Part shown: positions 1 to 64,000 of the stretch, piece after piece
Layout: each line of letters begins with the position of its first letter
How positions within the stretch are numbered: position 1 is the first letter of the stretch
NCBI RefSeq assembly: GCF_023008585.1
Contig: NZ_CP095390.1
Coordinates: 930,001-994,000, forward strand
DNA from: Natribaculum breve
GTDB taxonomy: Archaea; Halobacteriota; Halobacteria; Halobacteriales; Natrialbaceae
Length of the DNA: 64,000 bases
Reading direction: 5' to 3'
Program-made: the position numbers and the translations under genes
The notes under the pieces: model-generated
Database searches by the model: none
Seen by the model: the letters and a program-made list of their open reading frames with translations, nothing else
What the model was told of the DNA's origin: nothing

Positions 1-396
1 GACGGTCGTATCGACGGGAACCGCCATCTCACCGGTCGACGTGACGCCGTTCTCGTATTCGAAGTCCCAGGCGAACGTGTAGCCCTCGACGTCTACTTCG
101 ATGCCGTCTTCGCTGGGTCCGTCTTCGACGTACAGGAGCATCCCGTACGTCCAGACGATCAGCGAGATGACGACGATCGCACTCAGACCGAAGGAGACGA
201 ACAGTTTCCTTCCGCCGCCACCACCGGTCGGCAACTCTCCGAGTGTGGGCAAGTCTTCGTCTTTCTCTCGTCCGTCGACGTCGCGATACTTGTACGCGTT
301 GTACAGCGTATACGAAATCACGACGATTCCGACGAGCGTTCCCAGTCCGAGAAAGACGAGGAAGATCTCGTCGAACACGTCGACACGCGTCTGCAT
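1..396 (-). CDS. coxB: Cytochrome c oxidase subunit II, N-terminal part (runs off the window)
   Basis: Partial gene; 132 codons are visible from an ATG at 396 and the frame is open to base 1. Subunit II of a haem-copper oxidase carries the CuA centre and passes electrons to subunit I at the membrane. The visible part shows the family layout: a first membrane helix near residues 9-33, a charged loop, a glycine stretch, a second helix near 64-90, then the start of the extracellular cupredoxin domain with the aromatic motif GYTFAWDFEY. The CuA ligands would lie beyond the window. Assignment rests on the two-helix hairpin followed by the aromatic motif. Confidence 0.85.
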   Translation of the reverse strand, partial: MQTRVDVFDEIFLVFLGLGTLVGIVVISYTLYNAYKYRDVDGREKDEDLPTLGELPTGGGGGRKLFVSFGLSAIVVISLIVWTYGMLLYVEDGPSEDGIEVDVEGYTFAWDFEYENGVTSTGEMAVPVDTTV

Positions 397-743
397 CGGG
401 GTCGGAATTGGATTGACGATTGTTATCACCTCTGTTGTGTGGGTTGTTGTCTTAGATCAGATGCAATGTGGGTATTTATTCATTTGGGACGGCCACGGCG
501 TCTTCCGCCTCCGCGATGACGGCGCCAGCGGCCAACCATGTTATCACCACACATGCGTGTGTGTTCATCTAACATTTTATCGTTCTTGCTCTGCGTTGCA
601 GGCTTTTTTCTCTGTCGGCGTTTCACCGGTGAAATATCAGAACAAGATAGTATTACCGTGGAGGATCTCCAAGACGGTCGACCGCAGTAGACTCTCGACG
701 ACCCGAGGAAAAGCGACGCGACAGCGGTTTGCACTCGAGAGTG
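397..743. other. Intergenic region upstream of coxB
   Basis: About 350 bases between the start of coxB and the end of the transporter gene, both on the minus strand. It should hold the coxB promoter and the transporter terminator. An imperfect dyad (cacacatgcgtgtg, near 549-562) beside an AT-rich run could be an operator, but nothing proves it. Small ORFs here are arginine-rich and look spurious. I see no convincing gene. Confidence 0.5.
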
Positions 744-3056
744 TCACTCGCGGTCTCGGCGACCGAACACGCGCTCCCGAAGCGACCGCGTCGCGGCCTT
801 TTCGGCGAGCAAGACCGGCACGTCGAGGTGTTCGATTACGTCGAAGACGAGCGAGCCACGGACGAGACGCGACAGCAACCCGCGCCGAGTCGCGCCGACG
901 ACGACCATCGAGTGATCCGCTGCTGCGCGTTCGATCGCCTCCTCGACGTCGCCGGAGTCGTCGACGAGGAGCGTTGCGTCCTCGAGACCGTGATCTGCTG
1001 CCCACTTGCGGAGGAACTCCTCCCCCGCGTCGCGTTCGTCCGGATCGTCGACGACGTGCAGCAACGAGATCTCACCGTCGTACTCGTCTCGCAACGCCCT
1101 CGTCACCTCGGCGCTGACGTCGGAGTCTTCGCCGCCCGCGGTCGGAACGAGCACACGCGAGGCGTCGACGGTCTCGCCGTCGAAGACGAGAAAGTCACAC
1201 GGCAGGTCGTGCGTCAACTCGTCGAGTGGCGTCTCGATTCGTCCTTCGCCGAGACTCGAGCCGCCCCAGCCCATGACGACCGCGTCGACGTCGTGTGTTC
1301 GTGCGGCGTCGAACACTTCCTCGAACGACCGATGCGAGAGGATCGTCCGGGTTTCGACGTCGACGCCGAACGTCTCGGCGTCCTCGCGGGCGGCCTCGAG
1401 CAACTCGGCGGAGTGGGCGTCGAGTTCCTCGACGTGGTCGACTCCCTTCTCGAGGGGCGTCTGGTCGGGTATCTGAACGACGTGTACTGCGAGAACGGTG
1501 CCGCCTTTCGCGCGTGCGGCGGCGCTTCCGAGCGTAATGAGCGCCTTCTCCGTCCGGGGATTAGCGAGCGTAACCATCACCCTGGGTTCGCCCGAGCCGT
1601 TTGGACGAACCGCGCTCGCGGCCGTGACGGCAGCGTCGGGCATCCGGTCGGCCCGCTCGAGGACGTAGCTCCCGAGGAGCCCCTCGAGATCGGTTTCGGT
1701 ACGCGCATAGAGGAAGTACCAACCGACGGCGAAGACGACGAACGCGAGGCCCAGGGCGATCTCGATCTCCTTCATGAAGCCGATGAGCACGATCGACAAC
1801 ACCGCGCCGAGGATCGGCGTGATCGGATACAACGGGACGGTGAAGTCGGGATCGTACTCGGGGGCCTCGGTTTCGCGGAAGACGATCAACGCGACGTTGG
1901 TCAGCGCGTAGACGACGAGGTGCAACACGCTGGCGGCTTTCGCAAGTATCTCGACCTCCGCTCCCAGTACGGCGATGAAGACGACGATCATCAGCCCGGT
2001 AACGAGGATCGACCGGTACGGCGTCGCGAAGTTCGGATGAATCTCGTTGAGCCAGTCGGAGACGATCTTGTCCCGTCCCATCGCGAAGTTGATCCGGGCC
2101 GAGGCGAGAATCGAGGCGTTCGCGCTCGAGGCCGTCGCCAGCAGGGCACCGAGCGTAATCATGGTGATCCCGACCACGTCGAGGTTCCCCTCGAAGACGG
2201 TTGTCGCGACGTCCGACATCGGCGCATCGATGTCGATCGAGTCGTACGGGACGATGCCGACCATCAACCCGACGAGAATCGCATAGAGGACCATGACGAT
2301 GAGAACACTACCGACGATCGCGATCGGGAGGTTCCGCCCGGGATTTTTGAGTTCCTCGCCGACTGTCGCGATCTTCGCGTAGCCGAGATACGAGACGAAG
2401 ACGAGCGCCGTCCCGGGGAGGATCGCCGCCGTCCCTTCCGGCGTGTACCCGTCGGCCGTCGCTGTCCCCCAGTCGAACGAGAAGAGGCCAACGACGGCGA
2501 AGACGGTGAGGATACCGAGCAGCGACAGGACGATGATCGTCTGGACGCTGCCAGTCTCTTTCGCGCCGACGTAGTTCACGCCGACGAACGCGATGCCCGC
2601 GAGGAGCGCCCCGACCTGGACCTCCCCGAGGACGAGCGGGCCAAGAACGATCGTCGGCAGCAGTTCGACGGCTCCGAGAACGGGAAGCGACACGGAGATA
2701 CCCTCGAGCAGCGTCGCGAGGTAGCTACCGAAGCCGATCGAGTAGAACGCGGAGGCGAAGGCGAGCCCGATCCAGTCGCCCATCCCCGCGATGGAGCCGA
2801 ACAGCGGCCCGAGCGCCCGGTTGATGTAGTAGTACGCGCCGCCGGCTTTCGGCATCGCCGTCCCGAGTTCGCTCACCGACAGCGCGTTGACGACGGCGAT
2901 CAGTCCGCCGATGACGAACGAGAGGACGACGGCTGGGCCCGCCTCGCGGGCGGCGACACCTGGCAGGACGAAGATGCCGGCCCCGATCATCGTTCCGATC
3001 CCGATCGTCATCGCCGAGAGCAGTCCGAGGTCCTTCGCCAGTTCTTCGTCGCTCAT
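744..3056 (-). CDS. APC-superfamily amino acid transporter fused to two UspA domains
   Basis: 770 aa. The N-terminal ~440 residues form a polytopic APC permease (about 12 hydrophobic segments) starting with the family motif GIGTMIGAGIFVLPG near residues 17-31; such proteins exchange or import amino acids. The C-terminal ~300 residues are two universal-stress (UspA) alpha/beta domains (about 485-620 and 630-760), the second ending in the loop VVVGATRRG. The ATG overlaps the stop of the upstream UspA gene (3053-3056), so the two form an operon and are probably translationally coupled. It is a paralogue of the protein at 4005-6248 with the same architecture. The substrate cannot be read from sequence; the Usp tail probably regulates the carrier through nucleotide binding (inference). 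Confidence 0.88.
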   Translation of the reverse strand: MSDEELAKDLGLLSAMTIGIGTMIGAGIFVLPGVAAREAGPAVVLSFVIGGLIAVVNALSVSELGTAMPKAGGAYYYINRALGPLFGSIAGMGDWIGLAFASAFYSIGFGSYLATLLEGISVSLPVLGAVELLPTIVLGPLVLGEVQVGALLAGIAFVGVNYVGAKETGSVQTIIVLSLLGILTVFAVVGLFSFDWGTATADGYTPEGTAAILPGTALVFVSYLGYAKIATVGEELKNPGRNLPIAIVGSVLIVMVLYAILVGLMVGIVPYDSIDIDAPMSDVATTVFEGNLDVVGITMITLGALLATASSANASILASARINFAMGRDKIVSDWLNEIHPNFATPYRSILVTGLMIVVFIAVLGAEVEILAKAASVLHLVVYALTNVALIVFRETEAPEYDPDFTVPLYPITPILGAVLSIVLIGFMKEIEIALGLAFVVFAVGWYFLYARTETDLEGLLGSYVLERADRMPDAAVTAASAVRPNGSGEPRVMVTLANPRTEKALITLGSAAARAKGGTVLAVHVVQIPDQTPLEKGVDHVEELDAHSAELLEAAREDAETFGVDVETRTILSHRSFEEVFDAARTHDVDAVVMGWGGSSLGEGRIETPLDELTHDLPCDFLVFDGETVDASRVLVPTAGGEDSDVSAEVTRALRDEYDGEISLLHVVDDPDERDAGEEFLRKWAADHGLEDATLLVDDSGDVEEAIERAAADHSMVVVGATRRGLLSRLVRGSLVFDVIEHLDVPVLLAEKAATRSLRERVFGRRDRE

Positions 3057-3481
3057 TCGCGATCACCCGGGAGCGCGACGATCGGTCGATCGGTCTCGTT
3101 GAGCAGCCTTCTGCCGACGTCGCCGCTCAGCAGTTGTCGCCAGCGGCGATCGCCCCTCGGCACGAAGACGATCGCCTCGGCGTCTTCCTCGTCTGCGACC
3201 TCGAGTATCGTCGCAGCCACGTCCGTTCCGTACGTAACGCGGCTGTACGACCGGATATCCGCGTCCTTGAGCCGGGATTCGAACGTGGACAACACTCCCG
3301 CCCCGAACTCCTCGCGCTGTTCGACCGACGCCTTGTCCGGAGCGCCGCCCGCCTTCTCGACGACGTACAGGCCGACGACGTCTACGTCGGCGAACCGATC
3401 GGCGACGGCATCACCCGTCCGGACTGCATCCTCGCGGTCTGCGATCGGGACGAGGACCCTGTCGTAGGCGGTGCCACTCAT
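3053..3481 (-). CDS. Universal stress protein (UspA family)
   Basis: 142 aa, a single Usp domain. It begins with the first beta strand (YDRVLVPIADRED), has a central YVVEKAGG motif and ends in a hydrophobic strand (PIVALPGD). The canonical ATP loop G-2x-G-9x-G-S/T appears only partly (VPRGDRRWRQLLSGDVG), so nucleotide binding is uncertain. It overlaps by four bases with the downstream transporter-Usp fusion, which suggests a regulatory partner. A closely similar protein lies at 60100-60531 (shared DKASVEQRE block). An SD-like GAGGTG stands about 10 bases before the ATG, and the start overlaps the stop of a 26-codon leader ORF. Confidence 0.85.
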   Translation of the reverse strand: MSGTAYDRVLVPIADREDAVRTGDAVADRFADVDVVGLYVVEKAGGAPDKASVEQREEFGAGVLSTFESRLKDADIRSYSRVTYGTDVAATILEVADEEDAEAIVFVPRGDRRWRQLLSGDVGRRLLNETDRPIVALPGDRE

Positions 3482-3558
3482 CCGACTTCACACCTCGGAT
3501 AGCGGAGTCGCATCGAACGGGATACCACCGGGTCGGCGCGAACGTCAGCCGAAGTCAT
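3478..3558 (-). CDS. 26-aa leader mini-ORF upstream of uspA
   Basis: Begins MTSADVRADPVV and ends CEVG. Its TGA overlaps the ATG of the UspA gene (ATGA, 3478-3481). A TATA-like TTATAAAA (3582-3589) lies about 27 bases before its ATG, so transcription should start at or very near the start codon and this would be the leaderless first cistron, with the UspA gene read from its internal SD. No homology recognised; it may act only to load ribosomes. Confidence 0.45.
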   Translation of the reverse strand: MTSADVRADPVVSRSMRLRYPRCEVG

Positions 3559-3581
3559 GGCCGCCACTCCATTCTGGTTCG

Positions 3582-3590
3582 TTATAAAAT
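3582..3590 (-). promoter_or_regulatory. TATA box for the leader-uspA-transporter operon
   Basis: Read on the minus strand the site is ATTTTATAA, centred about 27 bases upstream of the leader-ORF ATG at 3558. That is the archaeal TATA-to-start distance expected for a leaderless transcript. Confidence 0.5.
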
Positions 3591-3709
3591 ATCCGGTTTA
3601 ATTTACTGTAGGAGCATATTCAATGGTTTATTTTTTCGATTCGGTAATTGTGATCGAGGAGTTAGCTTCCCGAAAGGTTTGTACAGCCGAACGACGTAGT
3701 AGTAGTAGT

Positions 3710-4000
3710 ATGCCGGAAGAAGTCCTCTTCAGATTCGAACAGTCGATGGACCGCTCGGAAATCGCATCGTACCTGCGGACCGTCGCCGACCGACTCGAGG
3801 CCGGTGACGACCTCTCCCTCGAGGCGGACGGCCAAGACGTCGCGCTCTCTCCGCCGGGCCGACCGACGTTCGAGATCAAAGCCGAACGCGAAACCTCGAG
3901 TAGCGGCGGCTCCCCGGAACTCAGCGTCGAGTTCGAACTCGAGTGGACGGAAGGAGACGAGAATCGGGAAGGCGGGGGCGGTGGTCTGACGATCGAGTGA
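3710..4000 (+). CDS. Amphi-Trp domain-containing protein
   Basis: 96 aa from the ATG at 3710 (MPEEVLFRFEQ). The arrangement matches the small amphi-Trp family: an N-terminal LFRFEQ strand, a helix RSEIASYLRTVADRLEAGDDL, a strand region, and a single conserved Trp in ELEWTEGD near the C-terminus, followed by a Gly-rich tail. Function is unknown; the name describes the amphipathic helix and the conserved Trp. An upstream in-frame ATG at 3623 would add a low-complexity serine run and is less likely. It lies between, and converges with, the two paralogous transporter operons. Confidence 0.75.
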   Translation: MPEEVLFRFEQSMDRSEIASYLRTVADRLEAGDDLSLEADGQDVALSPPGRPTFEIKAERETSSSGGSPELSVEFELEWTEGDENREGGGGGLTIE

Positions 4001-4004
4001 ACGT

Positions 4005-6248
4005 TCACTCCCGCCAGCCGAACAGCCGTTCCCGGAGCGTCCGCTCTCGCTTTTTCTCCGCGAGCAACACCGAACACTCGACCTCTTCGATGACGTCCAT
4101 GATCAGCGAGTCGCGGAGCAGTCGCGTGAGCAGTCCGCGTTCGGTCGCACCGACGACCAGCATCGTGTGCTCGTCGGCTGCTCGTTCGATCGCCCGTTCG
4201 ACGTCGCCGGACTCGATCAGCAACGTCGCGTCCTCGAGGTCGTTTTCCGCACCCCACTCCTCGAGGAACCGTTCTGCGTCCGCCTGGGATTCGTCCTCGT
4301 CGCGGACGTACAGCAAGGATACGTCGGAATCGAACTCAGACTGGAGCAACCCCGCGACGGTCGCTCCGAGTTCGGAGTCCGGCCCGCCGGCGGTCGGAAC
4401 GAGAACCCGTGAGGCGTCGAATCCACGATCTTTGAGGACGAGGACGTCACACGGCAGTTCCTGCGTGAGTTCGTCCATCCGGCTCTCGGCCCGGCCGTGA
4501 GAGTGTGGCCCCCAGCCCATCACGAGGAGGTCCGCGTCGTTCGTCCGCGCGGCGTCGAACACTTCCTCGAACGATCGATGCGAGAGGATCGTCCGCGTTT
4601 CGACGTCGACGTCGAGCGTCTCGGCGTCCTCGCGGGCGGACTCGAGCAGTTCGGCCGACTCCGCGTCGAGTTGCTCGACGTACTCGGCTCCCTTCTCGAG
4701 GGGCGTCTGGTCTGGCACCTGGACGATGTGCGTCGCGAGGACGGACCCGCCTCGCTGTTTCGCGATGGCGCTGGCGAGCGTGATCAGGTCTTTCTCGTGG
4801 GCGGGGTTCGCGAGTGGCACCATCACCCGGTACGCGCCGCCGTCGGGCTTGACGCTCGTGGCGGCAGTCACCGCAGGTTCGGGCATCCGGTCGGCACGTC
4901 GCAGAATGTATTCCGAGAGGACGCCCTGTTTTTCCGTCTCTCCGCGGGCGTACAGCAGGTACCAGAGCGCCCCGACGACGAGGAGTCCGACACCGATGGC
5001 GATGACGGCTGGTCTGAAGAACACGATGAGGGCAAACGAGAGGATCGCCCCGAGAATCGGCGTCGCCGGATAGAACGGGACGCGATAGGATGGCGTGTAC
5101 TCGTCGGGGTCGGCCTCGCGCATGACGATCAACGCGACGTTCAACAGTCCGTAGATGATCAGGTGTAACACGCTTCCGGCTTTCGCGAGCGTCTGGATGT
5201 CGCCGAACAGCAGAAAGAGCACGATGAACGTGCCCGTCAGCGCGATCGAGCGGTACGGCGTCCCGAAGCGTGGGTGGATCTCGTTGAGTTTCGGGCTGAC
5301 GATCTTGTCACGTCCCATCGCGAAGTTGATCCGCGAGGACGCCAGGATCGAAGCGTTCGCGCTCGAGGCCGTCGCGAGGAGGCCACCGAGCAAGAGGGCA
5401 CCGGCACCGATTGGTCCGATGAGTAGCCTGGCGACGTCGACGACGGCCGTGTCGTTTCCGGCGACGAGTTCGTTGGGGACCGCAGCGAGGACGGCGAGTA
5501 ACACGAGCGCGTAGATCGCGGTGACGATCACGACGCTGCCGATGACCGCCCGTGGGAGGTTCTTGCCCGGTTCTTTGATCTCCTCGGCGACCGACGTAAT
5601 CTGGACGAATCCGAGATAGGAGACGAAGATCAGGCCAGTCACCGGTAACAGCGGCGAGTACCCCTTGTCGGGGGGGACGATGGGTCGCAGCGTCGAGATG
5701 TCGGCGTTCAGGATGCCGAACGCGGTGAACACCGTGAGGATGCCGACGAGAACGATCACGATGATGTTCTGGAGACGGCCCGTCTCCTTGGCACCGACGT
5801 AGTTGACGGTGATAAACAGGATCGCCGCGACGAGGCCGATCAGCTGCGCTGCAGACAGCGAGACCACGTAGAGATCGAGCGGGCCGAACGTTATGTTGGC
5901 CATGCGGGAGATGTACTCGCCGAAGCCGAACACGTAGAACGCCGAAGCGAAGGCCAGTCCGATCCAGTTTCCCAGGCCCGCGATCGAACCGAACAGCGGC
6001 CCGAGCGCGCGATTGACGTAAAAGTACGCACCACCCGACTTGGGCATCGCCGTCCCGAGTTCGCTCGCCGAAAGCGCCGTCAGGAGGGCGATTCCGCCCC
6101 CGAGGACGAACGCGACCGCCGTCAGCGGGCCCGCCTCGGCGACGGCTTCGCCCGGCAGGACGAAGATACCGGCACCGATCATCGTTCCGATGCCGATCGT
6201 CAGCGCAGCCAGCGGCCCGAGGTCTTTCGCCAGTTCTTCGTCGCTCAT
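4005..6248 (-). CDS. APC-superfamily amino acid transporter fused to two UspA domains (paralogue)
   Basis: 747 aa from the ATG at 6248 (MSDEELAKDLGPL), chosen because the paralogue at 744-3056 starts with the same residues. APC permease over ~1-435 with motif GIGTMIGAGIFVLPG, then two Usp domains (about 470-600 and 610-740) containing VVGATERG. The two proteins share long identical blocks such as ANASILAS and NFAMGRDKIVS, so they arose by duplication. Unlike its neighbour this copy has no separate UspA gene before it; its ATG instead overlaps the stop of a 23-codon leader ORF. It ends four bases from the convergent amphi-Trp gene. Confidence 0.88.
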   Translation of the reverse strand: MSDEELAKDLGPLAALTIGIGTMIGAGIFVLPGEAVAEAGPLTAVAFVLGGGIALLTALSASELGTAMPKSGGAYFYVNRALGPLFGSIAGLGNWIGLAFASAFYVFGFGEYISRMANITFGPLDLYVVSLSAAQLIGLVAAILFITVNYVGAKETGRLQNIIVIVLVGILTVFTAFGILNADISTLRPIVPPDKGYSPLLPVTGLIFVSYLGFVQITSVAEEIKEPGKNLPRAVIGSVVIVTAIYALVLLAVLAAVPNELVAGNDTAVVDVARLLIGPIGAGALLLGGLLATASSANASILASSRINFAMGRDKIVSPKLNEIHPRFGTPYRSIALTGTFIVLFLLFGDIQTLAKAGSVLHLIIYGLLNVALIVMREADPDEYTPSYRVPFYPATPILGAILSFALIVFFRPAVIAIGVGLLVVGALWYLLYARGETEKQGVLSEYILRRADRMPEPAVTAATSVKPDGGAYRVMVPLANPAHEKDLITLASAIAKQRGGSVLATHIVQVPDQTPLEKGAEYVEQLDAESAELLESAREDAETLDVDVETRTILSHRSFEEVFDAARTNDADLLVMGWGPHSHGRAESRMDELTQELPCDVLVLKDRGFDASRVLVPTAGGPDSELGATVAGLLQSEFDSDVSLLYVRDEDESQADAERFLEEWGAENDLEDATLLIESGDVERAIERAADEHTMLVVGATERGLLTRLLRDSLIMDVIEEVECSVLLAEKKRERTLRERLFGWRE

Positions 6249-6316
6249 CGTCGGCCACCTACCAGTTCCCTTCGTTCGACCTCCCCACGTCCGGCGACCG
6301 TCCTGCCGGCGTTCAT
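6245..6316 (-). CDS. 23-aa leader mini-ORF upstream of the transporter gene
   Basis: Starts MNAGRTVAGRGEV; its TGA overlaps the transporter ATG (ATGA, 6245-6248), with an SD-like AGGTGG about 10 bases before that ATG. A TATA-like GGTAAA (minus strand, 6341-6346) lies about 27 bases upstream of its own ATG, so it would be a leaderless first cistron. No homology recognised; the peptide is Arg/Gly-rich and may have no function of its own. Confidence 0.4.
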   Translation of the reverse strand: MNAGRTVAGRGEVERRELVGGRR

Positions 6317-6500
6317 CCGCCACCACCCGATCGACGTCGCTTTACCCCAGGCGGGGACGACGGATTCACAGCACAGACACGCAAGTAGTCGGATCGTTTC
6401 AGTAGTTGCATATCTCGGCGTTACTGCCCGAGGTTATTATATCACCACGATACACTCTCGAGTGAGTGATACGCTGACAGGCACACGGATCGCGACCGAA

Positions 6501-6911
6501 TCACACGGCGACGACCCACGCCCGAAACGCCTCCGGGAGTCCGTAGACCTCTCGAAACGTCGCGTCCAGAAACTGGGCGATGCGGTTCGGATCGGCCTTC
6601 GCGCTCACGCGCACGTTGACACCGTCTGCGTCCTCGGGCCGGGTGATGTCGTCGATCTTGAACGCGGGGAACTCCGAGAGCAGTGCCTTCAGCGCCTCGA
6701 GTTCCTCGTCCGTACAATCGAGGTTGACGATGCCGTCGGCAAACTGCACCCAGGGAACGCCGAGGTCGGGATCGGGGGCGTCGTCGTCCTCGAGTCCCGT
6801 CTCGTCGACTTCGATCGTCAGGAAGGGACTCGCGCGCTTGCGGTGGGCCGTGATGGCGTCGACGAACAGCTTTCGTCGGTCGGCGGGATCGGCAGCGTCG
6901 AAGCGAGTCAT
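6501..6911 (-). CDS. Conserved haloarchaeal protein of unknown function
   Basis: 136 aa from the ATG at 6911 ([16 protein letters not shown]). An acidic soluble protein without membrane segments or a recognisable catalytic motif; it has mixed strands and helices and a C-terminal [15 protein letters not shown]. The start is preferred over an upstream in-frame one (to 7148) because the extension is antisense to the adenylate kinase gene and low in quality. It is divergent from adk, with 58 bases between the start codons that must hold both promoters (an AT-rich tctttaagcatttatg lies there). I do not recognise the family. Confidence 0.7.
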
Positions 6912-6969
6912 GGTGGTGGATTGTGCGCGATTCTTTAAGCATTTATGTACTGCTACTGAACGGGCACCT

Positions 6970-7605
6970 ATGGCACAGCCACGAATCCTGATCCTGGGTG
7001 CACCGGGTGCTGGCAAGGGGACACAGAGCGCGAACATCGTCGAGGAGTTCGACGTCGAGCACGTCACGACCGGCGACGCGCTCCGGGCGAACAAGGACAT
7101 GGACATCTCCGACATGGACACGGAGTACGATACCCCACGCGAGTACATGGATCAGGGCGAACTCGTCCCCGACGAGGTCGTCAACGCCATCGTCGACGAG
7201 GCGCTCACCCAGGCCGACGGCTTCGTCCTCGACGGCTACCCGCGTAACCTGGAACAGGCCGAAGAACTCGAGGAGATGACCGACCTCGACGTCGTCCTCA
7301 TGCTCGACGTCGGCGAAGAAGAACTCGTCCACCGGCTGACGGGCCGCCGACTCGACCCCGAAACTGGCGAGATCTACCACGTCGAGTACAACCCGCCGGA
7401 AGACGAGGAAGTCGAAGAACGCCTCGTCCAGCGCGATGACGACGACGAGGAGACCGTCCGCGAACGACTGCGCGTCTACCACGAGAACACCGAACCCGTC
7501 GTCGAGTACTACGAAGAAGAGGGCACCCTCGAGCGCGTCGACGGCGAGCAGACACCGGACGAAGTCTGGGAGGACGTCAAGGCGACGATCGAAGACGCGG
7601 CGTAA
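6970..7605 (+). CDS. adk: Adenylate kinase
   Basis: 211 aa from the ATG at 6970 ([19 protein letters not shown]). Converts ATP + AMP to 2 ADP. The P-loop [10 protein letters not shown] is at about residues 9-18, the AMP site [13 protein letters not shown] follows, LDGYPRN is the AMP-binding arginine motif, and [17 protein letters not shown] is the start of the LID domain in the long (bacterial-type) form. In many archaea adk sits after secY in the ribosomal protein region; here DUF106, cmk and cbf5 follow after an inserted pilin-like gene. Its TAA is followed with no spacer by the convergent stop of the next gene. Confidence 0.95.
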
Positions 7606-9054
7606 TCAGCTGTTTTTCACGTCGACTTCGTGTTTGGCGACGTTGAGGTAGGTCAACTGAGGCGGGAGTGCATACCCCTCCGGATAGAGATCGATGTCAC
7701 TGTCCCGAAGATTCTCGTCGTATTCGAAGTCGATAGCGGCTGCATGGGCCTGTACCGACGAGGCGATGATCGAGCCGTAGAAATTTGGATTCGAGTGGAG
7801 ACAGACCTGATAGCTGCAACTATTCCGCTTCTCCCAGTTGTCTTTATCACTTGCGGCGTAGAGCAGCCCCTCATACCGGGACTTGCCACCGGGACCGAAA
7901 TCGACCTGCATCTCTGAGGTCCCGTAGAGTTGTATCACTTTTCCGCTCACGTCCTTCCCGCACGGCTCGATACAGACGTCGCCAGTGTTACTAGCGTCGT
8001 AGTCTCCCGTCGCATAGATTTTGAGCGTATTGTTATCTTCGTAATCTGTAACTGTTATTGTCGATCCATCTGCTATTATATCCCCATCGACGATGAGCGT
8101 CGCATTTCCTTCCGAGAGGTCAAACTCGAGATGACCCCCATCGATTTTGTCGGCAATGTGAGTCCCATTTGAGAGGTTTTCGTACCCATCGACTGTCCCG
8201 AGGTCTCTGTCGACGTCGAGATCGCCGTTTTCTGTACTATTGACAATGTCGTAGATCACTGGGTCGAGAGGCTGGAACGATCCCCGTTCCGCTTCGTCGA
8301 TGTTATCGTGCTTGTCGTTAAGAGCGTCAGAAAACGTTACGCCAGAACCAAACGTCTCTTCGAGTTTTCGGTAGCCAAGTTCGGCCGTCACCGTCTGATT
8401 TTCGTGATCGACGTCTCGAATAACCGGCTCGCCCGCCTGTCGTTCGAAGTACGCCTCCCAGCCACGGTAGTACTTGCTCGTGACCGTAATGCGGACCGAA
8501 TCGTTTTCGACGATGCTGGCGTTCCTGACGGGATCGGTGAACTCGTGACTGATCGTGACGTCACCGGCGTTGAGTTCGGTTTCACCGCTCACCGTGACGA
8601 CCGGAAACGAGAGACTCTCCGCGTCTTCGTCGTAGTGTATCGGCGGTGCTGACACGATTCGAGTCTGGTTGCCGGTTTCGCGGAAGACGGCACCAGCCTG
8701 GTAGGCGAGTCTGGTTCCGTCGTCGGCTTCGTACTCGATGGATCCGATCGAGAGAGTCTCGTTCACGTCACCGCCTTCGATACGGATGTTCCCGGTATCT
8801 TTCTTGACGATCGCCCCCCTCTGGTCCACCGAGAGATCGATCGACTGCGACGCGTCGCTACTCGTCGACGTCGTCGCCATCCGCTGACTCAACTCGACGA
8901 ACGCCTGCTCGACGCGTTCGTTTTCGGTCTGCTGCTGGACGTCAGACGTCGCCTGTCCTGCATAGACCATCAACCCGACGGAGCCGATCGCCACGATCCC
9001 GACGAGTAAGACGACTCCGAGAACGGCAGTCTGCCCTCGAGATGACTGGTCCAT
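7606..9054 (-). CDS. Pilin-like single-pass secreted protein (archaeal DUF7289-like)
   Basis: 482 aa. The N-terminus is SSRGQTAVLGVVLLVGIVAI: a short polar stretch, a QT(A/S) turn and one hydrophobic helix (about residues 9-30), as in archaeal class III-type pilin-like proteins, followed by a long acidic extracytoplasmic domain rich in beta strands and Asn-X-Ser/Thr sites. It probably stays anchored by the N-terminal helix and faces outwards. A region (ENQTVTAELGYRKLEETFG) precedes a C-terminal part with Cys pairs. Its ATG overlaps the stop of a 10-codon leader ORF (TAATG). The family name is tentative; the topology is clear. Confidence 0.65.
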   Translation of the reverse strand: MDQSSRGQTAVLGVVLLVGIVAIGSVGLMVYAGQATSDVQQQTENERVEQAFVELSQRMATTSTSSDASQSIDLSVDQRGAIVKKDTGNIRIEGGDVNETLSIGSIEYEADDGTRLAYQAGAVFRETGNQTRIVSAPPIHYDEDAESLSFPVVTVSGETELNAGDVTISHEFTDPVRNASIVENDSVRITVTSKYYRGWEAYFERQAGEPVIRDVDHENQTVTAELGYRKLEETFGSGVTFSDALNDKHDNIDEAERGSFQPLDPVIYDIVNSTENGDLDVDRDLGTVDGYENLSNGTHIADKIDGGHLEFDLSEGNATLIVDGDIIADGSTITVTDYEDNNTLKIYATGDYDASNTGDVCIEPCGKDVSGKVIQLYGTSEMQVDFGPGGKSRYEGLLYAASDKDNWEKRNSCSYQVCLHSNPNFYGSIIASSVQAHAAAIDFEYDENLRDSDIDLYPEGYALPPQLTYLNVAKHEVDVKNS

Positions 9055-9086
9055 TACCAGTCACCACCGCCACTCCTCGCTCTCAT
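9054..9086 (-). CDS. 10-aa leader mini-ORF upstream of the pilin-like gene
   Basis: Encodes MRARSGGGDW; the TAA shares one base with the next ATG (TAATG). Within it GGTGGTGA acts as a plausible SD for the pilin-like gene. A TATA-like ATATAAA (9113-9119 on the plus strand, reading TTTATAT on the coding strand) lies about 29 bases upstream of its ATG, as for a leaderless transcript. Confidence 0.4.
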   Translation of the reverse strand: MRARSGGGDW

Positions 9087-9112
9087 GTTTCTAGATTCGT
9101 GAATAACAGTGC

Positions 9113-9120
9113 ATATAAAC
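9113..9120 (-). promoter_or_regulatory. TATA box of the pilin-like gene
   Basis: The minus-strand TTTATATG lies 27-34 bases before the leader-ORF ATG at 9086; its spacing matches archaeal promoters. Confidence 0.5.
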
Positions 9121-9704
9121 AATTCGGTCATCCAGATCGTTCAAGACCGTTCATGTGGGCCACGAAACGCCAAAATCCGAAGTGTAATCTATCATACCAT
9201 ATCCTGTGGCTGGCGTATCGATGACCTAAGAGCGAACGAGGGCGAGTTCGATTTTCGACCGCCACCTCGATGTCGTCGATCGACGAAAACCAGCGAACGT
9301 GTTCTTCTAACGACTGCTGTGAATCCACCGATACACCCGCGATCCACCCTGGGGATACATCGGGAACAGTCACGACATTCCGAGAAGGACGATCCCCAGT
9401 ATCGGGGAGGCCCCACGATCTTCCGGCTGGCGACCTCGAGAGTGCCCGGATTTTTGGGCCATGTACTGTTGGTCATTTTGTAATTCGCATCATAAAAATA
9501 TATCGTAGTATAGAACATGCAATCTAACTAATTCAATATAGTTATATTATCCGCTGTCACCAGGAAGAAAGCGTGACGGCAGGGAGAACGTTCGTTTGAT
9601 TTATCAGTGTTCACTGAAGACGTCGAATCCGATTCGGCTGGGTGGGGACGGCACGCCCACCGAAGATAAACACTTGTATACCGGACGTGACCTAGCACGA
9701 CTAG
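9121..9704. other. Intergenic stretch without a convincing gene
   Basis: About 580 bases between the pilin-like promoter and the DUF106 gene. Bases 9475-9550 are strongly AT-rich. Short frames on both strands lack the acidic composition and codon pattern of neighbouring genes; one minus-strand frame (9128-9373) is the least poor and could be a decayed gene. A TATA-like cttgtatacc near 9673-9682 is the likely promoter of the DUF106 gene. Confidence 0.5.
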
Positions 9705-10652
9705 ATGACGCGCACAGCGGAGAAGATCGACGCCCTCGTCCGCGAGGATTCCTCGATGGCGGACGCCCTGGAGGCCGTTCGCGAGGAGGCCGACGAAAAC
9801 GGCGGTGAGATCCAGTGGGCGGACGTCAGCGACGAGCTCTCGAGTGGACAGTGGGGTCGGCTGATCGAGAAGGGTGTGCTGGTCGACGGCGAGGACGGCT
9901 TCGTCATCGCCGATCGCGAGGCGTTCGACGAGGCACTCGACGGCGACGGCACGAGTGCGTCGGCCGACGTCGACATCGACGAGGAGGCCGCACAGTGGAC
10001 CCAGTGGGACAAGATGGCGGGTGCCGGTGCCGTCCTGCTGATGGTCGGCTACTGGTCGAACTCGATCCGGGATACGATCGGAAGCACGCTCGACCTCGTG
10101 CTCGGTCCGCTCGACGCAGCGTTGCCGTTTTACGCGGTGATCCTCTCGGCCGCACTGCTCACTGGTCTCTACTCGACGTTGCTCCAGGCGAACCTGATGA
10201 ACAGCGACCGCATCGCCAAGTACCAGGAACGGATGCAGGCGATGCAGGAGAAACGCAAGGACGTCCAGGAACGCAAGAAAGAGGCCGAAGAACGCGGTGC
10301 GAGCGAGGCCGAACTCGAGCGGCTGGAAAACGAGATGCAACGCGTCCAGGAAGAGCAGATGGAGGCGATGGCCGACAACCTCGGGATGTTCAAAGAGCAG
10401 TTCCGGCCGATGGTCTGGATCATGTTGCTCACCATTCCGATCTTCCTGTGGATGTACTGGAAGATCCTCGACGGCCACATCACCAGCAGCGAGATGGAGG
10501 TCGTCCTCCCGATGGTCGGTACCAAGGAGTGGACCAGCCGCGTGCTCGGTCCGATGCAGGCCTGGATCGTCTGGTACTTCCTCTGCTCGATGGGCTTTAC
10601 CCAGTTGCTTCGCAAGTCGCTGAACATCGACATGACGCCGTCGACGAGCTGA
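9705..10652 (+). CDS. DUF106 membrane protein, archaeal EMC3/YidC/Get1-type insertase homologue
   Basis: 315 aa. Layout: a cytoplasmic acidic N-terminal part (1-95) with a winged-helix feel (SDELSSGQWGRLIEKGVLV), a membrane helix at ~103-120, a second at ~145-165, a long charged coiled coil at ~170-225 (repeated QEKRKDVQERKK type), then two more helices (~232-252 and ~285-303). This is the Oxa1-superfamily arrangement of archaeal DUF106 proteins, thought to help insert membrane proteins. It lies just before cmk and cbf5, the conserved archaeal neighbourhood that usually follows secY and adk. Confidence 0.88.
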   Translation: MTRTAEKIDALVREDSSMADALEAVREEADENGGEIQWADVSDELSSGQWGRLIEKGVLVDGEDGFVIADREAFDEALDGDGTSASADVDIDEEAAQWTQWDKMAGAGAVLLMVGYWSNSIRDTIGSTLDLVLGPLDAALPFYAVILSAALLTGLYSTLLQANLMNSDRIAKYQERMQAMQEKRKDVQERKKEAEERGASEAELERLENEMQRVQEEQMEAMADNLGMFKEQFRPMVWIMLLTIPIFLWMYWKILDGHITSSEMEVVLPMVGTKEWTSRVLGPMQAWIVWYFLCSMGFTQLLRKSLNIDMTPSTS

Positions 10653-10703
10653 CGAGCTCGAGCGATTCAAAACCCATTTTACCGGCCACGTCGGAGGTCG
10701 GAT

Positions 10704-11282
10704 ATGTTACTCACCGTTTCGGGCCCGCCAGGGAGCGGGAAGAGCACGACTGCGGAGTTGCTCGCCGAGGCGTTCGATCTCGAGCACGTAAGCGGCGGCG
10801 ACATCTTCCGCCAGCTCGCCGACGAGCGCGGCTACACCCCACTCGAGTTCAACAAACTGGCAGAGGAAAACGAGGATATCGACCGCGATCTGGACCGCCG
10901 ATTGCGCGAGATCGCGATCGAGCGAGACGATCTGGTTCTCGAATCGCGACTCGCGGGCTGGCTGGCCGGCGAGCACGCCGACTTCCGGTTCTGGCTCGAC
11001 GCACCGGCGGCCGTCCGCGGCGAGCGCATCGCCGAACGCGAGGGGAAAGATCCCGACCGTGCGACTGAAGAGACGCGGGCTCGAGAGGCGAGCGAGGCGA
11101 AACGCTACGAGGAGTACTACGGGATCGACATCCGGGACCTGACGATCTACGATCTCTCGGTGAACACGGCTCGCTGGGAGCCCGACGCCGTCCTCGACAT
11201 GCTCGTCACGGCCGTCGAGGAGTACGATCCGGCTGGCGACGAAGGAAAGACCCCCGTTACCGACGTCGAGTACGACTTCTGA
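10704..11282 (+). CDS. cmk: Cytidylate kinase (archaeal type)
   Basis: 192 aa. Phosphorylates CMP/dCMP with ATP. The P-loop GPPGSGKST is at residues 7-15, then [16 protein letters not shown] (nucleotide-monophosphate site), [12 protein letters not shown] and the lid region [19 protein letters not shown]. Length and motifs fit archaeal Cmk. The TGA overlaps the cbf5 ATG by one base (TGATG), so the two are translationally coupled. Confidence 0.93.
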
Positions 11283-12187
11283 TGGCGCTGCGTGGTCCAC
11301 CCGAGGAACGATCGCCCGAGGCCCTCCTCGAGTTCGGCGTCGTCAACCTCGACAAACCGCCGGGACCGTCCTCGCACCAGGTCAGCGGCTGGCTCCGCGA
11401 CGCGGTCGCAGAGACGCTCGAGGCGGCGGACGCAGACGTGACCGTCGAGAAGGCGGCCCACGCGGGGACGCTCGATCCGAAGGTGACCGGCTGTCTGCCG
11501 GTCATGCTCGGGACGGCGACCCGTCTCGCACCTGCCTTCCTCGAGGGCCAGAAGGAGTACGTGGCCGTCCTCGAGTGTCACGCGCCCGTCCCGGCCGACG
11601 TCGAGTCGGTCGTCGCGGAGTTCGAGGGGCCGATTTACCAGAAACCGCCGCGAAAGAGCGCCGTCGCCCGGCGGCTTCGCGTCCGGGAGGTGTACGACCT
11701 CGAGGTGCTCGAGACCGACGACCGACGGGTGCTCTTGCGGATTCGCTGTGAGAGTGGCACCTACGTCCGAAAGCTCTGTCACGACCTCGGACTGGCGCTC
11801 GGCACGGGCGCGCACATGGGTGATCTGCGGCGGACGGCGACCGAGCCGTTCGACGACCGCACGCTGTACTCGGCTCACGACTTTCTCGACGCGCTCGCGT
11901 TCTGGCTCGAGGACGACGATCCCGACCGCCTCTACGAGGTGGTCGATCCTGGCGAGCGCATCCTCGCGGATCTGCCGGGCGTGACGATCGCCGAGAGCGC
12001 TGCCGAACAGGTCGCCGAGGGCGCGCCGGTGTACGCGCCGGGCGTCCTCGAGGCGGACGACGCCGATCGGGACGACCTCGTGGCCTGTTACACGCCCGAC
12101 GGCGCGGCGGTCTGTCTGGGTCGGCTGGTCGACGATCCGGATTCCAAAGAGGGGACCGTCGTCGACCTCGAGCGCGTGCTGGTCTAG
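11282..12187 (+). CDS. truB: tRNA/rRNA pseudouridine synthase Cbf5 (TruB family)
   Basis: 301 aa. Catalytic subunit of the box H/ACA RNA-guided pseudouridylation complex; also able to act on tRNA U55. The motif HAGTLDPKVTG places the catalytic Asp at residue 65, preceded by the VNLDKPPGPSSHQV entry motif. YQKPPRKSAVARRLRVREVY and RCESGTYVRKLCHDLG are the conserved later motifs. The C-terminal ~80 residues form a PUA domain. It follows cmk with a one-base overlap, as in many archaeal genomes. Confidence 0.95.
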   Translation: MALRGPPEERSPEALLEFGVVNLDKPPGPSSHQVSGWLRDAVAETLEAADADVTVEKAAHAGTLDPKVTGCLPVMLGTATRLAPAFLEGQKEYVAVLECHAPVPADVESVVAEFEGPIYQKPPRKSAVARRLRVREVYDLEVLETDDRRVLLRIRCESGTYVRKLCHDLGLALGTGAHMGDLRRTATEPFDDRTLYSAHDFLDALAFWLEDDDPDRLYEVVDPGERILADLPGVTIAESAAEQVAEGAPVYAPGVLEADDADRDDLVACYTPDGAAVCLGRLVDDPDSKEGTVVDLERVLV

Positions 12188-12234
12188 TGCGTCGACGTCG
12201 CCTTTTCGGTCAGTCGTTGGATCCGCGCGCGGGT

Positions 12235-12241
12235 TGATATA
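12235..12241 (+). promoter_or_regulatory. Probable TATA element of the acyl-CoA synthetase transcript
   Basis: gatatac lies about 46 bases before the leader ORF at 12284, which would give a 5' leader of about 20 bases. It is the only TATA-like sequence in this interval. Confidence 0.35.
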
Positions 12242-12283
12242 CGAACGACGGGGTACTTCGGCGCACGCGACCACGTGTGTGAT

Positions 12284-12394
12284 ATGGCAACAGTAGCCGA
12301 CGAGCTGGTCGATCGAAGAGCGACTCGAGCGGGCGTCGCGTCCGATCGTCTCGTTGCGACTCGCCCGGGCCGCCGGCTCGCGGGGGAGGCATGA
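12284..12394 (+). CDS. 36-aa leader mini-ORF upstream of the acyl-CoA synthetase gene
   Basis: Starts MATVADELVDRRATRAG and ends GEA. The TGA overlaps the synthetase ATG (ATGA, 12391-12394), with a strong SD GGGGGAGG just before that ATG. The Arg/Ala-rich peptide has no recognised homologue. It may be a coupling cistron; it is not a displaced N-terminus, since the synthetase starts normally at its own ATG. Confidence 0.4.
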   Translation: MATVADELVDRRATRAGVASDRLVATRPGRRLAGEA

Positions 12395-14043
12395 ACTGGG
12401 GCGATCGCCCCTACGAGTGGGTCGGCGACTGGAGCGGTCGGCGGGCGTCGCTTTCGCCCGGCCGAACCGCCATCGTCGACGAGACGAGCGGGCAGGCGTA
12501 CACGTACGACGACCTCGACCGGCGGGCGAACCGGACGGGTCGGCTGCTCGGGGCCTACGGCGTCGACGCCGGCGAGCGGGTCGCGGTCGTCTCGCGGAAC
12601 AGAATCGAGGTCTTCGACCTCTTTTTCGCGACGGGGAAGACGGGCAGCGTCCTCGCGCCACTCTCCTACCGGCTCGCACCGCCGGAACTCGCGACGCTGC
12701 TCGAGTTCGTCGAACCCCGACTGCTGGTCATCGAGTCGCCGTTCGTCGAACGGGTCGAACACGCGCTGGCCCGTGCCGACGTCGACCCGGCGGTGCTCGA
12801 ACTCGCGACGGCCGAACCCGCCGGCGGCTGGGGGAAATTCGGCGACGCCGTCCCCGACGATGACTCGCCGGTCCCGTCGCGGCGGCGATCGCTCGAGGAT
12901 CCTCACCTCCTGTTGCACACCGGGGGCTCGACGGGAACGCCGAAGGAGACGACGGTGACTCACGGTGCGATCTACTGGAACTCGTTCAACACGATCACCG
13001 CCTGGGGCCTCCGGCCGGACGACGTCGTCCCGATGGTGTTCCCGGCGTTTCACACCGGCGGCTGGAACGTGCTGTCGATCCCGATCTTCCACATGGGCGG
13101 GACGGTGCTCGTCGACCGCGAGGTCGACCCCGGCAGGATCCTCGAGCAGATCGAGCACCGCGAGGCGACCGTCCTCGTGGCGGTGCCGGCGGTCCTGCGG
13201 TCGATGGCCAGACACGATTCGTGGGAAACGACCGACCTCTCGACGCTACGATTCGTGAAAAGCGGCGGCGGCCCCTGCCGGGAGGCGATCGTTCGCGCCT
13301 GGCGCGAGCGCGGCGTCGACGTCTCCCAGGGGTACGGCCTCACGGAGTGTGGGCCGAACAACTTCGCGATGCCCGACGACTGGGCACCGGAGAAAGTCGC
13401 GAGCGTCGGGAAGCCAGTCCTCCACACGGACGTTCGCGTCGTCGACGACGACGGCACGCCACTCGAGGACGACGAGGTCGGCGAACTCGAACTGGCCGGT
13501 CCTCACGCGGCTCCCGAGTACTGGCGGAATCCGGAGGCGTCCGCGGAGACGTTCGGGGCTCGCTGCGGCGACGACGCGAGCGCGAACGAGAAAGCGCCCG
13601 TCGACGGGTGGGTCTCGACGGGCGACCTCGCCCGCGTCGACGAGGACGGGTTCGTCCACATCGAAGGCCGGAAGAAGAACATGTTCGTCAGCGGTGGCGA
13701 GAACGTCTATCCCCCGGAGGTCGAGGACGTGATCGCCGATCACCCGGCCGTCTCGGAGGTCGTCGTGGTCGGCGTGCCCGACGAGCAGTGGGGGACGGTC
13801 GGCAAGGCGGTGGTCGAACGTACGGAATCGCAGACAGGGAACGGCAAGCGAGGGTTCGATTCCACGACCGAAAACGACGGTCGGCCGTTCACACTCGAGG
13901 AACTCGAGGCGTTTCTCGACGGCCGCCTCGCCCGGTTCAAGATCCCGAAGTACCTGACGTTCGTCGACGATCTGCCGACGAGCGGTCCGTCGAAGGTCGA
14001 TCGTGCCGCGGTCGCCGACCGGTTCGGGGGCGATCCGCCATGA
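12391..14043 (+). CDS. AMP-forming acyl-CoA synthetase (class I adenylate-forming family)
   Basis: 550 aa. Activates a carboxylic acid to acyl-AMP and then acyl-CoA. Motifs in order: P-loop LLHTGGSTGTPKE (~172-184), YGLTECGPN (~313), TGDLARVDEDGFVHIEGRKKN (~410-430), and the C-terminal catalytic Lys in SGPSKVDRAAV. Length and motif order fit fatty or aromatic acid-CoA ligases; the exact substrate is not readable. A short charged insertion (residues ~475-497) precedes the C-terminal lid. It is upstream of a thiolase and a Liv-type importer, which suggests import and CoA-dependent breakdown of a branched or aromatic acid (inference). Confidence 0.9.
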   Translation: MNWGDRPYEWVGDWSGRRASLSPGRTAIVDETSGQAYTYDDLDRRANRTGRLLGAYGVDAGERVAVVSRNRIEVFDLFFATGKTGSVLAPLSYRLAPPELATLLEFVEPRLLVIESPFVERVEHALARADVDPAVLELATAEPAGGWGKFGDAVPDDDSPVPSRRRSLEDPHLLLHTGGSTGTPKETTVTHGAIYWNSFNTITAWGLRPDDVVPMVFPAFHTGGWNVLSIPIFHMGGTVLVDREVDPGRILEQIEHREATVLVAVPAVLRSMARHDSWETTDLSTLRFVKSGGGPCREAIVRAWRERGVDVSQGYGLTECGPNNFAMPDDWAPEKVASVGKPVLHTDVRVVDDDGTPLEDDEVGELELAGPHAAPEYWRNPEASAETFGARCGDDASANEKAPVDGWVSTGDLARVDEDGFVHIEGRKKNMFVSGGENVYPPEVEDVIADHPAVSEVVVVGVPDEQWGTVGKAVVERTESQTGNGKRGFDSTTENDGRPFTLEELEAFLDGRLARFKIPKYLTFVDDLPTSGPSKVDRAAVADRFGGDPP

Positions 14044-14108
14044 GCCCACCACCGACGTTCACGAATGTCCGAGAAAGAACTATCAGGGAGTAATCACAAT
14101 TCGTTGTT

Positions 14109-14819
14109 ATGCTAGATGTTACCATTGACATGGAACAGTACGACTGTCCGTTCATCGACACGACGGACGACCACGACGTGTCCTTCACGGCCGTCCAGTG
14201 GGAGTTCGACGGCGAGCGGCGCGAACTCGAGACGAGGATGATGGTCGACGGACCCGACCGGAGCGTCCTGGAGTCGGGGCTGTCGGCGCTCCAGTCTCAC
14301 CCCAACATGCGCGAGTGTCGTCTATTCAAGAAACACGAGGGGACGGCACTCGTCCGAACCGTCATCGACGAGACCGACGCGATGCGGGTGATTCGCGCCA
14401 ACGACGGCTACATCACCGGCCCGTTCCGGATCGCAGACGGGAGCGAACGCTGGGAGGTCGGCTTCGACGACGCCGACGTCGCCGACGACGCGCTGGCCGA
14501 CCTCGAGCGAAACAACGAGTTCGACGTCGAGTCCCAGGACGTCCTCGAGGTCGACGAACTGTACGACCTGCTCGAGAACGCCGACGCCGCGAACGAACTC
14601 ATCGAGGGCTGTCGGGCGCTCTCGTCGGTCGAACGCGAGACGCTCGTCGTCGCCGCCCGGAAGGGGTACTTCGACCAGCCCCGTGGCGCAACGCTGCAGA
14701 TGCTCGCAAACGAGTTCGACGTTTCGGATACGGCAGTCTCGAAGAACGTTCGGCGCGCCGAACGGAAGATTCTCCGACGCGTCGTCGACGCCCTCGAGTC
14801 GCTCGACGGCGTGGAGTAG
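14109..14819 (+). CDS. Bacterio-opsin activator-type HTH regulator (HTH_10)
   Basis: 236 aa. The C-terminal ~55 residues are the HTH_10 domain: LSSVERETLVVAARKGYFD followed by TLQMLANEFDVSDTAVSKNVRRAERKI, typical of haloarchaeal Bat-like regulators. The N-terminal ~150 residues form a soluble sensory-like region without a recognisable GAF or PAS motif. It lies between the acyl-CoA synthetase and the DsrE/thiolase genes on the same strand and is a candidate local regulator of this catabolic cluster (inference). Confidence 0.85.
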   Translation: MLDVTIDMEQYDCPFIDTTDDHDVSFTAVQWEFDGERRELETRMMVDGPDRSVLESGLSALQSHPNMRECRLFKKHEGTALVRTVIDETDAMRVIRANDGYITGPFRIADGSERWEVGFDDADVADDALADLERNNEFDVESQDVLEVDELYDLLENADAANELIEGCRALSSVERETLVVAARKGYFDQPRGATLQMLANEFDVSDTAVSKNVRRAERKILRRVVDALESLDGVE

Positions 14820-14978
14820 TCCTCGAGTTACGCGACGAGAGAGGGTGGCAGACTCGAGCGACGGATGCGCGTTCGCACTCGCGGTGCTGGTCAGTTCTGT
14901 CACGACCACGGGTGACGTCCGATCGTCGTCGGGTTTATGGAGATAATAAGAATTGACGACCTGGCCGTCCGTTCGGGT

Positions 14979-15485
14979 ATGAATCGGAGACACTACCTCG
15001 CGGGAACGGGGTCGCTGGTCGCAGCTGGTACCGCCGGCGGCTACCTGACCGGTCGCACACACCGGGACGACGTCGAACAGCCCGACGAGCAGACGGACCA
15101 GACGGATAACGACCAGATGGACGACGGGCAGGTACCACCCGTCCGGACGCTCTTGCACCTCTCGAGTGGCGACGCGTCGGACCAGGGGACGGCGCTGCGG
15201 AACGCGCAGAACCTCCTGGCGGACTCGACGGTCGACAACGAGGTGGTTCGATTCGTCGCCAACTCGAGGGGGATCTTCGTCTACGTCGACGGGGAATCCC
15301 AGCACGCCGACCTCGTTCGATCCCTCTCGGAGTCGGGCGTCGAGTTCGTGGCGTGTGAAAACTCCATGGCGGGACTCGGCGTCTCGGGGTCCGACCTCCT
15401 TCCCGGCGTCGGTACGGTCCCCTCCGCGGTCGGCGACCTCGCCAAGCGCCAGGCGGAGGGGTACGGCTACATACGGGTCCCCTGA
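14979..15485 (+). CDS. DsrE-family protein with a Tat-like signal
   Basis: 168 aa from the ATG at 14979 (MNRRHYLAGTGSLVAAG). The twin Arg followed by a short hydrophobic stretch suggests Tat export, then an acidic Asp/Gln linker (~25-45). The main domain has the DsrE/F-like pattern TLLHLSSGD...TALRNAQNLL, VVRFVANSRGIF, and GVEFVACENSM, ending PSAVGDLAKRQAEGYGYIRVP. The single Cys in VACENS is the usual position in such sulfur-related proteins; a sulfurtransferase role is not shown. An upstream in-frame ATG at 14937 would bury the signal and is disfavoured; a TATA-like gtttatgga precedes it. Confidence 0.75.
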   Translation: MNRRHYLAGTGSLVAAGTAGGYLTGRTHRDDVEQPDEQTDQTDNDQMDDGQVPPVRTLLHLSSGDASDQGTALRNAQNLLADSTVDNEVVRFVANSRGIFVYVDGESQHADLVRSLSESGVEFVACENSMAGLGVSGSDLLPGVGTVPSAVGDLAKRQAEGYGYIRVP

Positions 15486-15637
15486 GCGCTCAGGGTTCCA
15501 GTTTCGCCCGGATCCGAAGACGTCTCTGGGTGGGTGGTGTGAACGTGGGCGATAGTCGGTACGCCCGCCGTTTCATCGCCGTCCCAGTTTGTTACTGTTC
15601 CACACCATTTTTCATCTCGCATCGTTTCTCTGTATGC

Positions 15638-16807
15638 ATGACAGACGCACAGATCGTCGGCGTCGGCATGACCGACTTCGGCGTTCACGAGCGGCCGTTG
15701 CCCGAACTCTTCGCGGACGCTGCGTTCGAGGCGTTCGACGACGCGGGCGTCGACGGCCCCGACGTCGACGCGTTCTACTTCGGGAACGCGATGGGCGGAC
15801 AGACCGAAGACGACACCCACCTCGCGCCGACGCTCGCGAGCCACGTCGGCATGGCGGGCGTCCCGTGTCAGCGCTACGAGGACGCCTGTGCGACCTCCTC
15901 GAACGCGTTCAAGCACGCGGTTCGAGCAGTCGAGGCCGGCCAGCACGACGTCGTCCTCGTCGGCGGCGTCGAGCGGTGTACGCCCGCGACTGGTCTCGAG
16001 ACGCCGGCGATGACGAGCGTCTTCGCGACCGCGGCCCACCGCCAGTACGAACAGCCGACCGGGCTGACCTTCCCCGGCGTCTTCGCGCTGCTGACGAAAC
16101 GCCACATGCACGACCACGGGACGACCGAGGAGGACCTCGCGGCCGTCGCCGTGAAGAACCACCGCCACGGGACGATGAACCCCCGAGCCCAGTTCGGCAA
16201 GGAGACGACGGTCGAGGAGGTCCTCGAGGGGCCGATCGTCGCCGACCCGTTCCATCTGATGGACTGCTGTCCGTTCTCCGACGGCGCGGCGGCGGCCGTC
16301 GTCGCCAGCGAGGAGGTCGCCGCCGCGCTGTCGGGGACGCCGGTCGGGGTCGCGGGCGTCGGCCACGCCACCGACGTCGTCCCCATCGCGGACAAGGCGG
16401 AACTCACCGCGACGCAGTCGGCGCGCGACGCCGCCGCCCAGGCGTACGCGGAGGCCGGAATCACGGCCGACGACGTCGACGTCGTCGAACTCCACGACTG
16501 CTTTACGGGCGCGGAGGTGCTCGCCGTCGAGGCCCTGGGGCTGGTCGACGACGGCGAGGGCGGCACCGCCGCGGCGGAGGGCCGGACGGCACTCGGCGGC
16601 GAGATTCCGGTCAACCCGAGCGGCGGCCTGAAGGCGAAGGGCCACCCCATCGGGGCGACGGGCGTCGCCCAGCTGGTCGAACTCACCGAACAGCTGCGCG
16701 GCGAGGCAGGCGACCGGCAGGTAGACGACGCGACGCACGCGCTCGCGCACAACCTGGGTGGCGACGCCGCGACGACGGTCGTCTCGGTGCTGGAGGTGGT
16801 CGCATGA
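15638..16807 (+). CDS. Thiolase-family protein (SCP-x/acetyl-CoA acetyltransferase type)
   Basis: 389 aa from the ATG at 15638 (MTDAQIVGVGMTDFG). The nucleophilic Cys is in YEDACATSSNAF (~residue 83). The later conserved residues are HDCFTGAEVLAVEALGL (~287) and NPSGGLKAKGHPIGATG (~328-344), which holds the catalytic His. This is the SCP2-type thiolase subfamily, which in archaea usually acts with a DUF35 Zn-ribbon/OB partner; that partner follows at 16954. The gene ends in LEVVA and its TGA overlaps the first of three 17-codon mini-cistrons. Confidence 0.9.
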   Translation: MTDAQIVGVGMTDFGVHERPLPELFADAAFEAFDDAGVDGPDVDAFYFGNAMGGQTEDDTHLAPTLASHVGMAGVPCQRYEDACATSSNAFKHAVRAVEAGQHDVVLVGGVERCTPATGLETPAMTSVFATAAHRQYEQPTGLTFPGVFALLTKRHMHDHGTTEEDLAAVAVKNHRHGTMNPRAQFGKETTVEEVLEGPIVADPFHLMDCCPFSDGAAAAVVASEEVAAALSGTPVGVAGVGHATDVVPIADKAELTATQSARDAAAQAYAEAGITADDVDVVELHDCFTGAEVLAVEALGLVDDGEGGTAAAEGRTALGGEIPVNPSGGLKAKGHPIGATGVAQLVELTEQLRGEAGDRQVDDATHALAHNLGGDAATTVVSVLEVVA

Positions 16808-16857
16808 GCCGTGCGAATGCGAGTACGCCAGTGCTTGCTCTGGAGGTGGTCGCATGA
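16804..16857 (+). CDS. 17-aa mini-cistron 1 of the tandem repeat
   Basis: Encodes MSRANASTPVLALEVVA. Its ATG overlaps the thiolase stop (ATGA) and its own stop overlaps the next mini-cistron. The last five residues repeat the thiolase C-terminus because the repeat copied that segment. Confidence 0.4.
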   Translation: MSRANASTPVLALEVVA

Positions 16858-16907
16858 GCCGTGCGAATGCGAGTACGCCAGTGCTTGCTCTGGAGGTGGT
16901 CGCATGA
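16854..16907 (+). CDS. 17-aa mini-cistron 2 of the tandem repeat
   Basis: Identical in DNA and peptide (MSRANASTPVLALEVVA) to mini-cistron 1, with ATGA overlaps on both sides and its own SD. Confidence 0.4.
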   Translation: MSRANASTPVLALEVVA

Positions 16908-16957
16908 GCCGTGCGAATGCGAGTACGCCGGAGTGCACTCCGGAGGTGGTCGCATGA
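16904..16957 (+). CDS. 17-aa mini-cistron 3 of the tandem repeat
   Basis: Encodes MSRANASTPECTPEVVA. It differs from the other two in the middle, where the DNA is the palindrome ggagtgcactcc. Its stop overlaps the ATG of the Zn-ribbon/OB gene (ATGA, 16954-16957), completing a chain of four ATGA junctions. Confidence 0.4.
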   Translation: MSRANASTPECTPEVVA

Positions 16958-17313
16958 GCGACGACCGTCTGACCCACGACGAGTGGGCGAAGGCCGTACG
17001 CGACGGCGACCTCCTCGGCCAGCAGTGTGACGAGTGCGGGGCCGTGATCGGCTCGCCGAAGGCTGCCTGCGTCGAGTGTGGCGCTCGAGCCCTCGAGACG
17101 GTCTCGCTGCCGACGACGGGAACGGTCTACACCGAGACAACGATCGGCGTCGCTCCGGCGGGGTTCGACGGTCCCTATCGCGTCGCGGTCGTCGACCTCG
17201 GCGAGGCTCGCGTGCTGGCTCGCCTCGAGGGCGACGCAGCGATCGGCGATGCGGTCGAACTCGCCGGCGTCGTCGAGACCGACGACGGCGACCCGGCACC
17301 GCTGTTCTCGTAG
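16954..17313 (+). CDS. DUF35 Zn-ribbon/OB-fold protein, thiolase partner
   Basis: 119 aa from the ATG at 16954 (MSDDRLTHDEW). The N-terminal rubredoxin-like Zn ribbon has two CxxC pairs, QCDECGAV and ACVECGAR, followed by an OB fold with the strand GTVYTETTIGVAP. Proteins of this type bind acyl-CoA or form complexes with SCP2-type thiolases; the upstream thiolase is such an enzyme, and the two genes are linked by a chain of ATGA overlaps. An earlier in-frame start lies inside the repeat and is disfavoured. Confidence 0.85.
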   Translation: MSDDRLTHDEWAKAVRDGDLLGQQCDECGAVIGSPKAACVECGARALETVSLPTTGTVYTETTIGVAPAGFDGPYRVAVVDLGEARVLARLEGDAAIGDAVELAGVVETDDGDPAPLFS

Positions 17314-17404
17314 CTCGAGCGGGCCGGCTCGCCGCGGCCGTTCGCGGAGGTTCGGATATCAACCCGTTCTGCTTTGGAGAACTAGTGACAACGTTACAGT
17401 TATC

Positions 17405-18763
17405 ATGGGAGATAATACCTCTCGCAGGTCGGTGTTGCGGCGAACGGGTGCGCTCGCGCTCGCGGGATCGGTCGGCGTCGCCGGCTGCCTGGGCGACGAC
17501 GGCGGCGGCGGTGGCGGAGACGGGACGCTCCGGATCGGGGCGATCCAGCCGCTGTCGGGTGCACTCGAGTACTACGGTCGGATCAGCCTGATGGGGTTTT
17601 ACTCGGGGCTTGCGTACAAACACGACGTCGACCCGCTCGAGGCGTTCACTTCCGGGACGTACACGATCGAACCCGACGACGGGCCGACGTACGAACTCTA
17701 CCTGGAAGATACGGGGTTCGACGTCGCAACGGCCGAGAACGTCGCGACGAACCTCGTCGCCGACGAGGACGTGGACCTGCTGTTCGGGGCGTCGTCGTCG
17801 GACGCGGCGCGACGGATCATCCCGAACGTCGTCGACGAGGCGAACGTCCCCTACCTCATCGGGCCGGCGGCCGACGGCGACATCACGGCCTCGAGCGAGC
17901 ACTGTCACGACCTCGCCTTCCGGGCGAGCGAACACACCGGGATGGACGCCCGCGCCGGCGGCCGGTACGTCGCACAGCAGGGCGACGTCTCGACGGTCGC
18001 GATCTTCGCCGTCGACGGCGCGTTCGGCCGCGGCGTCGCGAACAACTATCGGGAGGTCCTCGAGAACGAGGGGATCGAGGTCCTCGAGCCGCGGTACGTC
18101 GAACAGGGATACAGCGAGTTCGGCGGGCTGTTCGACGAGGCGGTCGCCGACGGAGCAGACGGCGTCGTCGGCGGATTCACGTTCCTGACGCTGCCGAACT
18201 TCCTCGAGACGGGGATGGACTACGACGTCCAGATCTTCGGGGGGTTTGCCGAACTCGTCACGACTCAGGAGGTAAGCGGCGCGGTCGAGAACGTCTTCGA
18301 CGGAGAGGAGTTCACCGCCGAGGACATCCAGGAGGTCGGCCTCGGGCCGTTCACGACGCGATACCACTGGAACCAGTACGACAACGAGATCAACGACGAG
18401 TTCGTCGACCTCCACGTCGAGGCCTACGACGTGGTCCCCGACCTGTTCAGTGCGGGGACGTTCGTCGCCGCGTCGGCGCTCTCGCAGGCGATCGACGAGG
18501 CCGGCTCGACCGACGGCGAGGAGATCGCCGACGCCATGCGCGGGATGACCGTCACCGACACGCCGAAAGGCGAAGACGGCTACACGTTCCAGGAGCACAA
18601 CAATCAGGCCGCCTCGGCGATGACCGTCGCGTGGCCGGTTCCTACCAGCGAGGAGTACCAGGACACCTGGGATGCGTCGATCATGCCCGGCGAACCGATC
18701 GAGACGCTCGAGTCGGACGCGGTGATGATTCCGGCCGAGGAGGCGAGCTGTGACCTCAGCTGA
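17405..18763 (+). CDS. ABC transporter substrate-binding lipoprotein (Liv/amide type)
   Basis: 452 aa from the ATG at 17405. Tat lipoprotein signal: twin Arg motif SRRSVLRRTGALALAGS followed by the lipobox VAGC (Cys at ~28), then an acidic Gly-rich linker. The mature part is a periplasmic-binding type I fold: IGAIQPLSGALEYYG, LLFGASSSDAARRI, PYLIGPAADGD, IFAVDGAFGRGVANN. It would capture the ligand outside the cell for the Liv-type importer encoded downstream. GTG of the next gene overlaps its end by 14 bases. Ligand unknown: branched-chain amino acid, amide or aromatic acid are all possible. Confidence 0.9.
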   Translation: MGDNTSRRSVLRRTGALALAGSVGVAGCLGDDGGGGGGDGTLRIGAIQPLSGALEYYGRISLMGFYSGLAYKHDVDPLEAFTSGTYTIEPDDGPTYELYLEDTGFDVATAENVATNLVADEDVDLLFGASSSDAARRIIPNVVDEANVPYLIGPAADGDITASSEHCHDLAFRASEHTGMDARAGGRYVAQQGDVSTVAIFAVDGAFGRGVANNYREVLENEGIEVLEPRYVEQGYSEFGGLFDEAVADGADGVVGGFTFLTLPNFLETGMDYDVQIFGGFAELVTTQEVSGAVENVFDGEEFTAEDIQEVGLGPFTTRYHWNQYDNEINDEFVDLHVEAYDVVPDLFSAGTFVAASALSQAIDEAGSTDGEEIADAMRGMTVTDTPKGEDGYTFQEHNNQAASAMTVAWPVPTSEEYQDTWDASIMPGEPIETLESDAVMIPAEEASCDLS

Positions 18764-19568
18764 GCCGCTGCTCGCGACGTCCGGGCTCACCCGGGAGTTC
18801 GGCGGGATCACCGCCGTCGACGGCGTCGACTTCACGCTCGCGGACGGCGAACTCTGCTCGGTCATCGGCCCGAACGGGGCCGGGAAGACGACGTTTTTCA
18901 ACCTGCTGACCGGCGTCCTCGAGCCGACGCGTGGCACCGTCGAGTTCTCGCCGTCCGATCGCGACGGCGCAGTCGACGTCACCGACGCCTCGCCTCACGA
19001 GACGGCGCTGCTGGGTCTCCACCGATCGTACCAGATCACGAACGTCTTCCCGACCGTCTCGGTCCTCGAGAACGTCCGCATCGCCGTCCAGGCTCACCGC
19101 GGCAACGACACGTGGCGGTTCTGGCGGAACGTCCACGCGTTCGACGATCACTTCGTCGAGGCCGAACGTATCCTCGAGCGGATCGGCCTCGCCGAATCGG
19201 CCGATCGGCCCGCCGAGACCCTGAGCCACGGGGAGAAACGCAGCCTCGAGATCGGCATCGCGCTCGCTGGCGATCCCGACCTGCTGTTGCTCGACGAGCC
19301 CACGGCGGGCGTCTCGAGCGAGGACGTGGCCCAGGTGACGGCCCTCATCGAGGACGTCGCCGCCGATCACGCGATCATGCTGATCGAACACAACATGGAC
19401 GTCGTCATGGGGATCAGCGACCGCGTCGTCGTCCTCGACCGGGGCGAACTGATCGCCGACGGCGATCCCGAGACGGTCCGCGAGAGCGAGGCCGTCCAGC
19501 GTGCGTACCTCGGCGGCTACGAGGACGACGGGGCTGCCGACGCGGGAGCGGGGGTGACCGCCGGATGA
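18750..19568 (+). CDS. livG: ABC transporter ATP-binding protein, LivG type
   Basis: 272 aa from a GTG at 18750, with SD GAGGAGG a few bases before. Walker A GPNGAGKTT, the signature LSHGEKRSLEIG, Walker B LLLLDEPTAGVS and the H-loop IEHNMDVVM are present. The region QITNVFPTVSVLENV is typical of LivG rather than LivF. The start lies inside the end of the binding-protein gene (14-base overlap). The gene ends GVTAG and its stop overlaps a 23-codon mini-ORF. Confidence 0.9.
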   Translation: MTSAEPLLATSGLTREFGGITAVDGVDFTLADGELCSVIGPNGAGKTTFFNLLTGVLEPTRGTVEFSPSDRDGAVDVTDASPHETALLGLHRSYQITNVFPTVSVLENVRIAVQAHRGNDTWRFWRNVHAFDDHFVEAERILERIGLAESADRPAETLSHGEKRSLEIGIALAGDPDLLLLDEPTAGVSSEDVAQVTALIEDVAADHAIMLIEHNMDVVMGISDRVVVLDRGELIADGDPETVRESEAVQRAYLGGYEDDGAADAGAGVTAG

Positions 19569-19636
19569 AGACGACGGTCGACGACGCGAGGACGAGCGTG
19601 CGAACGCGAGTGCGAGCGGAGGTGGACGGCCCGTGA
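19565..19636 (+). CDS. 23-aa mini-cistron between livG and livF
   Basis: Starts MKTTVDDARTSVRTRVR. Its ATG overlaps the livG stop (ATGA, 19565-19568) and its TGA overlaps the livF start (GTGA, 19633-19636), so it forms a coupled bridge. The DNA gtgcgaacgcgagtgcgag followed by cggaggtgg resembles the 50-bp repeat unit (gtgcgaatgcgagtacgcc ... ggaggtgg), so it may be a decayed relative of those mini-cistrons. Confidence 0.45.
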   Translation: MKTTVDDARTSVRTRVRAEVDGP

Positions 19637-20331
19637 CGCTGCTCGAACTCGAGGGCGTCCACACCTACTACGACGAGAGTCACGTCCTGCAGGGGGTCGA
19701 CCTCGCGGTCGAGGAGGGCGAGATCGTCGCACTCGTCGGTCGCAACGGCGTCGGCAAGACGACGACGCTGCGGTCGATCCTGCAGTTGACGCCGCCGCGG
19801 GAGGGCGTCGTTCGCTTTCGCGGCGAGGACGTCACCAGCGAGCACACCCACGAGGTCGCCGACCGCGGCGTCGGCTGGGTACCAGAAGAGCGGCGGACGT
19901 TCGGATACCTCTCCGTCGAGGAGAACGTCCGCGTCGCCGTCCGGTCCGACCAGGACTTCGACGCGCTCCGGGAGTACGTCTTCGACCTCTTTCCCGCCCT
20001 CGAGCGCTTTCGCGAGAAAGAGGCGCGGAACTTGAGCGGCGGCCAACAGCAGATGCTCGCGATCGCCCGCGGCATGGTCGGCGACAACGACCTCCTGCTC
20101 GTCGACGAACCGAGCGAGGGGCTGGCACCGATGATCGTCGACCAGGTCGTCGAGGCGCTGCGCGAGGCGTCGGCCGAGACCACGATGATCCTCGTCGAGC
20201 AGAACTTCCCGCTGGCGATGGACCTCGCGGATCGCTTCTACCTGCTCGATCACGGGACGGTCGTCGAGTCGGGGCCGACAGCGGACGTAAGCGCCGACGA
20301 CGAACGCATCCGGAGGTATCTGTCGGCATGA
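19633..20331 (+). CDS. livF: ABC transporter ATP-binding protein, LivF type
   Basis: 232 aa from a GTG at 19633 with the SD GGAGGTGG about 10 bases upstream. Walker A GRNGVGKTT, signature NLSGGQQQMLAIAR, Walker B LLLVDEPSEGLAP and IRRYLSA at the C-terminus are the LivF hallmarks. It pairs with LivG to drive the importer. The last four bases overlap the start of livH. Confidence 0.9.
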   Translation: MTLLELEGVHTYYDESHVLQGVDLAVEEGEIVALVGRNGVGKTTTLRSILQLTPPREGVVRFRGEDVTSEHTHEVADRGVGWVPEERRTFGYLSVEENVRVAVRSDQDFDALREYVFDLFPALERFREKEARNLSGGQQQMLAIARGMVGDNDLLLVDEPSEGLAPMIVDQVVEALREASAETTMILVEQNFPLAMDLADRFYLLDHGTVVESGPTADVSADDERIRRYLSA

Positions 20332-21368
20332 CGGGTGACGTCGTCGCGCTGACAGCCGCCGTCCCCGACGTGGCGCTGCTCGCGGACGCCTTCGGGCGGT
20401 TCTTCCAGCCGAGTACGTTCGCACGGCTCGTCGTCGAGGGACTCGGCAAGGCAGCCGTGTACTTCATCATCGCCGTCGGCCTGACGCTCGTGTTCGGGCT
20501 GATGGGCGTGCTCAACTTCGCCCACGGCGCGTTCGCGATGCTCGGTTCCTACCTCGGCGGCGTCCTCGTGGTCGTCGCGCTGGCCGGCGGTGCCGGCCCG
20601 ATCGCGTCGATCGCCTTCTTCGTCGTCGCCGCTGCGGTCGTCTTCGCCGTCATGACCGTCGTCGGCGGCGCACTCGAGGTGACGCTCGTGCGCCCAATCT
20701 ACGACCGGACGCCGACCTACCAGATCCTGATGACGTTCGGCATCGGGCTGATCCTGGAGGAGACGACCCGGATCGCCGCCACCTTGCGGGGCGTCCAGCC
20801 CGAGCCGCCGTGGTTGAAAGCGCGAGGAACGCTCCCGGGATTCCTGGAGACGCGGTACGATGTCCTCGGCGCGAACGTCCGGGGATTCTACGTCTTCGAG
20901 ATCGTCCTCGGCGTTCTGGTCGCGGCCGCCGTCTGGCTCTTTCTCACGCGGACGCTCTACGGGCTGTACATCCGCGCGGGCAGCGAGGACCCGGAGATGG
21001 TCGAGGCGCTCGGCGTCGACGTTCGGAAGGCGTTCACCGTCGTCTTCGGACTCGGCACCGGGCTCGCGGCCGTCGGCGGCGTCTTGCTCATGTGGGACCC
21101 GCTGTGGGGGGCGAGCGTCCTCCTCAACATCGAGGTGTTGCTCTACGCGTTCGTCGTCGTCATCATCGGCGGCCTCGGCTCGTTCAAGGGAACGCTCGTG
21201 GCCGCCGTCGTCGTCGGCGTCGCCGACTCGTTTACCACGTGGCTGTTTAGCACGGGGATCGTCACCTTCTCCGGCCTGTCCGAAGTGACGGTCTTCCTCC
21301 TGCTCGTGGTCGTGCTGATCGTCCGCCCGCAGGGACTGTACGGCGTCGAGGAGGTGGGCGGCCATTAG
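20328..21368 (+). CDS. livH: ABC transporter permease, LivH type
   Basis: 346 aa, polytopic (about 8 hydrophobic helices). The family motif GLMGVLNFAHGAFAMLGSYL lies near residue 60, and later GLYIRAGSEDPEMVEALGVDV and VVVIIGGLGSFKGTLVAAVVVG are the typical cytoplasmic loop and last helices. It has a longer N-terminus than usual (about 25 extra residues before the first helix). It overlaps livF by four bases and ends close to livM. Confidence 0.9.
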   Translation: MTGDVVALTAAVPDVALLADAFGRFFQPSTFARLVVEGLGKAAVYFIIAVGLTLVFGLMGVLNFAHGAFAMLGSYLGGVLVVVALAGGAGPIASIAFFVVAAAVVFAVMTVVGGALEVTLVRPIYDRTPTYQILMTFGIGLILEETTRIAATLRGVQPEPPWLKARGTLPGFLETRYDVLGANVRGFYVFEIVLGVLVAAAVWLFLTRTLYGLYIRAGSEDPEMVEALGVDVRKAFTVVFGLGTGLAAVGGVLLMWDPLWGASVLLNIEVLLYAFVVVIIGGLGSFKGTLVAAVVVGVADSFTTWLFSTGIVTFSGLSEVTVFLLLVVVLIVRPQGLYGVEEVGGH

Positions 21369-21423
21369 CTCGAGTCGCGACGGGGCGGGAACGCCCGGGG
21401 AGACCGACGGCGGCACCGACGCG

Positions 21424-22719
21424 GTGACCGACTCGAGCGAGCGGCCGCTCGAGGTCGAGGAGACCAACCGAGGGACGCGAACCGACGAGGGCTGGCTCTC
21501 CGAGTACGCCCGCGATCACGTCGTCCACGGCCTCGTGATCGTCGCCTTCCTCGTCTATCCCGTCGTCTACGACCTCCTGGGTCGGTCGCCGCTCGCCTCG
21601 GAGGCCGCGGCGTTCCTGCCCGGGCTGACGTTCATGATCGCGGTCCTGTACCTCGGTCTGTTCGCGATGAGCTTCGACTTCGTCAGCGGCTACACCGGCT
21701 ACCTCTCGTTCGGCCACGCCGCCTTCTACGGGACGGGCGCGTACGCCGTCGTGCTCGCGACGAACGGCAAGATTCCGGGCGTCCCCGCCGACACGCCGTT
21801 CGTCCTCACGATGCTGCTCGGTGCGGTCCTCGCAGGCGTCCTCGCACTCGCCATGGGTGCCGTCTCGTTCCGGCTGACCGGCGTCTACTTCGCGATGATC
21901 ACGCTCGGGTTCGCGCAGGTGCTGTACGAACTCGTGCGCAACTGGGGGTACGTCAGCCCGAACCCGAGCGAGGGCGCGACCGTCGACGGCGGGGCCCTCG
22001 AGGTCGGCGTCCCCTACGTCGACTCGCTCGGCCTCGCGGTCGGTCGTCTCACCGGTGACAGCTTCGAGAACGTTCTCGGGACCGGGTTCGACGTCTCCGC
22101 GACGATGACCTCCTACTACGCGCTCGCGCTCGTGGTCGTCGTCTGTTACTTCTCGATGCAGCGGATCATCCACTCGCCGTTCGGCAAGGCGATGATCGCC
22201 GTCCGCGAGAACGAAGAACGCGCCGAAGCCGTCGGCTACGACGTCTTCCGGATCAAGATGGGTGCGTTCGCCGCGAGCGCCTTCTTCGCCGGCATCGCGG
22301 GGGCGCTGTTCGCCGGCTACTCGCGCTCGGTCTCCCCCGAGAGCACGTACTTCTTCCTCGTGACGGCGGACGCCCTGATCGTCACGATCGTCGGCGGCAT
22401 CGGTACCCTCGCCGGACCGCTGTACGGCACCGTCTTCCACGAGTGGCTCGGCGACGTCCTCTCGACGGAAGACGACGGGATCGCGACCTATCTCCGGGAG
22501 ACGGTTCCCGAAGGCCTGCTGACGACCGACGTCGGCGGCGTCACGTTCGCCGACGTGATCAACTCGGTCGTCGACGGCCGCGCCCCGCTGTACCTCGGAA
22601 TCGTCTTCGTGCTGTTCGTGCTGTTCGTCCCCAACGGCCTGCTCGGGACCGTCCGGGACCGACTGGGCGGCACCGTCGCCGAGCGCACGGGCGACGTCCT
22701 CGAGCGATATCGGCGGTGA
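21424..22719 (+). CDS. livM: ABC transporter permease, LivM type
   Basis: 431 aa if a GTG at 21424 is used. It has about 10 hydrophobic segments and the motif GYTGYLSFGHAAFYGTGAYA, then MIAVRENEERAEAVGYDVFRIK and GGIGTLAGPLYGTVFHEWL, as in LivM. The start is uncertain. The GTG has no SD, whereas an in-frame ATT at 21364 overlaps the livH stop and is preceded at good spacing by GGAGGTGGG, the SD used elsewhere in this cluster. It is the last gene of the importer operon. Confidence 0.88.
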   Translation: MTDSSERPLEVEETNRGTRTDEGWLSEYARDHVVHGLVIVAFLVYPVVYDLLGRSPLASEAAAFLPGLTFMIAVLYLGLFAMSFDFVSGYTGYLSFGHAAFYGTGAYAVVLATNGKIPGVPADTPFVLTMLLGAVLAGVLALAMGAVSFRLTGVYFAMITLGFAQVLYELVRNWGYVSPNPSEGATVDGGALEVGVPYVDSLGLAVGRLTGDSFENVLGTGFDVSATMTSYYALALVVVVCYFSMQRIIHSPFGKAMIAVRENEERAEAVGYDVFRIKMGAFAASAFFAGIAGALFAGYSRSVSPESTYFFLVTADALIVTIVGGIGTLAGPLYGTVFHEWLGDVLSTEDDGIATYLRETVPEGLLTTDVGGVTFADVINSVVDGRAPLYLGIVFVLFVLFVPNGLLGTVRDRLGGTVAERTGDVLERYRR

Positions 22720-22754
22720 TCGGGGACTCGAGTTCTCGCGTGTGAGTGTCGTCG

Positions 22755-22844
22755 CTACTCTTCGACGACTTCGATCTCGTATCCGCGCTCTTCGTCGTCT
22801 GTCGTGTCGAAAATTCGGTCGAGCAGATCGTCGATGACGCCCAT
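22755..22844 (-). CDS. Very small acidic protein, unknown
   Basis: 29 aa from the ATG at 22844 (MGVIDDLLDRIFDTTDDEE), ending EVVEE. Strongly acidic with an amphipathic helix at the start. The composition matches real haloarchaeal proteins and the gene lies downstream of an AT-rich stretch (22867-22918) that would serve as its promoter, so it is probably real. No family recognised. Confidence 0.45.
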   Translation of the reverse strand: MGVIDDLLDRIFDTTDDEERGYEIEVVEE

Positions 22845-22955
22845 GTCCGATGGTGATACCGAACGGCAATATATTTTTCCATGAAATATATAATTATATT
22901 ACAAATTATTTTGATAGAATTGCGGCTGGCGAATCGCTACCCGGCACGAGCGAGG

Positions 22956-24287
22956 TCACTCGAGTGCGTCGACCGTGGGTCGGTTCACCTCGTCTGCGAC
23001 GACCGCTCGGTCGGGAAGTTCGGGCGTCGGTTCTCGACCGAGGGTGAGCAGTCGTTCGGTGAGGGTGAGTTCGTCCGCGACCGGACTCGATTTCTCGATC
23101 TCTTCGTACTCGACCACGACGCCCTCGTCGCTCGACGCGATGCGGACGACACACAGCTGATACGACGGGTAGTAGACCGGTGGGAGTCGTCCGGCGACGA
23201 CGTTTCGACGGTGGAGACGCTTCAGCCAGGTGCCCGTGTTGACGAGCAGTCTGTCGTCGACTTCCAGTTCCTTCAGACGGTGCGTGTGTCCGTAGCAAAA
23301 GATCGCCGTCTCCGGACGATCGGCAAAGACCTCGCGGGCGGCTTCCCTGTACGGATCGTCGGGATCGACCGTGAGGTTCGTCTCGCCGATCCCGAACCGA
23401 TCGATCGTCTCCCTGATGTCGCGGAGGAAAAACGACAGCGGGATCGCGACGAGCACCAACAGCCCGACGATCGCCACGTTGATCGTGAGCAGCAGGTGGA
23501 CGGCCGCCCCGGCCAGACCGAACCGGGCGAGGAACGCGTCGGCCGTCTCGACCGGTATCGACCAGATCCCGGCCAGATCGAGCCCCGCGAGAACCGCGAG
23601 GACGACGCTGACGTTGAACAGAAACAGGAACGGGACCGTTGCGTACCGCAGGAAGGGGTTCATCTCGCGGTAAAAGTACTTCGAGACGAGCCAGTTGGGC
23701 ATTCGCTCGGTGGGCGTCACCGCCTGCACGTCTTTCAGCCAGTTGTACCGTCCGCGGTCGGATAGCCGACCCGCCCGGCTCGTCACTTCCGTGTTGTAGA
23801 AGTACCCAAGCGGCGTCGCGTGTGGGTTGCCGAAGTCCTCGATCCGGTTGTTGGGGTCTCGCTGGTGGCCGTGTTCGAACCAGATCGTGCGGTCGCCCAC
23901 CGGCCGGGTGATCGACTCGGCCTGGACGAGGTCGACGTTGTACTCGTCGAACCGGTCGACGTACTCGTCGTAGGCGGCGAGTTCGTGATCGTGGTTGCCC
24001 GGCAACAGCGTGATCGGGATCGACTCGCCGGTCGCACGGAGCTGGTCGAACAGCCTCCCGTACTTCTCGACCAGGACGTCGAACTTCTCTATCCCCTCGA
24101 GTTCGGTGAACTCCCAGAGGCCGAACGCGTCGCCGTTGATTATCAGTTCCGCGTCTTCGTCGGTCGATTCCAGTCGCTCGAGGAACTCGAGTAACTCCTC
24201 TATGAAGTCGACGCGCTCGAGTTGCTCGTCGCCACCGATGTGGAGGTCGCTGATCACGTAGTAGACCGAGTCGTCGGCGTCGGTCAT
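22956..24287 (-). CDS. Membrane-anchored metallophosphoesterase (calcineurin-like)
   Basis: 443 aa. The dinuclear-metal motifs appear in order: ISDLHIGG (~12-19), INGDAFG (~50), LLPGNHDHELAAY (~94), WFEHGHQRDP (~137) and CYGHTHRLKEL (~339). Between motifs four and five lie two hydrophobic segments (~212-240 and ~260-290), so the catalytic domain is split by a membrane hairpin, an uncommon layout. It probably hydrolyses a phosphomono- or diester at the membrane; the substrate is unknown. The gene is monocistronic; palindromic repeats lie upstream. Confidence 0.85.
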   Translation of the reverse strand: MTDADDSVYYVISDLHIGGDEQLERVDFIEELLEFLERLESTDEDAELIINGDAFGLWEFTELEGIEKFDVLVEKYGRLFDQLRATGESIPITLLPGNHDHELAAYDEYVDRFDEYNVDLVQAESITRPVGDRTIWFEHGHQRDPNNRIEDFGNPHATPLGYFYNTEVTSRAGRLSDRGRYNWLKDVQAVTPTERMPNWLVSKYFYREMNPFLRYATVPFLFLFNVSVVLAVLAGLDLAGIWSIPVETADAFLARFGLAGAAVHLLLTINVAIVGLLVLVAIPLSFFLRDIRETIDRFGIGETNLTVDPDDPYREAAREVFADRPETAIFCYGHTHRLKELEVDDRLLVNTGTWLKRLHRRNVVAGRLPPVYYPSYQLCVVRIASSDEGVVVEYEEIEKSSPVADELTLTERLLTLGREPTPELPDRAVVADEVNRPTVDALE

Positions 24288-24345
24288 TCACTCAGACGTC
24301 CGGGCCCACCACCAAAGGTGTTCCTGGCAGGACGTGGAACGTCTC

Positions 24346-24427
24346 GTACGGTCTGCTGTCCCGATCGTCCGCAGCGACCGCCCGGCGGGACGCAGTCGCT
24401 GCGGGACGGCCGGACAGCGGTCCGTAT
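24346..24427. repeat. Palindromic repeat family C, copy 1 (82 bp)
   Basis: Ends tacggtctgctgt and acagcggtccgta form a terminal inverted repeat; the centre is a GC hairpin containing ccgcagcgaccg. It has the same length and order as the copy at 58551-58632 and is followed after five bases by a family B repeat. Confidence 0.65.
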
Positions 24428-24432
24428 CACTC

Positions 24433-24542
24433 ATACTACTGGACAAAACGATTCTCACATCGATCGCACTCGAACAGCCGTCGCCGGCGACGACGGCACG
24501 TGAGACGCGATCGAGTGTTCAGTGACTTTTGTCCGGCAGTAT
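24433..24542. repeat. Palindromic repeat family B, copy 1 (110 bp)
   Basis: Bounded by atactactggacaaaa and ttttgtccggcagtat, with an inner dyad around gccgtcgccggcgacgacggc and the flanking cgatcgcactcga. It is homologous over its full length to the 110-bp element at 25356-25465. Confidence 0.7.
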
Positions 24543-24723
24543 CACGACGCGACGTTCGATCCGGCACGGCCGAACGTTTCCGTGCGGACAGTGTGCCACC
24601 TGCTTGTGCTACGCATCTCCTCTTTCGCTCGAATTCGTCGGCATCGTCGGTGCGGGTTCCCCGGCGGCACGTCTCGGTGCCTGCCGATCGGTCTTCTCTT
24701 CCTCGCTGCCGGTATTCGATGCG

Positions 24724-25260
24724 CTAGACGTTATGGGTCGGCGAGAACTCCTCGTCTTCGAACCCACCCTCCGGGAGCCGGTCGAGTACGACGTCCTCGT
24801 CGCCGCCACTCGTTCGCTTTCGCCCGCCGACGTCGTCGATCTCGAGTGCGTACCATCTCGTCTCCGGCCCGGTCGACGATCGGCGCACGCTCGCGTCCGC
24901 GTCGGCGGCCTGGCTGAAAAACACCGCGGCAGCTCGTTTCGCGACCGCCTCGTCCGAGAGGGGCCGTAGCGAGCCGGTGACGACGACGCTTTGCCACTGG
25001 TCGTCCTCGTCGAAGTCGTAGCTCGTGATGGTGACGGTCCGGCTCGCCTCGACGAACGCTTCCTTTCGAGAGCCGTCGGCCATCGCGAGGTGAACGATAC
25101 AGCGCGACTGCTCGGCGTCGTAGGCGACCGAGATCGGGAAGCCGTAGCCGTCGTTCTCTCTGGCCAGCGAAAGGACGCCGTGGCCCTGTCTGGCGAGGAA
25201 GTTGACCGCCTCCGTCTTCGAGATCGACCCCGCGATACCTGACATCTCTCGGGCGTACAT
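24724..25260 (-). CDS. Pyridoxamine 5'-phosphate oxidase family protein (FMN-binding split barrel)
   Basis: 178 aa. The N-terminal part KTEAVNFLARQGHGVLSLARENDGYGFPISVAYD is the haloarchaeal PPOX-like signature, a strand-turn-strand that binds FMN; the barrel continues through IVHLAMADGSRKEAF and VVVTGSLRPLSDEAV. This family binds flavin and may have oxidoreductase or haem-related roles; the exact reaction is not known. An ATG five codons later (25245) could be the real start. It is flanked by family B repeats on both sides. Confidence 0.8.
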   Translation of the reverse strand: MYAREMSGIAGSISKTEAVNFLARQGHGVLSLARENDGYGFPISVAYDAEQSRCIVHLAMADGSRKEAFVEASRTVTITSYDFDEDDQWQSVVVTGSLRPLSDEAVAKRAAAVFFSQAADADASVRRSSTGPETRWYALEIDDVGGRKRTSGGDEDVVLDRLPEGGFEDEEFSPTHNV

Positions 25261-25355
25261 CGTGCAGCGTCATCAATATGTCGGGATCTCAACCTGTGTA
25301 CGTTCGGCCCGGCTCGCCGTGGGGGCCACGAGAGCGTGTCTCGGTGAGGACAGTT

Positions 25356-25465
25356 ATACTGCCGGACGACACGGTTCGTACGTCGATCGCACTCGAGACG
25401 CTGTCGTCGCCGACGACAGCCGTCGAGACGCGATCGAGTAGTCACTGGCTGTTGCCCGGTAGTAT
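25356..25465. repeat. Palindromic repeat family B, copy 2 (110 bp)
   Basis: Bounded by atactgccggacg and cccggtagtat; the central dyad is ctgtcgtcgccgacgacag. Exactly the same length as copy 1 and alignable throughout. Its right end is the last A of the DUF502 stop codon (TAA on the minus strand, 25465-25467). Confidence 0.75.
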
Positions 25466-26154
25466 TATTCGTCGTCTGTTTTCGCGTTCCGTTCGTCCAC
25501 CACGTCGATCGGAACGCCAGCATCGATCCGTCGATGCCGGTCGACGTCGCCGAAACCGCCGCTCAGGACGCGAGTCAGCGCCTCTTCGACGGTCTCGTCG
25601 ACTTCGGTCATCTCGTCGGGGTCGACAGCGACGACGAATCCAGACGAGACGTTCGGTGCGGTCGGCAAGAACAGCAATTCCTGACCGTCCTCGGTCTGCC
25701 TGCCGGTTTTGAACGCCGTCATGCGAAGTCCCTCCCACGTTTCGATTTTGACTGGCTCTTGTAGCGACTCCTGGTCGCCCAAAGCCGTCTTGGTAGCCAT
25801 CTTCGAGGCGTTGTAGACCATGCGCAAGCCGGGGATGCTGTTCGCGACGTCGTCGAAGACGCGCTCGAGGAGGTCGCCGATCGTCGTCCGCATGAGATAC
25901 CCCATCGAGAGCGTGAGACTGGTGAAGACGATCAGCGTCACGACGACGCGGAGAAACTGCGTGACCTGCTCGCGGGTCCGTACGGCGCGTTCGCTCTCAC
26001 CCGGAATCAACGGTTCGAGCGCGTCGGGGTTCATGATGAGCCCCGGAGCGAGACCAGCGGCGAGGGCATAGAGCCTGTAGATCACGTAGAGTGAGACGAG
26101 AATGGGACCGAGGACGACGATCCCTCTCGCTAAATCTCGCTTCCACGAGGCCAT
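25465..26154 (-). CDS. DUF502 family membrane protein
   Basis: 229 aa from the ATG at 26154 (MASWKRDLARGIVVLGP). Two membrane helices (~9-30 and ~67-90) enclose a short acidic loop. The motif IPGLRMVYNASKM follows the second helix, then KIETWEGLRMTAFKTG and FLPTAPNVSSGFVVAVDPDEM are the DUF502 core. Function unknown. A longer start at 26313 is rejected because the extension is not acidic. The stop coincides with the edge of a family B palindrome. Confidence 0.85.
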   Translation of the reverse strand: MASWKRDLARGIVVLGPILVSLYVIYRLYALAAGLAPGLIMNPDALEPLIPGESERAVRTREQVTQFLRVVVTLIVFTSLTLSMGYLMRTTIGDLLERVFDDVANSIPGLRMVYNASKMATKTALGDQESLQEPVKIETWEGLRMTAFKTGRQTEDGQELLFLPTAPNVSSGFVVAVDPDEMTEVDETVEEALTRVLSGGFGDVDRHRRIDAGVPIDVVDERNAKTDDE

Positions 26155-26422
26155 ATACAGACGTGTCTCTATCGGGTTATGAACCTTCTTTTCCTCGACT
26201 ACCACGGCCCGACACCGACACTGCATTCCCCCGGTGACGGCCGTCTCCTTCCGAGAGGTTCTCGAGTCTCGGCGCAACCAACCTGGACTCGTTGGCCTCG
26301 AGTGCGCCCTCACCGACGATCACCGTGACCACCGACGCTCGTCGCGACCGCACGCACGGCGTTCACCTGCGGAACGGGATCCAGAGAGTATCTCAGTCGC
26401 TCGTCACCCGAGCGGACTGCCG

Positions 26423-27574
26423 TCAGGTGTCGCCCCCGGCGACCAGTTCCTCGAGGCGTTCGACGGGATCGACGCCGGCGAGTACGACCAGTGCGAACAC
26501 GGCGTCGGCGTCTGGCCGCGGTGCGTCGCCGCCGAGGACCCGATTCGAGCCGATCGTCGACGCGAGGTCGCGCCGGCCGTCGGCGATCGCCTGCCGGTTG
26601 AGCCACGCCGGCGGTCCGCCGACGACCAGCAACGCCCGGTCGGCTTTCTCGGGTTCGCGCTCGAGCGTGTGTTTGCCGTGGGCGGCCTTCCGGATCGCGG
26701 TCTCGACGGCGCGAATCGCCGTCGTCCGGTCGACGCTCGGTTCGTCGCTCGGCTTCGACGAGAAGAGTCGGGCTTTGAGTCGCGAGCCGACGTCGGCCTC
26801 CTCGCCGTCGGTTTCGACGTGCTGCTCCGTGTAGCCGAGCGTGACGACGTCGGTCTCTGCCCCCAGGATGCGCTCGAGGTCGTTCGTGTCGATCGCGGTC
26901 TCGGCCGTCGCCTCGCCGCCGTCGCCGACGACGGCGAACAGGGTCGCGACGTGCGTGGCGAGAGTCTGGTTCAGCCGCGTGCGCCCCTCGGCTAGTGACT
27001 CGCCGGTGCGAAGCCACGCTGCGTTGTCGAAACAGATGACGGCGTTCGCGAGTCCGTCGAGCAGTTCCAGCGTCCGGGTTGCGTTCGCCACCACGGGGGA
27101 CGGAGACTTCCGGGCGTTGCGTTCACGCGACTCGTCGGTCGCCGGTGGTGCGCTGGGATCGCCGTCCGTGCCGGTCGCAGGCAGCGTCGCGAGGACGTAG
27201 ACCGGCGCGTCGTAGAGGATCTGCAGTTCCCTGACGAGGGCGGGGGCTGCCCCGCCGCCGGTCGCGCCGCCGAGGCCGACGACGACGAGAAACGCGTCCG
27301 CGAGCGACGGCTGTCCACGGACGAGTTTGCTGCTCAATTCCTCGGCGTACTGCTTGCCGAGTTCGATTCCCCGACCGAGATCACCGTAGAGACCGCCGTT
27401 ACGGTCTGCGTACTGGTGTCGGTGATCTGCTGGAACGGCAGTGGATTCCTGCAGGCTTTCCGAGTCGACGTCGAACGCGAAGGCCTCGACGTCCGACCCA
27501 TCTGACGTGTTGCTGTAGATCGCATCGGCAATGCGACAGCCCGCACCCCCGACGCCGATCACCTCGAGTTGCAT
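26423..27574 (-). CDS. Divergent FtsZ/tubulin-superfamily GTPase
   Basis: 383 aa. The N-terminal nucleotide motif is VIGVGGAGCRIADAI (as GxGGAG of FtsZ) and the tubulin signature is present in altered form as GLGGATGGGAAP (~97-108; FtsZ has GGGTGTG). The synergy (T7) loop reads AIDTNDLERIL, keeping the two Asp residues but replacing the usual Asn. It is neither a canonical FtsZ1/FtsZ2 nor a standard CetZ (which start differently), so it may be a third haloarchaeal branch that polymerises or acts in cell shape. No cell-division partner genes are nearby. Confidence 0.75.
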   Translation of the reverse strand: MQLEVIGVGGAGCRIADAIYSNTSDGSDVEAFAFDVDSESLQESTAVPADHRHQYADRNGGLYGDLGRGIELGKQYAEELSSKLVRGQPSLADAFLVVVGLGGATGGGAAPALVRELQILYDAPVYVLATLPATGTDGDPSAPPATDESRERNARKSPSPVVANATRTLELLDGLANAVICFDNAAWLRTGESLAEGRTRLNQTLATHVATLFAVVGDGGEATAETAIDTNDLERILGAETDVVTLGYTEQHVETDGEEADVGSRLKARLFSSKPSDEPSVDRTTAIRAVETAIRKAAHGKHTLEREPEKADRALLVVGGPPAWLNRQAIADGRRDLASTIGSNRVLGGDAPRPDADAVFALVVLAGVDPVERLEELVAGGDT

Positions 27575-27767
27575 ACTCGATCGTATTAGTTTCGACCACT
27601 TTCACACTTTCTTTTATTTTCCAAGAGGTTTCTCTTTCTGCCGCAGGTGGACAGTTCATCTCCAGTCGGCGATCGCGTTAGCGATTTGCCTCTCGAGTGT
27701 GTCTCTCGAACGCACGAATCGACGGGTAGCCTCTCGAGGTCGTCGAGACGAAAGAGTTGCGGGTTCG

Positions 27768-28259
27768 TTACGAGACGACGTCCCGCACGAGGGGGTAGCC
27801 ACCGCCGAGCAGGAGGCCGAACAGGACGGCACCCAGCAGTACGACCCAGTCGACGGACGGAAACGACCACGAGCCCCCATCGATCACAGCCGTCGCGACC
27901 GGAGGCGCGAGTTCGACGACGCCGAGCCAGACGACGAGCGAGAACAGTCCGCCCCAGATCGCACCGGCGATCGGATCGTGAAAGTCGACGTTGAGCGCGG
28001 CGAGGAGTCCATCGTCGGCACGGCCCACGAAAAGCAGCATTGCGGCGTACAACACGCCGAGGGCGAGGCTGTATGTGACGACGACCAGCCAGCCGGCGAC
28101 GACGCCCTCGAGGGAGTACACCTGTGCCACCGCCTCGATTCTGTCAGTCGCGTAGAGCATCGCGCCGAAGACGAGCGTGCCGACGAGCAGTCCGGGGGCG
28201 ACGCTGAAGACCAGCTCGAGTCCGAGCGTCGCCCGTGGACGCCACCGACTGACTGCCAT
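27768..28259 (-). CDS. Haloarchaeal membrane protein, unknown
   Basis: 163 aa with four strong hydrophobic helices (~12-38, ~48-80, ~95-120, ~132-158) joined by short loops. No catalytic motif. A TATA-like ttatttat lies upstream and an SD-like AGGA precedes the ATG. I do not recognise the family; the four-helix layout suggests a small integral membrane protein. Confidence 0.7.
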   Translation of the reverse strand: MAVSRWRPRATLGLELVFSVAPGLLVGTLVFGAMLYATDRIEAVAQVYSLEGVVAGWLVVVTYSLALGVLYAAMLLFVGRADDGLLAALNVDFHDPIAGAIWGGLFSLVVWLGVVELAPPVATAVIDGGSWSFPSVDWVVLLGAVLFGLLLGGGYPLVRDVVS

Positions 28260-28356
28260 ACGTTCCTGTTTTACTCACAGTGATAAATAAGTATACGATC
28301 ACAGCTCCCTGAAGATCCGTCTCGAGAGAGTACGAATTGCAACTGAATTGTAACGC

Positions 28357-28389
28357 GTGTCGTCCAGTACGCGCGTCGTCCAGTAGTAT
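28357..28389. repeat. Solo terminus of a family B-like repeat
   Basis: The end atactactggacgacg (minus strand) matches the terminal sequence of the family B elements, and gtcgtccagta is directly repeated within it. Its terminal A is the last base of the stop codon of the small gene at 28389. No opposite end was found. Confidence 0.4.
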
Positions 28390-28562
28390 CACCGCATGTC
28401 TTCTAGCGTTCGAACGGTGTCCGACATGATCCACGCCGTCTCACTGCCCGGCTCTTCGAGACAGATCGCAAAGAACGAGTCGCGGCCCTCGTCGACGGTA
28501 ATCCGGTATCCACGGCTTATCAGCGCTTCACCGTCCTCGGAGAGAGATTCGGAGGTAGTCAC
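28389..28562 (-). CDS. Small conserved haloarchaeal protein
   Basis: 57 aa from a GTG at 28562 (read MTTSESLSEDGEALISRGYR). It ends SETAWIMSDTVRTLEDMR, a pattern that I have seen in short haloarchaeal proteins of unknown role. Strongly acidic, soluble. A TTG seven codons upstream is an alternative start. The stop TGA is followed directly by a palindromic-repeat terminus. Confidence 0.6.
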   Translation of the reverse strand: MTTSESLSEDGEALISRGYRITVDEGRDSFFAICLEEPGSETAWIMSDTVRTLEDMR

Positions 28563-28767
28563 ACCCGTCTTCGGGGACAACAACAGATAACGGATACGAT
28601 TCGACTCTCGGTCGGAAACCGTGAGTATCGATCGCGGAACTCGTCGGTCGAGACGCCCGCCGATCCCGTCGACGTCCTCGAGTTCGCGGGCCGTGGCAGG
28701 TCGTCGCTGTCGTGGCCGGACCAGTTCACAGCGTTGAACGAGAATGACGGGACCGACGCACCCGCCC

Positions 28768-29754
28768 TCACTCCTGGACGAGGACGTCGTTGTCCACTGG
28801 ATCGACGCCGGCGATCTGGCCGTCCGGCGTCACCCTCACCAGGTCACACACGGTGGCGATCGGGCCGTCGTACTCCCGACTGACGCGGTCCATCTCGGCT
28901 TCGATCGTGGCGTCGTCGTCCTGGCTGACGTGTGAGAGGACGAGCGCACCGACGTCGGCCGCGCTCGCACTCGCGCCGATGTCCTCGGCGTAGGAGTGGA
29001 GGGCCGTTTTCGGCTCGTCGGGATCGGCGTGGGCGTCGATGATCCGGTTGTGCACGAGGAGGTCCGTTCCCGACGCGAGCCGCCGGAGATTCCCCGTCTC
29101 GAGTGACGTGTCGCCGCTGAAGGTGATCGACGTTCCGCCGTAGTCGAACCGGTAGGCGAGCGTCGGTATCTCACCGTGGGTTTCGGGAATCGCCTCGACG
29201 GTGACGTCCCCGTCGTATATCTGCGACGCCTCGTCGTGCTCGCCGATCGTCGCGTCGACCTCGTTCGGTTCGACCGCCAGCTGGCTTCCCTTGTAGCGAT
29301 CGAGAAAGCTCTCGAGGTAGTTGTACGCGCCCGATTCGGGATCGAACAGCCGCGAGACGAACGTGTCGACGCCGGGGAAGTCGTCGGTTCCCGTCGGACC
29401 GTAGACCGCCAGCGGGCGGTCGCGTCCCTGCTGGTAGGTGGCCTTGACGACCGCCGGGAGGTCTGCGGTGTGGTCGACGTGCAGGTGGCCGATAAACACG
29501 GCCTCGAGAGCCGTCAGATCGACGCCGGCCTCGGCGAGTCGAGCACCGGTTCCACCGCCGGCGTCGAGCAGGAACCGCGGCTCGCCGTCGACGTGGACGA
29601 CGTGGCCGGCGTTCGCCCGGCCGTTCCCGAACGACGACGCCCCCGACCCGAGGACGGTGATCGAGAGCGGGGCGGAACGGTCTCGGTCGGTCGACAGGTC
29701 GAAACCGGATCGCGATTCGGTGTCGCTGCTCGTCGTGTCACGATTTTCGGACAT
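28768..29754 (-). CDS. MBL-fold hydrolase (RNase Z/AtsA-like)
   Basis: 328 aa from the ATG at 29754 (MSENRDTTSSDTES); the longer ATG at 29784 overlaps a TATA-like TTTAT, so the shorter start is favoured. After a disordered acidic tail (~1-30) the MBL core shows FIGHLHVDHTADLP (the metal-binding HxHxDH, His/Asp at ~92-97), HGEIPTLAYRFDYGG, FSGDTS and a C-terminal SHVSQDD. The spacing fits RNase Z or arylsulfatase-like members; the usual His of LVHE is replaced (LVHN), so a tRNA 3'-processing role is not certain. Confidence 0.8.
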   Translation of the reverse strand: MSENRDTTSSDTESRSGFDLSTDRDRSAPLSITVLGSGASSFGNGRANAGHVVHVDGEPRFLLDAGGGTGARLAEAGVDLTALEAVFIGHLHVDHTADLPAVVKATYQQGRDRPLAVYGPTGTDDFPGVDTFVSRLFDPESGAYNYLESFLDRYKGSQLAVEPNEVDATIGEHDEASQIYDGDVTVEAIPETHGEIPTLAYRFDYGGTSITFSGDTSLETGNLRRLASGTDLLVHNRIIDAHADPDEPKTALHSYAEDIGASASAADVGALVLSHVSQDDDATIEAEMDRVSREYDGPIATVCDLVRVTPDGQIAGVDPVDNDVLVQE

Positions 29755-29826
29755 TACAGCGACTTGCTCATCACTGAGTGTCATAAAGATTACCCGGGAA
29801 GAAAGGGGTAGTCGCTGCTCGAGCGG

Positions 29827-29970
29827 CTATCGCCGACCCACGAACACCGCGATTCCCACCAGCAAGAGCCCGACACCCCACCACATCGAATCGCCCGGAA
29901 GATACGCGAGAAGGAGCGTGACGATACCCGAGGTGATGAGCGACCACCCGACGGTCGTTCGATACGTCAT
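29827..29970 (-). CDS. 47-aa small membrane protein
   Basis: Starts MTYRTTVGWSLITSG and ends AVFVGRR. Two hydrophobic helices (~8-24 and ~30-44) separated by a Trp-Trp turn, and a positive C-terminus. A hairpin membrane peptide of unknown function. It lies immediately upstream of a family A palindrome. Confidence 0.65.
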   Translation of the reverse strand: MTYRTTVGWSLITSGIVTLLLAYLPGDSMWWGVGLLLVGIAVFVGRR

Positions 29971-30017
29971 ACGGTTACGTCGTCCCGGAGCCAGTTGAGT
30001 CCGGTGCCGGTATTTTC

Positions 30018-30097
30018 ATACTATCGGACGTAACTGTGTGAAGATTCTCGCCACCCCGGGACGGCGAGAATCTTTCACGACTTACGTCCGGCAGTAT
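30018..30097. repeat. Palindromic repeat family A, copy 1 (80 bp)
   Basis: Left end atactatcggacgtaa, right end ttacgtccggcagtat; 35-base arms match at about 27 positions around a 10-base loop accccgggac. The inner dyad is gattctcgcc / ggcgagaatc. Base-for-base identical to copy 3 and to the reverse complement of copy 2. Confidence 0.95.
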
Positions 30098-30139
30098 CAA
30101 CACGCCAGTCGGCCCAACTCGTGGTGGACACAGCGAACG

Positions 30140-30199
30140 ATACCGCCGGACGACGGATTCACACGCCGATCGCACTCGAGCAGTCGCGAGACGCGATCT
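30140..30199. repeat. Decayed family B-like repeat
   Basis: Starts ataccgccggacgacgg and contains ccgatcgcactcgag and cgagacgcgatc, all found in the family B elements, but the second end is missing. It lies between family A copy 1 and the promoter of the next gene. Confidence 0.5.
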
Positions 30200-30217
30200 G
30201 TGGCCGCCGATCAGGTA

Positions 30218-30225
30218 CTTTAAAT
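30218..30225 (+). promoter_or_regulatory. TATA box of the Nmad3-like gene
   Basis: ctttaaat lies 25-30 bases before the ATG at 30249, so the transcript is likely leaderless. Confidence 0.55.
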
Positions 30226-30248
30226 CGGGTCCACCGACGAGTACACGC

Positions 30249-31064
30249 ATGACGGTCGTCCTCGCCGGAATCGGTGCCGACAGCACCAACGTCGGTGCGC
30301 TCGCACCGCTGTACGACGACGGCACCTTCGAGTACGTCCCGATTCCGGAGAAGACCCGCGAGACTCGAGAGACCGAGACGCTGGGATCGTGGTCGCTTCG
30401 GTACGACGACGGCGTCGCTGCCGACCTGACGACCCGGATCAGTCCACAGCCGATCCACGACGGCGAGACGACGCTCACGGGGCAGGCCCTCGAGTCCTGG
30501 CCGCTCCACCACGATCCGAACTTCGAGGCGCTGACCTACGGCGAGCATCGAACGAGCGGCTACGTCTCCCGGCTGCGCGAACTCGAGCGCGACGACGTCG
30601 TCGGCTTCTACGCGGGACTGCGTCGCCCGGGTGGCGACCGGGCACATCGGTACCTGATCGGTTACTTCACCGTCGCCGAGGTGGCGACGATCACGCCGGA
30701 GACGCCGCAGGCCGAGCGCGAACGGATCCTCGAGCGCCACGCGGAGAACGCCCACGCGAAGCGCGCTCGAGACGGACGGCTGTACCTCGAGGACAAGACG
30801 GTCGTCATCGTCGACGGGACGGAACCGGGAGGGCTGTTCGAGCGCGATCCGGTTCGACTCAGCGAGTACTACGTCAGAGAGGGGAACGAGCGGGCACAGT
30901 ACTACCTCCGGGACGACGTGGCGTCGGCCTGGTCGGTTCGGGAGGGCGGTGCGAACATGATGTTCAAACCGGCCTATCGGTGTGCGATGTCGGGTCCGGC
31001 GTTCGTCGACTGCGTCGGCGTCCCTGGCGAGCGTGACGGTTCGGCGAACTCGAGTGGCGACTGA
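30249..31064 (+). CDS. Putative nucleotide-modification-associated protein (Nmad3-like)
   Basis: 271 aa. Begins MTVVLAGIGADSTNVGALAP and continues with FEYVPIPEK, a block that I associate with the Nmad3 family, predicted from gene neighbourhoods to act with DNA or nucleotide base modification. Further blocks: FEALTYGEHR, VVGFYAGLRRPGG and NMMFKPAYRCAMSGPAFVD. No membrane segment or known catalytic triad is visible, so the family name is tentative. It is flanked on both sides, in inverted orientation, by identical 80-bp palindromes, and followed by a strong hairpin terminator. Confidence 0.55.
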   Translation: MTVVLAGIGADSTNVGALAPLYDDGTFEYVPIPEKTRETRETETLGSWSLRYDDGVAADLTTRISPQPIHDGETTLTGQALESWPLHHDPNFEALTYGEHRTSGYVSRLRELERDDVVGFYAGLRRPGGDRAHRYLIGYFTVAEVATITPETPQAERERILERHAENAHAKRARDGRLYLEDKTVVIVDGTEPGGLFERDPVRLSEYYVREGNERAQYYLRDDVASAWSVREGGANMMFKPAYRCAMSGPAFVDCVGVPGERDGSANSSGD

Positions 31065-31095
31065 CTGGCGCGTGCGGACGTGAAACGGCAGCTCG

Positions 31096-31148
31096 CTGGC
31101 CGGCAAATTCGACCGCAAACCGGCGACTGCCGGCCAGTAAGCTTTTTT
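31096..31148 (+). terminator. Hairpin followed by six T's
   Basis: ctggccggca (31096-31105) and tgccggccag (31128-31137) are perfectly complementary, and tttttt follows at 31143-31148. It looks like an intrinsic-type terminator for the Nmad3-like gene. The remainder to 31414 contains no gene that I can support. Confidence 0.6.
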
Positions 31149-31414
31149 CGCCTCCATCGCTATCGGCAGACGGCGGGGGGTCGACGACGGTCTGTCACTG
31201 TATCGGCCAGCGCCGATCTACCACCACCACCTCCCCGCCGCCGATCGCCAGGGAGACGGCCCTATCGGTCGACTCAATAGCCATTCCCCTGTGTCCCTTC
31301 GCGGGCACCCCGCTCGCGAAGTTCTATCGCCGATCTATCGACGGTTCGATCGGCGTCCCGTCTATCGGTCGGAAGCGACGGCCACGGCGATTCGAAAACG
31401 CGGCGACGCCACTC

Positions 31415-31494
31415 ATACTGCCGGACGTAAGTCGTGAAAGATTCTCGCCGTCCCGGGGTGGCGAGAATCTTCACACAGTTACGTCCGATAGTAT
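31415..31494. repeat. Palindromic repeat family A, copy 2 (80 bp, inverted)
   Basis: The exact reverse complement of copies 1 and 3. Its right end is the last A of the ilvD stop codon, so on the coding strand the stop reads TG-ATACTATCGG. With copy 1 it brackets the Nmad3-like gene. Confidence 0.95.
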
Positions 31495-33221
31495 CAGTCC
31501 CGCTTCACGCCGGGATTCGTCACGGCCCCGTTCGCTGCCGAATCGAAGTCACGGCCATACTTCGCGAGGACGCCACTCTCGTATGCCGGTTCGGGTTCGT
31601 CCCACTCTTCGCGGCGCGCCTCGAGTTCGTCGTCTGTGAGGTCGACCTCGAGCGTCCGCTCGGGAACGTCGACCGTGATCGTGTCGCCGTCCTCGAGCAG
31701 TCCGATCGGACCGCCGACGAACGCCTCGGGTGCGACGTGGCCGATCATCGGGCCGCGAGTCCCGCCGGAGAAGCGGCCGTCGGTGATCAACGCGACGTCG
31801 TCCTCGTGGCCGGCACCGACCACGGCGGCGGTGACGCCGAGCATCTCGCGCATGCCGGGGCCGCCCCGCGGGCCCTCGTTGCGGATGACGATGACGTCGC
31901 CGCTCTCGATCTGTCCCTCCTGGACGTAGCGCATCGCGTCTTCCTCGTTCTCGAAGATTCGCGCCGGGCCTTCGTGGTAGAACTTGTCGTCCCCAGTGAC
32001 CTTGAGGACCGCGCCGTCGGGTGCGAGGTTGCCCGAGAGGATCTTGATCGCACCCTCCTCCTCTTTCGGGTCGTCGACGGGATAGAGGAACTCGGCCTCG
32101 ATCTCCTCGTCGTCGGGGAGGTCGAGCGTCTCGAGTTCCTCCTCGATCGTCCGGCCCGTCACGGTCATCGCGTCGCCGTGGAAGAGGTCGGCCTCGAGCA
32201 GTCGCCGGATCACGACGGGCACGCCGCCGACCTCGTGGAGGTCGTTCATCACGTGGCTGCCGCCGGGCGAGAGGTGGGCGATCTTGGGCGTCCGGCGGGA
32301 GACCTCGTCGAAGTCCTCGATCTCGAGGTCGACGTCTGCCTCGCGAGCGAGTGCGAGCAGGTGGAGCACCGCGTTGGTCGAACCGCCGATGGCAGTCTGG
32401 AGCGCGATCGCGTTCTCGAAGGATTCCCGGGTGAGGATGTCCGAGGGGCGCCGATCCTCTTCGACGACCTCGACGGCGAGTTCGCCGGCCCGGCGGGCGA
32501 CCTCGTAACGCTCCTCGTCTACGGCAGGGGGCGAGGCGCTCCCCAGCGGGGCAAGCCCCAGCGCCTCGGCGATCGAAGACATCGTGTTCGCAGTGAACAT
32601 CCCGCCACACGAGCCCGGGCCGGGACAGGCGTTGCGCTCGAGTTCGTCGAGTTCCTCGGCGGCCATCTCGCCAGTGCCGTAGGAGCCGACGCCCTCGAAG
32701 ACGTCGACGATCGTGACGTCCTCTCCCTCGTACTGGCCGGGCATGATCGAGCCGCCGTAGAGGAAGACGCTGGGGAGGTCCGTCCGGATCGAAGCCATCA
32801 TCATCCCGGGCATGTTCTTGTCACAGCCGCCGATAGTGACCAGCCCGTCCATACGTTCGCCAAAGGAGACCAGTTCGACGGAGTCGGCGATCAACTCCCG
32901 GGAGATCAGCGAGGCCTTCATGCCCTCGGTTCCCATCGAAATGGCATCGGAGATAGTGATCGTCCCGAACTCGATCGGCATCCCGCCAGCCTCGTCGATC
33001 CCATCGACCGCGGGCTCGGCGACGGCGTCCAGGTGGACGTTACACGGTGTGATGTCGGCCGCCGGGTTCGAAACGCCGATCATCGGCGAGCCGAAGTCCT
33101 CGTCGTCGAAGTCCATCGCCCGGAACATCGCCCGGTGTGGTGCCTTCTCGGCCCCTTCCGTGACCTCGCGGCTCCGCAAGCGGTCCTCTTTTCCGTAATC
33201 GAACTGCTCGTCTTCGCTCAT
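31494..33221 (-). CDS. ilvD: Dihydroxy-acid dehydratase
   Basis: 575 aa. Dehydrates 2,3-dihydroxy-isovalerate and -methylvalerate in valine and isoleucine synthesis. Fe-S cluster Cys motifs are present: [14 protein letters not shown] (~107) and [17 protein letters not shown] (~178). [16 protein letters not shown] near the C-terminus is another conserved block. Length fits the family. It carries its own ATG ([19 protein letters not shown]), preceded by a seven-residue mini-ORF; the stop abuts a family A palindrome. Confidence 0.95.
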
Positions 33222-33354
33222 AGTCAGTTGTTCGCTCGAGTCGGCATAAGTTGCTCCACCGGGTCAAGCGTTGCGATGGAACGCTGACGGGATCGACGCC
33301 GTCGTTCGTTGCCACCGTCGAAATCCCCTTGCCGTCCGATCCCCAACGCCGCGT

Positions 33355-34341
33355 ATGGCGATCGTCAGCGCGGGCGCGCGACTCCACTTCGGCTTCCAGA
33401 ACCTCTCGCTGGCCCGCGAACGACTCTACGGCGGCATCGGCGTCGGCCTCGAGGAGCCCCGGGTGACCGTCGTCGCCGAACCCGCAGACGGCGTCGCCGC
33501 CGCCGACCCGCTCGCCCGCGAGTACGCCCAGCGGGCGGTCGACCTCCTCGAGGTGTCGGGCGTCGACCTCTCGCTCGAGCGGCGCCTTCCGCGTCACGTC
33601 GGTCTCGGCAGCGGGACGCAACTCGCGCTCGCGGTTCTCGCCGCGACCGCCCACGCACACGGACTCGAGCCCCGGGTGCGCGAACGTGCGCCCGCCCTCG
33701 GACGCGGCGGTCGAAGCGGCGTCGGCGTCGCGACGTTCGAAGCGGGCGGGTTCGTCGTCGACGCAGGCCACCCGACGGGACGGTTCACGACCGACCGGCC
33801 GGCCGACGGTGACTGGACGGTGCCGGCGGTCGTCGCCCGCCACGACCTGCCCGACGAGTGGCGATTTCTCGTCGTGATCCCGGACGCCGAACCCGGCCGG
33901 AGCGGCGACGACGAGGACGCGAGCATCCGGTCGGTGATCGAACGCGCCGACCCCACCGTCGCCGACGAGATCGCGGGCGTGCTCACGCGCAACCTCCTGC
34001 CGGCGGCCGCCGAGGGCCGACTCGAGGCGTTCGGCGACGCGATCGGCGAGATCGGACGAAAGAACGGCGTCTGGTACACCGACGCCCAGGGCGGCGTGTT
34101 CCGCCCGCCCGCGGGCGAACTCGTCGAGTACCTCGAGCACTGCCCCGTCCTCTGTGGCGTCGGCCAGTCCTCGTGGGGGCCGGCGGTCTACGGCGTGACC
34201 GACGTGGCCCACGCCGAGGAAGCGCGTGCGATGGCCCGATCGGCACTCGAGTCGTGCGGACTCGAGGGCGAGATCGTCCTCTCGCCGCCGGCCACTGATG
34301 GCGTTCGCGTCGGCCGCCTGGCAGGTCACGACGGCAGATAG
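33355..34341 (+). CDS. Beta-ribofuranosylaminobenzene 5'-phosphate synthase-like GHMP protein
   Basis: 328 aa from the ATG at 33355 (MAIVSAGARLHFGFQNLS). The opening motif (A)RLHFGFQNL and the phosphate loop PRHVGLGSGTQLALAV, then GRGGRSGVGVATFEAGGFVVDAG, are characteristic of RFAP synthase, a GHMP-superfamily enzyme that opens methanopterin synthesis by joining 4-aminobenzoate to PRPP. Haloarchaea are thought to use tetrahydrofolate-type carriers, so the product here may differ; this is inference. It lies between ilvD and the TFS gene, on the opposite strand to ilvD. Confidence 0.85.
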   Translation: MAIVSAGARLHFGFQNLSLARERLYGGIGVGLEEPRVTVVAEPADGVAAADPLAREYAQRAVDLLEVSGVDLSLERRLPRHVGLGSGTQLALAVLAATAHAHGLEPRVRERAPALGRGGRSGVGVATFEAGGFVVDAGHPTGRFTTDRPADGDWTVPAVVARHDLPDEWRFLVVIPDAEPGRSGDDEDASIRSVIERADPTVADEIAGVLTRNLLPAAAEGRLEAFGDAIGEIGRKNGVWYTDAQGGVFRPPAGELVEYLEHCPVLCGVGQSSWGPAVYGVTDVAHAEEARAMARSALESCGLEGEIVLSPPATDGVRVGRLAGHDGR

Positions 34342-34417
34342 GATCGAATCGGCGGGACGCGACGGTTCCGGGAGCCGAAGCCGGGCGCTTTTGACCGCCG
34401 ACGCCCTACCTCGAGAT

Positions 34418-34747
34418 ATGCAGTTTTGCGACGAATGCGGTTCGATGATGAAAGCCGAGGGGGACCGCATGGTCTGTACGAACGCAGACTGCGGTGCCTC
34501 GATCGAGCGCGATCGCGATCGCGAGGCCGACTTCGTCACCACGGAAGAACAGAGCGAGGACGACGTGATCGAGTCGGACGAGAACGCGAACTTCGAGGGG
34601 AAGCCGAAGGCGACGGACGTCCGCTGTGAGGAGTGTGGAAACGAAGAGGCGTGGTACACGCTCAAGCAGACGGCCTCGGCAGACGAGCCGCCGACGCGGT
34701 TCTTCAAGTGTACCGAGTGTGGCCACCGCTGGCGGGAGTACAACTGA
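34418..34747 (+). CDS. tfs: Transcription elongation factor TFS (TFIIS-like)
   Basis: 109 aa from the ATG at 34418 (MQFCDECGSMMKAEG). The N-terminal Zn ribbon has CDECG and CTNADCG; the C-terminal ribbon has CEECG and CTECGHRWREYN with the catalytic acidic hairpin SADEPPTRFFKC that stimulates RNA cleavage by stalled RNA polymerase. Length, Cys spacing and the DE pair match archaeal TFS. Confidence 0.95.
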   Translation: MQFCDECGSMMKAEGDRMVCTNADCGASIERDRDREADFVTTEEQSEDDVIESDENANFEGKPKATDVRCEECGNEEAWYTLKQTASADEPPTRFFKCTECGHRWREYN

Positions 34748-34815
34748 CGTTCGGTTAACTCTCGCCGACCGACGCCGGTTTCGACCGTCGACGCAGCGCC
34801 GACGAGGTCGTCCTG

Positions 34816-34895
34816 ATACTATCGGACGTAACTGTGTGAAGATTCTCGCCACCCCGGGACGGCGAGAATCTTTCACGACTTACGTCCGGCAGTAT
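34816..34895. repeat. Palindromic repeat family A, copy 3 (80 bp)
   Basis: Identical to copy 1 in all 80 bases, in the same orientation. It lies in the gap between tfs and ppc; no other feature is seen in this gap (34748-35015). Confidence 0.95.
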
Positions 34896-35015
34896 GAGCG
34901 CTTCTGTCCGATGGATTTGCTCGCTTCGCGCTCGAGTCTCTCACGGACGATCATGAGTGTGGCAAACATTCGGGGTGTGCGGGGATTTTTGACGTCCGGG
35001 GCGAAGGTGTGTGCT

Positions 35016-37757
35016 ATGGAACTGCACAACAGGGAAGTACGCCAGGACGTCCGCGAACTCGGGGCGTTGCTGGGTGACGTCCTCGAGGCACAGACGTCCA
35101 GCCAGGCGTTCGAGACGGTCGAGTCCTGTCGGACCGCGGCGATCGACTACCGGGCGGGCGACCTCGAGTCGCGCGAGCCGCTGATCTCGGAACTCGAGAA
35201 CCTGTCTCCCCACCGCCAGCGGATCGTCGCGCGAGCGTTTACGACCTACTTCGAACTCATCAACCTCGCCGAAGAACGCGAGCGGGTCCGGGCGATCCGC
35301 CAGGGTTCCCAGGAGGGAACGCTCGAGGACAGCCTCGAGGCAGCCGCCGAGGAGCTCGCGGCGGCCGATCACGCGACCGTCCAGCAGATTCTCGACGACG
35401 TGCTGATCGAGCCGACGTTCACCGCACACCCGACGGAGGCTCGCCGGAAGACGGTCAAGGCGAAGCTTCGTGAGGTGGCGACCCACCTCGAGACGCTCGA
35501 CGAGCGGCTGTTGACCGACAAGGAGGCGGGACAGGTCTGGCGCGACGTCGACGCCGAGGTGACGAGCCTCTGGCAGACGCCGCAGGTCCGCAAGCGCCAG
35601 CCCGAACCCGAAGACGAGGCGCGAAACGTCCAGTGGTACCTCGAAAATACGCTGTTCGACGTGGTCGGCGAGGTCTACGACGAACTCGCCGACGCCCTCG
35701 AGGAGGAGATCGACGCCCCGCTCGATCTGCCCAAACTGTTCGAGTTCCGCTCGTGGGCCGGCAGCGACCGCGACGGCAACCCGTACGTGACGCCCGACGT
35801 GACCGCGATCACGCTGGAGCGCCAGCGCGAGGTCATCCTCGAGCGCTACCGCGAGGAACTCAAGCGACTTTCGGGCGTCCTCAGCCAGGACGGGAGCCGG
35901 ATCGACGTCGGCCCAGCGTTCGAGGCCGCACTCGAGGCCGACCGCGAGCGGCTGCCGGGCAGTGCCCGTACCGCCGAGGAGCGCTACCCGGGCGAGCCCT
36001 ACCGCCAGAAACTCAAGCTCATGCGGGACCGACTCGAGCGCGTCGGCGGCGTCCGGCCCGGCGGCTACGACGACGTCGACGAACTGGTCGCCGACCTCGA
36101 GGTGATCGCCGACAGCCTCCGCGACAACGGGGCGGAGACGGTCGCGGAGGCCCACGTCGACCCGCTCCGTCGCCAGGTCGCGACGTTCGGCTTCTCGCTT
36201 GCCAGCCTCGACCTGCGCGATCACCGGCAGAAACACACCGACGCCATCGCGCAGACGCTCGAGCGCGAGGGGATCGACTACGCCGCGTTCGACGAAGACG
36301 AGCGCGTCGAGTGGCTCACCGACGCGATCTTGCAGGACGAACCGGTGATCGACCTCGCCGACACCGACGGCCTCTCCGAGGACGCCGCGCGCGTCCTGAC
36401 GCTGTTCGACCGCCTCGCCGACTGGCAGGCCGAGTACGGCATCGAGGCGATCGACACCTACTGCATCTCGATGACCGAGGAGCCGAGCCACGTCCTCGAG
36501 GTCCTCTTTCTCGCCGACCAGGCCGGGGTCGTCACCCTCCCGGAGCACTCGGGACTCGACGTCGTCCCGCTGCTCGAGACCGAGTCCGCCCTCTCCGGGG
36601 CTCGCCGGATCATGGGGACGCTGTTCGAGAACGAGGCCTACGCGCAGGCACTCGACGCCCGCGGACGCACCCAGGAGATCATGCTCGGCTACTCGGATTC
36701 GAACAAGGAGAACGGCTTCCTGGCGGCGAACTGGTCGCTGTACCGAAACCAGCGCCGGCTGGCGTCGATCTGCGACGACCACGACGTGACGATGCGGCTG
36801 TTCCACGGGCGTGGCGGCTCGATCTCTCGCGGCGGCGGCCCGATGAACGAGGCGATGCTCGCGCTGCCAAACAGCAGCGTGACGGGACAGATCAAGTTCA
36901 CCGAACAGGGTGAGGCGATCGCCGAGAAGTACGCCAACCCGCGGATCGCCGAGCGCAACATCGAGCAGATGCTCAACGCACAGCTCCGGTCGCGCAAGCA
37001 GGCGCTCGAGCAGCCCCGCGAGAACGTCCCCGACGAGTGGCTCGACGCCATGGAGACGATGGCCGACGCCGCCCGCGAGGAGTACCGCGACCTCCTGGAG
37101 AGCGAGGGGTTCGTCCGGTACTTCGAGCAGGCGACGCCGATCACGGTCATCGAAGACCTCGACCTCGGCTCCCGTCCCGCCTCCCGGTCGGGCGAGCGGA
37201 CCGTCGAGGACCTGCGGGCGATCCCGTGGGTGTTCTCCTGGACCCAGTCGCGGTGTATCCTGCCCGGCTGGTACGCGCTCGCGGCGGGGATCGACGCCTA
37301 CCTGGAGAGCGAGGAGCCACGCTCCTCGTCAACTTCGAGCGGTGATGAGCCGCGAGACGACGGCGGCTCGATCGATACCCTCCAGAAGATGTACGCCGAG
37401 TGGCCGTTCTTCCGGACCACGCTCGACAACGCCGCCCTCTCGCTGTCCCGGACCGAACTCGAGATCGCCGCCGAGTACGCAGACCTCGCCGATCCGGACC
37501 TCCGCGAGCGCTTTTTCCCTCGCGTGAGCGACGAGTACGACCGGGCCGTCGAACTGATCACGACGATCGGACAGCGAGACACCCTCCACACGCGCGACTG
37601 GCTGGGCGAGAACCTCGAGCGGCGAAACCCCTACGTCGACCCGCTGAACCTGTTGCAGACGCACCTGCTCGCACGGCACCAGCGCACCGACGTCGAAGAA
37701 CGGACGCTGCGGCTGACCGTCAAGGGGATCGCGGCGGGTATGAAAAACACCGGGTGA
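35016..37757 (+). CDS. ppc: Phosphoenolpyruvate carboxylase (bacterial type)
   Basis: 913 aa from the ATG at 35016 (MELHNREVRQDVRELG). Carboxylates PEP to oxaloacetate. Catalytic His is in PTFTAHPTEARRKT (~139); other conserved blocks are SWAGSDRDGNPYVT, LGYSDSNKENGF, FHGRGGSISRGGGP and the C-terminal NTG. An in-frame ATG further upstream (34953) would add an atypical segment. An in-frame low-complexity insert rich in Ser, Asp and Arg (~residues 766-785) lies just after GWYALAAGIDAYL; its DNA contains a perfect hairpin (37311-37327). Confidence 0.95.
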   Translation: MELHNREVRQDVRELGALLGDVLEAQTSSQAFETVESCRTAAIDYRAGDLESREPLISELENLSPHRQRIVARAFTTYFELINLAEERERVRAIRQGSQEGTLEDSLEAAAEELAAADHATVQQILDDVLIEPTFTAHPTEARRKTVKAKLREVATHLETLDERLLTDKEAGQVWRDVDAEVTSLWQTPQVRKRQPEPEDEARNVQWYLENTLFDVVGEVYDELADALEEEIDAPLDLPKLFEFRSWAGSDRDGNPYVTPDVTAITLERQREVILERYREELKRLSGVLSQDGSRIDVGPAFEAALEADRERLPGSARTAEERYPGEPYRQKLKLMRDRLERVGGVRPGGYDDVDELVADLEVIADSLRDNGAETVAEAHVDPLRRQVATFGFSLASLDLRDHRQKHTDAIAQTLEREGIDYAAFDEDERVEWLTDAILQDEPVIDLADTDGLSEDAARVLTLFDRLADWQAEYGIEAIDTYCISMTEEPSHVLEVLFLADQAGVVTLPEHSGLDVVPLLETESALSGARRIMGTLFENEAYAQALDARGRTQEIMLGYSDSNKENGFLAANWSLYRNQRRLASICDDHDVTMRLFHGRGGSISRGGGPMNEAMLALPNSSVTGQIKFTEQGEAIAEKYANPRIAERNIEQMLNAQLRSRKQALEQPRENVPDEWLDAMETMADAAREEYRDLLESEGFVRYFEQATPITVIEDLDLGSRPASRSGERTVEDLRAIPWVFSWTQSRCILPGWYALAAGIDAYLESEEPRSSSTSSGDEPRDDGGSIDTLQKMYAEWPFFRTTLDNAALSLSRTELEIAAEYADLADPDLRERFFPRVSDEYDRAVELITTIGQRDTLHTRDWLGENLERRNPYVDPLNLLQTHLLARHQRTDVEERTLRLTVKGIAAGMKNTG

Positions 37758-37763
37758 GCGTCG

Positions 37764-38714
37764 TCACTCGACCGTCGGCACCGGCACCGACTCGAGGACG
37801 CTCTCGACGATCTGGGCCTTCTCGACCTCGTTGACCGTCGCGTCGGGTGTCAGGACGAGCCGGTGGGCCACGACCGGCTGGGCGACGCGTTTGACGTCGT
37901 CCGGCGTGACGTACTCGCGTCCAGCGATCGTCGCGTACGCGCGAGCGGCCTCGAACAGCCGCTGCGTGCCGCGGGGCGAGACGCCGACCTCGACGCGGCC
38001 GTCGGTTCGCGTCCGGCGAGCGAGCGCCGCGACGTACTCGAGGACGTCCTCGTCGACGCGGACCGTCTCCGGGACCTGCCGGAGGTGAGCGACGCGGTCG
38101 GGTTCCAGGACGGTGTCGACCGTCGGGCTCATCGCGTCACGGCTGGCACGGCGCTCGAGGAGTTCGACCTCGCCTTCCTCGTCGGGATAGCCCATCGCGG
38201 TCTTGACGAGGAAACGGTCGACCTGGGCTTCGGGCAGCGGAAACGTCCCCTCCTGTTCGACCGGGTTCTGCGTCGCGATGACGAAAAACGGCTGCGGCAG
38301 CGTCCTGGTCTCCCCATCGACGGTGACCTGTCCTTCCTCCATCGCCTCGAGCAGTGCGGCCTGGGTCTTCGGCGGCGCGCGATTGATCTCGTCGGCGAGG
38401 ACGACGTTGCCGAAGATCGGCCCCTCCCTGAACTCGAACGTCCGATCCCGCTCGTCGAAGACGTGGGTCCCGGTCACGTCGGTCGGCAACAGATCCGGCG
38501 TAAACTGGATCCGCGAAAAGGAGAGGCCGAGCGCGCTGGCGACGCTGCGAGCGGTGAGCGTCTTGCCGGTCCCCGGAACGTCCTCGACGAGGACGTGGCC
38601 GCGGCCGACGACGCCCACGAGGACCGTCTCGAGGAACTCGCGGTCGCAAACGACGGCGTCGCCGACCGCCTCGAGGACGGCCGCACACTCCTCGCTCGCC
38701 TGGGGTACGTTCAT
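37764..38714 (-). CDS. MoxR-family AAA+ ATPase
   Basis: 316 aa from the ATG at 38714 (MNVPQASEECAAVLE). Walker A EDVPGTGKT, Walker B VVLADEINRAPPKTQAALLEAMEE, sensor-1 FFVIATQNPVEQEGTFPLPEAQVDRFL, and the C-terminal PRGTQRLFEAARAYA are MoxR hallmarks. These ATPases usually help metal insertion or protein maturation together with VWA and DUF58 proteins; none of those partners is adjacent here, so the target is unknown. A longer upstream start is rejected because the extension is antisense to the tRNA. Confidence 0.92.
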   Translation of the reverse strand: MNVPQASEECAAVLEAVGDAVVCDREFLETVLVGVVGRGHVLVEDVPGTGKTLTARSVASALGLSFSRIQFTPDLLPTDVTGTHVFDERDRTFEFREGPIFGNVVLADEINRAPPKTQAALLEAMEEGQVTVDGETRTLPQPFFVIATQNPVEQEGTFPLPEAQVDRFLVKTAMGYPDEEGEVELLERRASRDAMSPTVDTVLEPDRVAHLRQVPETVRVDEDVLEYVAALARRTRTDGRVEVGVSPRGTQRLFEAARAYATIAGREYVTPDDVKRVAQPVVAHRLVLTPDATVNEVEKAQIVESVLESVPVPTVE

Positions 38715-38839
38715 GGGCGTGCTACTCGTCGCCTCGTCTATATGTCTTCCGTCGATCCGACAGACGCGGGCGTGGATCGTTCGCACGCGGAGAGACGAAT
38801 CGAAACCAATAAAATCGTCTGCCGGGTAGGTGTGAGTGA

Positions 38840-38924
38840 GCCGAGATAGCCTAGCCCGGCCAAGGCGGCAGATTCGAAATCTGCTGTCCTCACGGACTCG
38901 GGAGTTCAAATCTCCCTCTCGGCG
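38840..38924 (+). tRNA. tRNA-Ser (anticodon CGA)
   Basis: 85 nt. Acceptor GCCGAGA pairs with TCTCGGC (discriminator G). The anticodon stem GCAGA/TCTGC encloses the loop ttcgaaa, giving anticodon CGA (codon UCG). The T arm is GGGAG-TTCAAAT-CTCCC, and a long variable arm (gtcctcacggac) is typical of serine tRNAs. No CCA is encoded. Its 3' end is duplicated downstream. Confidence 0.95.
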
Positions 38925-39130
38925 TTTTACGGCGACAACGGCCGTGAGCCGTGCGAACGGCCCCGTCGCCGTAAAAGACGACGGGAATTTGAACGAGACG
39001 AGCCGCAGCCCGGGAAGCGAACGACGTGAGCGACCCGGACCGTCTCGGCGTTGTTCAAATCTCCCTCTCGGCGTTTTTCCACTCTCTCGTTCCACGAGCA
39101 GCGTGCCGACTGTGAGTACGCGAAGATCGG
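38905..39130 (+). repeat. 226-bp direct repeat, copy 1, including the tRNA 3' end
   Basis: Starts inside the tRNA T arm and contains a hairpin with perfect outer arms (ttttacggcgac / gtcgccgtaaaa, 38924-38975) and a second copy of the tRNA 3' end (39054-39073). The same 226 bases recur 277 bases later with about two differences. Confidence 0.9.
39054..39073 (+). other. tRNA-Ser 3' end duplicate 1 (att-like)
   Basis: ttcaaatctccctctcggcg is identical to the tRNA T loop through discriminator. Such 20-base copies are what a tyrosine integrase leaves when an element enters the 3' end of a tRNA gene. Confidence 0.65.
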
Positions 39131-39181
39131 GGGAGGGATACAGGTGATTTGAATCAGGGAGCAGCTTCGCTGCGACCGTGG

Positions 39182-39407
39182 TTCAAATCTCCCTCTCGGC
39201 GTTTTACGGCGACAACGGCCGTGAGCCGTGCGAACGGCCCCGTCGCCGTAAAAGACGACGGGAATTTGAACGAGACGAGCCGCAGCCCGGGAAGCGAACG
39301 ACGTGAGCGACCCGGACCGTCTCGGCGTTGTTCAAATCTCCCTCTCGGCGTTTTTCCACTCTCACGTTCCACGAGCAGCGTGCCGACTGCGAGTACGCGA
39401 AGATCGG
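39182..39407 (+). repeat. 226-bp direct repeat, copy 2, with two more tRNA 3' ends
   Basis: Repeats 38905-39130 with two observed substitutions. The tRNA 3' end is present at 39182-39201 and 39331-39350. The 51-base spacer between the two repeat copies has no recognisable content. No integrase gene is nearby. Confidence 0.9.
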
Positions 39408-39472
39408 TGATGGGACACGGGGGATTTTCCCGACAGGCGAGCGGTCCGTGGCGCTGAAATACGTCCCTGGTT

Positions 39473-39649
39473 TCAGTCCTCGAGTTCGCCGGTCACCGTA
39501 TCGCCTTCCCCCGAAGACGCATCGAAGAACGCGTTCAGCGCCATCGTTACGCCGAGGTACGTCCCGACGGCGATGACGACGATCTGGAGCATCATCGAGA
39601 GCAGTAGTCCCTCGAGGCTACCACCAAGCTGCTGAAAGAGGAGCGTCAT
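39473..39649 (-). CDS. 58-aa small membrane protein
   Basis: Starts MTLLFQQLGGSLEGLLLSM and ends TGELED. One long hydrophobic helix (~10-42) with a short acidic tail. An ORF of this kind is plausible as a single-pass membrane peptide; no family recognised. Confidence 0.6.
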   Translation of the reverse strand: MTLLFQQLGGSLEGLLLSMMLQIVVIAVGTYLGVTMALNAFFDASSGEGDTVTGELED

Positions 39650-39757
39650 ATTCCGAATGAAGACTGGAGAATAAAAGTACGTTCGGTCGCGGGTGCTCGA
39701 GCGGCGCTAACGCGAGCCGCGGTTGTCAGCCGTTCGAGATCCCGCCTTCTCGAGCGG

Positions 39758-41461
39758 TCAGACCTCGAATCCCCAGTTGAAGTCGCCCTTCCAGTCTGAC
39801 CGCGCGCCGGCGAAGTTCGTCTCGCCGTAGTGGCGGTTGCCGGTCCACAGGACGTTCGAGAGAGTCGTGTCGTCGTCGCTCGTCACGAGCGCCCGGAAGA
39901 TCGACCGGTCGACGGTGTGATCCGCGCCGTCGTCGGAAAACCGGAGGCTCGCGACGTCGGCGTCGACCTCGCAGTTGTCGAGGACGAGTCGATCGACGGC
40001 GTCGCCTCGAGCGTCGACGAAGATTCCGTTGCGACTCGCCTCGGACTGCGAGGCGTGGTCGAACGAACAGTCCCGGAAGACGACGTTCGACGAGCGGACG
40101 TACACCGCGTAGTCGGAGACCGTCGGACTCGAGCGGTCGGTGATCGTACAGTTCTCGAACGTCGTTCGCGTCGCGGCGTCGTCGCTGACGCGGATCGCCC
40201 GTCCGTCACCTCCGTCGTCGGTGACGTGGACGTTCGACAGATGGGCCGGACCGGCCTGCGTACAGCGGACGATCTCGGTGTTCTTCCGGACGTGATTGAT
40301 GCAGTAGAGGCCGTCGACGACCTGTCCGGCACCGGAAATTTCGCCGTCGAGCCAGAGCCCCGCCCACGGCTGGCCCGGATGCTCGTCCATTACGACCTTG
40401 GTGTTGAGAATCGCGTCGTTCGGCCCGATCCGAACGTTCGCGCCGGCATTGTTGTGTGCACGACAACCGACGACGAGGTTCCGCCCGGAGTTGTTCGAGA
40501 CGTAGATCCCGTTGTCGAGAAACCCCGAAACCTGGCATTGTTCCCAGATGTTCGTTCCCGTGTGGTAGATCTCGGCACCGAAGGGGATCGCGTGACCGAC
40601 GCCCGTGTCTCGCGACTCGTAGTTCGTATCGCCGTGGGTGAATCGAACGTTCCTGATCGCGTTCGTCGCCTCGGGACGAATGCCGTCGACTTTCAGCGTG
40701 TGTCGGTCACCACCGTACTCGGGGTTGAGCCTGTCGCGTCGCCCGCGGAGTTCGACGTTCTCGACGTGGCCGTACCCGTAGGTGTGCCACCGTCCGATAC
40801 CGGTGTCGTACTCGCCGCGAATGTCGACGCGGAGGTTCTTCATCACCGTCCGCTGGGCGTGCGGGAGCGACTCGTCGATCGTCCCGACGGTCATCATGCG
40901 GTCGACGTCCTGATCTGTGACCTCGAGCACGGCGAACGGCTCGCCGACGACGCCGAAGTACTCGTGTGCGAACAGTTCGATGTCGTCGGTCTCGACGTAC
41001 CACGTCCCCGACGGAATCACGTACTCGTGACAGCGGTCGGTCGGGTCGTCGAACGACGAGTAGTGGTCGTAGATCGCCCCCCAGACGTCGTCCCGTTCGG
41101 ACTCGACGCCCAGGTCGGCACGCACGTCGACGACGTGCGGATTCGTCGTGGAATCGCCGTCGGCGTCGATTCGCACGCCGGCGTCGCTCTCGACGGCCGA
41201 GAGCCCGTCGGCGAAGTCGAGGTGGGACACGCCGTCAGCGACGGTCGTCCCCGAATCGGCGACCGTCAGTCGTCGCGGGTCGGCTCGCTCGTCTTGCTGT
41301 GCGGCGACGACGCCCGATCGGTCACCGGTCGCGTACGCGCTGACGAGTCCGGCACCACCGAGTGCTCCGAGCACTCGCAGGTACGATCGTCGCGGGACGC
41401 CGCCACTGTCGCCGTCGCTACTGTCGCTCGTCTGCTGTCGGCTCCGATGCTTGTCGGCCAT
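39758..41461 (-). CDS. Tat-exported right-handed beta-helix protein
   Basis: 567 aa. The Tat motif is RRSYLRVLGALGGAG (~24-38) after a polar N-terminus. From ~150 onward the sequence has regular strand-turn repeats with Asn ladders (NLVVGCRAHNNAGANVRIG, FENCTITDRSSPTV, LDNCEVDADVASLRF), as in pectate-lyase-like parallel beta-helices that bind or cleave surface polysaccharides. No catalytic triad can be identified with certainty, so it may be a carbohydrate lyase, epimerase or surface protein. Confidence 0.75.
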   Translation of the reverse strand: MADKHRSRQQTSDSSDGDSGGVPRRSYLRVLGALGGAGLVSAYATGDRSGVVAAQQDERADPRRLTVADSGTTVADGVSHLDFADGLSAVESDAGVRIDADGDSTTNPHVVDVRADLGVESERDDVWGAIYDHYSSFDDPTDRCHEYVIPSGTWYVETDDIELFAHEYFGVVGEPFAVLEVTDQDVDRMMTVGTIDESLPHAQRTVMKNLRVDIRGEYDTGIGRWHTYGYGHVENVELRGRRDRLNPEYGGDRHTLKVDGIRPEATNAIRNVRFTHGDTNYESRDTGVGHAIPFGAEIYHTGTNIWEQCQVSGFLDNGIYVSNNSGRNLVVGCRAHNNAGANVRIGPNDAILNTKVVMDEHPGQPWAGLWLDGEISGAGQVVDGLYCINHVRKNTEIVRCTQAGPAHLSNVHVTDDGGDGRAIRVSDDAATRTTFENCTITDRSSPTVSDYAVYVRSSNVVFRDCSFDHASQSEASRNGIFVDARGDAVDRLVLDNCEVDADVASLRFSDDGADHTVDRSIFRALVTSDDDTTLSNVLWTGNRHYGETNFAGARSDWKGDFNWGFEV

Positions 41462-41721
41462 TGGCAGTCGAGCTGGATGACTGTCACACGATTTGTTATA
41501 TACGGGTTGCTACCGATAGCCGGTCGGTACGGCCGTCATACGTCCACGACGGTTCCGTTGCGAAAGAACACACGGACGAAACGATCCGGTAAGAGCCGGA
41601 TTACAAAGACGCCGCGTCGCCACTCACCTCTCGCCCGCTCGACGACGATCGCGGGCGATTCCCACCCCCTCACCACCTCCCGACCCGGATCTTTTCGTAC
41701 GCTGCGTCGCCAACCCCGAGT

Positions 41722-41928
41722 ATGGAGTTTCGACAGCGACTGGTCGTCGGTGCACTCTGGATCGCAGTCGCGGCCGTGATGGCGAGTACGCTCGAGTCGG
41801 CGGTTCCGTCCTCGGCCGACGCAGCCGCACGGCTGTTCGTCGTGATCGTGGCGCTGTTTCTGGCGGGCGTCTACCTGCTGGATCCGAAAAACGTGATCAG
41901 TCGGGGGCCGTTCTCCGGCGACGAGTAG
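41722..41928 (+). CDS. 68-aa small membrane protein
   Basis: Two hydrophobic helices (~7-24 and ~36-53) and a short C-terminal SRGPFSGDE. No known motif. Monocistronic, between the beta-helix gene and the citramalate synthase gene; the preceding ~260 bases hold no other gene that I can support. Confidence 0.65.
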   Translation: MEFRQRLVVGALWIAVAAVMASTLESAVPSSADAAARLFVVIVALFLAGVYLLDPKNVISRGPFSGDE

Positions 41929-42018
41929 CGAGCGCTGGTACCCTCCCGAGCGTCGACTGCACGGTCGAATCGACCCGCACCGCCGGATTCGACCCTGCAG
42001 TGCAGGCTCGAGACGCCA

Positions 42019-43545
42019 CTAGTCGTCTGCCGGCACCGTCAGGTCCCGTTCGTTCTCGAGTAAGCGGTCGAGCGCGTCGACCATCGCCTGGACGCTCGCG
42101 CGGGTGATGTCGCCCTCGCTTCTGGCGACGGTGACGCTGCGGTCGTCGCGGGACATCGTCACCTCGACGGTGACGACGGCGTCGGTGCCGCCGGTGACGG
42201 CGTCGACGTGGTAGGAGTCGAGTTCGGCGTCGGCGGCCGACCCGAGCGCCTCGCGGACGGCGGAGACGGCCGCGTCGACCGGGCCGGAGCCGGTTCCGGC
42301 GGCGACGCGTTCCTCGCCGGCGACGTCGAGTCTGACGCTGGCGGTCGGGACCGCGCCGCCACTGGTCGCGGTGAGGTCGCGCAGTTCGACGGTTCGCTCG
42401 CGGTCGTCGCCGGTGACGTCCTCTGCGATCGCGAGCAGGTCGGCGTCGGTGACCCGCCGACCGCGGTCGCCGAGTTCGGTGACTCGAGTGGCGATTTCGG
42501 CGATCTCGTCGTCGGTCGCCTCGACGCCGTGTTCCTCGAGCGTGGCCTCGACGCCGGCACGGCCGGTGTGTTTGCCGAGGGCGAGCCGTCGTTCCCGGCC
42601 GACGGTCTCGGGTGCGTAGGGCTCGTACATCTTCTCGTCTTTGAGCGTGCCGTCGGTGTGGATGCCGCTCTCGTGGGTGAAGGCGTTCTCGCCGATGACC
42701 GCCTTGTTCGGGGGGAGCGCGACGCCCGTGGTTCGAGAGACGATCTGTGCGAGGTCGTACACCTCCTCGAGTTCGAGCGTCTCGACGCCGTAGACGTGCG
42801 AGAGGGCGATCGCAACTTCCTCCAGGGCGACGTTGCCGGCGCGCTCGCCAAGCCCGTTGACGGTACAGTGGACCATGTCCGCGCCGGCGGCGATCGCGGC
42901 GAGTGCGTTTGTCACACCGAGTCCGAGGTCGTCGTGGGTGTGGGCGCTTACGGGCCCGAGTTCCGCCAGTCGCGAGACGGCCTCGTAGGTCCGGTCGGGA
43001 CCCGTGTGGCCGACCGTGTCGGCGAAACAGATCCGATCCGCGCCGGCCTCGAGTGCCGTCTCCATCAGCTCCTCGAGGTAGTCGAGGTCGGCTCGCGAGC
43101 CGTCCTCGCCGATGACCTCGACCCAGAGGTCGTTGTCCTTCGCGTACGCGACGAGTTCCGCGGTCGTCTCGAGGTTGCTCTCGCGGGTCGCGCCGACCTT
43201 GTCCTCGACGTGGCGGTCGCTCGCCGGCACGACGAGGTGGATGCCGTCGACGTCACAGTCGAGTGCGAGGTCGACGTCGTTTTTCAGTCCGCGACAGAAG
43301 CTCGTCACTCGAGCGTCCAACTCGAGGTCGGTCACGCGGGAGATGCCCTGGCGTTCGCCGGGACCGGTGCAGGCGCTGCCGGCTTCGATCACGTCGACGC
43401 CGGCACGCTCTAGCGCGCGGGCGATCTCGACTTTCTCATCGGGTGACAGCGAGACGCCTGGCGCTTGCTCACCGTCGCGAAGCGTCGTATCGAGCAGTTT
43501 AACAGTCCGATCGTCGTCTCCGTCGAGTCCGTCACGGCCTACCAT
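42019..43545 (-). CDS. 2-isopropylmalate/(R)-citramalate synthase family protein
   Basis: 508 aa from the ATG at 43545 ([19 protein letters not shown]). An HMGL-like TIM barrel with [14 protein letters not shown] (~17-30), metal-binding [16 protein letters not shown] and [10 protein letters not shown]; then a C-terminal LeuA dimer/allosteric domain. The family condenses acetyl-CoA with 2-oxoisovalerate or pyruvate (leucine or isoleucine synthesis). Which substrate is used is not readable; haloarchaea often carry the citramalate version (CimA). It follows a leader ORF (43559-43639). Confidence 0.88.
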
Positions 43546-43558
43546 GAAGGAGTGAGAA

Positions 43559-43639
43559 TCAGTTTCGGGGGCGAATTTCTCGGCCAGCCGCCTTGCGGCG
43601 ACTTCCTCTATCCTCCACAGTGGGCGTATCTCGTGCCAT
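43559..43639 (-). CDS. 26-aa leader mini-ORF before the citramalate synthase gene
   Basis: Starts MARDTPTVEDRGSRRK and ends IRPRN. Its stop lies 13 bases before the main ATG. It contains the hairpin gccgc-aag-gcggc. A TATA-like TATAAAA (43666-43672) lies about 30 bases upstream, so this ORF should be the leaderless start of the transcript. It is Arg-rich and has no Leu/Ile/Val run, so classic attenuation by those codons is unlikely. Confidence 0.4.
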   Translation of the reverse strand: MARDTPTVEDRGSRRKAAGREIRPRN

Positions 43640-43665
43640 GTGTAGGGCGACGTTGTACCGTCTCC

Positions 43666-43672
43666 TATAAAA
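43666..43672 (-). promoter_or_regulatory. TATA box of the citramalate synthase transcript
   Basis: The plus strand reads tataaaa, so the coding strand reads TTTTATA, 27-33 bases before the leader-ORF start at 43639. Confidence 0.5.
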
Positions 43673-43751
43673 CGGCGTTGGCTAGACAGATATTTGCCGA
43701 CCACGGGAGCGGAACACCCATCCCCGATCCCGTCGTATCGTCGTCACGATC

Positions 43752-44312
43752 ATGGACAGGAAGCTTCGGCCGCTCGCACGCTCGCTTCGCGACGCACCCG
43801 TCGTCGGTCGAGACGGATACGAGTACTTCGTCCACGGCGTGACCGACGGCATCCCGCCGGTCGAGCCGGCCGTCATGCACGCCGTCGTCGACGGCATTCG
43901 AGCCCGCGTCGACCTCGACGACGTCGAGAAGATCGTCGCCCCCGAGGCGATGGCGATTCACCACGCGACGGCGCTCTCGCTCGAGACGGAGATCCCGTTC
44001 GTCGTCGTCCGCAAGCGGTCGTACGGCTTCCCCGACGAGGTCGCCGTCCACCAGGAGACGAGTTACGGCGAGAGCGACCTGCACTTAAACGGCGTCGAGG
44101 CCGGTGACAGGGTCTTGCTCGTCGACGACGTGCTCTCCTCGGGCGGCACGATCAGGGCGGTCTGTGCGGCGCTCGAGGAAGCCGGCGCGGAACTGGTCGA
44201 CGTCGTGGTCGTCTTGCGCCGAATCGACACCGACCCCGGCGACCTGCCGGTCGACGTGACGTCTCTGCTCGACGTGAAAGTCGAAGACGGATCTGTCGTC
44301 GTCTCCGACTGA
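43752..44312 (+). CDS. hpt: Hypoxanthine/guanine phosphoribosyltransferase
   Basis: 186 aa. Salvage of hypoxanthine and guanine with PRPP. The PRPP-binding motif VLLVDDVLSSGGTIRA (~121-136) and an upstream VAPEAMAIHHATALSLE are present; length and the start MDRKLRPLARSLRDAPVV match archaeal Hpt. Monocistronic, divergent from the citramalate synthase gene. Confidence 0.93.
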   Translation: MDRKLRPLARSLRDAPVVGRDGYEYFVHGVTDGIPPVEPAVMHAVVDGIRARVDLDDVEKIVAPEAMAIHHATALSLETEIPFVVVRKRSYGFPDEVAVHQETSYGESDLHLNGVEAGDRVLLVDDVLSSGGTIRAVCAALEEAGAELVDVVVVLRRIDTDPGDLPVDVTSLLDVKVEDGSVVVSD

Positions 44313-44339
44313 TCCGTACCGCCGGTCGGAGACCGATCG

Positions 44340-44687
44340 TCACTCCTCGAGGACGAGTCGATCGCCGACGGCGACGTTCGCCGTCGCACCCGCAGGGAGT
44401 TCGACGATCAGGTCGGCCTCCTCGCGGGCGTAGCCGCGCCAGGGTCGGAGCCGTTCGACCCGGCGGACGACGCCGTCGACGACCCAGACGACGTCGATAG
44501 GAAAGAAAACGAACAGCATGTGGACGTCGCGCGTTCTGGCCGTCGCGAAGCGAAAGGCCAGCGCGTAGTCGTCGGGGATCGACCGCCGGAACGTCAGGCC
44601 ACGGACCTGGCTCGCGAGCGAGTCGGCCGTCTCGACGTCCGTCGCCAGCACCTCGCGGTCGCCGTCCGGATCGCAGACGAGTCGCAC
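44340..44687 (-). CDS. DUF192 family protein
   Basis: 115 aa. Characteristic blocks: ADSLASQVRGLTFRRSIP, LAFRFATARTRDVHMLFVFFPIDVVWV and RPWRGYAREEADLIVELPAG. Soluble here (no signal peptide), compact beta fold. Function unknown. The gap 44688-44886 holds no gene that I can support. Confidence 0.9.
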   Translation of the reverse strand: MRLVCDPDGDREVLATDVETADSLASQVRGLTFRRSIPDDYALAFRFATARTRDVHMLFVFFPIDVVWVVDGVVRRVERLRPWRGYAREEADLIVELPAGATANVAVGDRLVLEE

Positions 44688-44886
44688 GGTCTCGGGTCAG
44701 TGCGGGCAAGTAAAAACGTTCCCGTCGGAGGGTCCCTCACCGTGCCCGCTACGTTAGGCTAGACGTGTATCAGTTCTCGGTAATCCTAGTCCGTTTTTCA
44801 ACACCTTATGATGAAAGAAAACCCTCGAAAATTTCGACGTCCGACATCTTCGACGGTTATTGTATAGATTCAACATTATAGATCAC

Positions 44887-45120
44887 CTATTCGTCACAAA
44901 TTGCCCCCCGAAGCTCTTTGTACAAATCAGGGTGGTATTCCTCTAGAATTTCGGCATCTTCCTCCAGTTCCTCAATTCTCTTTCGGATCCGACTCGCAGC
45001 CTCGTACCGCTTGCTGTCCGGCACGTCGGCTTCGCCAGTAATTCGTTCACGATCTGTCGCCGTCATGACGGCTCTGTATTGTCCCATATCTGGGTTTACG
45101 GGAACCACACACTTGGACAT
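44887..45120 (-). CDS. 77-aa accessory protein with a helical C-terminus
   Basis: From the ATG at 45120 (MSKCVVPVNPDMGQYRAVM). The C-terminal half is a charged helix ASRIRKRIEELEEDAEILEE followed by YHPDLYKELRGAICDE. The type is common in haloarchaeal plasmids and proviruses; function unknown. It is lower in GC than the flanking chromosome and starts just before a cluster of dyads that could be its operator, which suggests self-regulation as in an antitoxin-like gene (inference). Confidence 0.6.
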   Translation of the reverse strand: MSKCVVPVNPDMGQYRAVMTATDRERITGEADVPDSKRYEAASRIRKRIEELEEDAEILEEYHPDLYKELRGAICDE

Positions 45121-45149
45121 TAGCACCTATGGCCATGAGATTGGCTATG

Positions 45150-45175
45150 TAGCTAATGTTAGCTATAAAGCTAAC
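45150..45175. promoter_or_regulatory. Overlapping TAGCTAA dyads, probable operator
   Basis: Two overlapping perfect palindromes: tagctaa-tg-ttagcta (45150-45165) and gttagct-ataa-agctaac (45158-45175). A further tagctaa lies at 45200-45206. They sit between the divergent accessory gene (start 45120) and the cassette starting at 45285, so they may control both. Confidence 0.6.
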
Positions 45176-45284
45176 TTTTATGTGATGTGGTGAGCATAGT
45201 AGCTAATGTGGGGCGTGGGATACCGGTCAGAAGTTGGCCGGAGCGTGCTGGAGCACGCCCGACCGCGCTTCCAGACAAGGAAGC

Positions 45285-45497
45285 ATGCCAATGAAGACAT
45301 CCGGCGGACTTCAGCGTTCCGCCACGACGGACGAATCGACCGACAGATCCTGGGCCAAAGGTCTCACTCCCAAGTTCGGCAAGCACGGGAATACGACGGG
45401 CCACGACTACTTCCGCTGCACCAGTTGTGGCGTCGAAGCGATGCGCCGCCTTGGTCCCCGCGACAATGGATGTAACTGCGGCGAGGCACCACAATGA
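45285..45497 (+). CDS. Small zinc-ribbon protein, first gene of the HRAMP-like cassette
   Basis: 70 aa from the ATG at 45285 (MPMKTSGGLQRSATTDES). Two Cys pairs, FRCTSCGVEAM and GCNCGEAPQ, form one zinc ribbon. The central WAKGLTPKFGKHGNTTGHDY is a distinct block. Role unknown; nucleic-acid binding is plausible. Its stop overlaps the start of the next gene (ATGA, 45494-45497). Confidence 0.6.
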   Translation: MPMKTSGGLQRSATTDESTDRSWAKGLTPKFGKHGNTTGHDYFRCTSCGVEAMRRLGPRDNGCNCGEAPQ

Positions 45498-45808
45498 GTC
45501 TCCCCGAGCCGACGGACGTGATCGCGCCTCGTGAGGACGTCCCGTACTCGACGTTCGACTTCCTCACGCAAATGATGGAGGGCGCGTATCCCCACGGTAT
45601 CGCTCTCGAGTACCACGATTTGGTGCTGATCAGCCAGGTCGACGACGCCCAAATGACGAACGTCTGGTACGTCCACTCGGAGGACGGGTCGATGATCGAG
45701 TCACTGAATCTCGACGCCTTCCGGACGGCCACCGAACTCGAGGAGACGCTCGACGAGAGCGTGGCCTACGATCCAGCTGACCGTGAGGAGTGGGTGAACA
45801 GCCGATGA
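45494..45808 (+). CDS. 104-aa conserved accessory protein of the cassette
   Basis: Starts MSLPEPTDVIAPREDVPYST. Acidic and soluble, with a likely alpha/beta core (GIALEYHDLVLISQVDDAQM, TNVWYVHSEDGSMIES). No known catalytic motif. It overlaps both neighbours by four bases, so the three genes are co-translated. I do not recognise the family; the position between a Zn ribbon and a TnpB-like nuclease in an HRAMP-like cassette is the only functional hint. Confidence 0.6.
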   Translation: MSLPEPTDVIAPREDVPYSTFDFLTQMMEGAYPHGIALEYHDLVLISQVDDAQMTNVWYVHSEDGSMIESLNLDAFRTATELEETLDESVAYDPADREEWVNSR

Positions 45809-46464
45809 GCAGCACACCGCTCCCCGCGACGACTTCCCGAGACCGAACACTGGAACCCACGCCGGTCGGTGTGGATGTCGGGGTGAAGAATCTCGTCGCT
45901 GCGGCCCCAACAAACGGCGACTTGGAGGCGGCGCTGGTGATCGAGGGCGACCACGTTCGGAAGCGTCACGAAACCCTCGTCGAGGCGATGCAAGCACTCC
46001 AAGGCGCGAAATTCGACACCGCAGACGGGCAGACTCAGCTGTTCGCGGCACTCTGGCACCAGATCCGACCGCAGGTCTACGATGCCGCTGTCCGCGTCGT
46101 TCGCTACGCTCAGGGATTCTCCGCGCCAACGCTCGTGCTCGAGGACCTATCGTTCTGCGAGGCGACACTGTGGGAACGTCGGACGGCCGACGATGTCGGG
46201 ACGTGGTTGCTCCCGGCCCTCCAGCACGCGATTGCACTGAAAGCACAGGAGGTCGGAATTCCCGTGACGTATGTCAATCCGAAGTACACGACCCAGCAGT
46301 GCCACGTCTGTGGCTGTCTCGGTCGCCTCGAGAACGACACGCTGGAGTGTACAACTGAGGATTGCCCCGTCGGCACCGTGTGCCGCGACCGAAGTGCCGC
46401 TGTGAGTATCGCCCAGCGAGTTGACCGCGAAGGGATGACCGAGGTGATCGGTCATCATGATTGA
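45805..46464 (+). CDS. Compact RuvC-only TnpB-like nuclease
   Basis: 219 aa from the ATG at 45805. It carries the catalytic core of TnpB/Cas12-type RuvC nucleases without the N-terminal REC and wedge domains: RuvC-I PVGVDVGVKNLVAA (Asp ~24), RuvC-II LVLEDLSF (Glu ~114), the helix LLPALQHAIALKAQEVGIPVTYVNPKYTTQQC, a zinc ribbon CHVCG...CTTEDCP, and RuvC-III VCRDRSAAVSIAQ (Asp). All three acidic residues are kept, so it should be active. Length is about half that of an ordinary TnpB. It is co-translated with its neighbours rather than sitting in an IS605 element, so it looks recruited to the cassette. Confidence 0.75.
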   Translation: MSSTPLPATTSRDRTLEPTPVGVDVGVKNLVAAAPTNGDLEAALVIEGDHVRKRHETLVEAMQALQGAKFDTADGQTQLFAALWHQIRPQVYDAAVRVVRYAQGFSAPTLVLEDLSFCEATLWERRTADDVGTWLLPALQHAIALKAQEVGIPVTYVNPKYTTQQCHVCGCLGRLENDTLECTTEDCPVGTVCRDRSAAVSIAQRVDREGMTEVIGHHD

Positions 46465-46930
46465 GGACATCGACCGCGACGTGTTCGTCCGGATTCAGAC
46501 CGATCTACTTGTGGTCGGCGACAGCATCATGACCGATCGACATCACGCCAGCAACGGTAATTACGAGGACGACGACCCACAGAACCAGATCGGCGGGATC
46601 ATTCCGGCGTTCCCGCTCTCTGGCTGGCTACGCCATGGGATGGAAGAGATCGTCCAGGAGTACGGCGGCACCGCCTGCCATCCCGGTGAGGCGAACGCGA
46701 ACTTTCGCAAGGATGGCGTCTACGGTCGCGATCTCGAGGTTGGCTACCACGAGAAGGGCGCGTGTACCGACGATCCGAAGGAAGACGACGGGTGTGTCAT
46801 CTTCGATCTCTTCGGTGGCTTCGGCGGCGTTCCCGGCAAGGTGATGCGCCGTCCGATCAAGTTCAATCCAGTCCGCAACAGCGTGGACTACACGCGCGGG
46901 CAAGCTGAAGGCCACTACCGACGGCTGATA
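46457..46930 (+). pseudogene. Cas7/RAMP-like (HRAMP) gene truncated by an IS630-type insertion
   Basis: Begins with ATG at 46457 (MIEDIDRDVFVRIQTDLLV), overlapping the previous gene by 8 bases. The 158 codons left contain RAMP-like blocks: IGGIIPAFPLSGWLRHGMEEI (compare the IPgsSLrGalR motif of Cas7) and CVIFDLFGGFGGVPGKV (compare the FGs glycine loop). I read this as the diverged Cas7 of the haloarchaeal HRAMP systems, which also have a Cas5-like gene, a conserved unknown and assorted nucleases but no CRISPR array. The rest of the protein is lost at the IS (frame continues artificially to 47080). Assignment is by motif reading only. Confidence 0.6.
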
Positions 46931-46973
46931 CTGTCAGCCAAAAATATTTCAAAGAAAAGCACGTTACTCCGAT

Positions 46974-47519
46974 ATGACCTCTCTCGACAACGTCTCTACC
47001 GAAGACCTCCGCCAGGCCTTGGCGGAGGTCGAGGGAAAAAAGCCATCACAACGGCTCATGGCGGCGATCAATTACCTTGAAGAAGACGGTGCAACGCTAC
47101 AAGAGGTCGCTGAACGCTATGGATACACTGCTGGCTGGCTCTCGCGGTGGCTTGATCGACTCGAACGGCTCGCCGACGAGCCGTTCGAGGAGGTCGTCTA
47201 CGACGAGCACCGTTCAGGAAGGCCCTCAAAACTCTCCGACAAAGAGCATGAACAGTTCGTTGAAGCGCTTCACAAGTCTCCAGAGGAAGTTGGACTTGAC
47301 GCGCCTGCGTGGTCCGTTCCACTAGCTCGTCACTATCTCGCCGAGGAATTCGACGTTGAGTACAGTGAGCGTCACGTTCGACGATTGATGACCGAGGCCG
47401 GGCTGTCCTGGAAGACAGCCCGGCCGGAGTTTCACAAATCCGATGAGAGAGCACAGGAAGCATGGCAAGACGGGTTCAAAAAAAGCGCGACAACCTGGAC
47501 GACGAATACACGATCTTAG
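46974..47519 (+). CDS. IS630 transposase, frame A (DNA-binding part)
   Basis: 181 aa (MTSLDNVSTEDLRQALAEV). The helix-turn-helix LQEVAERYGYTAGWLSRWLDRLE is followed by a linker RSGRPSKLSDKEHEQF and a second HTH-like region SERHVRRLMTEAGLSWKTARP. It shares 47462-47519 with frame B, which is in the -1 frame. A run of seven A's (47478-47484) at the junction is a likely slippage site to make the full transposase. Confidence 0.8.
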   Translation: MTSLDNVSTEDLRQALAEVEGKKPSQRLMAAINYLEEDGATLQEVAERYGYTAGWLSRWLDRLERLADEPFEEVVYDEHRSGRPSKLSDKEHEQFVEALHKSPEEVGLDAPAWSVPLARHYLAEEFDVEYSERHVRRLMTEAGLSWKTARPEFHKSDERAQEAWQDGFKKSATTWTTNTRS

Positions 47520-47995
47520 CCATTGATCAGACGCGACAGGTTCTCTCGACACTGATTCACGCATGGTTTCCCAAGGGTGAGCGCCCGTCACTCCCGGTGA
47601 CGGGCGCGTGGGACAGCATCAAACTTCTCGGTGCAGTCAGCGATACTGATGAGACGTTCTTTCTCCCCTGCGAAGAGAACTTCAACAGCGACACGACGAT
47701 TCGTTTTCTGGACGCTCTCCAGACCGAGTTCGGCGAGAAAATCTGCGTTGTCCTCGACAACGCCTCGTATTTCACGGCGAACAGAGTCCAAGAGTTCGTT
47801 GAAGGTACTCCGATCGAACTGTGTTACCTTCCGCGGGGTTCACCAGAGCTGAACCCCGCGGAAGAGTGCTGGCGACAACTCGATCAATCACTCGGCAACC
47901 GCCTATTCGAAACGCTTGACGAACTTCGTGATGCTGCTCTCTGTGCACTGGACGAGATCAACGTGCCAGATGTCTTTACGTACTTATGTCCGTGA
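47462..47995 (+). CDS. IS630 transposase, frame B (DDE catalytic part)
   Basis: 177 aa. The DDE triad is visible: ILAIDQTRQVL (first Asp), CVVLDNASYFTANRVQEF (second Asp) and SPELNPAEECWRQL (Glu). It would normally be expressed as a fusion with frame A through a -1 shift at the A7 run. The TGA is at 47993-47995, just before the right end of the element. Confidence 0.8.
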   Translation: MARRVQKKRDNLDDEYTILAIDQTRQVLSTLIHAWFPKGERPSLPVTGAWDSIKLLGAVSDTDETFFLPCEENFNSDTTIRFLDALQTEFGEKICVVLDNASYFTANRVQEFVEGTPIELCYLPRGSPELNPAEECWRQLDQSLGNRLFETLDELRDAALCALDEINVPDVFTYLCP

Positions 47996-47998
47996 GTA

Positions 47999-48378
47999 TA
48001 AGTGAGGCTGATTCAAGCAGTCAGTGTCCTGAGTGTGGAAGTCGTGATGTGGGTCGGGATGGTGACTCGTTCCGGTGCCATGACTGCGAATTAGATGCAC
48101 ATAGTGACGTAGTAGGGGCGTGGAACGTATTGCGGTCGGAAGTTGGGCCGATGGCACGGCCTGCCGCCCTCTCCGCTGAACGCGATAGGGACGCACCCGA
48201 ATCAGGGGCGTACTGGGAGTGGAATGGGCATGACTGGATACCCGCGAGTTTTGGGGAACAGTCATGTCCAGGTGACCAAACCAGCGTCGGCAAACCCGCA
48301 AGTTCACAGCCGGGGTAGTCTGCTGGCCGGATTGCCCACGGAGGAATCCCACGGCTTCAGCCGTGTGGAGGATGTCAA
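47999..48378 (+). mobile_element. Remnant of an IS605/IS1341-type TnpB gene with its right end
   Basis: The frame to 48318 gives the C-terminal zinc ribbon (QCPECGSRDVGRDG, RCHDCELDAHSDVVGAWNVL) and the tail EVGPMARPAALSAERDRDAP and WNGHDWIPASFGEQS, a well-known haloarchaeal TnpB end. The nuclease core upstream is missing, cut off at the IS630. Downstream a hairpin cccacggcttcagccgtgtgg (48348-48368, printed here as ends only) and gatgtcaa (48371-48378) match the right end of such elements, where the guide (reRNA) scaffold is encoded. Confidence 0.65.
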
Positions 48379-48689
48379 GACCGGTCAGCGCTCGAGTATC
48401 CTCGAGGAGCGATCCGGGGATTGTCTTCGAGGAAGTAACGGATACTGGCGCTGGTGAATCGTACGACAGCCCCGACTTGAGCCGTCGCGATCAGGGAGTC
48501 GAAGCGGGAAACGGCGGATGCTCGCCGTCCGAAATCTCTCGCCTCACCGGGAAAGCTGTGACGGTGGCTGAAAATCCAAGTGGATGGCACACCGCCCGCG
48601 ACGGCGTCGTCGCGGCTTCGCCTCCTGTCACCGTCCCGATCCGGCCCGCTTCGAAACCCACAAGCGATGGGGAACCGAACCCGCGGGCA
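48379..48689. other. Gap between the island and the RNA methyltransferase gene
   Basis: About 310 bases with no supported gene. A short minus-strand frame near 48375-48520 (DSLIATA...SASIRYF) faintly resembles the end of a PIN-domain toxin, too weak to call. The methyltransferase promoter must lie near its right end. Confidence 0.4.
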
Positions 48690-49598
48690 ATGGAGCCACT
48701 CGAGCGGTACCGACCGATCGTCGACGACTTCGAGGCCTTCCTCGAGGCGTGTCGGCGACCGCTCGGCAACGCCGTCCGCGTGAACACGATCAAGGCGAGC
48801 GTCGAGCGGGCGACGGCCACGCTGGACGAGGAGGGCGTCGAGTACGAGCAGGCGGCGTGGAACCCGCGGGTCCTGCGTCTCGAGACCGACTCGCCGGGGT
48901 CGACCTGGGCGTCGTACCACGGGTTCACGCACGGACAGGAGGAGGTGTCGGCGGTGCCGCCGGTCGTCCTCGACCCCGAGCCAGGCGACCGGGTCTGGGA
49001 CGCCTGTGCCGCTCCGGGCGGGAAGACGACCCAGCTCGCGGCGCTGATGGACGACCGGGGAACCGTCGTGGGCAACGACAGCAACCTCGGGCGACTCTCG
49101 GCGCTGCGGTTCAACGCCGAACGCCTCGGTGCGACCTCGATCGCGGTGACCAACCAGGACGCGCGCAACTTCTCGATGAAGCCCCTCGCGTTCGACGAGT
49201 TCGACCGGTCGCTCGTTGACGCGCCGTGTTCCTGCGAGGGAACGATCCGGAAGAACCCCGACGCGCTCTGTGACTGGTCGGTCGATCACGTCCAGTCCGT
49301 CTCGGGTATCCAGAAGGGGATCCTTCGGCGGGCGGTCCAGGCCACCCGCGAGGGCGGTACCGTCGTCTACTCGACTTGCACGTTCGCTCCCGAGGAGAAC
49401 GAGGCCGTCGTCGACTACGTCCTCGAGGAGGAGGACTGTCGCGTCGTCGACGCCGACGCCGACCTCGAGTACGCGCCCGGACTCACCGAGTGGGACGACG
49501 AGGCGTACGACCCGAGCCTCGAGCGGGCGATGAGAATCTACCCACACCACAACGACACGGGCGGCTTCTTCGTCGCGAAACTGGAGGTGACCGCCTGA
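48690..49598 (+). CDS. RsmB/NOP-family RNA (cytosine-5) methyltransferase
   Basis: 302 aa from the ATG at 48690 (MEPLERYRPIVDDFEAF). SAM-dependent m5C methylation of tRNA or rRNA. SAM motif I VWDACAAPGGKTTQLA (~105), the proline-Cys motif VDAPCSCEGTIRKNP (~168) and the nucleophile motif VYSTCTFAPEENEAVV (~221) are present. The N-terminal region resembles the RNA-binding part of NOP2/Sun proteins. The stop and the next ATG overlap by one base (TGATG). Confidence 0.9.
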   Translation: MEPLERYRPIVDDFEAFLEACRRPLGNAVRVNTIKASVERATATLDEEGVEYEQAAWNPRVLRLETDSPGSTWASYHGFTHGQEEVSAVPPVVLDPEPGDRVWDACAAPGGKTTQLAALMDDRGTVVGNDSNLGRLSALRFNAERLGATSIAVTNQDARNFSMKPLAFDEFDRSLVDAPCSCEGTIRKNPDALCDWSVDHVQSVSGIQKGILRRAVQATREGGTVVYSTCTFAPEENEAVVDYVLEEEDCRVVDADADLEYAPGLTEWDDEAYDPSLERAMRIYPHHNDTGGFFVAKLEVTA

Positions 49599-50134
49599 TG
49601 GCGGACGACGCGGAGGACCTCGAGGAGAACGTCGGCCAGCGCTTCGATCGGCTGCCGGCGACGACCGCCGAGCGGACCGTCGAGGGGCGGGTGAGTCGCG
49701 CGGAGGTCCTCGAGTACTTCGAGGATCGGTTCGGCATTCCGCCCGCGACCTTCGACGACCACACGTTCTGGGAGAAAGGAGCCGGAAAGATCTGGATCTA
49801 CGCGGGCGAGTCGCCGTCGCCGGTCGAACTCGAGGCGCTCGGGATGACCTGTCTCCGGACGCGCCAGGAACACTGGAAGCCGACGACCGACTTCGTCCAG
49901 CGCTTCGGCCGGCACGCGACCGACTGCGTGATCGACCTGACCCACGAGCAGGCGCGGCGGTTCGTCGCCGGCGAGGACCAGGACCTCGAGTGGGACGGCG
50001 ACTGGGGGTACCTGATCGCCGCCCACAGGGTCGCAGGCGAGTGCGAACCGCTCGGTGTCGGACTCTACCTCCACGGCGAGTTGCGCTCGCTGGTGCCGAA
50101 AGGGAGACGGCGCGACCTCGACGGTCGGACGTAG
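49598..50134 (+). CDS. PUA-like partner of the RNA methyltransferase
   Basis: 178 aa from the ATG at 49598 (MADDAEDLEENVGQRFD). The N-terminal half has an FDDHTFWEKGAGKIWIYAGE block; the C-terminal half is PUA-like (DWGYLIAAHRVAGECEPLGVGLYLHGELRSLVPKG). In bacteria the equivalent C-terminal domains are fused to RsmF methyltransferases; here they are a separate gene translated with the enzyme, so the pair is probably a split RsmF-like unit (inference). Confidence 0.75.
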   Translation: MADDAEDLEENVGQRFDRLPATTAERTVEGRVSRAEVLEYFEDRFGIPPATFDDHTFWEKGAGKIWIYAGESPSPVELEALGMTCLRTRQEHWKPTTDFVQRFGRHATDCVIDLTHEQARRFVAGEDQDLEWDGDWGYLIAAHRVAGECEPLGVGLYLHGELRSLVPKGRRRDLDGRT

Positions 50135-50197
50135 CGGATCGGTCCGACGGAACGTCGCCACAGGGTATCTTGTACGTCGACGTCGTACCGTCGTGAC

Positions 50198-51091
50198 ATG
50201 AACCGATCCATCGAGTCGGTCCTGATCCCCACCGACGGGAGCGAGGGCGCACTCGCCGGTGCGAGGCGGGGGATCGACCTCGCGAGTACGGTCGACGCCG
50301 ACGTCCACGTCCTCTCGGTCGTCGACGTGACTCACGCCGCCGAAGCCCTCGAGTTCGACGGTGACGGGCAGTCGCCGCTCGAGCGCGAGGCCGAGCGAGC
50401 GGTCGACGCGGTCGCGGCGCTCGCCCGGGACGCGGGCGTCGACGCCACCACGGCACTCGAGCGCGGCGTTCCGTTCGAGATCATCGGCGCGTACGCCGAC
50501 GAGCACGACGTCGACGTCGTCGCGATGGGGACGAAAGGCCGGACGGGCCTCGAGCGGGTCCTGCTCGGCAGCGTCACCGAGAACGTCCTCCGGACGACGA
50601 GTTCGCCGGTGCTCGCGGTCCCGCCGGCGGCGGGCGACGCGCCGGCAGGCGGCTACGACTACGACGACGTTCTGTTGCCGACCGACGGGAGCGAGACGGC
50701 AGCGGTCGCAGTCGAGTGGGGCGTCACGCTGGCGGACGCGTTCGACGCGATGGTCCACGCGCTGTACTCGGCCGACACGAGTCGGCTGGTGAGCGGCGAG
50801 GGAGCAGACGAGATCTTCGAGGCGCTCGAGTTACGGGGGAAGGGTGCGCTCGCGACGGTGCGAGAGCGCGCGCTCGAGGCGGACGTCAGCGTCACGGGAA
50901 CGGTGGCCAGCGGGCCCCCGTCGCGGGTGATCCTGACGTACGTCGAGGACGAAGACGTCGACCTCGTCGTGATGGGCACTCACGGCCGGTCGGGCGTCAA
51001 GCAACACCTCCTCGGGAGCGTCACCGAGAACGTCGTCCGCAGCGCCACCGTGCCCGTATTCTGCGTGCCGATGGCCGACGGAGAGCCCTAA
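50198..51091 (+). CDS. Tandem-domain universal stress protein
   Basis: 297 aa with two UspA domains (~1-145 and ~150-290). Both carry the nucleotide loop: GTKGRTGLERVLLGSVTENV and GTHGRSGVKQHLLGSVTENV, matching the G-2x-G-9x-G-S/T pattern, so ATP binding is likely. Start MNRSIESVLIPTDGSEGA. Monocistronic. Differs from the other Usp genes in this window by keeping both loops intact. Confidence 0.9.
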   Translation: MNRSIESVLIPTDGSEGALAGARRGIDLASTVDADVHVLSVVDVTHAAEALEFDGDGQSPLEREAERAVDAVAALARDAGVDATTALERGVPFEIIGAYADEHDVDVVAMGTKGRTGLERVLLGSVTENVLRTTSSPVLAVPPAAGDAPAGGYDYDDVLLPTDGSETAAVAVEWGVTLADAFDAMVHALYSADTSRLVSGEGADEIFEALELRGKGALATVRERALEADVSVTGTVASGPPSRVILTYVEDEDVDLVVMGTHGRSGVKQHLLGSVTENVVRSATVPVFCVPMADGEP

Positions 51092-51178
51092 TCGGCCGCG
51101 ACAATCCCATCAGATACGTTGGACGTCCATCAAGTGTTTTGCCCCGGTAGCACGTACCATAGCACTCGAGGGATCGAA

Positions 51179-52444
51179 ATGACAGACAAACCACACCAGA
51201 ACCTGGCGATCATCGGCCACGTCGACCACGGAAAGTCGACGCTGGTCGGCCGGCTGCTGTTCGAGACGGGGAGCATCCCCGAACACGTCATCGAACAGCA
51301 CCGCGAGGAAGCAGAAGAGAAGGGCAAGGGCGGCTTCGAGTTCGCCTACGTGATGGACAACCTCGCCGAAGAACGCGAGCGCGGCCTGACGATCGACATC
51401 GCCCACCAGGAGTTCGAAACCGACGTCTACTACTTCACGGTCGTCGACACGCCCGGCCACCGCGACTTCGTGAAGAACATGATCACGGGGGCGTCGCAGG
51501 CGGACAACGCCGTCCTCGTCGTCGCCGCGGACGACGGCGTCGCACCCCAGACCCAGGAGCACGTCTTCCTGGCGCGAACGCTCGGCATCAACGAACTGAT
51601 CGTCGGCGTCAACAAGATGGACGTCGTCGACTACGACGAGGACCGCTATCGCGAGGTCGTCGAGGAGGTCAAGGCCCTGCTCGATCAGGTCCGGTTCGAC
51701 ACCGAGGACGCGAGTTTCATCCCGATCTCGGCGTTCGAGGGCGACAACGTCGCCGCCCCCTCGGACAACACGCCGTGGTACGACGGGCCGACGATCCTCG
51801 ACTCCCTGAACGACCTGCCGGAGACGGAACCCCCGACCGACGCGCCGCTTCGCCTGCCGATCCAGGACGTCTACACGATCTCCGGTATCGGCACCGTCCC
51901 CGTCGGACGGGTCGAGACTGGCGTCATGGAGACCGGCGACACCGTCTCCTTCCAGCCCAGCGACGTCGGCGGCGAGGTCAAGACGATCGAGATGCACCAC
52001 GAGGAGATTCCCCGCGCCGAGCCCGGCGACAACGTCGGGTTCAACGTCCGCGGCATCGGCAAAGACGACATCCGCCGTGGCGACGTCTGCGGCCCGGCCG
52101 ACGATCCGCCGACCGTGGCACGGACCTTCCAGGCCCAGATCGTCGTCATGCAACACCCCTCGGTCATCACCGCGGGGTACACGCCGGTCTTCCACGCCCA
52201 CACGGCACAGGTCGCCTGCACGCTCGAGGCGATCGACCAGAAGATCGACCCCTCGAGCGGCGAGGTCGAAGAGGAGAACCCCGACTTCATCCAGTCGGGC
52301 GACGCCGCCGTCGTGACCGTCCGCCCGCAGAAACCGCTCAGCGTCGAGCCATCGAGCGAGATTCCCGAACTCGGGAGTTTCGCCATTCGCGACATGGGCC
52401 AGACGGTCGCCGCGGGTCGCGTGCTCTCGATCGACGAAGCCTGA
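51179..52444 (+). CDS. tuf: Translation elongation factor 1-alpha (aEF1A)
   Basis: 421 aa from the ATG at 51179 ([19 protein letters not shown]). GTPase motifs: GHVDHGKST (G1), RGLTIDIAH (switch I), [14 protein letters not shown] (G3), NKMDVVDYD (G4), and three-domain length. Most archaeal EF1A proteins have DCPGH at G3, here DTPGH. In many archaea the next gene is rpsJ; here the next gene is a convergent hydrolase, so this may be a relocated or second copy (inference). A longer start is rejected because the extension is not homologous. Confidence 0.93.
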
Positions 52445-52453
52445 GTGGGGACC

Positions 52454-53293
52454 TCACCCGTAGGAGACCTGCGTCGGCTCGCTCGTGAGGAATCGAGTGA
52501 CCCAGTTGTCGAACCCCGCCTTTCGCTCGAGGAACGCGCCGTGGCGGGCCTCGCGAAACATCGCTAGCTGTGCGTCGGGGATCTCCTCGTGGGTTTCCCG
52601 GAGGACCGACTCCGGAAAGTAGAGATCGTCGGTCCCTCCGATTACCAGCGTCGGCGCGTGGATCCTCTCGAGTCGCTCCCGGCTGTCGAACTCGAGGACG
52701 GCGTCGATCGACACGACGGCGTCGAGCGGATCGGCGGGGGCCGGCGGTCGAACGCGGCCGATCGTCCGCGAGAGTCGCGGATAGACCGCGCGCCGCCAGC
52801 CGGTGTACAGTTCCCGGACCAGGTCGCTGCGAATCGCCGTCCAGTCGCGCTCGAGCGCCCGTCGGCGGTTCCGGCGGATCGTCGGCACGCTCTCGGCTGC
52901 GACCCGACAGCCGGAGACGGCGAGGACGAGTCGATCGACCAGGTCCGGTCGGTCGATCGCGAGGTCCTGTGCGATTAGTCCGCCCATCGAGACCCCGATC
53001 ACCGACGCGGGGCCGAGTTCCTCGTCGAGGACGCGCCCGTAGTCGCGTGCCATGTCCCGGATCGACGTTCCCTCGGCGAGTCCACGCGGCCGGCTCACCA
53101 GGTACACCGTGTGGTCGTCGACGTACGCTCGGAGAAACGCCCGGAGGCCCCAGGAGGCGAGCGGGCCGTACTCGCCGTCGAACAGCGCGTCGCCGATGCC
53201 GGGAATCAGGAGGAGCGTGCGTGGGCCGTCGCCGACTCGAACGTACGGAAACTCGTCCAGCAACTGGCCCCGTTCCGGTCGCGAAGTGTCCAT
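52454..53293 (-). CDS. Alpha/beta hydrolase
   Basis: 279 aa from the ATG at 53293 (MDTSRPERGQLLDEFP). Ser nucleophile in GVSMGGLIAQDLA (~112), Asp in IGGTDDLYFPES and His in EARHGAFLERK; oxyanion region LLIPGIGDAL. Substrate unknown; esterase or lactonase activity is possible. It ends nine bases from the convergent EF1A stop. Confidence 0.85.
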   Translation of the reverse strand: MDTSRPERGQLLDEFPYVRVGDGPRTLLLIPGIGDALFDGEYGPLASWGLRAFLRAYVDDHTVYLVSRPRGLAEGTSIRDMARDYGRVLDEELGPASVIGVSMGGLIAQDLAIDRPDLVDRLVLAVSGCRVAAESVPTIRRNRRRALERDWTAIRSDLVRELYTGWRRAVYPRLSRTIGRVRPPAPADPLDAVVSIDAVLEFDSRERLERIHAPTLVIGGTDDLYFPESVLRETHEEIPDAQLAMFREARHGAFLERKAGFDNWVTRFLTSEPTQVSYG

Positions 53294-53395
53294 TCGATAT
53301 CTCCCTCGTCGGCCGTCGTACACCGGCGACGATCAAAAAGACCCAGCCGTGGTCGCTCGAGTCGGATTCGACGCCCGTCGACCGCCGGCGACCGA

Positions 53396-54937
53396 TCAGC
53401 GCTCGCGGACGGTCCCGCCCGACAGCCCCTCCCACTCGACGCGGTAGCCCAGTTGCGACAGCGCCGCGCTCGAGTCCGTCAGGCCGGCGTCGTCGAGGAT
53501 CGCCTCGGCGTCCCCGAGTGCCATCCCCGCCTCGAGGTCGTCGGCCAGGTCCTCGAGGACGCGAGGGCGGACCAGCGTCCGGCCGACGAGTTCGTGATCG
53601 GGAAACGACGCGTCCGCGAGCGCCTCCTCGCTGACGCCGCGTCGGGCCGCGAGGTCGGCGAGGGAGATCACGTCCTCGTCGGGTACGAGTTCGTCGGGCA
53701 AGGCGGCGGCGCTTTCGGCGACCAGGTCCCGTTCGTACTCCCGGAGCACGTCCACGACGTCCTTGACGCGGACGGTGTCGGTGTAGGGGATCGCCCGGTG
53801 GTCGCGAGCCGCGATCTCCTCGCCGACGCCCAGCGACTCGTCGACGGCCACGAGCAGGTCAACGTCCTCGACCGACTCGAGTTGCGAGAGCTTCTTTTCG
53901 ACGTACTCGGGCGTCCAGAAGCCCATGATCTCGAAGTAGACGCGGACGTCGCCGTCGCGTGATTCGTTCGCTTCGCTCGAGTCGGGACGCCCGTAGCGGT
54001 AGTCGAACGCGAAGTCGGGGATCATCACCCGGGTTCCCGTCGCGAGCGGTTCGGGTTCGCGTACGAGGTCCCACGGGAGGTCGAGGTTCGAAAATCGAGC
54101 GGCGAAGTCGGCCTCGACGCCGCTGTCGAACGACACCGTCGCGACGGGGTCGGCGTCGGGGACGCGAATCGGATCATCGTGGGAGAGGTCGAGCGGACGG
54201 TCGGTGCCCCGGTCGTCGATCGTCGCCTCGAGGTGCCACTCCTCGGCGCTCGCCACCGTCCGGAGCAGGCGAGCAAAGCGCGTCCCGTACCGGCGCGTGG
54301 CCCGAAAGAGGTGCGTCGGCCCCGTGACGACGACCTCGCGTCCGGCTGCCGTCTTTCGAATCTCGTACATCAGCCGGAGGCGCTTGATCGCCGAGACGAG
54401 CGCCTTCGGATCGCTCGAGCGTATCCGAACTTCCGTCGCGTCGAACAGCGCCGTCTGGGCCAGCGAGAGGTTGTACTGGGCGACCAGCCCGTCGGGGTCC
54501 CACCGGGAGTCGACCACCGCGAGGACCTGTCGCTCGTCGAGGTCGGCGTACAGCGACGCCTCGAGGTCGTCTGCCGAGACGCCGAGTGACTCGCTCACCT
54601 GCTCGAGTGCCGTCTCCCGCTCGTCGGCCGTCACGACGCCGACGGCCTCGGCCGCCCGGAACGTCGCTCGGCGCGCCCGGACGGGGTCGACCGGGGCCCG
54701 CGTCTCGAAGGTCGACTCGCGCTCGAGCAGCGCCGCGAAGCCGCGGACGAGTTTGTAGTCGTCCGCCTCGCGCTCCAGGTCGGCGAGCGCGGACTCGAGG
54801 CGCTCGCGCGATTCGCCGACGTGGCCCTGGAAAGTCCCGATGACCCGGGCGGCGAGCGGCCGGTGTTCGCGTCCGGCGAACTGCGGGTGGAAGCCACCGC
54901 CGGCGCGAGAGACGCGCAGCAGGTCCTTCGTCAGCAT
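53396..54937 (-). CDS. bax1: Bax1/DUF790-family nuclease (XPB partner)
   Basis: 513 aa. Start MLTKDLLRVSRAGGGFHP. An N-terminal domain (ERLESALADLEREADDYKLVRGFAALL) precedes a central region with a PD-(D/E)XK-like pattern: MIPDFAFDYRYG, then VRVYFEIMGFWTPEYVEKKL (Asp...Glu-X-Met; the Lys in KKL). Archaeal Bax1 is a structure-specific nuclease that binds XPB helicase in nucleotide excision repair. The XPB-like gene follows on the same strand at 55622-57028, with a VOC protein gene wedged between on the other strand. Confidence 0.85.
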   Translation of the reverse strand: MLTKDLLRVSRAGGGFHPQFAGREHRPLAARVIGTFQGHVGESRERLESALADLEREADDYKLVRGFAALLERESTFETRAPVDPVRARRATFRAAEAVGVVTADERETALEQVSESLGVSADDLEASLYADLDERQVLAVVDSRWDPDGLVAQYNLSLAQTALFDATEVRIRSSDPKALVSAIKRLRLMYEIRKTAAGREVVVTGPTHLFRATRRYGTRFARLLRTVASAEEWHLEATIDDRGTDRPLDLSHDDPIRVPDADPVATVSFDSGVEADFAARFSNLDLPWDLVREPEPLATGTRVMIPDFAFDYRYGRPDSSEANESRDGDVRVYFEIMGFWTPEYVEKKLSQLESVEDVDLLVAVDESLGVGEEIAARDHRAIPYTDTVRVKDVVDVLREYERDLVAESAAALPDELVPDEDVISLADLAARRGVSEEALADASFPDHELVGRTLVRPRVLEDLADDLEAGMALGDAEAILDDAGLTDSSAALSQLGYRVEWEGLSGGTVRER

Positions 54938-55098
54938 CTACTCACTGGTGGGAGCGACGTCGCCAAAAGTCACCCGGACGCGGTCGTTCGACGAGCACGG
55001 TTGCCGTGTGGCAGGTGTCGCAGCCGAGACGCCGACCGAGACCAGAACGGAACCGCCGACGCAAACGCTTATCGCGCTTATCGTCATAGTCTATCGTT

Positions 55099-55605
55099 AT
55101 GAATGCCGACGTTCCAACCGTCGACGTCGAGATTCCCGAGATCAGTCAGGTGGCGTTCGTCGTCGAAGATATCGAGGACGGCATGGATCGATTCGGTGCG
55201 ATCCTGGGGGTCACCTCCTGGGACCTCTACCGGTTCGAACCGCCGACGCTCACCGACACGACCTACCGCGGCGAGGACCACGAGTACTCGATGATCCTCG
55301 CACTGGCGACCGTCGGCGACACCATGCTCGAGTTGATCGAACCGCTCGAGGGCGAGAGCATCTACACCGAGCACCTCGAGGAGCACGGCGAGGGGCTCCA
55401 CCACGTCGCCTGCTTCGCGTTCGAGGACACCGAGGCTGTCGTCGAGGCGTTCGAAGACGCCGGAATGCCGGTGCTCCAGAGCGGCGTCTACGGCGAGGTT
55501 CCGTACTGGTACTTCGACACCGCCGAGCATCTAAACGGCGTCGTCTTCGAGACGGCGACGAACCTCGAGGCCATGTCCGAACCGGACGACACGTACACGG
55601 TGTGA
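55099..55605 (+). CDS. VOC/glyoxalase-family protein
   Basis: 168 aa. ISQVAFVVEDIEDGMDRFGAILGV is the first beta-alpha-beta unit, then LELIEPLEGESIYTEHLEEHGEGLHHVACF, with the His pair in LHHVA and Glu in LELIEP as possible metal ligands. The layout is that of methylmalonyl-CoA epimerase or glyoxalase relatives. Exact reaction unknown. The gene lies, on the opposite strand, between bax1 and xpb. Confidence 0.85.
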   Translation: MNADVPTVDVEIPEISQVAFVVEDIEDGMDRFGAILGVTSWDLYRFEPPTLTDTTYRGEDHEYSMILALATVGDTMLELIEPLEGESIYTEHLEEHGEGLHHVACFAFEDTEAVVEAFEDAGMPVLQSGVYGEVPYWYFDTAEHLNGVVFETATNLEAMSEPDDTYTV

Positions 55606-55621
55606 CGGTCCGGCGGTCGGG

Positions 55622-57028
55622 TCAGCGACGGCGGTCGGCGACCCGTTCCTCGGCGGTATCGCCGCTGACGACCTCGTACAGCAGGGCGCGACCGCCGTCG
55701 GCTTTCGGTCGGAGGATGCGACCGAGGCGCTGGGTGAACTCGCGCTCGCTGCCGCTGCCCGAGAGCACGACCGCGACGTTGGCGTCCGGCACGTCGACGC
55801 CCTCGTCGAGCACGTTCGAGGTCACCACGCGCGAGTAGGTCCCCTCGCGGAACCGCTCTAAGATCTCCCGGCGCTCGCTCGCCCCCGTCTGGTGGGTGAT
55901 CGCCGGGATCAGGAACCGCTCGGCGACGTCGTACGCGAGGTCGTTGTACGCGGTGAAGACGATGGTCCGATCGTCGCGGTGGTCGTCGAGGATCTCCTCG
56001 AGCGCGTCGACTTTCGACTCGCTGCCGAAGACGATCTCGCGGGCGCGCTGTTTGGCGAGCAGGGCCTCGCGCGCCCTGGGATCGGAGCCGGAGCGTTTGA
56101 CCAGTTCCCGGTAGTCCGATCCGCTTCGAAGCTGGAGGTTCGACCGTGCGAGGTAGTCCGTGAACACCTCCTGGTTCCGGTCGTACTCCTCGCGTTCCTC
56201 GGGCGTCAGCGACACCTCGAGTCGCTTGACGTCGTAGTCGGCGAGGTGGTCGCCGGCGAGTTCGTCGACGGCGACGCGGTGACAGCGCGGCCCGACGACG
56301 TCCTCGATCACCTCGTGTGCGCCGTCGGGGCGTTCGAACGTCGCGGTGAGACCCAGCCGTGCGGGAGCGGCGAGCAGGCGGGCGATCTCCCGGTAGCCCT
56401 CGCCGCCGAGGTGGTGGGCCTCGTCGAAGACGACGCAGCCGAACCGGTCGCCGACGGCGTCGGCTTTCAGGTACGCCGAATCGTACGTCGAGACCGTGAT
56501 CGCCTCGCGTCGCTGTTCGCCGCCGCCGAACCGTCCCACCGGGATCGAAAACTCCCGCTCGAGTTCGCGCGCCCACTGCTCTAGCAGGTCGATCGTGGGA
56601 ACGACCACGAGCGTCGGCACGGCGAGCCGTTCGATCGCCTTCAGCGCGACGACCGTCTTCCCGCTGCCCGTCGGCAACTCGAGCACGCCCGCTGGCGCTC
56701 GCGTCGAGGTCTCGCGGCCGTCCCAGCGATCGGTCGCGAGCCAGTCGTCGAGCGCCTCGCGCTGGTAGGACCGCAGTTCGTACGCCGAGTGGAGCACCGG
56801 GAGCGAGTCGAGTTCGAGGACGCGATCGACGTACTCGAGGCCGCGGTCGTCCAGCGTCGCGCGGAGGTCGGCGTAGCGGTACGCGGGCGCACGACGTCCT
56901 CCCGTTCGCTGGTCGGCCTCGAGCCACGGGATCGCCTCGAGTCCGTCGCCGCCGTCGACGCGGATCGTCCCGTCTTCGTACCCGAGTTCGATCGGAGCCA
57001 CGTCGTGTGGTCGGGGCGGCGCGTACAT
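55622..57028 (-). CDS. xpb: XPB-like SF2 DNA helicase
   Basis: 468 aa from the ATG at 57028 (MYAPPRPHDVAPIELGY). Motif I VLELPTGSGKTVVALKAI, motif II VVFDEAHHLGG, motif III GLTATFERPDG, RED-like thumb region, and motifs V/VI in VLDEGVDVPDAN and RLGRILRPKADG. The N-terminal damage-recognition part (~1-95) precedes a QREALDDW Q-like motif. It works with Bax1 in DNA repair. Longer N-terminal starts run into the palindrome at 57081-57160 and are rejected. Confidence 0.9.
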   Translation of the reverse strand: MYAPPRPHDVAPIELGYEDGTIRVDGGDGLEAIPWLEADQRTGGRRAPAYRYADLRATLDDRGLEYVDRVLELDSLPVLHSAYELRSYQREALDDWLATDRWDGRETSTRAPAGVLELPTGSGKTVVALKAIERLAVPTLVVVPTIDLLEQWARELEREFSIPVGRFGGGEQRREAITVSTYDSAYLKADAVGDRFGCVVFDEAHHLGGEGYREIARLLAAPARLGLTATFERPDGAHEVIEDVVGPRCHRVAVDELAGDHLADYDVKRLEVSLTPEEREEYDRNQEVFTDYLARSNLQLRSGSDYRELVKRSGSDPRAREALLAKQRAREIVFGSESKVDALEEILDDHRDDRTIVFTAYNDLAYDVAERFLIPAITHQTGASERREILERFREGTYSRVVTSNVLDEGVDVPDANVAVVLSGSGSEREFTQRLGRILRPKADGGRALLYEVVSGDTAEERVADRRR

Positions 57029-57080
57029 AGTTCCCGCGACCGCGGTGGATCGACTGCAGGTGGACCCCCACGTGCGGCTG

Positions 57081-57160
57081 ATACTATCGGACGTAACTGT
57101 GTGAAGATTCTCGCCATCCCGGGACGGCGAGAATCTTTCACGACTTACGTCCGGCAGTAT
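57081..57160. repeat. Palindromic repeat family A, copy 4 (80 bp)
   Basis: Differs from copies 1 and 3 by a single C-to-T in the loop (gccatcccgggac). It lies between the divergent xpb and antiporter genes. Confidence 0.95.
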
Positions 57161-57321
57161 GAGGACGAGGATTTTGTCGGTGGGTGTCGTAGCACGGGCC
57201 ATGTCGGTCGCGACATCCGGCCAGCGCCGGGCGGCCGTGACGCACGGTTCGCGATGGCGGATCGGCAGTTCGTCCGACGAGTACCACGTCGAACGTCGCA
57301 GTCGAGGGGGTCGGTGAACCG

Positions 57322-58551
57322 GTGTCCGTCCACGTCGACCTCGACCTCGTCGCGCTCGTCGCGGCCATCGTCGCATTCGGCGTCACGGCCCAGTTCCTCG
57401 CCGCGAAGTACCGCGTTCCCAGCGTGCTGTTTCTCATCGTCGCGGGCGTCGCCATCGGCCCCGAGGGACTCGGCGTCATCACGACCGACACCTTCGGCGA
57501 GGCGCTCTCGACGATCGTCGGGGTGAGCGTCGCCATCATCGTCTTCGAGGGATCGTTCCGACTCGAGCGCGAGACCGTCCGAAACGCACCGCGGGCGGTC
57601 TGGTGGTTGATCACGGTCGGTGCGGCGATGGCGTTCGCCGGGACCACCCTGACCGTTCGGCTCCTGCTCGAGGCGAGCCTGGACGTCTCGCTTCTCGTCG
57701 GCGCGCTGCTGGTCGCGACCGGGCCGACGGTCATCACGCCGATCCTCGCGGTCGTTCCCGTCCGCGAGGAGGTCGCGACGACGCTCGAGACCGAGGGGAT
57801 CGTCAACGACGTCACCGCGGCGATCCTCGCGATCGTCCTCTTCAAGGCGATGACCGCCCAGGAACTCGCGCCGAGGGGGTACGTCTTCCTGTTCGCCCAG
57901 CGCCTCGGGATGGGAATCCTCACCGGCCTCGCGATCGCGGGCGTCGTCTGGTATCTCCTCACGCGGGTCGACCTCCCGGAGCAGGCGGCTCCACAGACGG
58001 CCCGGTTACTCGCGCTGGCCGGGGCCGTCGTCGCCTTTGCGATCGCGGACTCGGTGTTCTCGGAGGCCGGCGTCGCGGCCGCAGCCACCGCGGGCTTTAC
58101 CCTCGGGAACCTCGAACTCCCCCACCGGGAGAGCATCCTGCAGTTCAACCAGGACGTGACGCTGCTCGTCCTCTCGTTCGTCTTCATCACGCTCGCGGCG
58201 TTGCTCGAGTTCTCTGAACTCCTCGCGCTCGGCGTCGCCGGCCTCGCGGTCGTCGCCGTGTTGATGCTGTTGCTTCGCCCGTTGCTCGTCTTCGTCTCGA
58301 CGGCCGGTGGAGGGTTCTCGACCCGCGAACGGCTGTTCATCAGCTTCGTCGGGCCACGGGGGATCGTCCCCGCGTCGGTCGCGACCCTCTTTGCCATCCG
58401 CCTCGAGACGGAGACGCCTCCCTCCGATCCCGCGGGTGCGGAGGTCCTGCTCGGCACGGTCTTTCTGGTCATCCTCGTGACGGTCGTCGTCGAGGCGGGC
58501 TTCGCGAGACAGATCGCGACAGCGCTCGGCGTGATCCAGTCGAACGACTGA
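57322..58551 (+). CDS. Na+(K+)/H+ antiporter, CPA1/NhaP type
   Basis: 409 aa from a GTG at 57322. About 12 hydrophobic helices. The motif ETEGIVNDVTAAILAIV (~145-161) has the Asn-Asp pair of electroneutral CPA1 antiporters; GPRGIVPASVATLFA (~355) is the second conserved motif. Exchanges Na+ or K+ for H+ at the membrane, important for halophile ion balance. The stop TGA is also the first base of a family C palindrome. Confidence 0.9.
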   Translation: MSVHVDLDLVALVAAIVAFGVTAQFLAAKYRVPSVLFLIVAGVAIGPEGLGVITTDTFGEALSTIVGVSVAIIVFEGSFRLERETVRNAPRAVWWLITVGAAMAFAGTTLTVRLLLEASLDVSLLVGALLVATGPTVITPILAVVPVREEVATTLETEGIVNDVTAAILAIVLFKAMTAQELAPRGYVFLFAQRLGMGILTGLAIAGVVWYLLTRVDLPEQAAPQTARLLALAGAVVAFAIADSVFSEAGVAAAATAGFTLGNLELPHRESILQFNQDVTLLVLSFVFITLAALLEFSELLALGVAGLAVVAVLMLLLRPLLVFVSTAGGGFSTRERLFISFVGPRGIVPASVATLFAIRLETETPPSDPAGAEVLLGTVFLVILVTVVVEAGFARQIATALGVIQSND

Positions 58552-58632
58552 TGCGGTCTGCTGTAACTATTTTCCGCAGCGACCGCGTCCCGTCGGGCGG
58601 TCGCTGCGGTAAGGACTTACAGCGGTCCGTAT
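58551..58632. repeat. Palindromic repeat family C, copy 2 (82 bp)
   Basis: Ends atgcggtctgctgtaa and ttacagcggtccgtat (terminal inverted repeat), with the central hairpin ccgcagcgaccg ... cggtcgctgcgg. It begins on the A of the antiporter TGA stop. Same length as copy 1. Confidence 0.85.
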
Positions 58633-58663
58633 GAACTCGGGTCGTCGATCAGCAGAAATGGTG

Positions 58664-58673
58664 CGTTATAAGG
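58664..58673 (+). promoter_or_regulatory. TATA box of rps17e
   Basis: cgttataagg lies about 27 bases before the rps17e ATG at 58697, so the transcript is leaderless. Confidence 0.55.
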
Positions 58674-58696
58674 GCCTCTAGACGGAACCACTCTGT

Positions 58697-58888
58697 ATGG
58701 CAATCAAACCGGCCTACGTCAAGAAGACCGGGAACATCCTGCTCGAGCGATACCCGGACGCGTTCACGACCGACTTCGAACAGAACAAAGACAGCGTCGA
58801 GAAGCTGACCAACATCGACTCGAAGGGCGTTCGCAACCGGATCGCGGGCTACGTCACCCGCAAGAAGGGCGCACAGGTTCCGGCGTAA
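58697..58888 (+). CDS. rps17e: 30S ribosomal protein S17e
   Basis: 63 aa, MAIKPAYVKKTGNILLERYP. Conserved DFEQNKDSVEKLTNIDSKGVRNRIAGYVTRKK is the S17e signature. Single small gene followed by asd, an arrangement that I associate with haloarchaea. Confidence 0.96.
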   Translation: MAIKPAYVKKTGNILLERYPDAFTTDFEQNKDSVEKLTNIDSKGVRNRIAGYVTRKKGAQVPA

Positions 58889-59063
58889 ACTGGATTCTCG
58901 CCTCGATTCACCGTCCTCGAGTGGCGACGCCGTCTGCCGTCGACGCCGATCGCGAACGTCGGCCGCCGTCTCGCACCTGACGAGGACCGACCGCGGCGTT
59001 CCGGCCGATGCAAACCGTGACACGACCCAAACGGTTTTAGACCACCGTCACCGAGGGCCGTCA

Positions 59064-60098
59064 ATGGCAGTACGAGTTGGCGTACTCGGTGCGACCGGCG
59101 CCGTCGGACAGCGATTGATCGGACTCCTCGACCCACACCCCGACTTCGAGATCGCCGCGCTCACCGCGAGCGACTCGAGCGCGGGCGAACAGTACCGCGA
59201 CGTGGCCAAGTGGCGCGTCGACAGCCCCATCCCCGAGGACGTCGCCGAGATGACCGTCACGGCGACCGACCCCGACGAGGTTCCCGACGACGTCGATCTG
59301 CTCTTCTCGTCGCTCCCCTCGAGCGTCGGTGCCGAGGTCGAACCCGGCTTCTGTGAGGCCGGCTACGTGCTCTCCTCGAACTCCTCGAACGCGCGGATGG
59401 CAGAAGACGTGCCGCTGGTCATCCCCGAGGTCAACGCCGACCACATCGACCTGCTCGAGGTCCAGCGTGATCGGCGCGGCTGGGACGGCGCGATGGTGAA
59501 GAACCCGAACTGCTCGACGATCACCTTCGTCCCCACGCTCGCCGCCCTCGCCGAGTACGGCCTCGAGACCGTCCACGTCGCGACCCTGCAGGCCGTCTCC
59601 GGTGCGGGCTACGACGGCGTCACGTCGATGGAGATCATCGACAACGCCATCCCCCACATCGGCGGCGAGGAGGACAAACTCGAGACGGAATCGCGCAAAC
59701 TGCTCGGCACGTTCGACGGGGCCGAACTCGACCTGAACGACGTCGAGGTCGGTGCCTCGTGTAACCGCATCCCGACGATCGACGGCCACTTAGAGAACGT
59801 CTTCGTCGAGACCGAAGACGACCTCGCTCCCGAAGAGGCCGCCGAGGCGATGCGGGAGTACCCCTCGATCGACCTGCCGTCCTCGCCCGACCAGCTCATC
59901 GAGGTCTTCGACGAGCCCGACCGCCCGCAGCCGCGACTCGACCGCACGCTCGGCGACGGCATGTCCATCGCCGCCGGCGGCATCCGCGAGTCGACGTTCG
60001 GCCTCCAGTACAACTGTCTCGCCCACAACACGCTCCGCGGGGCCGCCGGCGCGAGCGTCCTGAACGGCGAACTCTTGCTCGAGAAGGGCTACCTCTAG
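59064..60098 (+). CDS. asd: Aspartate-semialdehyde dehydrogenase
   Basis: 344 aa. Reduces aspartyl phosphate to semialdehyde in the Lys/Met/Thr pathway. NADP motif VGVLGATGAVGQRLIGLL (~4-21), the active-site Cys in VKNPNCSTITFVPTLA (~150), and ASCNRIPTIDGHLENVFVE. Length and motifs fit the archaeal type. The start MAVRVGVLGATG is supported by position. Confidence 0.95.
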   Translation: MAVRVGVLGATGAVGQRLIGLLDPHPDFEIAALTASDSSAGEQYRDVAKWRVDSPIPEDVAEMTVTATDPDEVPDDVDLLFSSLPSSVGAEVEPGFCEAGYVLSSNSSNARMAEDVPLVIPEVNADHIDLLEVQRDRRGWDGAMVKNPNCSTITFVPTLAALAEYGLETVHVATLQAVSGAGYDGVTSMEIIDNAIPHIGGEEDKLETESRKLLGTFDGAELDLNDVEVGASCNRIPTIDGHLENVFVETEDDLAPEEAAEAMREYPSIDLPSSPDQLIEVFDEPDRPQPRLDRTLGDGMSIAAGGIRESTFGLQYNCLAHNTLRGAAGASVLNGELLLEKGYL

Positions 60099-60099
60099 C

Positions 60100-60531
60100 T
60101 CACTCGCCGTCCTGCGGGAGGGCGACGACGGGTATCTCTGCGTTCCTGACCAGTTTTCGGGCGACGTCGCCCGTCAAAAGCTCCACGAGGCGATTGCTCT
60201 GTCGCGGTACGAACGCCACCGCGTCCGCGTCCCGGTCGATCGCCCCGTCGAAGATCGTCTCCACGACGTCGGTCCCGTACAAAATCTCGGTCTCGACGGT
60301 CACGTCCGCCGCCTCGAGCGGCCCGCGGGCGCGCTCGAAGATCCGCTCGGCGTACCCCTCGCGCTGTTCGACCGACGCCTTGTCGATGCCGCCGCCGGCT
60401 TTCTCGACGACGTAGACGACGACGGCGGTACCCGTCGGTTCGATCTTCGGTGCGAGCGTGGCCGCGGTCCGCTCGGCGTCGTCCGGATCGGCGACGGGGA
60501 CGATCACCCGCCCGTCGAACGAGAGCGTCAT
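60100..60531 (-). CDS. Universal stress protein (UspA family)
   Basis: 143 aa from the ATG at 60531 (MTLSFDGRVIVPVADPDD). Contains YVVEKAGGGIDKASVEQREGY, matching the UspA gene at 3053, and FVPRQSNRLVELLTGDVARKLVRN. Like that gene it lacks a clean nucleotide loop. The ATG overlaps the stop of a 30-codon leader ORF. It ends one base from the asd stop (convergent). Confidence 0.85.
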   Translation of the reverse strand: MTLSFDGRVIVPVADPDDAERTAATLAPKIEPTGTAVVVYVVEKAGGGIDKASVEQREGYAERIFERARGPLEAADVTVETEILYGTDVVETIFDGAIDRDADAVAFVPRQSNRLVELLTGDVARKLVRNAEIPVVALPQDGE

Positions 60532-60620
60532 CGCGAGGTCACCGCCCGGGGGACGCCGTCGTCCTCGTGTGCAGTCCTCTCGCGCCGCCTCGAGACGCGA
60601 CGAACACGTAACGAATTCAT
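60528..60620 (-). CDS. 30-aa leader mini-ORF upstream of uspA
   Basis: Starts MNSLRVRRVSRRRERTAH. Its TGA overlaps the UspA ATG (ATGA, 60528-60531); GGTGA about 10 bases earlier is a possible SD. The coding strand has TTTATC at 60648-60653, about 30 bases before its start, so it too would be the leaderless first cistron. No homology. Confidence 0.4.
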   Translation of the reverse strand: MNSLRVRRVSRRRERTAHEDDGVPRAVTSR

Positions 60621-60647
60621 GCTGGGCGAGGGTTCGGCCTCGAGTGT

Positions 60648-60653
60648 GATAAA
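60648..60653 (-). promoter_or_regulatory. TATA box of the leader-uspA transcript
   Basis: Plus-strand gataaa, read on the minus strand as TTTATC, 28-33 bases before the leader-ORF start at 60620. Bases 60654-60763 hold no gene. Confidence 0.45.
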
Positions 60654-60763
60654 CCCGCGTCGACTCGAGCGCGCCGGAAGGGAGACCGGGGCGAGATAAC
60701 GCCTGCTGTAAGTCGTCACCGAAGACCCGCGAGCTGTCTGCGGTTGCTCCGGAAAACGGTTTA

Positions 60764-61732
60764 TCAGGGCAGCACCTGGTTCTCGAGGCCGTCCGTCTCG
60801 TCGGTCTCGCGAATCCGGCGGACGTTCTCGGCGACGATGTCGGCCAGCCGTTCGTAGTACTTCGGCGTGTGTCCGGCGTTGTGCGGCGTGATCTGGACGT
60901 TCTCGAACGTCCACAGCGGGTGATCTTCGGGCAGCGGTTCGGGATCGGTGACGTCGAGAGAGGCCCCGCGTATCCAGTTCGACCGCAGCGCCTCAACGAG
61001 CGCGTCGGTGTCGACGACGGGTCCGCGAGCGACGTTCACGAGCACCGACTCCGGCGGCAGCGTGACGAACGCCTCGCGGTCGATCAATCCGCGCGTCGCG
61101 TCCGTCAGCGGGCACGCGAGCACGAGGTAATCCGTTCGCGCGAGCGCGTCGTGGACGGCGTCGTCGTCGAAGCCGATCACCTCGTCGGTCGGTCCACCCT
61201 TCTCGGGGGTGTACCGGACGCCGATCGTCTCCACGCCGAAGGGCTCGAGGCGCTCGACGACCGCCCGCCCGATCGCGCCGAGTCCGACCACCGTGACGGT
61301 CGATCCCTGGAGTTCGTGAGCCTGGTAGTGGCGCCACTCCCGGCGTCGCTGTCGGCGCGCGCCCACGTGGAACCGACGGGTGAACGAGAGGATCGCCCCG
61401 AGGACGTGCTCGCCCATGTTCGGCCCGTGGACGCCCGAGGCGTTCGTCACCGTGACGCCCCGTTCCCGGAGGCGCTCGAGCGGGAGGTGACCCGTCCCCG
61501 CGTAGGCACACGCGAAGACCTCGAGGTCGGCGGCGGTCTCGAGCAGCTCCTCCTCGAGAGTCATGCCGGTGACGAACCGCGCGTCCCGGATCGCCTCGCG
61601 CTCCTCGGCGGGCGTCCGTGCGAGGCGAACGTCCGTCTCGGGCAGTCGCTCTCTGATCGCCGCTGCGTACTCCTCGACTGGCGTTCCGTGCGTCCCCTTG
61701 CGGAGCACGAGGACGTCGAACTCGTCGGCCAT
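60764..61732 (-). CDS. D-2-hydroxyacid dehydrogenase (NAD-dependent)
   Basis: 322 aa from the ATG at 61732 (MADEFDVLVLRKGTHGTP). NAD motif VTVVGLGAIGRAVVERL (~153-170), catalytic Arg in LVNVARGPVVDTDALVEAL, Glu in DVTDPEPLPEDHPLW and His in ITPHNAGHTPKYYE. The family includes phosphoglycerate and hydroxypyruvate dehydrogenases; the substrate is not readable here. Confidence 0.88.
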   Translation of the reverse strand: MADEFDVLVLRKGTHGTPVEEYAAAIRERLPETDVRLARTPAEEREAIRDARFVTGMTLEEELLETAADLEVFACAYAGTGHLPLERLRERGVTVTNASGVHGPNMGEHVLGAILSFTRRFHVGARRQRRREWRHYQAHELQGSTVTVVGLGAIGRAVVERLEPFGVETIGVRYTPEKGGPTDEVIGFDDDAVHDALARTDYLVLACPLTDATRGLIDREAFVTLPPESVLVNVARGPVVDTDALVEALRSNWIRGASLDVTDPEPLPEDHPLWTFENVQITPHNAGHTPKYYERLADIVAENVRRIRETDETDGLENQVLP

Positions 61733-61855
61733 GCACGGACACTCGCAACGATCGGGCAAGAATCTGTGGTCCCCGGCGATTCGATTGGCCGTCTGCCGAC
61801 CACGTCTATTCGGTGCGTCTCGAGTGCTCTCGAGCGTCGACTCGCCGTCGGTCCG

Positions 61856-62068
61856 TCACTTGGTCGTGTCGACGCCCGCGGCTTCGTTGATCGGGCACTT
61901 CTGGGTCGTCCCGGTCACGACGAGGATCGCTCCGACAAGAAGCGCTGCGACACCGATCGCGATGCCGACGGCCCAGTAGCCGGTCAGTCCGGCGATTCCG
62001 GCGACGGTGAGGAACGCTCCGACGACGATGCGTGTGGTTCGATCGATCCCGCCCACGTTCTTTTCCAT
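61856..62068 (-). CDS. YgaP-type (DUF2892) small membrane protein
   Basis: 70 aa. Start MEKNVGGIDRTTRIVVGAFL; two hydrophobic helices (~12-35 and ~38-58), then a C-terminal CPINEAAGVDT. The motif NxGxxDRxxR followed by a membrane hairpin is the DUF2892 signature. In bacteria this domain is attached to rhodanese (YgaP); here it is free. Function unknown. Confidence 0.85.
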   Translation of the reverse strand: MEKNVGGIDRTTRIVVGAFLTVAGIAGLTGYWAVGIAIGVAALLVGAILVVTGTTQKCPINEAAGVDTTK

Positions 62069-62225
62069 ACTTACACTCGCTGTACAGCCGATCTTCGCCT
62101 CGAACGGCCAAAAGGGTTCACACGAGTCGACGAAAGCGACTGTCCGCGTGGCCGATTCGGTCGTCGTTCCCGTCGAACGAGAACGGCAGCCAGAACGTTT
62201 GTCCCCGGCCCTCGTACGATCGGGT

Positions 62226-63950
62226 ATGTCGCCACCAGATCCCCACCCGGAAGACGAAGACGAGAGCGTACCGGACGACCTCGAGATCGCACGTGCGGCA
62301 GCGCCCAGCCCGATCTCCGACGTCGCAGCGAAACTCGGGTTCGAGCCGGACGACCTCGAGCGCTACGGCGATCACGTCGCGAAGCCGTCGGTCGACGCGC
62401 TCCAGCGGACGCTCGAGCGCGAAGCGACGGGGAGCCTCGTCCTCGTCACGGCCATGACGCCGACGCCCCAGGGCGAGGGAAAGACCGTCACGACGGTCGG
62501 CCTCGGCCAGGCGCTCGCCAGACGCGGCGAGTCGGCGGCGGTCGCGATTCGCGAGCCCTCTCTCGGCCCCGTCTTCGGCATCAAGGGTGGCGCTGCCGGC
62601 GGCGGCTACTCGCAGGTCCTCCCGATGGAGGACGTCAACCTCCACTTCACCGGTGACATCCACGCGCTCACGTCGGCTCACAACCTCGTCGCCGCCGCGG
62701 TCGACGCACACCTCCACCACGGAGCCGATCCGCCGATCGACTCGCGGTCGGTCACCTGGCCTCGAGCGCTCGACGTCGACGACCGCGCACTCCGGGAGAT
62801 CGTCCTGGGTCTCGGCGGGCAGGCAAACGGCGTCCCGCGGGAAGGCGGCTTCCAGATCACCGCCGCCTCGGAGCTGATGGCGACGCTCGGCCTCGCCGAG
62901 GACTACGCGGACCTGAAGGCGCGCCTCGAGCGCATCGTCGTCGCCTCAGGCCCCGACGGCGACCCCGTCACGGTCGCCGACCTCGAGGTCGCCGGTGCCG
63001 TCGCCGCCCTGCTTCGCGACGCGTTGCGTCCGAACCTCGTCCAGACGATCGAGGGCGTCCCCGCGTTCGTCCACGGCGGCCCGTTCGCCAACATCGCCCA
63101 CGGGACGAACACCGCGATCGCCGACCGCGTCGGACTCGCGGGTGCCGAGTACCTCGTCACCGAGGGCGGGTTCGGCTCGGAACTCGGTGCGGAGAAGTTC
63201 GTCGACGTCGTCACCCGCCAGACGGGGCTCGCACCCGAGGCCGCGGTGCTGGTCGTCACCGTCCGCGCGCTGAAACGCCAGGGGCTGTCGATGTGGCCGA
63301 GCGACGCCGAACGGCTGGCCGAACCCGACGTCGACGCCGCCCTGGACGGCCTCGAGAACGCGCTCGCCCACGTCGAGATCCTCGAGCGCCTCGGGATGCC
63401 GGTCGTCGTCGCGCTCAACCGCTTTCCCCAGGATACAGACGAGGAGGTCGACGCCGTCCTCGAGGCGTTCGCCGAGCGGGGGATTCCGGCCGCCGAATCG
63501 ACGGTTCACCGGGACGGCGGCGAGGGCGGCACGGAACTCGCCCGGCTGGTGACCGACGCCGTCGACGAACCGGGACGGGGACGGCCGCTGTACGACTCGT
63601 CGGCGACGGTCCGCGAGGCGATCGAGACCGTCGCGACCGAGGTCTACGGCGCTCGAGACGTCGAGTACGTCGACTCGGCACCCGACGATCTCGAGCGGAT
63701 CGAACGGCTCGGACTCGAGGAGCTGCCGGTCTGTCTCTCGAAGACGCCGTACTCGCTGTCGGACGACCCCGAACGAACGGGCGTTCCGACCGACTGGACG
63801 CTCACCGTCCGCGAGATTCGGCCGGCGGCCGGCGCGGGCTTTCTCGTCGCGCTCACCGGCGACGTATTGACGATGCCCGGCTTGCCGTCTGACCCCGCCG
63901 CGACGGACGTCGACCTCGAGGCGGACGGGACGATCACCGGGCTGTTCTGA
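62226..63950 (+). CDS. fhs: Formate-tetrahydrofolate ligase
   Basis: 574 aa from the ATG at 62226 (MSPPDPHPEDEDESVPDDL). Activates formate with ATP onto tetrahydrofolate for C1 metabolism and purine synthesis. P-loop TPTPQGEGKTVTTVGLGQAL (~80-100), EPSLGPVFGIKGGAAGGGYSQV, and FANIAHGTNT near the middle are family signatures. Monocistronic. Its stop TGA is also the start of a family C repeat that runs off the window. Confidence 0.95.
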   Translation: MSPPDPHPEDEDESVPDDLEIARAAAPSPISDVAAKLGFEPDDLERYGDHVAKPSVDALQRTLEREATGSLVLVTAMTPTPQGEGKTVTTVGLGQALARRGESAAVAIREPSLGPVFGIKGGAAGGGYSQVLPMEDVNLHFTGDIHALTSAHNLVAAAVDAHLHHGADPPIDSRSVTWPRALDVDDRALREIVLGLGGQANGVPREGGFQITAASELMATLGLAEDYADLKARLERIVVASGPDGDPVTVADLEVAGAVAALLRDALRPNLVQTIEGVPAFVHGGPFANIAHGTNTAIADRVGLAGAEYLVTEGGFGSELGAEKFVDVVTRQTGLAPEAAVLVVTVRALKRQGLSMWPSDAERLAEPDVDAALDGLENALAHVEILERLGMPVVVALNRFPQDTDEEVDAVLEAFAERGIPAAESTVHRDGGEGGTELARLVTDAVDEPGRGRPLYDSSATVREAIETVATEVYGARDVEYVDSAPDDLERIERLGLEELPVCLSKTPYSLSDDPERTGVPTDWTLTVREIRPAAGAGFLVALTGDVLTMPGLPSDPAATDVDLEADGTITGLF

Positions 63951-64000
63951 TAACGATAGCTGTGAGTCTGTACCGCCGCAACCGCGACCCGTCGTGCGGT
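63950..64000. repeat. Palindromic repeat family C, copy 3 (partial, runs off the window)
   Basis: Starts on the A of the fhs TGA stop. The last ~28 bases (ccgccgcaaccgcgacccg...gcggt) align with copy 2 at exactly the same distance from the start; the first 16 agree at 9 positions. The second half is not in the window. Confidence 0.65.

What the first reader, a model, noticed from the sequence alone, without database searches (positions are those of the whole stretch)
45285..46930. Remnant of an array-less, CRISPR-derived HRAMP-like system (Zn ribbon, 104-aa protein, RuvC nuclease, Cas7-like)
Four genes are chained by overlapping start and stop codons (ATGA at 45494 and 45805, 8-base overlap at 46457): a zinc ribbon, an unknown, a TnpB-like RuvC nuclease, and a protein with RAMP-type blocks PLSGWLRHGMEE and FDLFGGFGG. 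Haloarchaeal RAMP (HRAMP) loci were described by Makarova and co-workers as diverged Cas5 and Cas7 with a conserved unknown protein and assorted nucleases, without a CRISPR array, possibly for RNA-guided defence. Here the Cas7-like gene is interrupted and no Cas5-like gene is present, so this is a broken copy. Assignment is from motif reading; the overlap structure is seen directly.
Basis: partly seen in the sequence, partly recalled or inferred. Interest (0 to 1): 0.85.

Follow-up and report, generated by a model that had tools for sequence, protein, structure and literature searches.

The report
Split transposon-borne CRISPR-like HRAMP operon
These genes are half of a CRISPR-derived, array-less operon of salt-loving archaea; intact relatives show that this kind of operon lies inside jumping genes with their own ends and transposase, and here it comes with the cutting half of a TnpB-type enzyme.

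Summary
The 46457 frame is the first 157 residues of a 287-aa Cas7-like protein; intact relatives continue with a ~250-aa and a ~310-aa protein. Folds and profiles point to Cas7 (type III/IV/VII-like), a reduced Cas10 keeping an HD motif, and a Cmr3/Cas5-like protein. This copy was split, not merely degraded: an IS entered cas7, and a ~661-kb inversion between two identical IS copies moved the rest of cas7 and the two downstream genes to 312.8-315.0 kb of the same contig. A congener (Natribaculum luteum by plasmid coordinates) has the operon whole.

New here: this HRAMP class is carried by a transposon family. Terminal inverted repeats bracket the operon, and many copies encode an ISH3-like DDE transposase just inside the left end. 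A second HRAMP class, with HNH/PD-(D/E)xK-like and RNase-H-like nucleases, lacks such ends. The RuvC protein is TnpB's catalytic half without the RNA-binding half, under purifying selection; all 10 close relatives found (>=74% identity) adjoin HRAMP genes or fragments, all 13 more distant ones do not. I favour a mobile interference/competition module; RNA-guided transposition is possible but unsupported. The guide source is unknown.

The parts
44768..44798 (.). Left terminal inverted repeat of the HRAMP transposon (TATCAGTTCTCGGTAATCC...); the right one is at G000 contig 1 about 312763, beyond the inversion
   Evidence: Weight-matrix score 27.1 here and 32.5 for the right end in L113; 18 of the first 20 bases match between the two ends in the intact congener copy
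44887..45126 (-). Divergent 79-aa protein of a halovirus-type family
   Evidence: phrog_26393 E 2.8e-22; homologues at the same place in other HRAMP elements and in provirus-like loci
45209..45287 (+). Conserved structured leader RNA ending at the start codon of the first gene, two alternative folds
   Evidence: Alignments A1/A2; compensatory changes in the start-codon hairpin
45285..45497 (+). Zn-ribbon-like protein, 70 aa
   Evidence: Only sub-threshold hits (IS1/IS1595-type Zn domain E 0.014; InsA Zn ribbon E 0.022); homologues 55-100% in other HRAMP loci
45494..45808 (+). 104-aa protein of unknown function
   Evidence: No family above cut-off; homologues beside RuvC in other loci
45805..46464 (+). 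TnpB/Cas12f-type RuvC plus zinc ribbon, 219 aa, without the TnpB N-terminal half
   Evidence: Cas12f1-like_TNB E 1.4e-10; guided_TnpB profile positions 196-389 of 389 only; D24, E113, D195, C166, C169, C182, C187 invariant in 12
46457..46928 (+). N-terminal 157 residues of the HRAMP Cas7-like protein
   Evidence: 87-100% identical to intact 287-aa relatives in most loci; fold of the full-length relative
46929..47998 (+). IS (IS630-like by domains, name recalled) with two overlapping transposase frames, interrupting cas7
   Evidence: HTH_33 E 9.1e-19 and DDE_3 E 1.4e-32; identical copy in L113; junction reading
47999..48318 (+). C-terminal fragment of another tnpB, whose N-terminal part lies beside the second IS copy
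   Evidence: Cas12f1-like_TNB E 2.5e-9; L113 9904-11139 and junctions

Best explanation
Shown: this is the 5' half of a class 1 HRAMP operon (Cas7-like; a third protein with the fold of Cas10 and an HD motif; Cas5/Cmr3-like). That operon is the constant core of a haloarchaeal transposon family with terminal inverted repeats, whose fuller members carry an ISH3-like DDE transposase. In this genome it was broken by an IS in cas7 and separated by an inversion of about 661 kb between two IS copies. Inferred: the three core proteins form a small type III-like complex on guide RNA that comes from elsewhere. It binds foreign nucleic acid, and cutting is done by the Cas10-like HD domain and, in this sub-lineage, by a TnpB-derived RuvC nuclease encoded immediately upstream, the RAMP complex taking the target-finding role of the missing half of TnpB. 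The likeliest benefit is defence or competition between mobile elements. Here the complex should be inactive because cas7 is cut.
For: HRAMP genes; Cas7, third protein and Cas5 in that order in 25 of 31 named loci. Third protein: VIA-align Z 13.3 to Csm1 over its whole length, HD.HK in 24 of 24. Transposon: right repeat in 34 of 41 and left repeat in 26 of 39 unique class 1 loci with enough sequence, both in 18, transposase full in 14 and fragmentary in 12 of 39; no hit in 503,904 shuffled positions, one isolated weak hit in 17 class 2 loci, none in 6 provirus-like loci; empty site in G104. RuvC: catalytic residues, dN/dS about 0.2, 10 of 10 relatives at 74% identity or more beside HRAMP genes or fragments. 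Split: reciprocal halves of cas7 and tnpB around two identical IS copies. Cas7 co-varies with the third protein and Cas5.
Against: No guide RNA, target or activity is known. RuvC is in only 8 of 39 class 1 loci with 5 kb upstream and its more distant relatives never adjoin HRAMP genes (0 of 13), so it may be a passenger. The Cas10 assignment rests on folds alone: Foldseek best E is 0.096 and no profile hits. Left ends counted are any repeat hit more than 700 bp upstream of cas7, so a few may not be true ends. 13 of 39 loci lack a detected left end.
Confidence: 0.6

Rival explanations
1. RuvC and its neighbours are passengers. They belong to a swapped small-gene cassette of viral origin and do not work with the HRAMP complex, which uses its Cas10-like HD domain or no nuclease at all.
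For: The cassette varies strongly (53 clusters of upstream genes in 35 loci, some of them host or IS genes). RuvC is in 8 of 39 loci. Distant relatives sit at the end of virus-like small-gene operons without HRAMP genes, some after the same kind of leader RNA (4 of 6).
Against: In the close clade RuvC directly precedes cas7 with overlapping ends in several loci and is under purifying selection; 10 of 10 close relatives are beside HRAMP genes or fragments.
Confidence: 0.3
2. RNA-guided transposition: HRAMP class 1 steers the ISH3-like transposase to targets, an archaeal, type III-derived counterpart of CRISPR-associated transposons.
For: The HRAMP core lies inside the terminal repeats and is the most constant part of the element. 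Class 1 lacks the HNH and RNase-H-like nucleases of class 2 in 30 of 31 named loci; the one hit, L009, has a further Cas5-like gene at its edge. Transposase distances correlate with Cas5 (r 0.52, p 0.0008) and weakly with the third protein (r 0.30, p 0.02) in 12 elements.
Against: Transposase does not correlate with Cas7 (r 0.11, p 0.15). No match between element and own flanks beyond that with other elements' flanks (19 elements). No array. Elements without transposase are common (13 of 39 with none).
Confidence: 0.12
3. TnpB-like retention: RuvC, guided by the HRAMP complex, cuts the empty donor site so that the transposon is copied back.
For: RuvC is of TnpB origin and lies inside a transposon.
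Against: RuvC is absent from most elements and no flank-derived guide was seen at the ends.
Confidence: 0.08
4. The split is an assembly artefact: the two IS copies were joined wrongly and cas7 carries only an IS insertion.
For: The copies are identical over 1072 bp including flanks, long enough to mislead short-read assembly.
Against: Relative order in the congener differs as an inversion predicts: the window's right flank is at 2.74 Mb on the minus strand, HRAMP at 3.38 Mb. The gene flanking the tnpB half has no counterpart in the congener, so the other breakpoint could not be tested.
Confidence: 0.12

Closest known systems
HRAMP, haloarchaeal RAMP (Makarova et al. 2019, fnz079: not held, recalled; passages read in PMC8730458 and PMC12669027)
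   Same: Diverged Cas7 and Cas5, a conserved further protein, no array, haloarchaea, varied nucleases
   Different: Those passages do not mention transposon ends, a transposase, a TnpB-type RuvC, or the further protein as Cas10
CRISPR-associated transposons (CASTs; passages in PMC12669027 and PMC8730458)
   Same: A reduced class 1 CRISPR effector inside a transposon
   Different: ISH3-like DDE transposase instead of Tn7- or Mu-like machinery; type III-like effector; no array or guide found; no evidence of guided insertion
TnpB / OMEGA nucleases
   Same: RuvC catalytic triad and zinc ribbon of TnpB
   Different: N-terminal RNA-binding half missing; no omega RNA identified; sits in a RAMP operon
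Type III CRISPR-Cas (Csm/Cmr)
   Same: Cas7, Cas5 and Cas10-like folds
   Different: No array seen; third protein only ~250 aa and without GGDD in 23 of 24; one Cas6 family searched and not found in this genome
ISH3-family transposons of haloarchaea
   Same: DDE domain of the transposase matches the ISH3 model (E 4e-23 and 3.6e-35)
   Different: Scores stay below the curated cut-off (82 and 121.5 of 225 bits); about 240 extra N-terminal residues; carries HRAMP

Membership tests
HRAMP | Cas7 homologue | tested here: met
   Csm3 profile E 1.9e-4; fold E 1.8e-7 and Z 11.4; tested on the intact congener protein
HRAMP | Cas5 homologue | tested here: met
   Cmr3 profile E 2.8e-7 on the congener protein; the window genome's own gene is at L113 6825-7811
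HRAMP | Conserved further protein in the operon | tested here: met
   25 of 31 named loci have all three in order
HRAMP | No CRISPR array at the locus | tested here: met
   No regularly spaced repeat array in the window 40000-52000 or in three intact elements
HRAMP | Associated nuclease | tested here: met
   RuvC here; RuvC in 8 of 39 class 1 loci
CRISPR-associated transposon | Cas effector genes inside transposon ends with a transposase | tested here: met
   for the family; the window copy itself lacks the transposase
CRISPR-associated transposon | Guide RNA that matches the insertion target | tested here: inconclusive
   No excess match between element and own flanks; distant guides were not tested
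CRISPR-associated transposon | TnsB, TnsC and TniQ or Mu-type machinery | not tested
   No dedicated search; the transposase found is ISH3-like
TnpB / OMEGA | RuvC catalytic residues and zinc ribbon | tested here: met
   Invariant in 12 sequences
TnpB / OMEGA | N-terminal RNA-binding half | tested here: not met
   Only positions 196-389 of the 389-position guided TnpB model are covered
TnpB / OMEGA | Omega RNA | tested here: inconclusive
   No Rfam match; a structured leader exists but looks cis-acting
Type III CRISPR-Cas | Cas10 | tested here: inconclusive
   Fold and HD motif agree; no profile match; GGDD in 1 of 24
ISH3 transposon family | Transposase above the curated ISH3 cut-off | tested here: not met
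   82 and 121.5 bits against 225

The most novel reading that the evidence does not exclude
HRAMP class 1 is an archaeal, type III-derived CRISPR transposon: an array-less Cas7-Cas10-Cas5 complex that takes guides from the element's own or host transcripts and steers or polices its ISH3-like transposase, with a TnpB RuvC domain recruited in one sub-lineage as a hybrid of class 1 targeting and class 2 cutting.
Probability: 0.12. Interest if true: 0.95.

Novelty: new variant of a known kind. Interest (0 to 1): 0.78.

Why it matters
HRAMP is a CRISPR derivative with no array, no known guide and no known role. Placing one class inside a transposon with defined ends and a transposase gives it a natural context and makes tests possible: transposition with and without cas7, and the RNA bound by the complex. 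Reading the uncharacterised protein as a reduced Cas10 with an HD motif gives the complex a candidate nuclease of its own and supports a type III origin. A TnpB catalytic half without its RNA-binding half, coupled to a class 1 backbone, would bridge the two CRISPR classes.

Tried and rejected
Guide at the ends: longest words shared by an element's right end, left end or whole interior with its own flanks average 9.2, 8.6 and 12.6 bases, against 8.9, 8.3 and 12.6 with other elements' flanks (19 elements). CRISPR array: none seen. Cas6: one family, PF10040, has no match in the genome (it rang in 2 of 14 control genomes). Rfam: two sub-threshold matches, neither at the leader.

The leader as an omega RNA relative: considered because both it and a tnpB 3' end here hold GGTCxGAAGTTGG. 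Dropped because it ends at the start codon, has a hairpin with compensatory change there, and also precedes 4 of 6 provirus-like RuvC operons. Its first model R1 was built on a mixed alignment with 8 pairs, so its hits are mainly sequence hits; pair counts use the 12-sequence alignment A2.

HRAMP in viruses: no Cas7 relative in IMG/VR by the short-pattern search. RuvC in annotated phages matches only ISH12/ISH1.8-type TnpB at 34-41%; three weak IMG/VR loci were not followed. PDB profile searches with the Cas7, Cas5 and third-protein alignments gave no credible hit. A second empty-site search, for G160, found none. The gene beside the tnpB half has no counterpart in the congener.

Results against my reading: the transposase correlates with Cas5 and weakly with the third protein though not with Cas7 (one of its 12 elements, L029, has a doubtful transposase 7 kb away). 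Of 24 transposase rows at E <= 3.5e-50, 15 are beside HRAMP genes and 9 are not; of the 9, G313 was not looked at, and two others (L166, L170) show a repeat pair without HRAMP genes between. VIA-align's own note warns that Z near 13 can be common for helical proteins.

Rows dropped: 6 duplicate loci; 26 of 53 upstream clusters (IS or host fragments, doubtful frames, and the mixed 104-aa/RuvC cluster, for which L016's 104-aa protein was put in) before the Pfam scan. L003's right end, with a one-base deletion, is missed by the scan and not added to the 34. The repeat matrix was trained on loci it then scored; the controls carry the weight. Parts of the outputs were cut; one search recounts what I use from them.

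Full report
What is there. The four overlapping frames are real and at the stated coordinates. The first, a 70-aa zinc-ribbon-like protein, has only sub-threshold family hits. The second, 104 aa, matches no family above cut-off. The third, 219 aa, is the C-terminal half of TnpB/Cas12f: the guided TnpB model is covered only from position 196 to 389 of 389. The catalytic D24, E113 and D195 and four zinc cysteines are invariant in 12 homologues. The fourth matches a 287-aa protein over its first 157 residues. RuvC, the 104-aa protein and Cas7 are under purifying selection.

Why it stops. A search with the congener's full-length Cas7 found two matches in the window's genome: residues 1-160 here, and residues 157-287 at contig 1, 314593-314985, on the other strand, at 99% identity. 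The intact congener locus matches the window up to 46928 and resumes at the second place with a 3-base overlap. Both places carry the same IS, identical over 1072 bp including flanks. At the second place the IS adjoins the N-terminal part of a tnpB whose C-terminal part lies right of the IS in the window. The simplest history is one IS copy in cas7 and one in tnpB, then recombination between them inverting about 661 kb. Joining the halves on paper suggests 3-base target duplications, TGA in cas7 and TAA in tnpB. In the congener the window's right flank lies 640 kb from HRAMP on the opposite strand; the other flank has no counterpart there. The congener G246 can be named: its second Cas7 has the same coordinates as in the Natribaculum luteum plasmid NZ_CP095398.1. 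So the Cas5-like gene is missing from the window, not from the genome.

Which system. Of 31 named haloarchaeal loci, 25 have Cas7, a ~250-aa protein and a ~310-aa protein in that order; in the other six the call found only part of them. The Cas7 model (pLDDT 78.9) has only CRISPR effector complexes among the 50 PDB rows listed (best E 1.8e-7), and VIA-align gives Z 11.4 to type IV-A with 204 residues at 5.3 A. The ~310-aa protein hits Cmr3, a Cas5 (E 2.8e-7). This fits HRAMP as described in passages of two reviews (PMC8730458; PMC12669027). The primary paper of 2019 is not held.

The third protein. The passages I read call such proteins uncharacterised. Its model (pLDDT 85.2) gives weak but uniform Foldseek results: the first 28 rows are large chains of type III Csm or Cmr complexes, Csm1 (Cas10) where named, and unrelated proteins follow (best E 0.096). 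VIA-align aligns residues 11-260 to Csm1 with Z 13.3, 3.9 A over 236 residues, and all 50 rows listed are Csm1 or Csm complexes. R24, H25, D26, H28 and K29 are invariant in 24 homologues of both classes, and HD.HK is in 24 of 24. Cas10 has an HD motif near its N terminus (recalled). GGDD is in 1 of 24. I read it as a reduced Cas10 that kept the HD domain and lost the cyclase; no sequence profile confirms it.

Two classes. Of 391 genomes of the class, 105 have a Cas7 relative at E <= 1e-4. Full-length identities fall into a group at about 68-100% (class 1, the window's) and one at about 52-62% (class 2), with two loci near 31-35% counted with class 2 below. Of 17 class 2 loci, 15 have a relative of an RNase_H_2 protein, 14 of an HNH protein and 2 of a third protein that I take to be PD-(D/E)xK by eye (Pfam on two loci). 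Of 31 class 1 named loci only L009 matches any of these, and it has a further Cas5-like gene at its edge.

The transposon. Nucleotide similarity between class 1 loci ends sharply about 70-155 bp after the Cas5 match, at AATAAAGAAATCGTATTnnCAACAACTGnTA or a variant, beyond which the DNA differs between loci. The inverted copy lies upstream, e.g. L003 4851 and 10613, L010 3295 and 10660. A weight-matrix scan gave no hit in 503,904 shuffled positions, one isolated weak hit in 17 class 2 loci and none in 6 provirus-like loci. Of 47 unique class 1 loci, 34 of 41 with enough sequence have the right end, 26 of 39 a left end, and 18 of those 39 both. Just inside the left end many copies encode a 600-690-aa transposase, full in 14 and fragmentary in 12 of 39, ISH3-like though below the curated cut-off, with D321, D400 and E514 invariant in five sequences (that these are the catalytic triad is inferred). 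The window's ends are at 44768 and, beyond the inversion, at about 312763. In G104 the host genes flanking the window's element are contiguous, aligned through the insertion point at 70%; G223 and G060 have both flanks within a few hundred bases. HRAMP-bearing elements are 3.2-10.1 kb. TA flanks both ends in the 24 pairs listed, so a TA duplication is likely but unproven. Class 1 or 2 Cas7 is also on 21 plasmid records.

The cassette. The genes upstream of cas7 vary: 53 clusters in 35 loci, some of them host or IS genes. Pfam hits in 28 of these proteins include RHH, HicB-like, PIN, winged-helix and Tat-signal domains. RuvC relatives of at least 74% identity adjoin HRAMP genes or fragments in 10 of 10 cases, three of them in one genome. 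The 64% relative and 12 at 32-58% have no HRAMP gene nearby (0 of 13). Several of these lie at the end of small-gene operons with virus-type neighbours (L066 tape measure E 9.9e-9; L064 phrog_17897 E 1e-34). RuvC thus looks like a nuclease of virus-type operons that one HRAMP lineage kept and coupled to cas7.

The leader. A 78-95-base sequence ending at the first start codon can fold in two exclusive ways; compensatory change is strongest in the hairpin beside the start codon. It also precedes 4 of 6 provirus-like RuvC operons and, weakly, has matches in 3 of 17 class 2 loci. I take it for a control of translation; a role as guide is not excluded.

How it works. Shown: anatomy, folds of Cas7 and (less surely) Cas10, constraint, mobile unit, and the break here. 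Inferred: a small type III-like complex with guides from elsewhere, an HD nuclease in the Cas10-like subunit, and an added RuvC nuclease in this lineage, serving defence or element competition. Cas7 distances correlate with the third protein and Cas5 (r 0.89 and 0.68) but not with the transposase (r 0.11, p 0.15); the transposase does correlate with Cas5 (r 0.52, p 0.0008) and weakly with the third protein (r 0.30, p 0.02). No local guide was seen at the ends. I therefore favour carried interference over guided transposition, without excluding the latter.

Novelty. Searches of the held library for HRAMP, HRAMP with CRISPR, HRAMP with haloarchaea and Cas7, HRAMP with transposon and halophilic archaea, CRISPR-associated transposons with haloarchaea and Cas7, and two broader ones showed two CRISPR papers that name HRAMP. 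In the passages read, neither puts HRAMP in a transposon, pairs it with a TnpB-type RuvC, or calls its further protein Cas10. Passages of PMC4158269 name no RAMP. The primary paper could not be checked. HRAMP itself is known; I file this as a new variant.

Noticed in passing
window 45209-45287 and homologous leaders (alignments A1, A2): A structured leader RNA with two exclusive folds, shared by HRAMP class 1 operons and provirus-like small-gene operons, and absent from Rfam matches.
   Followed up: partly
L064-L069: Short TnpB-type RuvC proteins (36-58% identical) at the end of small-gene operons with virus-type neighbours and no HRAMP genes: apparently a virus-borne RuvC nuclease family.
   Followed up: partly
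L166 4355-9277 and L170 5107-7938: Pairs of the same terminal repeats enclosing the transposase but no HRAMP genes: possible HRAMP-free relatives of the transposon.
   Followed up: no
L010, L012, L080, L174 and L176 upstream of cas7: RHH/HicB-like and PIN proteins, possible toxin-antitoxin genes inside or beside HRAMP elements.
   Followed up: no
L129 and L130 (G069, G007): Cas7 relatives at 31-35% identity; L130 lies upstream of large helicase-like or nuclease-like proteins (by eye) and may be a third HRAMP class.
   Followed up: no
L165 (G212) 5502-9078: A weak RuvC relative within 2 kb of an HRAMP-type transposase but without HRAMP genes.
   Followed up: no
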